Assembly: GCA_022925895.1 (NCBI GenBank) | Contig: JAKSYS010000644.1 | Location: forward strand, 1-35,913 | Direction: 5' to 3' | DNA: 35,913 bases | Origin: Fragilaria crotonensis | Taxonomy: Eukaryota > Bacillariophyta > Fragilariophyceae > Fragilariales > Fragilariaceae | Part shown: positions 1-35,913 of the stretch, in pieces | Layout: every line of letters begins with the position of its first letter | Numbering within the stretch: the first letter of the stretch is position 1 | Notes under the pieces: model-generated | Told to the model about the DNA's origin: nothing | Seen by the model: only the letters and a program-made list of their open reading frames with translations | The model's database searches: none | Translations under genes and position numbers: made by a program

Positions 1-3000
1 TTTCCGTTGATCTTGTTCAAGAATTGTCGCATCGATTGGATCCACTTGGATTCGAGATGCGGAAGAGATTGACTACATTTTCAAGTATCGAATATGATAC
101 GCCAACTGACACTTGGATCCACGCGACTGTGATTCGTAGCATCTTGCCAATTGTAGTGTATTGTCTCCAATGATGTATGAAGGACGAAATCTGGGCTATC
201 CCCTGCTCCACATATAAATCTCGAAAAGTTGCCCCTCCTAACGAGGCTGGACCGAAAAGGATCTCGCGCTTTGTGTTCCGATTGTAGCCGCATCGAGCCA
301 CAAGAATCGAGAGGGCCTTCCGCTGCACCGAGTGGACTTGGTGTTTAGTCATCGACGATGCCGCCAGGGGATACATTACGCTTGGCAAGTAGCATGCGTA
401 GTAATACGTCCATGCCTCGCTTCTCGACAGAGGGTAAGACCACATAAATTTTGTAATCTCATCACTTTTGGCCTTCAGCTCTCGAAATTGGGCTTGTTGC
501 GTGCCGGCTGGGTCTTTATGATGACCTAACGTCTTATGTGCCTGATACGGTGATAACAACTTGACCGAATGAGTAACGTTAGTGATCGGATCAGTAACTT
601 CGACTTTGATGGAAGAAGTTTGCACTACCGGTTTGAAAACTGGGGAGCCATTTTGCGAGAACTGCCATTGCACCACGTGGCACGAACATTTTGAAATTTC
701 CAACGCGCCACCGCTCGCAGAAAGCAAGTTGGTCCAGAGTTGGGCGTTGTATTGAACTCCTTGAAGAATGTCTCCTGGGCTTGCTGAAGGAGATCCCTGG
801 TCCGTGATTTGGCTTCCGCAATCGTCGACAAAACCCGTGATGCCCAAAGTTACTTCCTCCTCTCCTGACGGATCGCGATACACCGCCTTGTATGCTTGTT
901 CGTCGTAACAATCAAACAAGGTGCTCAATAAAAAGCACCAAATAGCGGGAGAATTACCACTTCCTTGACCAGTACCATAGATTGGCTTGTCTTCCTCATG
1001 ACTATATCCCGTTTCGGCTAACCCGGTTTCCACGATAAGATGCCTGACGGAGAGTTTCCGAATTCAATATTGAGACTGACTTTGCTACTCCATATTTCCG
1101 ACTTACCAACATGGCTACCGATGGAATAATGCGATCGTAGCATGCCATCGCATCGTAACTTGTAATTGCCAGAGACTTGCGGGTAATTCTAGATATTTCG
1201 TACTGAAGCTCTTCCAGAAGGACTGGATCTTTAGCGTTCCGCTTCGGTCTCGACCCGTATTGGCCATCATCCAACCTCCTCAAATCCTCTGCTTGGTGCA
1301 AAGCTGATCTCCATTTTATCCCCAGGGCAAGATTATAATCCGCTTCGTATAAATGTATCACTCTTGTACGATGTATTTTGACCACTCCCGGGTCTTTAAA
1401 AAGAATAACATTCGCAACCGTGTGCCATCGCCGATACGAATAACCTCGCTCCAGAGCATAATTCAAAAGTCTGAGATGCACTTCTCGCAGTTCCCGTTGT
1501 TTTTGATCCAGTTCGTTGCGAACAGTCACAAATTCAGGAGGAAGTTCGTCATCTCTTGCATCGATTGAATGCGAGTGTCTACCGATGAGAGCCTTGTAAT
1601 GACCAAGATGAAAACCTGAAGGTGATGTGGTGGTGGATTCGGTCCAAACCTTTAACTTTTGCACAAATTCATCGTCGCTGATGGTGGGCCGAGACGCCAA
1701 TTGCTGCATTTCCTCTATGTGGCGTATGTGGCGTATAAGGATCGAAACGTTTTCATCCATACCTTGGGTATCGAATTGGCCATTAAGAAGATCATCTCCT
1801 GCCCATGATCCGCCGCCAAAACCGAGGGACTCGGCGAGAGGAGATGTGGTGAAAGGTGTACCTTGTGCTTGTCCGAAGTGCTGTTGGTTCCGCCGGGTTA
1901 GATGACGAAGAATTTCTTCTGGAACGTCGATTTGTTGCCATTCGGTACAGACTTTGGGATCTTCTTCAGGATGCACCGGAATCTCTAACCGTGTGACTCC
2001 ATAGCGATCGTTGGATGAGCGCACGTTTTTAAGTTTCCGAAAAAGATGCTTGATATCCTCCACTTTCTTCAGCCGTCTCAGCGATGCCACGACCTTTCGC
2101 TCTAGCGGGTTGCGAGAATTTTCCAGAGCTTTGATCTTCTGCATTCTTTCCGCGTCTCTTCTCTGATAACTCTGTGATACAATTTGTTTCACGTCCTGTT
2201 TCGCTTTCCGAAGGGATGAGGAACAATCTCGGATTGACGTCGGGAGGGATATTGGGTCGTTCAATTCGTGAATCTCTCTGGTGAGGGTCTCGGCGCAATG
2301 AAGACCAGTTTTCAACGATGAGAGACACTTCGATAAGATTGTGACTTTCTTTCGCGCTTCTGCCAATTCGACCGACCAAAATGGCTCTCGATACCGGTGC
2401 GTTTTCCTTTCAGCCGTGAGACTCGCGTTTAGGACATCTTTATCGAGTCGTTCCGCGAACTCGTGTCGATTACCGATGAGACTGAGTCGAGCACTCCTTT
2501 CGAATACATTGTGTTCGGCAAACAATGCATGTTTGAATCGGATATATGCAGTTACTTGATTGATATTACATGACTGTAATATCCTCGGTTCTCTTTTTGA
2601 CAGACTCGGGTGGCTGCTATCTTATCCGAGGTAGTGCCCATCCGTGTGGGTCGAGTATTCCTTATCAAGGATGCTGCGGCAACACGTTAAACATTGAAAT
2701 TAAGTTTTTTTTTTTTTTTGACAGACTCGGTGTCTCTATACCGAACAGGATGGAGTTTTGGAAGTCCAGATAGAATCCTCGATGATCAGAGTGAAGACGG
2801 TGATTGAATGCCTCGTATCCGGCCTTTACCAAAGCCTCTTGAAACTTCTGAGTTGCTAACGCGTAATCAAGACATGATCGTCCTCGAGCGTAAGTTGCTG
2901 GTAATTTTTGCGGATGCTTCGTTGGGATGAGGTTTACCAGTCCTAAGTCGCTCGCTAGAAACTCCATGCCCTCTGAATCAGAGCCGAACTCTTCGTTGAA

Positions 3001-3939
3001 ATCGCCTAGCACGAGAAGTTCATATCCTTTTGATCTGAAGTTTCGTAATTTCATATGAAGGTCTCTCCTGAACGCTGTGCGAGGCTCTTGGATAGCATCG
3101 TTATCCTGGATTAAAAGAACCTGCTGCTGCCGTGCCGTCGTGATGCCTCCTTTGACTGATTTATCGACCACTTGATACACCGAGAAAATGGCCACTTTGC
3201 GATCCGCTTTACCTGTCAGATGCTGTATTGTCCAACGACCCCATTTGTCACTTTCGTGTGCGAGGATACGACCGGTAATGTGACCTGTTGCGAGCGTGAA
3301 AGTGCCTCCTGGTTTATACTGCGTGTGATACGCAATGGGTGTAGTCCCTAAAGTGAGTAGTGACCGCTCCCAATGTTGCCTCGTCGTATCGTACAGCGTC
3401 TGCCTTACGTTCGCCTGGCTTGTATCGAGATTGTGCTCTTGACCGCAAAAAATGTCCCCTTGAATCTCCCGTAAGAGCTCGCAAATTGCGTTGAATTTTC
3501 CTCCTCGTCGGTCGAGATTGATACCATTCACGTTCTGCGAGTAAATTCTTGTTACTCCTTCCGTCTTCTCAGTTAGAACGTCGCCCCAATGTTTGTTTTC
3601 CTTTTGGTTTTGAACTGACAGAGCTGATCTCCTGCTTACGCTGTTGACTGGTTGACTATGGCGCTTAAAGAAATCCTTCCACAAGGTTTGCGCGATGTTC
3701 CTTGGGGAGTTCGTTTCTACCAATTCCAGACGTGTGTGATCACTTGTACTTTCTGTTCGACCTTGTTCTCGCTGTACGTCGTTACACTCTGGAACTCTTC
3801 GTTGTTCACTTTCTGTTCTGATCGCGCCGCTACGTTCGAGTGGACCTTCCCCTCCTTGCGGTGTTTGATTTCTAACATTAACAGCATTCCTGTTTTCTTG
3901 ACCCTGAAGATGTTCTTGACTACAATGACGCTCGATCAT
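1..3939 (-). pseudogene. LINE-A ORF2: AP-type endonuclease plus reverse transcriptase, broken
   Basis: The endonuclease (about 3540-2750) nicks target DNA. Its motifs are NVNGI, CGQEHNLD, GDFNE, CLDY and SDHRG, which are the Asn, Glu, Asp/Asn and Asp/His sites of the exonuclease-endonuclease-phosphatase fold. The reverse transcriptase (about 2000 to the left edge) has motif A SYDAMACYDRI, motif B YGTGQGSGNSPAIW and motif C GFVDD. ORF2 starts with ATG at 3937-3939, one base after the ORF1 stop. The frame is cut by the insertion at 2610-2714, and joining across it restores an alignment with LINE-B. A 1-nt frameshift lies near 1042, between the RT fingers and motif B, and another near 50. The RNase H seen in LINE-B would lie beyond the window edge. 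Confidence 0.85.
2610..2714 (+). mobile_element. 105-bp 5'-truncated LINE tail with 3' oligo(T), inserted in LINE-A ORF2
   Basis: The 16-bp sequence tttttgacagactcgg occurs at 2594-2609 and again at 2715-2730, which is a target-site duplication. Between the copies lies a plus-strand tail ending in a T run (2705-2719). The core ccgtgtgggtcgag at 2642-2655 and the acacgtta block near 2684 match the 3' ends of LINE-B, NA1 and NA2. Removing the insert and one duplication restores the LINE-A ORF2 frame, so the insertion came after LINE-A. Only the 3' end was copied, as expected from aborted target-primed reverse transcription. Confidence 0.85.
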
Positions 3940-3940
3940 T

Positions 3941-5742
3941 TCAAACGTCTATGTCGTCAACTGTCGTTTCGACTTGTTGACGCTGCTGGTCCAGACTCGG
4001 ACTATCCCCCGCGTTCCTCCGCTCCCTGGGAGGTCCAGGTTTCTCTGAGAGTTGGCCTTTTGTACCAACTTCGCTATCTCCTTCATTCCGAGAATGTTGA
4101 AGATCTTCTGAAATCATCGGCTCGTCGGTTACCACTCTAAAGTACTGAATTATTGTCTTTTGAAGTTGGGAAGTTCTGATAGGTTGATCAGTTTCTTGAC
4201 TCTCTGGCGACCTTCTTACGCTTGTTGAGCCCGGATCAAGTATTACTAGTGAACTGTCCCCTAGCTGATGACTTGAATCCACCTTTGGTGCTTCCGAGTG
4301 CTGCTGGAGAATCTCCTTGAAATGATCGTCACTGACTTCCGCATCTGCGAATATACCTGGCCTTGCTTCGTACAATTTTCGAGGCGGGGGAGTAAGTGCC
4401 CTATCAGCCTGGATTGCACTCGAGTCAAATGACGGATCTTTTTGTAGCTCTTGTGATGGGTAGTCTAGTTGAAACGGGTCTAAAGGACTCTCTGGGTCTC
4501 GTGCTGACCAATGATGTGATTTGGAATCAGGAGACCATTTTTCAGTTCGATGCTGTAGCTGGCCTTGTATAATTGACTGGTCCATCGAGATATCGGACAA
4601 ATTGACCATTTGTTGATGATTCCCTGGTTCAACAGTTAGCCTAGCATCAATCAACGGGATTTTCTCTGAAGTCGCACGAGTATTCTGCCTCTTCCGGACT
4701 GCAAACGTTACCGCTGGACTTTGTGCTTCTCCTTGTTCCGCAATGGTGTTCTCCACATCTGAGTCAGCGACCCGTGCAAATCGTTTTCCCATTGGTTGCG
4801 CAAACATCATATCCGTTAACATCTGCATTTGCCGATTCTGGTTTGCCAGGAATGCCTTGAACTCGGGATCTGAATTGAAACTCGCAGAAGGAGGGGGTGG
4901 TTGCTGTGCCTGGTGGGCCTGAATTGCCGCTTCAACTTTTCTTGCAATCTGGAGCTCCATTTCCTCGTTCTGTTTTGCTACTTGTCTTTCGAAGTCCTGA
5001 CGTTGGGTTGCCATTTGACGCTCCATAACCAGCCTTTGCTCTTACGCTTTACGCTCCACTGCCATCTTGTCTTGCTGAGCTTTCTGTTCCAATTCTCGCC
5101 TCTGCAGTTCCATTTCTCGTTGGTGAAGTTTATTTGTTTCCTCATACGTATTAATCCTCATACGCAATTCTTCCACTTCTGCCCTGCTCGAAGCTAAGTC
5201 GGATAGATAATCTTCGTCGAAGCTCGTGCCTTGCGTGGTCGTTGGTACACTGTTCTGGTCTGTTGAAGGAGATAACTTTGCGCCTCGAAGGCGTTGCGCC
5301 CATGTTTTCTGACCTCCTTTATTGACTATCACGTTCACAGTCCTTGGCGCACCGGACTTCTCAGGTTCATCTTGAATCATGTGATCCGAGAGTGTAGAAG
5401 TATACGACATTGCCGTATTAATGCTTGATGACATGTAGGTTTCTTCGCCACTTGAACATCCATCCGAATAAATCGGAGCGACTTCAGGATCTCCCGGAAG
5501 CTTCTGGTTGATTTCTTTTGCGTCCTCTGGCACATACTCCTCGTACCATTCGTTCAAGTTTCCTAGAAGGTATTCGCGAATTCCAGTAAAATCTTCTTTG
5601 CCAACCAATACTTTGTGGCGTCACTCGACTAGGGCCGTGGGAGTTTGGACAACATCAAGGACTCCATTCACTGATAGGATGTGTGGCGATAAGTAGTACA
5701 TAGCATCCACACTGATGTTATTCAGAACAATCACGCGATGTT
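3941..5742 (-). pseudogene. LINE-A ORF1: putative nucleic-acid-binding coiled-coil protein, broken
   Basis: One frame of about 600 codons can be followed from roughly 5742 to the TGA at 3941-3943, with an in-frame TGA near 5630 and an in-frame TAA at 5042-5044. The middle is rich in Glu, Gln, Arg and Lys in a heptad-like pattern (about 5200-4900), so a coiled coil is likely. The rest is Ser, Thr, Gln and Pro rich and looks disordered. No CCHC knuckle or RRM was seen. By position it is the ORF1 protein that would package LINE RNA. Family assignment rests only on position next to ORF2. The true N-terminus is not found: sequence right of 5742 is closed in this frame. Confidence 0.6.
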
Positions 5743-6140
5743 ATGCCATTATCTTCGTTTGTTTGCACAGGATTACATGGTCTGGGGTGAGAGCACAGTA
5801 CTGTGTCTCCAGCACTACTACTACTACCACACTGGGAAGCGACAGTACTAGCACTATCGAGGGGGTACCAACGGTCCCACACTATCGGCATTTCGTGTCG
5901 GCACCCGGCCACGAAATTTCGTATCGGCATCTCATATCGGCATGTCATATGCGGACATACGTGCCGGATACGGACACAACCACGATTCACCGTTGGATAC
6001 CGAATCGCACATCAACGTGAATTCGCCGATCCAGCAAGCTGGAGTGGGAAACTTTGCACACATCGAGCCACCATCGTGAATCGACTGTGCCATCCCAACC
6101 ACCAAAGCCAATAGCTTAGCCCCTAACTGTTTAATTTTCA
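5743..6140. other. Spacer between LINE-A and a relic gene; short inverted repeat
   Basis: No supported gene. The motif tatcggcat occurs three times between 5880 and 5945. An 8-bp perfect inverted repeat (atttcgtg at 5890-5897, cacgaaat at 5910-5917) could form a hairpin with a GC-rich loop. The short open frames here overlap on both strands and show no domain. Confidence 0.4.
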
Positions 6141-7664
6141 ATGGCTCCCATGGTCAGCTTTGCAGGAGAACCTGCTTCTACTAACAAGTGGACAGAATTT
6201 TATGCCCGAAACCAGAACGACGGAGGACCTTTTCAGGTGCTTTTCGAGACCAACATGGAGACGATGGCCAGGAAGACAGAAGGGCATCTCAACAGCGTTG
6301 CTAAGCTTACGGAAACAATCACCGGGAGCGATTATGGAAACATGCTACTAGTCCCAGGAAATAAAGGAACAATGCAACTCATCCACCACGGATTTGCCTG
6401 CAATGCGAAACAGGATTCTCACTCGCGTTCGCGCACGGAAACCTCGACGACACCACGACATTCAAGACCGTAGACCGAGACGAGTTAGTCTCCCCGCCTT
6501 GGTGAGCAACGGCGGAGACGTGGAAGGACCCGGTAGAGGAGGAGCCACTGTCCCCTCCTGGACAGCATGATGGCGGCCGAGTCACCGGATGAGTTCGCCG
6601 AGCTCGTAGCCAAAGGCAACCAAATCCTAGAGAGACGACCCAATCACTGCCTCATCACCACTAGCACCTTCGAGGAAGTCGGGAGCCAAGCTGGTCTCCG
6701 CCAAGGACCTCGCATTTGCCATCATCGAAGCATTCCAGATCGCGGCGGCCGACGACGACGTGATCAGCACGGGAGAGAAGCGGAGGCCGCGGGGCTGGAA
6801 GACATACTAGCCCTCTTATGGGCATCGGAACAGGGAATGCTCAGGAAATCCGCCTCGTCGACGTCCCCGAGAGTACTATGATGAGTCACCTAATCCGGGA
6901 GTCAGGGAAGCTCACGGGGCCGTAGCCCGCCCCACAACAGGAAGGACGGTCGCGGGAAACGCGGACGCCCAGGAGAGAGGGAACGCGAGCATGGAAATGA
7001 TGGCGGCCTCCTCACAAAGCATGGTCGCCCTCCTCAGCCGCTTTCAGGAAGGAGCCGACTCGGACCGACAGAAGAAGGAAACCGAGAAGTCGATCCTCAA
7101 GACCATGGGACCAACTCAGCGCGGACTGTTCACTTCTCTCTGCACCGCGCGGATGAGCGTCGAGCCCACGATGACGGAGTTCATGATGAACCTGACGACG
7201 AGCAAAACACCTCAGAAGGCCATCAACCTCATACAGTCCGAGACACGGATTGGGAAGGAACCTTCTCCGTCGGCGGCTTCCACAAGATGCTGTCAAATGG
7301 TTTCCTCTCCCAGGACCCCAACAGAGCAAACCCGGGCGGGTTCACCATATTCATGTTCCACCCGAAGACAGTCGACCTTGGATCAAAGGGAAGTAGGGGC
7401 GGAAACGAACTCCTGCGAGAGTACCTGGGGATGGACGTGGACGAAGCGACCCTAGAGTTCTACATGAAACAGGGTTTTTTACACCCCGAACACGCCCCAC
7501 GACCTGCGAGTGCAGCTCCAGACCGCGCTCGACATGCTGGAACTCTTGACCTGCGACGGAACAATTGCGGGCAAGGGCCTAGCCTACGTGTTGGACGCGC
7601 GTCGATGGGGACAACTGACCACCGTCCTCAATGACCGATTCAAGTCGGAGACGGAAATTCCTTA
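6141..7664 (+). pseudogene. Frameshifted relic of an unrecognised protein-coding gene
   Basis: Protein-like sequence continues through the region but jumps between frames at least five times. An N-terminal block starts MAPMVSFAGEP at 6141. Others follow near 6410-6500 (SLAFAHGNLDDTTTF), 6567-6690 (MMAAESPDEFAEL), 6690-6780 (LVSAKDLAFAIIEAFQIAAA) and 6991-7250. A coherent C-terminus runs 7250-7664, with GFTIFMFHPKTVDLG, LREYLGMDVDEATLEFY and HDLRVQLQTALDMLELL, ending FKSETEIP and TAG. I do not recognise the family. The blocks look like one globular alpha-helical protein of about 480 residues. It may be a host gene relic or the gag-like ORF of another element; no terminal repeats were seen to decide. 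No single frame could make the full product. Confidence 0.5.
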
Positions 7665-8239
7665 GTGTCTTGATATGCTTGTTTAATGAACTTCATCAAG
7701 TCCACTGAGTCGGTCTTCACTACTGCTTACGTAAAATACTTCTTCACGTTTGTTTCTTAAGAATAATATTGATTTACGTTTCCTTCTTAATAATGATATT
7801 GTTCCAGGATCTTCGCTTAAGAATAATATTCCGGCATTGGGCGTGCCGGCGTGCATGCATTCTGCCACGCCGGCCTATCCATTTGGACGTTAAATTTGAA
7901 CGGCAAAAAGCGTTAGGGCAATTGAGAGCGCATCCACGGCAACTCAGGCATACGTGTTTAAGCGGGTTTGCCGCATGTCCCTGTCAGTTGACTGAATTCT
8001 GCCATGAGTGCAGAAGATTCGGCCAGCCGGACGGCCTGAAGGACTCCGCTGACGTACGCTAGATTCTGTGACGATGACTGGGAGGAATGACTCTTCCTTG
8101 GGCCTACGTTTAGATAGCTCACTCTTTTTATTAGTGGTCAAGTTGCATGTCGTTACTACTAGTAGACCATTAACGTTATAACTAGAGTCGATCCTGGCAA
8201 TGGCGGATGCGCCGCTCTTGCGACAGGATTCACTGACTC
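7665..8239. other. Spacer; 3' flank of the kinase gene
   Basis: No gene supported. Degenerate roughly 29-bp repeats built on ttaagaataatatt occur at about 7755-7830. A 9-bp perfect inverted repeat lies at 7845-7853 and 7866-7874 (gccggcgtg and cacgccggc). The part nearest 8239 is presumably the 3' untranslated region of the minus-strand kinase gene. Confidence 0.4.
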
Positions 8240-11200
8240 TTATGCTTCAAACTCGATGCTTTCCTGTTTTTCATCCGAAGCTACTGATAGATATTCATTC
8301 TGATATTCACCTTTCACCCACTTGATCGTCCCGTTCGGGTCGCTTACAGGAACCATATGATGCTGCCATACCGTCTCTTTCATGGCCTTCTCTGCGATCA
8401 TCTTGAACGCATCTCCCGTCAAGGTCAGGATTTTATCACGTGCTTTAGCGCTCGGTATGGTTCCTTTTTCGACGAGAGTCTCGCAATGTGACAGAACGTC
8501 CTGCGTTGCGACGTCGACCAGGGCAAATAAGAAAGCCTTCAACATTAGTCCTTGATCATCAAATTCAAGACTCGGGATTGGGAACGGAAGGCCGTAGGCA
8601 CTGGCCATGTATTTGAGAACCTGAAGACAGACTATAAGCCATGGCGCAATCTCTACAATCCATTTTCTTGGCACCTGGATCTCGAAGGGTTCGTGGCCTG
8701 GTTTACCCGAATGAGCACAAACAAAGACGACCTTGTAGTTTTGCGTCATTTTCTTCTTGATCCAAGTCACGGGATTCTCCAGTTCCTTCTTCGTTATCGA
8801 GACAGGTGTCAGGCAAACGAGATTCGGGCACGGCATGCTTTGCTTCGCAGCGAGAAAGTGCAACGCGGCCAAGGACCGCTCTAATCCTTTTGCAAATCCC
8901 TGTAGCATCTGCAGCTGCTTCTCCAATGACTCAATGGTTGCGTCAACACCATTTTTTACGACGTGCAGCAATTCCGTGCCTTTGTCAACACCCACTCCGA
9001 CCCGATGCAACGTTTTTTCTAATCTTTCCAATCGGAATATGCAATCGTTATACCTCCTCTGTGTATCTCGATGTGATTCGAATTGGGTGAAGATTTCACG
9101 AGGTAGGAGCTTACGTAGAACATCATCATCTAATGGTTTGCTTGAGCACCCGTCGATCGGGCACAACGTATCGCACCTGCCATAAGGATAATGCGAACCT
9201 TTGTTCTGGATACAAGGCATGCAAAGTGCGTGAGGCTTGCTACCGCTACACCCTATATCGGCAGAGTAATGGTTGCATACGTCACAAAGGACGTCCCTTT
9301 CTCGGCCACGACCAGTACGCTTCGGCTCAAAGTCCAGTGTACCATCGTGTACCTGTTTCGCCGTGCAAATCTCATCCATGAGGTTCTCCGTACTCAACCT
9401 CTTGTCAGGAGAAGGGTCCATACACTGAATGGCAGTCTTGCAAACTAGTTGAAGAGACTTTGGATTCCAGATGATGGATCGATCTGCGTCGTCCTGGAGC
9501 AGTTTCCAACCATCTTTGATCTCTGTTTGCTCATTCTCGACGAACGTCTGGAAAACATGGACAAGCTCCTCTCGATTCCTAGGCTGGCCATTCAAGCGGC
9601 CCAAAACTAGCTCAGCCATGACGACGCCAATAGAATACACATCATATGCAGCAATAAAGCGACACCGAAACCCCTTCGCCTTCTTCATCAAATACTCTGG
9701 GCACATGTACCCAACGGTTCCAAATGCAGGGCCTTCAGATGAGCCAGATAGTATGATCGACCCTGGCTCTGGATTGAGGCTGGAGTCCTCGTCAGGTACA
9801 AATTTGGCCAGCCCACAATCAATGAGCCGGGCTGTGAAATCACCTGCTAGGCAAATGTTTGCACTCTTGATATCGCGATGAAATACTTTCCAACCTGCTT
9901 TACCAGTGTGCAAGAAGTGCACGGCTCTCGCCAATTCGAACATGATCATCAGTCGCTTATCTGCAGGAAGGCGGGATCTCGTGCCGTCGTCCTTGAAGAA
10001 GCCGTCGAGGGAGCCGTTGGCTGCATATTCATACACCAAAAACTGCTCTGTATGACTGACATTTAAGTTATAGCCGTACAAGACAATGATATTGGGATGA
10101 TGAAATCTTTTGAGTGTCTGGCAAAATTGTGCGTACTGTTAGAACTCGAGATAGCGTCACTGTTCTAGGTTTCTTTGTTCCAAACGAGGGGCAACACTCA
10201 ATACGGAGAAGAGAACGTACCGAAATTTCCATCTGGAAGGTTTTCCGAGCTTTGTCGACGGATTCCTGATCACTTTTATCAAGTTTTATCTTTTTGATAG
10301 CGACCAATTTTTGGAGATGTCTATCCTCGGCCAAAACAACATGGCCAAAGGCACCAGATCCAAGTTTACGTACGAAAGTGCACTGCTTGATAAACTCTAA
10401 AGAGAATTCAACGGGATCATGATCCATGGATGTGCTACTCATCACCAGTGAAAGCTTGGATCGGTCATCTGCTAACTTGGCGTGAGTTTCGGCATCGACA
10501 TCCACCTTGCTAGGTGGAAGCAACGCGCAGACGACTTCCCGAAGGCCATTTTGCCTCGCCCAGTCGATAGCAGTCTCCCCACTCTTATTCCTGAAATTCA
10601 CTTCCACATTGTCTCGTTTCAAGATTTCAAGGGCAACAACTGAAAGGCTCTTGTTGCACGCCCAGTAAAGCGCCGTCAGACCTTCACTATCATAGGCATT
10701 CACATCGACATCGTCTCGTTTCAAGATTTCAAGGGCGACGTCGGAAAGGCGATTGCCGCATGCCAAGTAAAGCGCTGAGTGACCTTCACTATCCTTGGCA
10801 TTTACGTCGACATTGTCTCGTTTCAAGATTTCAAGGGCGACAAATGAAAGGCTCTTGTTGCACGCCCAGTAAAGGGCTGACCGACCTTCACTATCCTTCG
10901 CATTCACATCGACATTGTCTCGTTTCAAGATTTCAAGGGCGACATCTGCATTGCCATTGATGCACGAGAAGTGAAGGGCTGTCCAACTGCCACTGTGCTT
11001 GGCATTCACATCAACAATTTCTTGCTTCAAGATTTCAAGGGCGACATCGGAAAGGCTCTTGTTGCATGCCCAGTAAAGGGCTGACTGACCTTCACTATCA
11101 TAGGAATTCACATCGATATTGTCTCGTTTCAAGATTTCAAGGGCTACATCGGAAAGGCTCTTGTTGCACGCCCAGTAAAGGGCTGACTGACCTTCACTAT

Positions 11201-12563
11201 CCTTGGCATTCACATCGACATTGTCTCGTTTCAAGATTTCAAGGGCGACATCTGCATGGCCATTGATGCACGCCCAGTGAAGGGCTGTCACACCAGTACT
11301 ATCCTTGGCATTCACATCGACATTGTCTCGTTTCAAGATTTCAAGGGCGACATCTGAAAGGCCTCTCCTGCATGCCCATTGGAGGGCTGTCACACCATCA
11401 CTATCAATGGTATTCACGTCGACATTGTCTAGTTTCAAGATTCCAAGGGCGACATCTGAAAGTCCATTGTCGCACGCGACGTGAAGGGCTGTCCAACCAT
11501 CACTGTGCTTGGCATTCACATCGACATTGTCTCGTTTCAAGATTTCAAGGGCGACATCTACATGGCCGTTGATGCATGCCCATTGGAGGGCTGTCACACC
11601 ACCACTATCAATGGTATTCACGTCGACAGTGTCTAGTTTCAAGATTCCAAGCGCGACATCTGAAAGTCTATTGTCGCACGCGAAGTGAAGGACTGTCCAA
11701 CCATCACTGTGCTTGGCATTCACATCGACATTGTCTCGTTTCAAGATTTCAAGGGCGACGTCGGAAAGGCGATTGCAGCATGCCAAGTAAAGCGCTGACT
11801 GACCTTTACTATCCTTGGCATTTACGTCGACATTGTCTCGTTTCAAGATTTCAAGGGCAACATATGAAAGGCTCTTGTTGCACGCCCAGTAAAGGGCTGA
11901 CCGATCTTCACTATCCTTGGCATTCACATCGACATTGTCTCGTTTCAAGATTTCAAGGGCGACATCTGCATGGCCATTGATGCACGCGAAGTGAAGGGCT
12001 GTCCAACCATCACTCTGCATGGCATTCACATCAACAATATCTCGCTTCAAGATTCCAAGGGCGACATCTGAAAGGCTGCTGATGCATGAACAGATAAGGG
12101 CTGTCACACCAGTACTATCCTTGGCATTCACATCAACATTGTCGCGTTGCAAGATTTCAAGGGCTACATCTGAAAGGCTGTTGAAGCACGCGAAGTGAAG
12201 GGCTGTCAAACCATCACTTTCCTTGGCATTCACGTCGACATTGTCTAGTTTCAAGATTTCAAGGGCAACATCTGAAAGGCTATTGTCGCACGCACAGATA
12301 AGGGCCGACCGACCTTCACTATCCTTGGCATTCACATCGACATTGTCTCGTTTCAAGATTTCAAGTGCGACATCAGAGAGACTTTTGTGGCACGCCCAGG
12401 TTAGGGCTGTGTTGCCAAATTCATCCTTGGCATTCACGTTTGCCCCCTTGTGCAAGAGGTCACGAACCTTCTTGAGATTACCATCCTTGGCGTTGTTGAT
12501 TAAATCATCGTCATTCGCTCTTGACGGCTTCTTCTTCTTCTTCTTCGAAGAGGGAAGCATCAT
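8240..12563 (-). CDS. Ankyrin-repeat TKL-like protein kinase with RING-like C-terminal region (one intron)
   Basis: Exon 1 (12563-10221) and exon 2 (10117-8240) join in frame across a 103-nt GT-AG intron to give about 1406 residues. The first ATG codons of the frame are a pair at 12563-12558; the frame stays open upstream to about 12676 without an ATG, so an upstream exon is possible. After a Lys-rich N-terminus come 19 ankyrin repeats of 34 residues, which bind protein partners. The kinase follows, with LGSGAFGHV glycine loop, VAIKK lysine, HRDIKSAN catalytic loop, DCG in place of DFG (9812-9820) and CPEYL. This pattern fits plant RLK/TKL-like Ser/Thr kinases. Next is a Cys/His cluster (CDVC, ALCMPC, CPIDGC; about 9290-9110) resembling a RING finger, a coiled coil, and an unrecognised domain of about 250 residues. 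No membrane segment is evident, so it is probably cytosolic. It is the only gene here with no visible damage. Substrate and pathway are unknown. Confidence 0.85.
10118..10220 (-). other. Intron of the ankyrin-kinase gene (103 nt, GT-AG)
   Basis: On the minus strand the intron starts gtacgttctc and ends ttttgccag. Removing it joins FQMEIS to TLKRFHHPNI in frame. This restores the alpha-C to beta-4 region that precedes the kinase hinge. Without splicing the frame ends soon after the donor. It is the only spliceosomal intron I can support in the window. Confidence 0.9.
10535..12480 (-). repeat. Array of 19 coding ankyrin repeats, 102-bp period
   Basis: The unit is 34 codons, with a consensus around DVALEILKRDNVDVNAKD followed by S-x-G-x-(T/S)-A-L and W-A-C. 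The stretch encoding ALEILKRDNVDVN is nearly identical at DNA level in most units, while the variable positions sit at the beta-hairpin and first helix. The two end units (near 12450 and 10560) are more divergent and probably cap the array. The pattern suggests growth by recent unit duplication or homogenisation by unequal exchange. Confidence 0.9.
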
Positions 12564-13473
12564 GCGTTCGAAGAGGGGTGGGTTGTGCACAAACAAGTAT
12601 TGGCTCCGCAGAAGTCGAATTGCGTCGTCAGGTGAGCGAAAGTAGACGAAAGTGTTGAGCGAAAAGGAGCTTGAAGATCAAGATACCAAAATTGTCCAAG
12701 ATCGGTTGCGTAACAGTAGCCATGGTCCGAAGCCAATCGTGACCGATGATACGAGAGAGTGAAAGATGGCTGGATACCAGTAGTGCCAAGAAAACGGCGA
12801 TCTTCGACGGTACACGTCGACGTCGATGCATGCTGCATGTGCGTATGTCAGCGCCCTGACGTGGCGCTTTAGTTTTAGCTTGGAACAGAGTGCATCACTC
12901 ATTCTTTCAGTAAAATTTGGTTTACGATCAATCAAGCCACTCACCGTAAGTTGTTTAATATGTACCGTACTGTGTACTGCTTACTGGGATGCGGTCATAG
13001 ATACGAACCGGACTCGGGAATCAGTCATCGATTGTATGCACGTTTATACATAGAACCACAATTCGTTTAAGACTGTTGTTATCGTTCTTATCTTGCTGTT
13101 GGTAAGTTAGTTGTTGTTAATCTCGATAGGATATAAACAGTTTATCAGACCCAATGAACCAGAAAGATTGGAGTGGTTGAAGACAGCGATTCGTTCGCTG
13201 CCATCTCCTTCGTGTGAGAAGAACGAGGAGATGCTGTGCTGTGGCATCAAATGAAGCGATTAAGGTTGGCCACCGTCATGGGGTCGCTTGGCCCAGCACA
13301 GAGCGTTGACTGGAGACATCTCCGTCTCCGCATTCGTATGTTGATGCCGGAGACTGATCATCTCTCGGTGCGACGTTGACTCCCATGGTCACAACGGACA
13401 TATTGCCCGTATGTCGCTTGGTATATACAGCACACGAGTGGTATTGACACCCTTCCCCTTGGATACAGGTACC
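12564..13473. other. Region between kinase gene and copia B; likely kinase 5' flank and B LTR/leader
   Basis: Two promoters probably lie here back to back: for the minus-strand kinase on the left side and for copia B on the right. No LTR can be delimited, because the partner LTR of B is not in the window. gtttatcagaccc at about 13139 weakly resembles a primer-binding site for an initiator tRNA. Two hairpin-capable inverted repeats sit in the putative leader: catctcc/ggagatg at 13202-13208 and 13227-13233, and gtctccg/cggagac at 13324-13330 and 13348-13354. Confidence 0.35.
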
Positions 13474-14619
13474 ATGGACCCTCCTGTTATCGTTAACCTT
13501 GACGAGTTGTTCCCTGAATTACAACATCAGCCGATGCGTTATGTTTGCATGTGTGCGGGTTGAGGGATATACCCTCCCAGACCAGACTTATCGAGAACGA
13601 AGGATTGGAGACTATCGAAGAGTTAGCGAACTATACTGATAGAGAGCTGGACACTATGGCGGACCGTGACTCTAAGAGGAACCCTCAGAACACTCGCATC
13701 CAGTTGGGATTGTCGCGTACGAAGAAGCTCAAGGCGGTTAAGTATTGGATTACCAAGAAACTCCGTGAGAATGCTCCATGTGACTTAATCGAACTTAACA
13801 ACGCATTCATTGCAACCCTCATTCGTGAGATGTCACTTGCGGCAGAAGAGAAATATACTGATTCGAAGTTGTACTACCCAGAGGCATTTAACGCGAGCGA
13901 CTATAAGAACTGGATTAAGAAAGTCACGAACTACTTGGATTCGAGGAAGGGTAAGGCTGGTGTGCCATTGAGTTATGTTATTCGTCCTGCCGAAGCAAAT
14001 CCCGACAACGCGACCGACGAATACACCCGTACGTTGTGGGCGGCTTCGTTCGAGACTCCGCAGTTTGTTGAAGATAATCGTGAGGTGTATCATTTGCTCA
14101 AAGATCTTGTGACCAAGACGGATGGTGCAACTTGGTTCGAAAAGGTAACCGACGGCGACGGACGTGCGGCTCATTTGTTATTGCGTGAACATTATGTTGG
14201 AGAGGCGCACGATATGCGTCGCACTGCATCTGCAAATGCGAAGCTTGAAGCATTATTCTGGAAAAGTGAGGCCGCGTTCCCGTTTGAGAAGTATCTCACT
14301 CGGATGAACGAAGCGTTCAAGGAATTGGAGGACGCAGGCCAGCCCATGTATATGCAACAAAAGGTTCAATTTCTACTCAAAAGTATGCGGTGAGATGATA
14401 TTCAGGTACAGACTACTATGGGAATTGTTCGCGATAAGTATTTGAACGACTTTGATGCCGCTTGTATGACTTTGTCGAGGACTGTGTCGAGTCGCTTTGC
14501 TTTGGCTGAACCCGGTAAGAGTAACAAGCGTTCCATTGGTGCTACAACTACAGCTGGTCGCAGCCGTTCTGGCAACGGACGCGGAGGTAATGTTCGGGCA
14601 ATCGTGGGGGCCGCGGTGG
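13474..14619 (+). pseudogene. Copia B gag, N-terminal part
   Basis: Translation would start at ATG 13474-13476 (MDPPVIVNLDELFPEL). A frameshift near 13555 moves into the main frame, which has CGLRDIPSQTRLIENEGL and then an alpha-helical capsid-like region (YPEAFNASDYKNWIKKV, LLREHYVGEAHDMRR, KSEAAFPFEKYLTRMNEAF). An in-frame TGA at 14393-14395 interrupts an otherwise continuous frame that goes on for about 70 codons. Another frameshift near 14597 leads into the Gly-Arg-rich segment, where element C is inserted. The protein is the structural core that packages element RNA. Confidence 0.75.
14615..14619. repeat. Target-site duplication of element C, left copy (ggtgg)
   Basis: ggtgg directly precedes the TGTCA start of the left LTR. 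The same five bases directly follow the TGACA end of the right LTR at 32786-32790. Five bases is the usual duplication for copia integrases. Confidence 0.85.
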
Positions 14620-14698
14620 TGTCAGTGCATCTACTCACGCGCTTGTCTCAAGCCACCATTGCTATACTACAGTACCGTACGAGATACTGTGATCATCA

Positions 14699-15547
14699 AA
14701 AAAAAAAAAAAAAAAACCGAATATCTATTTTACGTGCTGCCGCTGTTCCGGACGAAGACGGAACTCGACTCACACGGATGACCGCTACCCTGGGGTACAG
14801 CAGAGGCCACCATAATTGTTTTCTGTTACTGCAGTACTGTCGTACTGAAATTGTGCCAAATAATGCTGCATGGAGTCGTCGTATCATAGGGAGGGTGACT
14901 GTAGTGCGGGAAAAACCTTGGATCATTGAACTTAGTTGCCGTAGGTTTAGTTGTCGCATTGTACGTCGGTAGCATGTAGAGCACCACCATATGGTGCGTA
15001 GCGGTATACTCGGAGGATCGGGTCACTCCAACTTTCGTTCGGAATTTGGTAGCGGTGTGTTCGGTCATTTGAAACGCCAAAGGGCGCGTAGCGGAAAGGT
15101 GTTGGGTCATGGAACTGGGTGGAGTCACCCCAATAGTCATATCGGATTTCATCACAGTACTTCGGTCAGCAGTAAAATAGGTCACGGTGCTGGTATGGAT
15201 ACCAGCAATCGGTCGGAGGTCCTTCGTCGCTGATGGTGTTGAATCAAGCAAAATTCGGGGGATAGACAGCGTAGAAACAATACCGGTTTCTACATGAGGA
15301 AAAAATCGATCACGTCGCACATCTGATGATACCTCAAACGCTGCAACCGCTCCATACGCGTTGATGCCAATTGCACCACAATCATTCTCAAGCATATTGG
15401 TGTTGATACTTGTAGACGGAGGTCGGGGAAGGCTGTAGCGCCATCCTTTGACTTGACTTTGTTGTGCTCTAAGTTGCGTAGAAAACGTACCAGAACTCAC
15501 GTAGAAACAACCACTTACTTGGCAAAAACTCCTCGGAAAAAATTCTA
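14699..15547 (-). mobile_element. NA1: non-autonomous LINE-like element with oligo(T) 3' end
   Basis: The insert is flanked by gagatactgtgatcatca at 14681-14698 and 15548-15565; the empty site is preserved in the right LTR near 32400. On the minus strand it runs from about 15547 to a terminal T run (seen as A at 14698-14716). About 849 bp match NA2 (34775-35730) in reverse complement, but NA1 lacks the first 115 bp or so. Its last 80 nt match the tail of LINE-B. A minus-strand frame of 245 codons (15563-14826) is open; its start lies in flanking DNA, and NA2 has indels in it, so coding is doubtful. No RT or endonuclease is present. Confidence 0.85.
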
Positions 15548-15865
15548 GAGATACTGTGATCATCAGTGTACCGTATCTATGTGGTACTGTCGTATTGCTA
15601 TACTGACCGGACTAGGCTAGTCTAAAAAGGAGTGGACCCTTCCACTCCGGTCACAACTTCATCATAGCTTAAACATTTACCCTCAATCGCATCTTTGCCG
15701 GTCTGGGATCGTAAAGGTGACGAGGGATCATTTGCTGCTTTGATACTACAGCACCAACACTTTCCAGCGAACTCGCAACACGTTCGGACACGCTTGTTCT
15801 TACTTGTTTCGACTTGTTTTGACGATCATTGTTGATCATCGTCACTTACGCGAGCCCTTCCTCCT

Positions 15866-15912
15866 GCCTTACGTTTAATCTGCTCCCTGGCGAGTACGTG
15901 TAAACGTAAGGC
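15866..15912 (+). repeat. 12-bp inverted repeat near the 3' end of the left LTR
   Basis: gccttacgttta at 15866-15877 pairs perfectly with taaacgtaaggc at 15901-15912 around a 23-nt loop. It lies 21 nt before the LTR end and is unchanged in the right LTR (32718-32764). It would be an RNA hairpin in the R/U5 part of the transcript. Confidence 0.7.
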
Positions 15913-15933
15913 TCTGGAAAGTGTGGTCTGACA

Positions 15934-15943
15934 GGTTATGAGC
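15934..15943 (+). promoter_or_regulatory. Primer-binding site of element C (half initiator-tRNA type)
   Basis: ggttatgagc starts at the base after the left LTR. It is complementary to the anticodon stem-loop (CTCATAA) of an initiator methionine tRNA. Copia elements are known to prime from such tRNA halves, so this is the expected minus-strand primer site. The match is 10 bases. Confidence 0.65.
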
Positions 15944-16077
15944 ATTCATTTTACGCCACATTCCTCCGCGTTGCCCTTCTGACGCGCGTGCACACGTCAG
16001 GTGCCTCCCGGTCCCGCTTAAGTATCCCGGTGCTTCGACGCCCGTTTCCCGCATCTGCCCCTTTTTCCTCCGGCACT

Positions 16078-18270
16078 ATGTCCGACGCTGGGGAGCTCGA
16101 CCACTCGAATGACTGTGTTGTTATCACCGTGGATATTCAGGGCTGCCCTTTGGCGGAGATCCCGCTCACCGAGCTCTTCGATATCCCCTCATCGACCCTC
16201 CGCGATACTTACCACGATAGCTACCATCCGCGAGTCCGTCACCCTCCAACTCGAGGACACGCCCTGGCTTCGTCGTGCCGACGACGCTCGGCGTCTCCTC
16301 CACGATGCTGGTTTTGGCATGTACCATGCCCGGGATCGCACGTCGATCATCACGCTTCGCAAGCCTGCGCTCCAGCGTTTGATTCTCCAGTGCCTTCAGG
16401 AACGTCCCCGCCCATCCAGTACCGTCCATGTCCATGTTCTGATCCGTTTCTTGTTGCCTGACGTCGACATCCCGACACCACCCCGGACATCTCTCACGTC
16501 CGACAGCGAACGTGACAGCCGCTCCCGCTCCTCCCACGGACTCCCGTCTGAGATACGCACCGTCGCTTCCGAGTCGTCTGCGGTTCCCGCGTCCGACACC
16601 TTCCGACCCGTTGCGGCCACACCCGTCGACCCTGACGTCGCTACCCCTCCGCCGCCCACGGATCCCCTTCCTGCTGCCCCCGTGCCTACTACTTTTCGTG
16701 GCCACCCCGTGGATATCGGGACCGCCCACGATCGCGGTACTCCTTCGGCCCGTTACCGGACCCCGACGGACGACGCCCCGCCTCCCTCGGCGGCGGCGCG
16801 TACGATGTTCGACTCTGGCACCACGGCGCGATCCCGTGCGCTCGTTCGCACGCCGACTCGGAATCATCCGTTCTCGGCTGAAGTCACCTTTGGCGCCGAG
16901 ACTTTCGAGGAGTACATGACGCAGTTCATGTATGCGGAGGTCAAATTCAAGGACTTCCGCAAGGCTGTTATCCCAAAGTTTGACTCCCAACGACAGGATT
17001 CTTTCGTCCACTGGTACAAGCTCTTCTGCTCCACATGCTTGCAATGGGGCGTCTGGTGTCCCCCCTACGAATCCGCCCAGGAGGATATGGTCCATGGCGC
17101 TTGGTGGAACCTCCTCCCCGCCTCTGTCCGTCAAGCCGACCGTTTCATGTCGGGACTTATATATTCTGCCCTCATCTTAGATAGCACCTTCCCGGCTGGT
17201 ACGCGGGAATATAGCGCCGTTGAGGGTTGTCCCCCCAATGCCGGCTACCATGCGTTGTACGCTCTCCTTCGCCTCCATCATCCCCTGCTTCATTCTGTCC
17301 TCTCGACCGCGAACGAGATCCCGAAACAGCGTCGCACGGAGCAATTCGGTCTCTACATCCGCCGTCTACAGGATTTTATGGCTCGCGAACGTATGGCCAC
17401 ACGGACCTATACTGAATCCGAAGCCCTTGACCTGGCCGTCCGCAACCTCCTCCCCGACTGGCGCGCCGAGTTCCGTCGCATGGTTGAACGCGATAAACGC
17501 ACCGGTCCCGGTTGGACTCTACCGACTGGCGCGCCGAGTTCCGTCGCATGGTTGAACGCGATAAACGCACCGGTCCCGGTGGGACTCTACCCTTCAAGTT
17601 GGCTTTACCTCAACTGGCCACGACTTTCGTCGAGTATGCTGCCGAGCTCGGCCGCGATGCTAGCTCGGCTATCGTCCTCCATTCGCGCTCCTCCGGCTCC
17701 CACGCCGTTGTCCGTCGGATTGAGACCAACCCAGCCCGTTCCCTTGGGAACTCCAGCACCGATGAGAGCCTCGGCGACTCCGAGATTGATTTTGTCATCA
17801 ATGCCATCACCAACAACCAGGCTGCCTCTTCCCTCTGTCTTGGGTGCCATCAACCCGGCCATACTCTCGCGGATTGCAACCGGTTCGTGGACTACATCGT
17901 CGCGGAAAGCCTCGCTCAGCGCAACCCGCAACTGAAAGCGCACATTGCCGCCTCCCACCAACAGTTCCGCAGTCGCCTTACTGCCGCCCATGCTCGTGGT
18001 GGTCGGGCCTCCCGCTCCGACGCCGTTCGCAGTCTTCAGCTCGACACGTCTACGCAGGCTACCGTTGCTTCGTCACTTGGCAACGTCCCGACGTCACCAT
18101 TGCCCCCCGCTTCTTCGGTCCCGCCCGACCTCCACCTGGGTGACGACACCGACGATCTGGACGACTCCTTCCCGCCTGTCTCCATCCGCTCCGTGACCCT
18201 CCACGTCACTTCGCCCCCTGTTTCCGGATGCGTCCCCACCGGCACGCCCCCTGCTGCGCCTTTGCCCCCC
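16078..18270 (+). pseudogene. Copia C gag with CCHC zinc knuckle, broken
   Basis: The first plausible ATG is 16078-16080 (MSDAGELDHSNDCVV). A frameshift near 16200 moves to the frame with QLEDTPWLRRADDARRLL. A long Pro/Ser/Thr/Arg-rich linker follows (16400-16850), then the conserved capsid-like core (FAVHWYKLF-like region near 17010, WWNLLPASVRQADRF). A 68-bp tandem duplication at 17454-17589 shifts the frame again. The nucleocapsid knuckle CLGCHQPGHTLADC (C-x2-C-x4-H-x4-C, 17836-17877) follows and binds element RNA. The gag/protease boundary at 18270 is approximate. Confidence 0.75.
17454..17589 (+). repeat. 68-bp tandem duplication inside copia C gag
   Basis: Two adjacent copies (17454-17521 and 17522-17589) both contain gactggcgcgccgagttccg and match almost perfectly. 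68 is not a multiple of three, so the duplication alone knocks gag out of frame. The second copy reads on into the knuckle frame. The near identity points to a recent event, or possibly an assembly artefact. Confidence 0.9.
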
Positions 18271-18864
18271 ACCGCGAACCCCCTCCTCCTTCGTCGTCTC
18301 GCGGCGACTTATGATGACACCACATCCAGCTCGTTCGCGCACGCTGACAATGGGTCCATGGCTTGCACCACGCACGACGCAGCCCTCCTGTTTGCGTACC
18401 GCCCGCTGGCTCGCCCCAATGTTCGTCTCTTCGACGCTGGCCAGCACGCCCACACGCCGGTCGGTGTCGGTTTCCTCCGCATCCCTGTTGCTGATCGTGG
18501 AATTGCCGGAGGCCCTTCGTCCGTCTTCGTGCGGACGTATTACACTCCCACGATTCCTGGCATCATTGTCTCCCACTCCGCCATTGCAAAGCAGTTGGGT
18601 ACGAACGGGTACAACATGTCCAGTTCTGTCGATGCAGCCGGATTCATCCACTTCCCGCACCGCTTACGACGCTGCCAGGATGTGTACATCCGCCTTCAAC
18701 CCACCTCCCGTCGCGGAGGCCTGACCTTTACTGATGCGCTTCTGGTCCCCAGCACTGCCGAGCATCTGTCCCCATACCATCTCCCTCGGTGGTACGGCGT
18801 CTCTGTACCGAGCACTCCTCGTCCGCGTGCCCAACTGACCTCCTCGACGCCACCGATGGTATGA
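18271..18864 (+). pseudogene. Copia C aspartic protease region
   Basis: The frame from the knuckle continues into FAHADNGSMACTTHDA, with the catalytic Asp at 18346-18348 in the form D-N-G in place of the usual D-S/T-G. A beta-rich stretch follows (GVGFLRIPVADRG, FVRTYYTPTIPGIIVS, LLVPSTAEHL), typical of copia proteases before the pre-integrase domain. It would cleave the Gag-Pol polyprotein as a dimer. The frame ends at TGA 18862-18864, and the sequence then continues in another frame. D-N-G may be lineage-specific or a mutation; the rest of the core is well kept. Confidence 0.7.
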
Positions 18865-20031
18865 CATGCCAGCCTTGTCACACTCCGCCTCGCGACCCGC
18901 CGGATTTTTGTTAGGCCCGTCATCTGCATCACCCTCTGATGACACAGGGCCTCTTCCAAATGGGTGCGGGGCGACTGCCGCGGATCACCAAATCTTGTCG
19001 CCACCGCAGCGCCCAGCGGCCAGGGTCCCACCCGATCCGTCTTTATTGTCGACGCAACTCCCTTCGGACGCAACTCCGAATCCATTTCCCTGTCACGAGT
19101 CACCTCTTGACGATGCCCCTGTTCTTCGGAATACCGTTGCCGACCCAGAGCGCCTCATCGTACGATCCCTTAATCGGTCAGCCCTACGAATGCTTTGGCA
19201 TCAGCGTCTAGGCCACCTCAACTTCCGGCGCCTCTCCGACATGCACCGTTTTGTAAAAGGTTTCCCCAAAATGTCGCTTCCGACCGAGCTTGACAGCTGT
19301 CCTATCTGTTTGGCAGCCAAAATGCGGAAGACTCCTGCTGGCACCACGACCACAATGAAAGCCACCACTTGCTATCAAGGTCTCTCCATTGACTTCGGCT
19401 TCATGCCGATCGGCATCGCAATCTTGTCGGTTTCAACGGCGAAACCTGCTATGTGCTCCTCACGGACCACTACAGCGGCCGCCTGTTTGGACGTGCTTTT
19501 GCTTCGAAGGCACCACCCGTCGACTGGTTGAACAGCTGGTTGGCAAACAACGCACCGCAATGCACGAACAAATATGTACGCATGGATGGCGGTGGCGAGT
19601 TGGGAAAATGCCGAGAGGTCCATCGGACTTTCACCAATTTTGGATATTCTGTTGAGCTAACCGGCCCGGATTCGTCGCATCAGAATGGTCCTGGGGAACG
19701 CCCTCACCAAACCATTGGTGACGCCATGCGCGCCATGCTCTCTGGTGCCAATCTCCAACCAAACTTCTGGCCTTATGCCTTTTATCACTACCTTCGCCTG
19801 TATAACTTTGTTCCACATGGCGACCGGCCCTCCAGTCCATTTGAGATGTGCGGTGCACCACTCCCGAACCTGTCGAGATTGCGAACATTCGGATGTCGCG
19901 TCTATGTTCGTCCCACCACGCCTCGTCTGGGTCGCGTTGTTCCTAATTCCAGAACGGGTGTGTTCTTAGGCTACTCTCGCACGTTAAAAGTAATGTACTA
20001 CTATGACTTGGAAAGTGCCATGGTTAAGACA
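18865..20031 (+). pseudogene. Copia C pre-integrase and integrase, interrupted by LINE-B
   Basis: The HHCC zinc-binding pre-integrase motif is WHQRLGHLNFRRL with CPICLAAK (about 19197-19325). The integrase core has all three catalytic acids: Asp in SIDFGF (19391-19393), Asp in VRMDGGGELG (19585-19587) and Glu in SSHQNGPGERPHQT (19696-19698). A frameshift near 19405 separates the first Asp from the rest; other frame problems lie near 18870-18960. LINE-B is inserted after SRTLKVMYYYDLESAMVKT, and the frame resumes at 29135. The enzyme would insert element cDNA into the genome. Confidence 0.85.
20015..20031. repeat. Target-site duplication of LINE-B, left copy
   Basis: gtgccatggttaagaca is repeated exactly at 29135-29151. 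Joining the flanks restores the copia C frame through AMVKTATHARF. Confidence 0.95.
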
Positions 20032-20158
20032 AAAAAAAAACCAAATCTAATTTAACGTGCTATCCCAGTGTCCGTAGAATATAGACACGCGACCCACACG
20101 GTGAGACCGAAGCCTGGTGTTAGACCTGACCTCACAACATTGGTTTTTTCCTGAATTC
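20032..20158 (-). other. LINE-B 3' UTR and conserved retrotransposition tail
   Basis: Read on the minus strand, the tail has ccgtgtgggtcgcg (20101-20088), then cacgttaaa about 20-30 nt later, then the T run 47 nt after the core. The core and spacing recur in NA1, NA2 and the insert at 2610. By analogy with LINE/SINE pairs it is probably the site read by the LINE-B reverse transcriptase. Confidence 0.7.
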
Positions 20159-23100
20159 CTAGCGTTTCTCCCAATATGACTTCAACGATCTCATCCCTTT
20201 GGTTGCTAACTTAGTCGCCCGCTTTATACTTGTCCTTAAGATCGGTTCATTGATCTGAAACCATGTTTTGATATGCCACGTGGGCTTAACTTCATGGTCA
20301 CGGATATCAGCCATCAATAGTTCCCGAGCCGTCGGTTCATACTGATTCCGCAGCGCATACAACTCTCGCAACGTTTGCAAAGCGTTCCGCCTGTCCACCA
20401 GGGCACTTAACCTCGCGTCTGCACCATGTAAATCATTATTCCGACTTTCCCATAGTAAATACCAGTTGTCCCACAGTTTCTTGATAATGGCGACTTGCCA
20501 CTTGCCACCTTTGCAACTTTTCTTCGGGTTAGGCCGCGTTGCATAATGCGCATCCTGCAAATCCACCCATGCCCAACTGAATCGTCCGAGAAAGATGTGC
20601 TTCCAGCCGATCTGGTTTTGTTGTTGTATAAGGAGTTCGTACTCATCATCGTATATTGCGGTTTCCAGTTGATATGACGTGGGATCAGCACATTCCAACC
20701 AACCTCGGATTCCATCCAACAGTATCGCTCGTAGACCAGGACGAGTTTCCCATTTATCACAAGTCTTACCAAGAACCGTTATTAGAGTCGCTCTCCACGC
20801 CGCTCGACTCGAATGAGGACATCGCAAAATGTGTTCCCAATCCTCATCATGACACGGACATGCCGGGCAACCTCTTCGACTGGGATCGCGTCGATGCTGG
20901 AAGTGATTAGTAGGAAGAATACCCTGAACGAGCTTGATGAAGTGATCGCGGCGCTGAATCTGATTGTGTAGACATGTGGCATGGGCTTTCCAATTGATCC
21001 TGTCCGTTGTACTGGGCTTCCATCCATTGCGGGATTGTAGATGTGCCAGCAACGGTGCATACGTTGCTTGATATCGTATCGCCGATTTGTATTTTGTCGT
21101 GACGGTACCTTTTGGAGTAACCAAATGCACTCCAGCTCCCTCCACCAACAAAGCGTGGGGTCGTATCATCCCGAACTCGCGTTGGAAAGTATTTGCCATT
21201 GCGTCAGCGTCTACATTCAATTGAGCCATGAGATTCAATCGTTCATAAGCGACCTTGCGATCTTGGTGACCTCTGACGTGTTCTAAACTAAGCCCCGGCA
21301 TTTCGTGAAGCAACCGTCGAATATTAACAATAAGATCCGATTCCGGGCTCAGGGGATCGAGCGGAAGTTGCTCTGATCCGGCTCCGACTCCGTTGCCTCC
21401 GCCACAGTCAGCTGTCTTTTGATGCCCAAAACTGTCTCCACCAGACTCAAACTGTCCGTCGCAAGTGTCCCTTGCCACGGTTCATGTTGATAAGTAAATT
21501 CTGCAAGGCGTTTCAAAAAACACAACATCGCCAACAACCCATACGCTTCAGACCGGTATGAGTTTGGCGTGGCGCCCGGCGCAAGACCCATCCCTTCTGC
21601 TGTCCGTTCACCCTGGTCCGTACTCATCACCCATCCAAATGCCCCCATTTGCTTAAGCCATACAGACCCGTCGCTGACGCCTCGCACACCGTGTGACAAG
21701 GCAAGTCCAACCGTGAATGGATCCGTTGTCATAGCTGTGCGTACCAATAATTCGTATTCCCACGGCTCAAGGTCTTCAATATATTGCTCGAACGTAGCAA
21801 TCTGCGGTTTCCGGGGAGAGGTAAAGACAGTGCTCCGAGCAATCACCGTCCATTCTACCTCCTCCGTGACTTCACGAACCTCAACCGGAACCGCTTCATG
21901 AGGGATGTGCTGCCACTCACAATATCCACGAGTCTGTCGGTATCTGTACTCCCCTTCTTGTCTTGACAGGTCACAGATCATATAGTCTTGACCATCTCGA
22001 ATCCATAAGCGATTGCGTAATTGATATGCTGAATGGCTTTGTCGAAGCTTGTTGATTTTTGTAAGCCATGGACCTAAGGCCTGGTACAACTTCCCGGAAG
22101 CATCGCTCCACAGTAGATTCGCACGTTGCCACAATTTCCACTCCAGTGAAGACGGTCGTTTTTGATGTATCCACATGCCATGAGTACAACTGCTGTTGTG
22201 GGAGAACCTCCCTTCGTATTTCGCCTGATCTAGATAACAACCGGAAACGTCCGTGAGATCAGAGATGGTTTGCGCCTGAAGATAGAGACGACAATAATTG
22301 AGGCGCTTGATCTCCGATGCAGAAAACGTGTTAGCCTCCAAAATGGCATCCATAATATGACTGTCATGGCATCGTTGGAGTGTTGGAATGCCCGGAGTGT
22401 CGAGTTGAAGACATGATTGTATAGAATGTAAAAACTCCCGTAATGAAGCGAGCCACTTCGATTCCAAATGTGGAAGGTTTGTGTCAACCTTTTCCAGAAA
22501 CGAGTATGATGTGCCAATCTGATACTGAAACCAACCCACCGCTATACGTAGCAACTTTCCAGCCGTTGAGTTTAATCTCCAGTTCCGAAGGAATAATCCA
22601 ACCTGTCCAATGCCTTGTTCAACATAAAGGTGTCTGAAATTGGCGCCGCCTAACTCGAGCGGTCCGTAGAGGATCTCACGCTTGGTGTGACGATTGAAGC
22701 CACATCTGGGAACTATGATAGACATCGCTTTACGTTGTACCTGATCCAGTCGTTTCTTCGTGAGAGATGAGCACGCTAATGGATAACCAACACTCGGGAG
22801 ATAACACGCATAGTAAAACGTCCATGTTTCAAGTCTGGTAAGGGGACATGTCCACAGAAACGACGTAATCTCATCGCTCTTCGATCTTAATCGCCGGAAC
22901 TGTTCGTTTTGATTACCGACTGGTGCCTTATAATGACCCAGTGTCTTATGTGCCTCATAAGGTGACAACAAAGGAAGTTGATATGTTTCCTCTGTAGACC
23001 TGTCAATGACTCGTAACGCTGACTGGTGTGCAGATTGTTTCGGTGCCAAAAACGGTGCACCCTGCGTTGTGAACCACCAATGAAGTACTTGACACGAACA

Positions 23101-26100
23101 TTTGGATAATTCTAACGCCCCACCACTCAAATAAAGTAAATCGTTCCACAATTGTGCGTTCTTCTGTGTGCTCTCCAAGATACCTTGCAACGTTTCATCC
23201 GATCCTGGCGCCAGGAAATTATTAACTTGTCCATTACAATCATCAACGAACGCCACAAGACCTAAAGACACGGACGTGGATTCATCCGGCGAGTAATACA
23301 TTGCCGGCGTCGCCACCGTATCGTATGCATCCATGAGACAACTCGACAAAAAACACCAAATCGCTGGAGAATTAGCACTGCCTTGTCCAGTGCCATAAAT
23401 GGGTGCATCGACTGTATGAGAATAACCCGTAGGTGCAAGGCCCAACTCCGTACGAACCCGAAACTCCGCCTTCTCCAAGGTTAAAGCATTTGCCTGCGTC
23501 ACTGATAAAGGAACACCAAACTTCCGGCTCACAATCATTGCCTCGTTTTGAATAATCCGATCAAAGCATGCCCGTGCGTCATAATTGATAAGAGCAACAG
23601 ACCTCCGCGTCGCCCGTGAGATCTCACACTGCAATTCCTCAATAAAAACCGGATCGGTTGCATTACGTTGCGGTCTAGATCCATATTGTCCCTCATTCAA
23701 CGCCGCCAAAGCTTCTGCCTGGTACATTTGAATTCTCCACTTAATTCCCAAAGCAAGATTAAAATCCGCCTCATAAATGTGGATCACCCGCGTTCTATGC
23801 AACCGCACATTGTCCTCATCCTTGAAAAGGATTGTGTTGGCAATTGTTTGCCATCTCTTGTAGGAGTACCCTCGTTCGAGCGCGTAGTTTAGCAGAGCCA
23901 AGTGTAGATGTAGTAGATCAGTTTGCATCATGTCTAATTCTGCTCGATTGGCTCGGAACTCCGGAGTCAACTCCTCGTCTGGTAACTCTGAGGAGTAAGC
24001 ATGTCTCGCGATCAAAGCCTTGTAGTGACCCAAATGCAATCCTGACGGGGACGTTGTCGTGGATTCCGACCACACACGCAGTTTGCTCGTGAATTCTTCT
24101 AAAGATATTGTAGGGAACGAGGGAGTTGCGGCCATTTCGTGCACTTGTTCCAAGTGCTGGAGGAGGAGTCTCACATTTTTACTCACTATGTCATCCTCGT
24201 CCGGTTGATGTTGATAATTGCCTTCAAGAATTTGTGTACTCAATGGTTGATCTCCACAGAAGCCTAAATTGTCGAGGAGTGGTGGTACAGTGAAGGGAGT
24301 TCCTTTGGCCTGTCCAAAATGTTCTCGATTTCGTTCCTGTAGTAACCGAACAATCTCCGTGGGTACGTCGACTTGTCGCCACTCAGTGCACGTTTTGGGG
24401 TCATGATCTGGATGCAGCGGAATTTCAATACGCGTTACTCCCTGGCGTATTCGATTCTTCCTCACACCGCTGATCTTTCGAAATAGCTGTTTGATGTCCT
24501 CGGCTTTTTCATATGTCGTAACCTGGTGGCAGCTTCTTTATCAGCTTTTTTCCCCGACTTTTCGAGTGAGTCAATTTTCTGTTGACGTTCTTGATCACAG
24601 CGTTCATAACTCGCAGCAATGATTTCTTGAATAGTAGATTCTATTTCGCGAATTGCCGCGGTACAGTCACGCACTGTGCGAGGCAACGGCACTGGTGATG
24701 AGAGTTTGGCCATTTTGCCTGCCAGAATACTCGAGTGATCATACTTCGTTCGAAGTGCTGAACGATGTTTCTTTAAAATGTTGACCTGCTTTCTGGCTTC
24801 CGCTAGTTCAACAGACCATGCAGGTTCTCCAAATTTTTTCACTTTGGTTGCCGCAGTGAGACTTGCCGCCAGCACATCCTGGTCCAGTCGTTCTGCAAAG
24901 GCATGTCTGTTACCCGGTTTTGACAACTGTACACTTCGATCGAATGCATTATGATGCTGAAAGAGGATTCGATGCTTCTCCCGAATATAATCCGTCACCT
25001 GCTGTATGTTACTGGACGACAAGTCTCTCGCCTCCGATGATACCAATTGTTGAGTACTTGAACCAAAAAGCAAGTTCGTGTCAAAGTCAAGAAAGAACCC
25101 ACGATGATCGGACACCACATGCGCGTTAAACTCTTCGTATCCGGCTGAAACCAGGGCTTCGCTCACGGAGGAGCTTGCCAGAGTATAGTCCAACCGTTTC
25201 GTTCCTCTTGCGTACGTGGCCGGTGGATCAAGCGAATGTCTACATGCCATTAGATCAATTAGACCAAGTTGTCCCGCAATCTTACTCATGCCATCGGGAT
25301 CAGCACCAAAAGTTTCATTGAAATCTCCAACCACTAATAATAACATGCCAGCTGCAGCATATGTTTGGAGGGCTTTCAATAAATCGCGCCGAAACGCCGT
25401 TCGCGGATTGAGAACCGGGTCCTGTGCTAAGCGGAGTAAACTTGCTTGTTGCGCCGCCACTGTGATAGTACCTGGGCTCACTGTCTTATCCACTGGTTGA
25501 TACACCGAGAAGACCGCGATCTGCCGTGCTCGTTTGCCCGAGAATTCCTGAACTACCCACCGTCCCCACGGATCTCGATTTTGACGAACCACTCGACTCA
25601 TCAGACTATCGACCGTCAAGATCATAGTGCCCCCTGGTTTATAAGAGTTTTCCACCGTGATGGGTGTTGTTCCAAATGATATGCGATGTTTCTGCCAGTG
25701 TTGCTTTGCAGCTTCGAATAGTACGCTCCGAATCCTGAATTGTGTGGTGTCCAGGTTGTGTTCCTGTCCGCAAAATATATCCGCTTGAACTTCCTTGATT
25801 GACCGACAAATATCATCAAACGTTCCGCCTCGCCGATCAATAGAAATACCGTTTACATTAATTGAGTATAGTCTCGTGATATGCACCTGTTTGGGTCCTA
25901 GTGCATCTCCCCACGGCACATTAGAACGAACGTTTGAGGTTGTGATAGCCTCTGTCCTTGCGGACGAACTGTCCGCGTTTGCTGTGGAGAAGAGCTGTCG
26001 CCATTGTAGCTTTGCCCTTTCCAAGATGGTAAGGGAAGTAAGTGATGAGTGTTCCGGGGTCTGGTTTTCAGAACCTTGAGGTGCATCTTCCGGCGGTATC

Positions 26101-26147
26101 AAAATTTCCCCCGCAGATGCAAGCGATGTATGCAATCGTTGACTCAT
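20159..26147 (-). pseudogene. LINE-B ORF2: endonuclease, reverse transcriptase, RNase H, CCHC finger
   Basis: About 2000 codons with two 1-nt frameshifts. The endonuclease (about 25880-25070) keeps NVNGI, CGQEHNLD, GDFNE, RLDY and SDHRG. The RT (about 24440-22600) keeps INYDARACFDRI, YGTGQGSANSPAIW and FVDD. The RNase H (about 21690-21180) has its acidic quartet in VSDGS, RSEAYG, ATDSLS and NVDADAMA. A CPACPC...H...CPH finger follows near 20870. The frameshift near 24510, at an AAAAA run, separates endonuclease from RT; LINE-A is continuous there. The second is near 21365, within RNase H. The start ATG overlaps the ORF1 stop (taATG). This is the full enzyme set for target-primed reverse transcription. 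Confidence 0.9.
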
Positions 26148-29033
26148 TACGTGGCATCCCGCCCAGCCGGATCACTTGAGTTAGTGTATTGAGCGTCCGG
26201 GGGGCTTGGATTTTGCTGGGGAGTTGATAACGGCAGTTGAGAGTTTGTGTCCTCAGGTCGGTGGTCAGTAACTGAGTTATGGGCACCTGTGGTAGTATCT
26301 TCGACGTTGGGGAGTTCATCGTCAAATAGCTGCATTTGAACATCGTCCAAAGCCATTGGAGAAGTCTCTGCCCTTGAGTTCTGCTGCTCTTCATTCTTCC
26401 TTGTTTTCTTCTTTTCCGGAGACCTGCGATACCTAGAGGATCCATCACCAGAGGCTATGGATCGACTATCACCTGTGCCGGGAACAGTTGTACCATCGAC
26501 CTCTGGAATTTGCAGGGCCATGTGTGACAGTGGTATCTGAATCGACTGTTGGACTCCTGTGAACGGTAAGACGCCCGACGCAGCAGTGGTGAAGCTCGCT
26601 TGATGCATTAATGTGTGAAGCATAAGACGCATGCTTTCCATAGTTATGTTGAAGCTCGCAAACTGTGTTTGAAGTCCAGCCACAGTGTGCGTCATCTCCG
26701 TTATTGTTTCCATGGTTTCTCTCAGACTCTGTTCGTTTGCTGCCAACCTATCTGACGAATCTTGTGTAGCCTCCCGGTTCGATCGTAAGAGTTCTCTACA
26801 TTCCCTCATCTGATTTTCCAACTCTGTCATTCTTGTTGTCGTGGACGATCGTAACGTATTGGTCAAGGAATGAGTAGAAGCTGTATCTGCCCGCTCATCA
26901 ATCTCGTCCAACAAGGTAAGGCTGCTGATCTGCGACGATTTCCCTTTGGTTTGTGATTTCGGGTTGGGTTTTCCCTTTGGCGAAGCTGTGGTACCTGGCA
27001 TTCTTGCCGCCTCAATCGAATAGTCTTTATCTCCTGGTGGTCGTTTGACTAGAGACGGCCACTGCGGACTGTTATCTCTGTTGACCGTGTCTTGCGGCTT
27101 AACTGAACTTGTTTCTTTACCCGCAGACTCAACAACCGAAGGCGACTTAACCGAGGGCGGGGCTTTACTCCAGATGTCAACAGATGACAATTTTGCCATG
27201 AAGTCTAAGTTTGTTTGGACAGTGGACGTAATATGAATTACGTCTGGCAAATCAGGAATTCTCACGATATTTCTCTTCTCTGTGAGAAATCGGTCGCAAT
27301 CTTTCCTTATATTGCATCACCATTGACTTTATTTCTGTTGCGTAGGCTGCGGGGGCCATAACATAGGCAGTTTTGGAATTCTTAATACCATTGACCACGT
27401 CACATTGAGCATGAGTCTCTCCATCGACTCGCCGGAGTGATAACACCCAATCACGAGTCGACCTTTCGATTGTTGTTCCATCCGAAAAATATTCAATCCG
27501 TTTCAAGTCTAATGTTGTGACCAGTGGCGCCAAGGAGATTGGCCTTAAGGCTCGAATATACTTTTCGTGCATTTGGAAGTGATTATCAATTTGATCGGTT
27601 GACATGTTTGCAAAGGTATATCGAGGAAGAAAAACAGCTGTCTGGTGCCCGTTTAAAATCTTTGAGAGCCCTTGACAAAGCTCAGCCACCTGCTTTTCAC
27701 CACAGTACACCACTAAATGAGCAATCGACTTGTCTGTCGGAGTCTTCCGATGGAGGCGAATATCAAAATAAGGTAGTGTGTCCACCATTCGAGACCGGAG
27801 AAACTGTGTGTACTTGTGACGTAAGGTCATTGTCGGGTGTTTAAGCAATATGTAACCTGCCACAACAGGAATCCCCGCCTTGGGCGTGACATTAGACTCG
27901 TGAATCTTCAGATTGTTCAATTTCATTGCCGACTGGACATGAGTCGAGTTCCTCCACGAAATGGGATTCTCACTGAACGCAAAACGTACGGCGAATACAA
28001 TCAACTGCATTGTATGCACCTTCGTGATCTGGGGTTCCAAATACTCATCAAGATCAGAAACCGTCAACTCATGTACTCTTTTTGGATGGACTAGTTCAGT
28101 GCTGTCCCACATGTAGAAACATCCATCGGCTTCCATAAAAGTAATGCTCAACATTGCATGGATTTCCGAAAGGAGACGCTGTTTGTTGTCGGCCAGATCG
28201 TTGAACTCCTTCTGCACAAGTTTCCATTTAAACGAGATGCGATGAGCGCCGTCGTTGGTCATGAATTCATTACTTAGTGTAAAGGCTGATTGTTTAGCAT
28301 CCGACTCTGAGTTTGATTCGCCATCTACATCGAAAGTTGTATTTCTCAGTGACGTAGATGCCTCTTCTGGGTCCGATCTTGGAGAATCGCATTTGCTTCC
28401 TGTCATTGCCTCAGAGTCCGGAATACTAAATCTTGTCATTGTTTTACTGGGTAGTCCGACTTCCTCCTCTGTGATGGGACAGTTTGGCGTCGTCATTGGT
28501 GTCATCTTGACATTGCGTTTGTTTACACCCTTCACTGCCTTCCACAAACCTTTGTCCAGGTGCTTTGCGAAGTAAGCAATAATGTGCGGCCAATTGAAAC
28601 GCTCTGTGTCCATTTCCAAGGACTCTGGTGAATGCTCAAGCAGGAAAGGTTGAGAAACTTTGTTTGCCCACGCATATAGCTTAGGCGAGACGTTAAGTTC
28701 TCAATCCACATAAGACTTGTAATTAAACCATACAAGGCGGTGAAAACACAGTGGGTCAGAGTTACGCTGTCGCCAAATCGTATCGAACTCTTGTCCACTC
28801 ATCGCCTGGAATCCCAAGGACGTGAACCGATGCCAACTAGTCGGTGAAACTGAACGACGATAGCCATCATCATCAGCCTGCCTTTTTTCGAGCGCTGCTT
28901 TCAAATCACTATCGCGTTCGATCAAAACAGGGTTTGGAACGTAAGCGACTATAGTGAAACTGAACTCAGATGAGGTGATATCCAATGGGATATCGGAAGC
29001 GAAGAACGGCAACGGGGCCGTTCCTTCGGTCAT
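26147..29033 (-). pseudogene. LINE-B ORF1: very long ORF1 protein with coiled coil, broken
   Basis: Starts at ATG 29031-29033 (MTEGTAPLPFF). One frame runs to 27252 with an in-frame TGA at 28701-28703, then a 1-nt frameshift at about 27260 leads into the frame ending TAA at 26147. The combined product is about 960 residues. The N-terminal 590 residues look globular (HTMQLIVFAVRFAF, DTLPYFDIRLHRKT, LVVYCGEKQVAEL) and match no ORF1 type I know. The C-terminal third has VIHITSTVQTNLDFMAKL, then Ser/Lys-rich sequence and a coiled coil (TELENQMRECRELLRS to about 26630). It presumably binds element RNA. No RRM or zinc knuckle was seen. Confidence 0.7.
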
Positions 29034-29134
29034 GGTGAACGGTGCGGAGATACGCAACAACTTCCTACTGTTTCTACGGATGTACGGTCAAAGGACAGAA
29101 CTCAATGTAAAAACTCGAAACTAGAAAATTGTGT

Positions 29135-29151
29135 GTGCCATGGTTAAGACA
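29135..29151. repeat. Target-site duplication of LINE-B, right copy
   Basis: gtgccatggttaagaca, identical to 20015-20031. It marks the 5' end of LINE-B as complete or nearly so. Confidence 0.95.
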
Positions 29152-30495
29152 GCCACCCACGCCCGTTTTGACGAAGGTATGAATGATCTGACGGAACCGC
29201 CTCCCAACGCACGCCTCCTCCGACACCTGGCGAACGGCGACGCCATCAATCCCGACACTCTAGATGTTCCACCGCTCTCTTTGGAAGTTTCGGATGACCC
29301 CTTTGAACGCCTCGACGAGCACACGCAATCCATTGTCTGTGAGCACCCTACACTTGGTTTCGAGATTTCGGAGTGCCACATTCGCCGGCGCGGATATGTC
29401 TCTGGTATTGTTCCAAATACCTCTGCCGCGCGAATCCGCAATGTCCGCCGGCGATACATTGGCGCCTTCGTTGTGTCCGTAAACGGATCCAGCGTATTCA
29501 CTGGAGAGTCTGTCACCGACGCCCTCCGCACTGTTGTGGCAAGCGACTCTACTTCGTTCAGCATTGTATTCGCCCCCGACAGATACATACCTGTAAATGA
29601 GCGTCGACCTGCACAACCTCTCCATCTGGCCATCGATCAATTGAAGGTCATCCACGACATTCAACATGGTCCATCCTCCCTTGACCTGGACACCAACCAA
29701 TACATGCCCCTCGTCATCAGTTCCCTCAACACCACAACACACGGTACCGCTGCAGAACAAGAGCTTGGCAGTTTTACACGACGCAAACTACGCCGTCTAT
29801 CGAATTGGCCGGATTGGCAAGAGGCCGAGTTCAAACAATTAGATTCCATGGCGAAACAGCAAATGTATGGCTTGCCCGTGTTGCCTCCGCCCGACGCCAT
29901 CATCCTCCGACAACATTGGAACTACGCAATTAAAAGCGACGGTACCCGCAAAGCTCGCAACTGTTGTGACGGTTCCCCTCGTGCGGCCCCGCAACTGAAA
30001 CTAGCAAACACCTATTCGTCATGCATTGAGCAACCCTGCATGCGATTATTCTTTGCCCTGTGTGCACAGGAGGGATTCATCTGTTTGAAAGTCGACGCCA
30101 CCAACGCGTACGCAAACTCGCCTCCTCCGGAACAACCCACATTTGTTCGCATCGACGATCAGTACGCCGAATGGTACGAGGCTCGTTTTGGTTCCCCTAT
30201 CGACCGCTCCATGGTTCTGCCAGTTCAACATGCACTTCAAGGGCATCCTGAATCTGGCGCTTTATGGGAAGGTTTCGTTAACCGCGTGATCGCTCGCCAC
30301 GGCTTCTCCTCTACTACCCATGAGCGCAGCCTATACCACGGCGTGTACAAAGGGCAACGAATGTTGATCTGTCGTCAGGTTGACGACCTTGCCATTGGCT
30401 GTGCGAACTTGGATACTGTTCGGGAGCTTGTTGCCACCATCTGCAATGAAGACGGTATCGATCTCCGCGACGAAGGAATTCTTACGTCCTTCAAT
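29135..30495 (+). pseudogene. Copia C pol middle: PDZ-like module and reverse transcriptase
   Basis: The frame resumes from the integrase. A stretch of about 80 residues (29355-29580) reads as a PDZ domain: LGFEISECHIRRRGY, VSGIVPNTSAARI, a IGAFVVSVNG strand-turn, then ALRTVVA and FSIVFAP. The RT follows, with NYAIKSDGTRKARNC, CLKVDATNAYANSPP, PVQHALQGHPESGALW and the catalytic QVDD (about 30377). LINE-C is inserted after LRDEGILTSFN, just past the RT core, and the frame resumes at 31252. A PDZ module would offer a peptide-binding surface between integrase and RT. The segment itself has no internal stop. Confidence 0.8.
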
Positions 30496-31251
30496 ATATA
30501 TAACCTAATTATAGGGTTAACACCGTCACAGTCCTTTTGTCAAAAACTACGTGTGTACCCCGGTACGGCAAACCTTTACAGGTCCGCGGAACCTACTAAT
30601 GTTTCAATCGTGTCTTCACGTCTGCCGAAAATCAATGTCTTCAATATTCGCCATCACTTGTGTCGGAAAAAATCTGTCATCCTCGTTTGGGTAGTACCAT
30701 CTAATTCAAATCGGGCTCTCGCCTTTCTCATATAATGCAGCCATCGTCGTCGTACCGAAGAGCTCGCGTTCACAATGTCACCAAGTGGTCGTTCGCAGAA
30801 ATGTCTATCGGCCGCGTTGACCATGTGGACTTGTTCGTGAAGTTGTGCGATTTCCTCCAAGTCAGGGTTCCGCAGTTGCTTGCATACTACAGACGTCGTT
30901 GAGTGTAGATGGTGGTTCCGAGCTGCCCACAACTGCGTGCTCAGGATATGGACGGCCTTAAGCACCTTCCGCATTGTATAACCTCCTCTGTTTTCGTTGT
31001 AGGCGCCTGAGTCTCCATCAGGTAGCGACGCCAGTTCACTCCAGGCAACCGAGAAAAAACCCGCGTGATGCAGCTGCCCACCCGATGCGAGTTTGTTGAT
31101 GGAGAGCGAGTTCGACATAGGGAATATGGTCCTTGGGTACCATGGACATGTCCACTGTCCCTGGCTCTTTGTTGATCCAACACAGAAGCTGGCTTTTCAG
31201 CGTGCGAGTGGCTGATGTCGCTCCGATTGCATCCATTGATTTCCGAAAAAC
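30496..31251 (-). mobile_element. LINE-C: 5'-truncated LINE fragment in copia C
   Basis: An exact 17-bp duplication, ttcttacgtccttcaat, lies at 30479-30495 and 31252-31268. The 756-bp insert holds a minus-strand LINE ORF2 C-terminus and 3' UTR, with the 3' end on the left. It ends ggttatatat with no homopolymer, and it lacks the shared tail of LINE-B. So it belongs to a third LINE family, truncated at its 5' end in the usual way. Confidence 0.85.
30654..31240 (-). pseudogene. LINE-C ORF2, C-terminal end only
   Basis: The protein reads in two frames with a shift near 31080. HIPYVELALHQQTRIGW comes first, then HHAGFFSVAWSELASL, KVLKAVHILSTQLWAARN and RRRWLHYMRKARARFEL, ending TRMTDFFRHK. Order and motifs match the LINE-B C-terminus after its CCHC finger (QQQNQIGWKHIFLGRFSWAW, KLWDNWYLLWESRN). 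This is the part behind RNase H. No catalytic domain remains. Confidence 0.75.
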
Positions 31252-32268
31252 TTCTTACGTCCTTCAATGGTGTTGACGTCGAGCAAAGTAACCGCTATAC
31301 CAAGATTTCATGTGAGTCATACATCGATAAACTCCTCGCCCATTACGGATGGACTGCTGCGGGATCACGTGACACCGATTCATGACCAATCGAACCAATT
31401 GCAACTTCCACGGTACAGCAGATGTTCACCGACTACGAATCGGCGCCGATAGCAGGGTCTGCTGAGCAACTTGATCTTGAATCCTCGTCCGGTTTCTCCT
31501 ATCGTAGCGTCTTGGGTGCCCTAATCTACGCGTACGTTGTAGCACGCCCCGATATTGGTTATGCGGTGACTACTTTGGCTCGTTTCTCCGATCGCCCGGC
31601 GAAAATCCACTACGACGCCTTACGTCGTGTCGCACGCTACCTACGTATGACCAAAAGTTGGGGTTTATATGACTGGCGTCCGAAATGTCTGATGTCGCTC
31701 CCCGTCGGCGCCTTCCAACCCCCTCGACGCGGATCCATCGCTCCCCGTGTTTCCTGCACCTACACGCCCAACTGAACTTGCTGGTTACGTGGATGCCGCC
31801 CATGCTACCGATTTAGTCACCCGTCGATCCATCACGGGCCTCGTCTTTATGTTTTGTGGCGGACCAATTGCATACAAGTCCAAAATCCAGTCAACAGTGT
31901 CTACCAGTTCGACTGAAGCCGAGTTCATCGCTGCCGTACACGCCGCTAAGATTGCGAAGTATCTCCGCTCCATTCTCTCCGAACTCGGCTACCCACAATC
32001 GGAACCCACAATGTTGTATGAGGACAACGCCGCCGCGATTCTCATGGTCAATGCCAGTCGCCCGACTCCCCGGTCACGTCACATTGACATTCAGCATTTT
32101 GCCATCCAAGAATGGAAAGCACGTCGCGAGATCGTCCTTTCCCACATCCCTGGGATTGTGAACTCTGCCGATTCCCTTACTAAGTCCCTCGGGTCGACTC
32201 TTCACCACCGACATGTCCGTCGCTTAATGGGTCACTACGGCGCCCCATGGTCTCCGTCGCTCGCCTAA
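31252..32268 (+). pseudogene. Copia C pol C-terminus: RT connection and RNase H
   Basis: Continues the RT frame with FNGVDVEQSNRYTKISC and LLAHYGWTAAGS. There is an in-frame TGA at 31383-31385, then SVLGALIYAYVVARPDIGYA and RVARYLRMTKSWGLY. A frameshift at about 31690-31740 leads to the RNase H: YVDAAHATD (Asp), SSTEAEFIAAVHAAK (Glu), LYEDNAAAILM (Asp) and SRHIDIQHF. It ends in TAA at 32266-32268, just before the purine tract. The RNase H catalytic residues are all present. Confidence 0.88.
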
Positions 32269-32326
32269 CATTTTCTTTTTCTTCGATACACTCCTGTTGC
32301 TCATTGACCCGCTTTTTGATCCTGTC

Positions 32327-32338
32327 AATGGGGGAGTG
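32327..32338 (+). promoter_or_regulatory. Polypurine tract of element C
   Basis: aatgggggagtg directly precedes the right LTR. It is the expected primer site for plus-strand DNA synthesis. Confidence 0.8.
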
Positions 32339-32785
32339 TGTCAGTGCATCTATTCACGTGCTTGTCTCAAGCCACCATTGCTATACTACAGTACCGTACG
32401 AGATACTGTGATCATCAGTGTACCGTATCTATGTGGTACTGTCGTATTGCTATACTGACCGGACTAGGCTAGTCTAAAAAGGAGTGGACCCTTCCACTCC
32501 GGTCACAACTTCATCATAGCTTAAACATTTACCCTCAATCGCATCTTTGCCGGTCTGGGATCGTAAAGGTGACAAGGGATCATTTGCTGCTTTGATACTA
32601 CAGCACCAACACTTTCCAGCGAACTCGCAACACGTTCGGACACGCTTGTTCTTACTTGTTTCGACTTGTTTTGACGATCATTGTTGATCATCGTCACTTA
32701 CGCGAGCCCTTCCTCCTGCCTTACGTTTAATCTGCTCCCTGGCGAGTACGTGTAAACGTAAGGCTCTGGAAAGTGTGGTCTGACA
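32339..32785 (+). repeat. Right LTR of element C (447 bp, uninterrupted)
   Basis: Starts TGTCA and ends TGACA. It differs from the left LTR at three positions that I found (two near the 5' end, one mid-LTR), about 99% identity. It contains the intact target sequence into which NA1 inserted in the other LTR, and the same 12-bp inverted repeat (32718-32729 and 32753-32764). Confidence 0.95.
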
Positions 32786-32790
32786 GGTGG
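32786..32790. repeat. Target-site duplication of element C, right copy (ggtgg)
   Basis: Matches 14615-14619 on the other side of element C. Confidence 0.85.
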
Positions 32791-33217
32791 AACCGCTGGT
32801 CGTGTTAAAGTTGTCATGAACGGTGTCGATGTGTCGGACATCAATCGAAATTTTACCAGTGACGAATGGGAGAAATTGCGTACTTGCGGCGGTGTTGCTT
32901 ATATACACCAGCGTCGTGAATACCTTGCAAATCGCGCCTCCGGTCGCTTCGACGGCCGTGGCGGAGGCCAAGGTCGCGGTGGCGGGCGTGGGTATGCTGA
33001 TCGTGGCTCGTATGGGGGCCGCGGTGGTGGCCGTTATGCGGTCGGAAATCAGGAACAACCTCGTGCTATTGCTGCCGCCGCGGCGACCACTTCGACCGAA
33101 ATTGTTGAATATGATGCCGATACTTCAAATGTGACTGCGCCGGCTCGTGCTCCGGCTTCGGGCGGTGATCGAGGTGGACGTGCAGGTGCCCGATTCGGCC
33201 CTCGTCGCGACTATTGA
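32786..33217 (+). pseudogene. Copia B gag C-terminus with RGG box
   Basis: Rejoining 14619 to 32791 gives a Gly/Arg-rich frame that reads on into VVMNGVDVSDINRNFTSDEW and an RGG-type segment (GRGGGQGRGGGRGYADRG, YGGRGGGRYAVG). RGG boxes bind RNA; here this seems to take the place of the CCHC knuckle, which is absent. The frame ends at TAG-like stop 33215-33217 after FGPRRDY. The protease lies in another frame, so a frameshift, programmed or by decay, separates gag from pol. Confidence 0.7.
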
Positions 33218-34273
33218 CTTGCAACCCCGACATCCTGCGCATGCGGGGTGGCGGGGCGTACTGTGGCAACGATCAGGTCAGGCTTACGAACTCGATCGAT
33301 TGGCGCAGTGGCCCGTGGAGGAGCGAATGGATGAGTTTACAACTGACGAAGGTAATGTCGCTCGGTGTGAGTTGGATTCGCATGCCGATACTTGTGTTGC
33401 AGGCCCGAATTTCTTGATTTTAGATTATACTGGCCAGCAATGCGATGTGACTCCTTATACAAATGACTATCAACCCATTATAAATGTGTCGGTTGTTAAC
33501 GCTGCAACTGCATTTACTGACGAATCGACGGGAGAAACAATCATTTTGCAATTCAACCAGGTACTGTGGTACGGAAAGCGTATGAACATGAGCTTGATTA
33601 ATCCAAACCAGATGCGACATTACGGTGTGACGGTATCGGATGACCCCACCGACAGCACACGTGTATTCGGCGCGACGGTAGGCGACACGGTGATACCATT
33701 CAAGATGGACGGTACTGTTGTATACTTTGAATCGCGCGTACCATCTCGGTATGAATTGGATAACTGCAAGACGGTAATCATGACTGACAGTAACGTGTGG
33801 GACCCTACCAATGTACGCATTGCTATCGTATCTGTGACGTCAGGGGTAAATGATCTACCGATTGTGGAAACGTCAGAGCGACTACGGATATCATGCATGA
33901 GTGTCAAAACTGCTAAGACAGCGAATTCTGAAGGACATGATGATTGTGACAATGAGATGATTCCCTTCGACGACGCTTTGTTTCTCAATCGAATGATAGG
34001 TAAAGTACATGTGGCTACTGCGTATCGTGATGCGACTGTGGCGTTTGTTGGAAGCAGAGATCGACATTCGCGTGTGAATGCAGAAACTGTTGCGCGAAAA
34101 TTTAGATGTGGTATTGAGACAGCACAGAAAACCTTACGAACAACCACACAACGTGGAGTCCGATATGCCATTCATCCCTTATTTCGCCGATACCGCGTTG
34201 ATCACCTTGACTTGCATCGTCGGAGGCTCGCGGATACCTTTTATATGGACACTTTATTCTCGAAGGTCAGATA
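33147..34273 (+). pseudogene. Copia B protease and pre-integrase region, 3' truncated
   Basis: The protease motif is CELDSHADTCVAGPN, i.e. D-S-H in place of D-S/T-G, with the following strands VLWYGKRMNMSLINPNQMRH. The segment KFRCGIETAQKTLRTTTQRG followed by HLDLHRRRLADTFYMDTLFS sits where copia elements carry the pre-integrase domain, but has no HHCC finger. The frame is open from 33147 and stops at 34271-34273, where the flanking direct repeat begins. Integrase and RT are therefore cut off by that later insertion. Confidence 0.75.
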
Positions 34274-34400
34274 AGGGACCTAACGACCAAGACCTACCGG
34301 TCTTGGCTTCTGCAAAACCCACTAGCTCTCGGGCTACTACCCTAATAGTAGCATGAAAACAATAGCTAGCCCATCGGGACGAAAAACCCCTAGAGAAAGG
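34274..34400 (+). repeat. 127-bp direct repeat, left copy
   Basis: Contains two perfect inverted repeats: ccaagacc/ggtcttgg around tacc (about 34288-34307) and gctacta/tagtagc around ccctaa (about 34332-34351). The same sequence is at 35787-35913. Confidence 0.85.
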
Positions 34401-34774
34401 CGGTAGACTAGTTTCGACGATCAACGCGGGACAAGTAGCGTCGGGACAAGGTCTACAGTACGACGATGGCAACGATCAGCGCACGGTCAACCGGGACTAC
34501 AGCATGAATACCGCATTATGAAATTATAGTAACGGTCACACACGAAAGAGTCCAGAGTACGGTACCACAGTACGAACGAAGTATGAACACGACGGAAACG
34601 GAGCCGGATGTACAGAGAATGCGAACGAGTGGATGCAAATGCATCACGTGGAAACGGTACCGGGAAGACGCCTAGAAGCGACCGATGGAACGGCAACTGT
34701 CATCGACACTTTAAGTTCAATTGGATTTATCGTGCCTCTCTCGAGACTATAGTGATTAACACTTCTAAAATTCC
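34401..34774. other. Non-coding interior between direct repeat and NA2
   Basis: No domain or long frame. gatgca/tgcatc around two bases near 34633 is a short palindrome. The stretch ends in the left copy of the NA2 target duplication, taacacttctaaaattcc (34757-34774). Confidence 0.4.
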
Positions 34775-35730
34775 ATCAAGCAAATGCCACATACTGCACA
34801 CCATGCCAACGTACCAAGCATGGTGAGTCATGGACCCAAGTACGAGCCATCGAATAGCGCAAAGAAAGGGTCAATCGGAATTGCCTGGCTCTCCAGAATT
34901 TTTTCCGAGGAGTTTTTGCCAAGTAAGTGGTTGTTTCTACGTGAGTTCTGGTACGTTTTCTACGCAACTTAGAGCACAACAAAGTCAAGTCAAAGGATGG
35001 CGCTACAGCCTTCCCCCGACCTCTCGTCTACAAGTATCAACACCAATATGCTTGAGAATGATTGTGGTGCAATTGGCATCAACGCGTACGGAGCGGTTGC
35101 AGCGTTTGAGGTACCATCAGATGTGCGACGTGATCGATTTTTTCCTCATGTAGAAACCGGTATTGTTTCTACGCTGTCTATCCCCCAAATTTTGCTTGAT
35201 TCAACACCATCAGAGACGAAGGACCTCCGACCGATTGTTGGTATCCATACCAGCACCGTGACCTATTTTACTGCTGACCGAAGTACTGTGACGAAATCCG
35301 ATATGACTATTGGGGTGACTCCACCCAGTTCCATGACCCAACCCCTTCCGCTTGCGCCCTTTGGCGTTCCAAATGACCGAACACACCGCTACCAAATTCG
35401 AACGAAAGTTGGGTGACCCGATCCTCCGAGTATACCGCTACGCACCACATGGTGGTGCTCTACATGCTACCGACGTACACTGCGACTACTAAACCTACGG
35501 CAACTAAGTTCAATGATCCAAGGTTTTCCCGCACTACAGTCACCCTCCTATGATACAACGACTCCATGCAGCATTATTTGGCACAATTGCAGTACAACAG
35601 GCGTATTGCAGTAACACAAAACAATTATGGTGGCCTCTACTGTACCCCAGGGTAGCGGTCATCCGTGTGAGTCGAGTTCCGTCGTCATCCGGAACAGCGG
35701 CAGCACGTAAAATAGATATTCGGTTTTTTT
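34775..35730 (+). mobile_element. NA2: non-autonomous LINE-like element, longer copy, oligo(T) 3' end
   Basis: Flanked by aacacttctaaaattcc at about 34758-34774 and 35731-35747. The 956-bp insert ends in seven T at 35724-35730. From about 34890 on it matches NA1 in reverse complement, with small indels and roughly 95% identity by eye. The tail core ccgtgtgagtcgag is at 35663-35676. The reading frame open in NA1 is shifted here near 35020 and 35345. The first 115 bp (34775-34890) are absent from NA1 and may hold the true 5' end; no clear pol III boxes or tRNA-like head were seen. Confidence 0.82.
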
Positions 35731-35786
35731 AACACTTCTAAAATTCCCAAGCCCACCCCTGGACACAAAAATCCCGGGGATTCTGT

Positions 35787-35913
35787 AGGGACCTAACGAC
35801 CAAGACCTACCGGTCTTGGCTTCTGCAAAACCCACTAGCTCTCGGGCTACTACCCTAATAGTAGCATGAAAACAATAGCTAGCCCATCGGGACGAAAAAC
35901 CCCTAGAGAAAGG
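35787..35913 (+). repeat. 127-bp direct repeat, right copy (continues past window edge)
   Basis: Matches 34274-34400 throughout as far as I can read. It is preceded by aaaatcccgggga, a possible purine-rich primer tract if this is an LTR, and by ttctg. The repeat is truncated by the end of the window. Confidence 0.85.

Follow-up and report, generated by a model that had tools for sequence, protein, structure and literature searches.

The genome of Fragilaria crotonensis harbours a group of LINEs that end in oligo(T) on the coding strand, behind a conserved RNA stem-loop, and the same tail is found on short non-autonomous elements. The group was analysed in a contig of 35,913 bp (the window, that is the whole of contig C607) and in 62.1 Mb of genome sequence on 881 contigs. 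The best explanation, which we consider fairly probable, is target-primed reverse transcription in which the stem-loop is recognised and synthesis begins, with slippage, on an oligo(U) run. Four elements of the window carry the tail (Table 1), and all four end in oligo(T) on the tail strand, as a sequence-only reading of this DNA had pointed out. In LINE-B the run lies past the C-terminal ORF and so, as was also said, on the coding strand. Beyond that reading, the tail proved to be a covarying stem-loop common to the whole LINE group, and the 105-bp insert proved to be a LINE end.

Table 1. Tail-bearing elements of the window, their parts and their target duplications.
Feature	Position	Strand	Remarks
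LINE-A	17..5026	minus	relative of LINE-B near the contig start; carries the 105-bp insert
105-bp insert, target duplication, 5' copy	2594..2609		TTTTTGACAGACTCGG
105-bp insert with its T15 run	2610..2719	plus	inside LINE-A; five T shared with the duplication
105-bp insert, target duplication, 3' copy	2715..2730		the run ends with its first five T
14698 element, target duplication adjoining the T run	14681..14698
14698 element	14698..15547	minus	non-autonomous, 850 bp, T19 end
14698 element, other copy of target duplication	15548..15565
LINE-B, target duplication, 3' copy	20015..20031		TGTCTTAACCATGGCAC (element strand)
LINE-B	20031..29134	minus	9,104 bp; ORFs with APE-type endonuclease, RT and RNase H-like/Cys-rich part
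LINE-B, T10 run	20031..20040	minus	one T shared with the target duplication
LINE-B, 3' untranslated tail	20031..20158	minus	128 nt past the stop codon; T10 end
LINE-B, conserved RNA stem-loop	20056..20100	minus
LINE-B, C-terminal ORF	20159-21478	minus	RNase H-like and Cys-rich, in another frame; motifs by eye
LINE-B, RT ORF	21349-24465	minus	FVDD motif read by eye
LINE-B, endonuclease ORF	24462-26147	minus	APE-type; PF03372 match
LINE-B, target duplication, 5' copy	29135..29151
Empty site of the 14698 element	32338..32537		in the second repeat copy; junction with one T and no run
34775 element, target duplication, 5' copy	34756..34774		TTAACACTTCTAAAATTCC
34775 element	34775..35730	plus	non-autonomous, 956 bp, T7 end
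34775 element, target duplication, 3' copy	35729..35747		takes in the last two T of the run

An APE-like endonuclease domain is present in both LINEs of the window (PF03372; E=2.3e-11 in LINE-B and 6.7e-8 in LINE-A). The reverse transcriptase (RT) domain of LINE-B matches PF00078 with E=6.5e-6 and 26.4 bits, below the curated cut-off of 29.6, and scores 29.7 bits, above that cut-off, together with its neighbours in frame; a PDB sequence search returned no match. The two LINEs align in two fragments of the RT region, with 57% and 59% identity. The last ORF of LINE-B ends at 20159, so that 20031-20158 forms its 3' untranslated tail. Marks of an APE-type LINE were found: endonuclease, RT, target duplications of variable length and 5' truncation.

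The 14698 element sits in one copy of a repeat whose second copy, at 32338-32699, lies beside copia-type ORFs; by inference the repeat is a copia-type LTR. The 105-bp insert matches the last 105 bp of a LINE copy on contig C224 by 97%, and is therefore the end of a related LINE family; another LINE copy, on C413, is 98.6% identical to the C224 copy over 776 bp. A Pol III-promoter head (tRNA, 5S or 7SL), as expected of a SINE, was not found on the short elements: there is no tRNA within the window, and Rfam gave no match in the window or in loci L009, L039, L050 and L053. The sequence-only reading had given each of the four elements its own exact target duplication, which holds, and had placed these duplications wholly behind the T run, which does not: they share 1, 1, 2 and 5 T with it, and just 11 of the 16 bp in the duplication of the 105-bp insert are clearly outside the run. 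The spacer between the core of the tail and the T run, put at 47-49 nt, is 49, 49, 49 and 51 nt long by hand count.

Three other repeats were observed in the window. An exact 127-bp direct repeat (34274-34400 and 35787-35913), 1,513 bp apart, touches the contig end and is either LTR-like or an assembly-end effect. An array of 102-bp repeats, ankyrin-like by eye, occupies 10440-12473 within an ORF, and the next ORF contains a protein kinase domain. A 68-bp tandem duplication lies at 17454-17589 in a copia-type region.

A genome search with the LINE-B RT found 909 candidates at first look; 44 of them were scored and show 49-100% identity. The tail was checked at 32 of the 44, 17 of them places already seen and 15 by their downstream region. 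It was present on the coding strand in 31 of these 32, about 1.2-1.8 kb past the RT match (on C784 it was recognised by eye as a variant), and was not found downstream of the RT on C23. A run of at least five T was found in 30 of the 32; on C431 the run is T3 only. The C-terminal ORF of LINE-B was matched in 35 of 74 tail loci. Twenty-eight of the 74 have this match in sense orientation, with 121-164 nt between its end and the T run (L050 and L061, counted here as two, are one place), and in the other seven of the 35 it lies elsewhere, once in antisense only (L029). A conserved 3' tail is thus common to the LINEs and to short elements, as in LINE/SINE pairs of the stringent type. RT queries against viral_contigs and genome_contigs revealed no relatives elsewhere; a loose tail pattern matched viral_contigs unspecifically, and those matches were set aside. 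The tail group is known here from one genome.

In order to count the T runs, we used a tail pattern that ended before the run, which keeps the count free of a bias towards T-ended copies, and allowed at most one mismatch. The pattern occurs at 290 places in the genome, compared to 13 for a reversed control. One hundred of these places were examined, all exact matches on contigs C1-C300; 30 fell in loci from earlier searches and 70 in 69 further regions. Pooled with the loci from other searches they gave 144 rows, representing 134 distinct insertions, in each of which the longest T run no more than 34 nt from the stem was measured. The counts agree with the oligo(T) end and go against a majority of A-ended copies, which would have refuted the sequence-only reading: 127 of the 134 insertions have T5 or more and 107 have T7 or more, with a median of 9. 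An A run of five or more occurs nearby in seven, and the 3' A-rich tail of poly(A)-tailed LINEs was not found. The run is T4 or less in seven of the 134 (L028, L072, L092, L122, L135, L140 and one of the two facing tails of L142), and in a few loci, for example L070, the counted run is not at the very end. The run of L014 is interrupted by a G; the runs are otherwise pure T. Nineteen near-identical copies, including L021 and L025, which share target sequence, have runs of T7 to T19 and none shorter. These lengths are taken from the assembly, in which homopolymer lengths can be wrong. At L142 (C300:27243-27392) two tails face each other, and the T14 of one abuts the other, which has no run of its own.

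A different LINE-like element was observed at C155:62389-64770 (L159), where EEP and RVT_1 domains lie in one open frame of 4,666 codons. An A15 run stands about 275 nt past its stop, and an A-tailed type may therefore coexist in this genome. Contig C880 has 14 rows of RVT_1 matches, possibly RTs of organelle introns, which is a guess.

The fold of the tail is one long stem-loop of up to 15 pairs, followed by an AU-rich linker, conserved and about 15 nt long (approximately TWAAATTAGATTTGG), and then by the T run. Its outer helix pairs CGUGU with GCACG, its middle helix pairs GUCG with CGGC, and its inner helix consists of 6 bp of variable sequence. In a set of 20 tails, from which L028, L070, L071 and L072 had been left out beforehand, every one of the six inner pairs has a two-sided change in at least one tail. 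Covariation scores 0.496 in this set, compared to 0.223 for shuffled sets, and the numbers of changed pairs and of pair types were equalled by 52 and 141 of 500 shuffles, respectively. A wider set of 35 rows was made from 37 diverse tails by leaving out L047, which has a degenerate end, and L090, which has an 8-nt duplication. Here 94.3% of the cells are paired, eight of the 15 pairs show changes on both sides, and the covariation score of 0.394 was reached by none of 500 shuffles (0.227 shuffled; 0.075-0.110 in slid controls). RNAalifold kept 13 of the 15 pairs in this set; pair 21-43 is open in 11 of the 35 tails. Five of six tails folded singly gave the stem in essence, and L050 folded otherwise. 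A structured linker was considered and rejected, as 71 distinct linkers do not have a lower mean fold energy than shuffled ones.

Pairs are formed in 494 of 524 cells when the sense strand is read (90 cells are G-U) and in 422 of 524 when the antisense strand is read. The better pairing of the sense strand makes it very probable that this strand is the RNA, in the short elements too, with the T run at its 3' end.

Two empty sites demonstrate that the T run belongs to the element, as the sequence-only reading held. The joined flanks of the 14698 element match the copy at 32338-32699 with 99% identity in an alignment that crosses the junction and covers 200 of the 258 bases, and the joined flanks of L031, which is inserted in a tandem repeat, match three neighbouring units at 93.5-96.1%. 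At both sites the junction shows just one T, so the run is brought by the element, and a run derived from the target is rejected. L017 has a self-match of 78.6% that spans its junction; this match was left out of the empty sites.

A target duplication of at least 12 bp was found in 33 of the 74 loci; with LINE-B this makes 34, of which 32 are distinct, with lengths of 12-21 bp. The other 41 loci, many of which are the ends of longer LINEs, have no duplication of at least 12 bp within 1.7 kb. At least one T is common to duplication and run in 29 of the 32 (one T in 17, two in nine, four in two, and five in one, which is the 105-bp insert). The duplications of L014, L021 and L033 are not flush with the run, by eye because of an interrupted run in L014 and a mismatch in L021 and L033, and the table of sites accordingly consists of the remaining 29 rows. 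The first shared T is preceded by AC in 17 of the 29, compared to 8.6% at T-run starts in the same loci, and by C in 21 of the 29, compared to a background of 29.5%; the site of LINE-B itself reads GC|T. AC^T sites on the element strand mean that the priming strand is nicked by preference at 5'-A/GT-3' and ends in at least one A. Such a site preference might be enough to account for the shared T, even if no pairing takes place.

Copies truncated at their 5' end to 71 bp and to 102-110 bp retain the T end. The 71-bp copy, L073, starts at the base of the stem-loop and is flanked by an exact 19-bp duplication; as it consists of the tail alone, the tail was enough for insertion. The units of 102-110 bp (L039, L044, L045-L047 and L027) come from two families and start at an apparently homologous base, in GTGGC/GGTGGC, about 42 nt before the core. 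The common start suggests a defined unit of about 105 nt or a fixed stop of reverse transcription. No duplication was found at L045-L047.

One pair of copies appears to be source and daughter. The 34775 element is 98.1% identical over 961 bp to L016 (C125:68 kb), and the match takes in about 120 bp upstream of the L016 element, including its 5' duplication; the other copies compared start with the element itself. Duplications flank the L016 element on both sides, so L016 is read as the source, and the 34775 element is best read as its daughter, with about 120 bp of the 5' host flank of the source and none of its 3' flank. The transcript of the 34775 element would then have its start beyond the element, an argument against Pol III initiating internally, and the copy ended in the T run although its transcript began in host flank. 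The run is T17 in the source and T7 in the daughter.

In the mechanism that we propose, the RNA would carry a run of U at its 3' end or close to it. The most likely template of this U run is the T run in the source copy, and the transcript would either end in the U run or be entered there. The LINE protein probably recognises the stem-loop of the tail. The priming strand would be nicked at 5'-A/GT-3' (5'-AC^T-3' on the element strand), which is shown here as a site preference, and the terminal A of the primer, usually one or two, may pair with the U run, from which reverse transcription would start. Slippage would give each new copy a T-run length of its own. The short elements are probably copied in trans, as suggested by the tail, T run, target site and duplications that they share with the LINEs.

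A T run encoded in the DNA and T added at each insertion produce nearly the same genomic picture, and non-templated addition is the main rival, to which we give a rather low probability. The RNA would end at the linker, and the RT would add a run of dA to the primer before engaging the RNA, which would appear as T on the sense strand. The free variation of run length among near-identical copies, the different runs of source and apparent daughter, and the sharing of just one or two primer A by most targets are all in its favour. However, free addition would be expected to leave runs of 0-3, and none of the 19 near-identical copies falls below seven; mixed bases would be expected as well, and the runs are pure T in all but L014. 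The junction between linker and run is, moreover, nearly constant within families. The sequence-only reading had offered a U-ended template and non-templated synthesis side by side; this choice is supported, and the evidence favours the templated U run without settling the matter. Priming on oligo(U) also has a variant, possible but in our view less likely than not, in which an ordinary poly(A) mRNA reads through into the host flank and the U run serves the enzyme as an internal entry point. It would explain the use of a Pol II mRNA although the copies have no A end, and would give the stem-loop the role of a fixed entry place, but 3' transduction was not seen: 29 of the 32 duplications are flush, and inspection by eye accounts for the other three with no need of extra flank. 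Internal entry would still be compatible with this.

RNAs made by Pol III end in U, and transcription of the short elements, perhaps even of the LINE, might be by Pol III and terminate within the T run. In favour of this, sense T runs of more than six are absent from the interior of both non-autonomous elements of the window and of LINE-B (less its first 20 bases), while the 19 tails have at least seven. By an estimate from base composition, however, the absence of an internal T7 is about what chance would give; LINE-B has nine internal sense runs of T5-T6, and the 14698 element a T6 at position 6. Neither a tRNA nor an Rfam match was found in the window, the 34775 element derives from a transcript that included host flank, and a coding Pol III RNA of 9 kb is implausible; we regard termination by Pol III as quite improbable. 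Hardly any credence is left for the views that the T run comes from the target DNA, was created by the assembly or represents the A tail of an antisense RNA. The five T of the target duplication at the 105-bp insert could be read in that way, but both empty sites have one T, just 1-2 T are shared in 26 of the 32 duplications, and the run recurs in nearly all of the pooled insertions. An antisense poly(A) tail is contradicted by the truncated copies, which retain the T end, and by the structure, which fits the sense strand. Target-primed reverse transcription on a templated U run remains our preferred reading.

LINE reverse transcription is usually explained by a poly(A) or a short repeat at the RNA end. 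We see about an even chance that here a whole LINE clade has exchanged the A run for a U run, priming with a terminal A on oligo(U) beside the stem-loop and sustaining short parasites with the same tail. A clade with oligo(U) beside a structured tail would lend itself naturally to testing the function of the 3' repeat, be it primer pairing, slippage or RNA stability. Annotation that expects A tails may read T-ended elements on the wrong strand. A literature search yielded no description that we recognised as that of a T-ended LINE, which does not show that none is in print.

We file the group as APE-type non-LTR retrotransposons with a tail of the stringent type. With L1-type LINEs it has the APE endonuclease, target duplications and 5' truncation in common. 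The L1 target site is A/T-rich; the group described here targets AC^T, has no A tail and has a conserved 3' stem-loop. Oomycete L1 elements with an archaeal-type RNase H resemble it in combining APE, RT and RNase H, and a term search of the main text of that paper returned neither "tail" nor "3 end" (PMC5348765). The RNase H-like motif here is, by eye, GHQD, and the host is photosynthetic, with 61 PF00504 light-harvesting matches. The elicitin family gave no match in this genome, nor did its controls, and a 5.8S rRNA motif likewise gave none. The preference of Entamoeba SINE1 for T-rich target regions, as described in one report (PMC2996970), is a different matter from the T tail.

LINEs with non-A repeats and SINEs that share the tail of a LINE are both known, according to a 2013 review (PMC3747384). 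Its examples of 3' repeats other than poly(A) include (TTG)n of plant RTE, TAA of the I element and TGTAA of UnaL2, whereas the repeat here is homopolymeric T. In the stringent LINE/SINE pairs, as in eel UnaL2, the 3' tail is common to LINE and short elements, lies beside a terminal repeat and is thought to be recognised by the LINE (PMC3747384); here the terminal repeat is oligo(T), not TGTAA or A, and the short elements of the window were found without a tRNA, 5S or 7SL head. Poly(T) is counted among SINE tails by AnnoSINE, according to its description (PMC8825457), and among plant SINEs the p-SINEs and the Au-like ones have poly(T) or a short stretch of T at their end (PMC3747384). The T end, as described, is common to them and to the elements analysed here, and here the LINE itself ends in T. 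The same review considered that T-ended plant SINEs may be moved by partner LINEs, unidentified at that time, that recognise a poly(U) repeat, and if our reading is true, the clade in F. crotonensis would be a partner LINE of the kind postulated there (PMC3747384).
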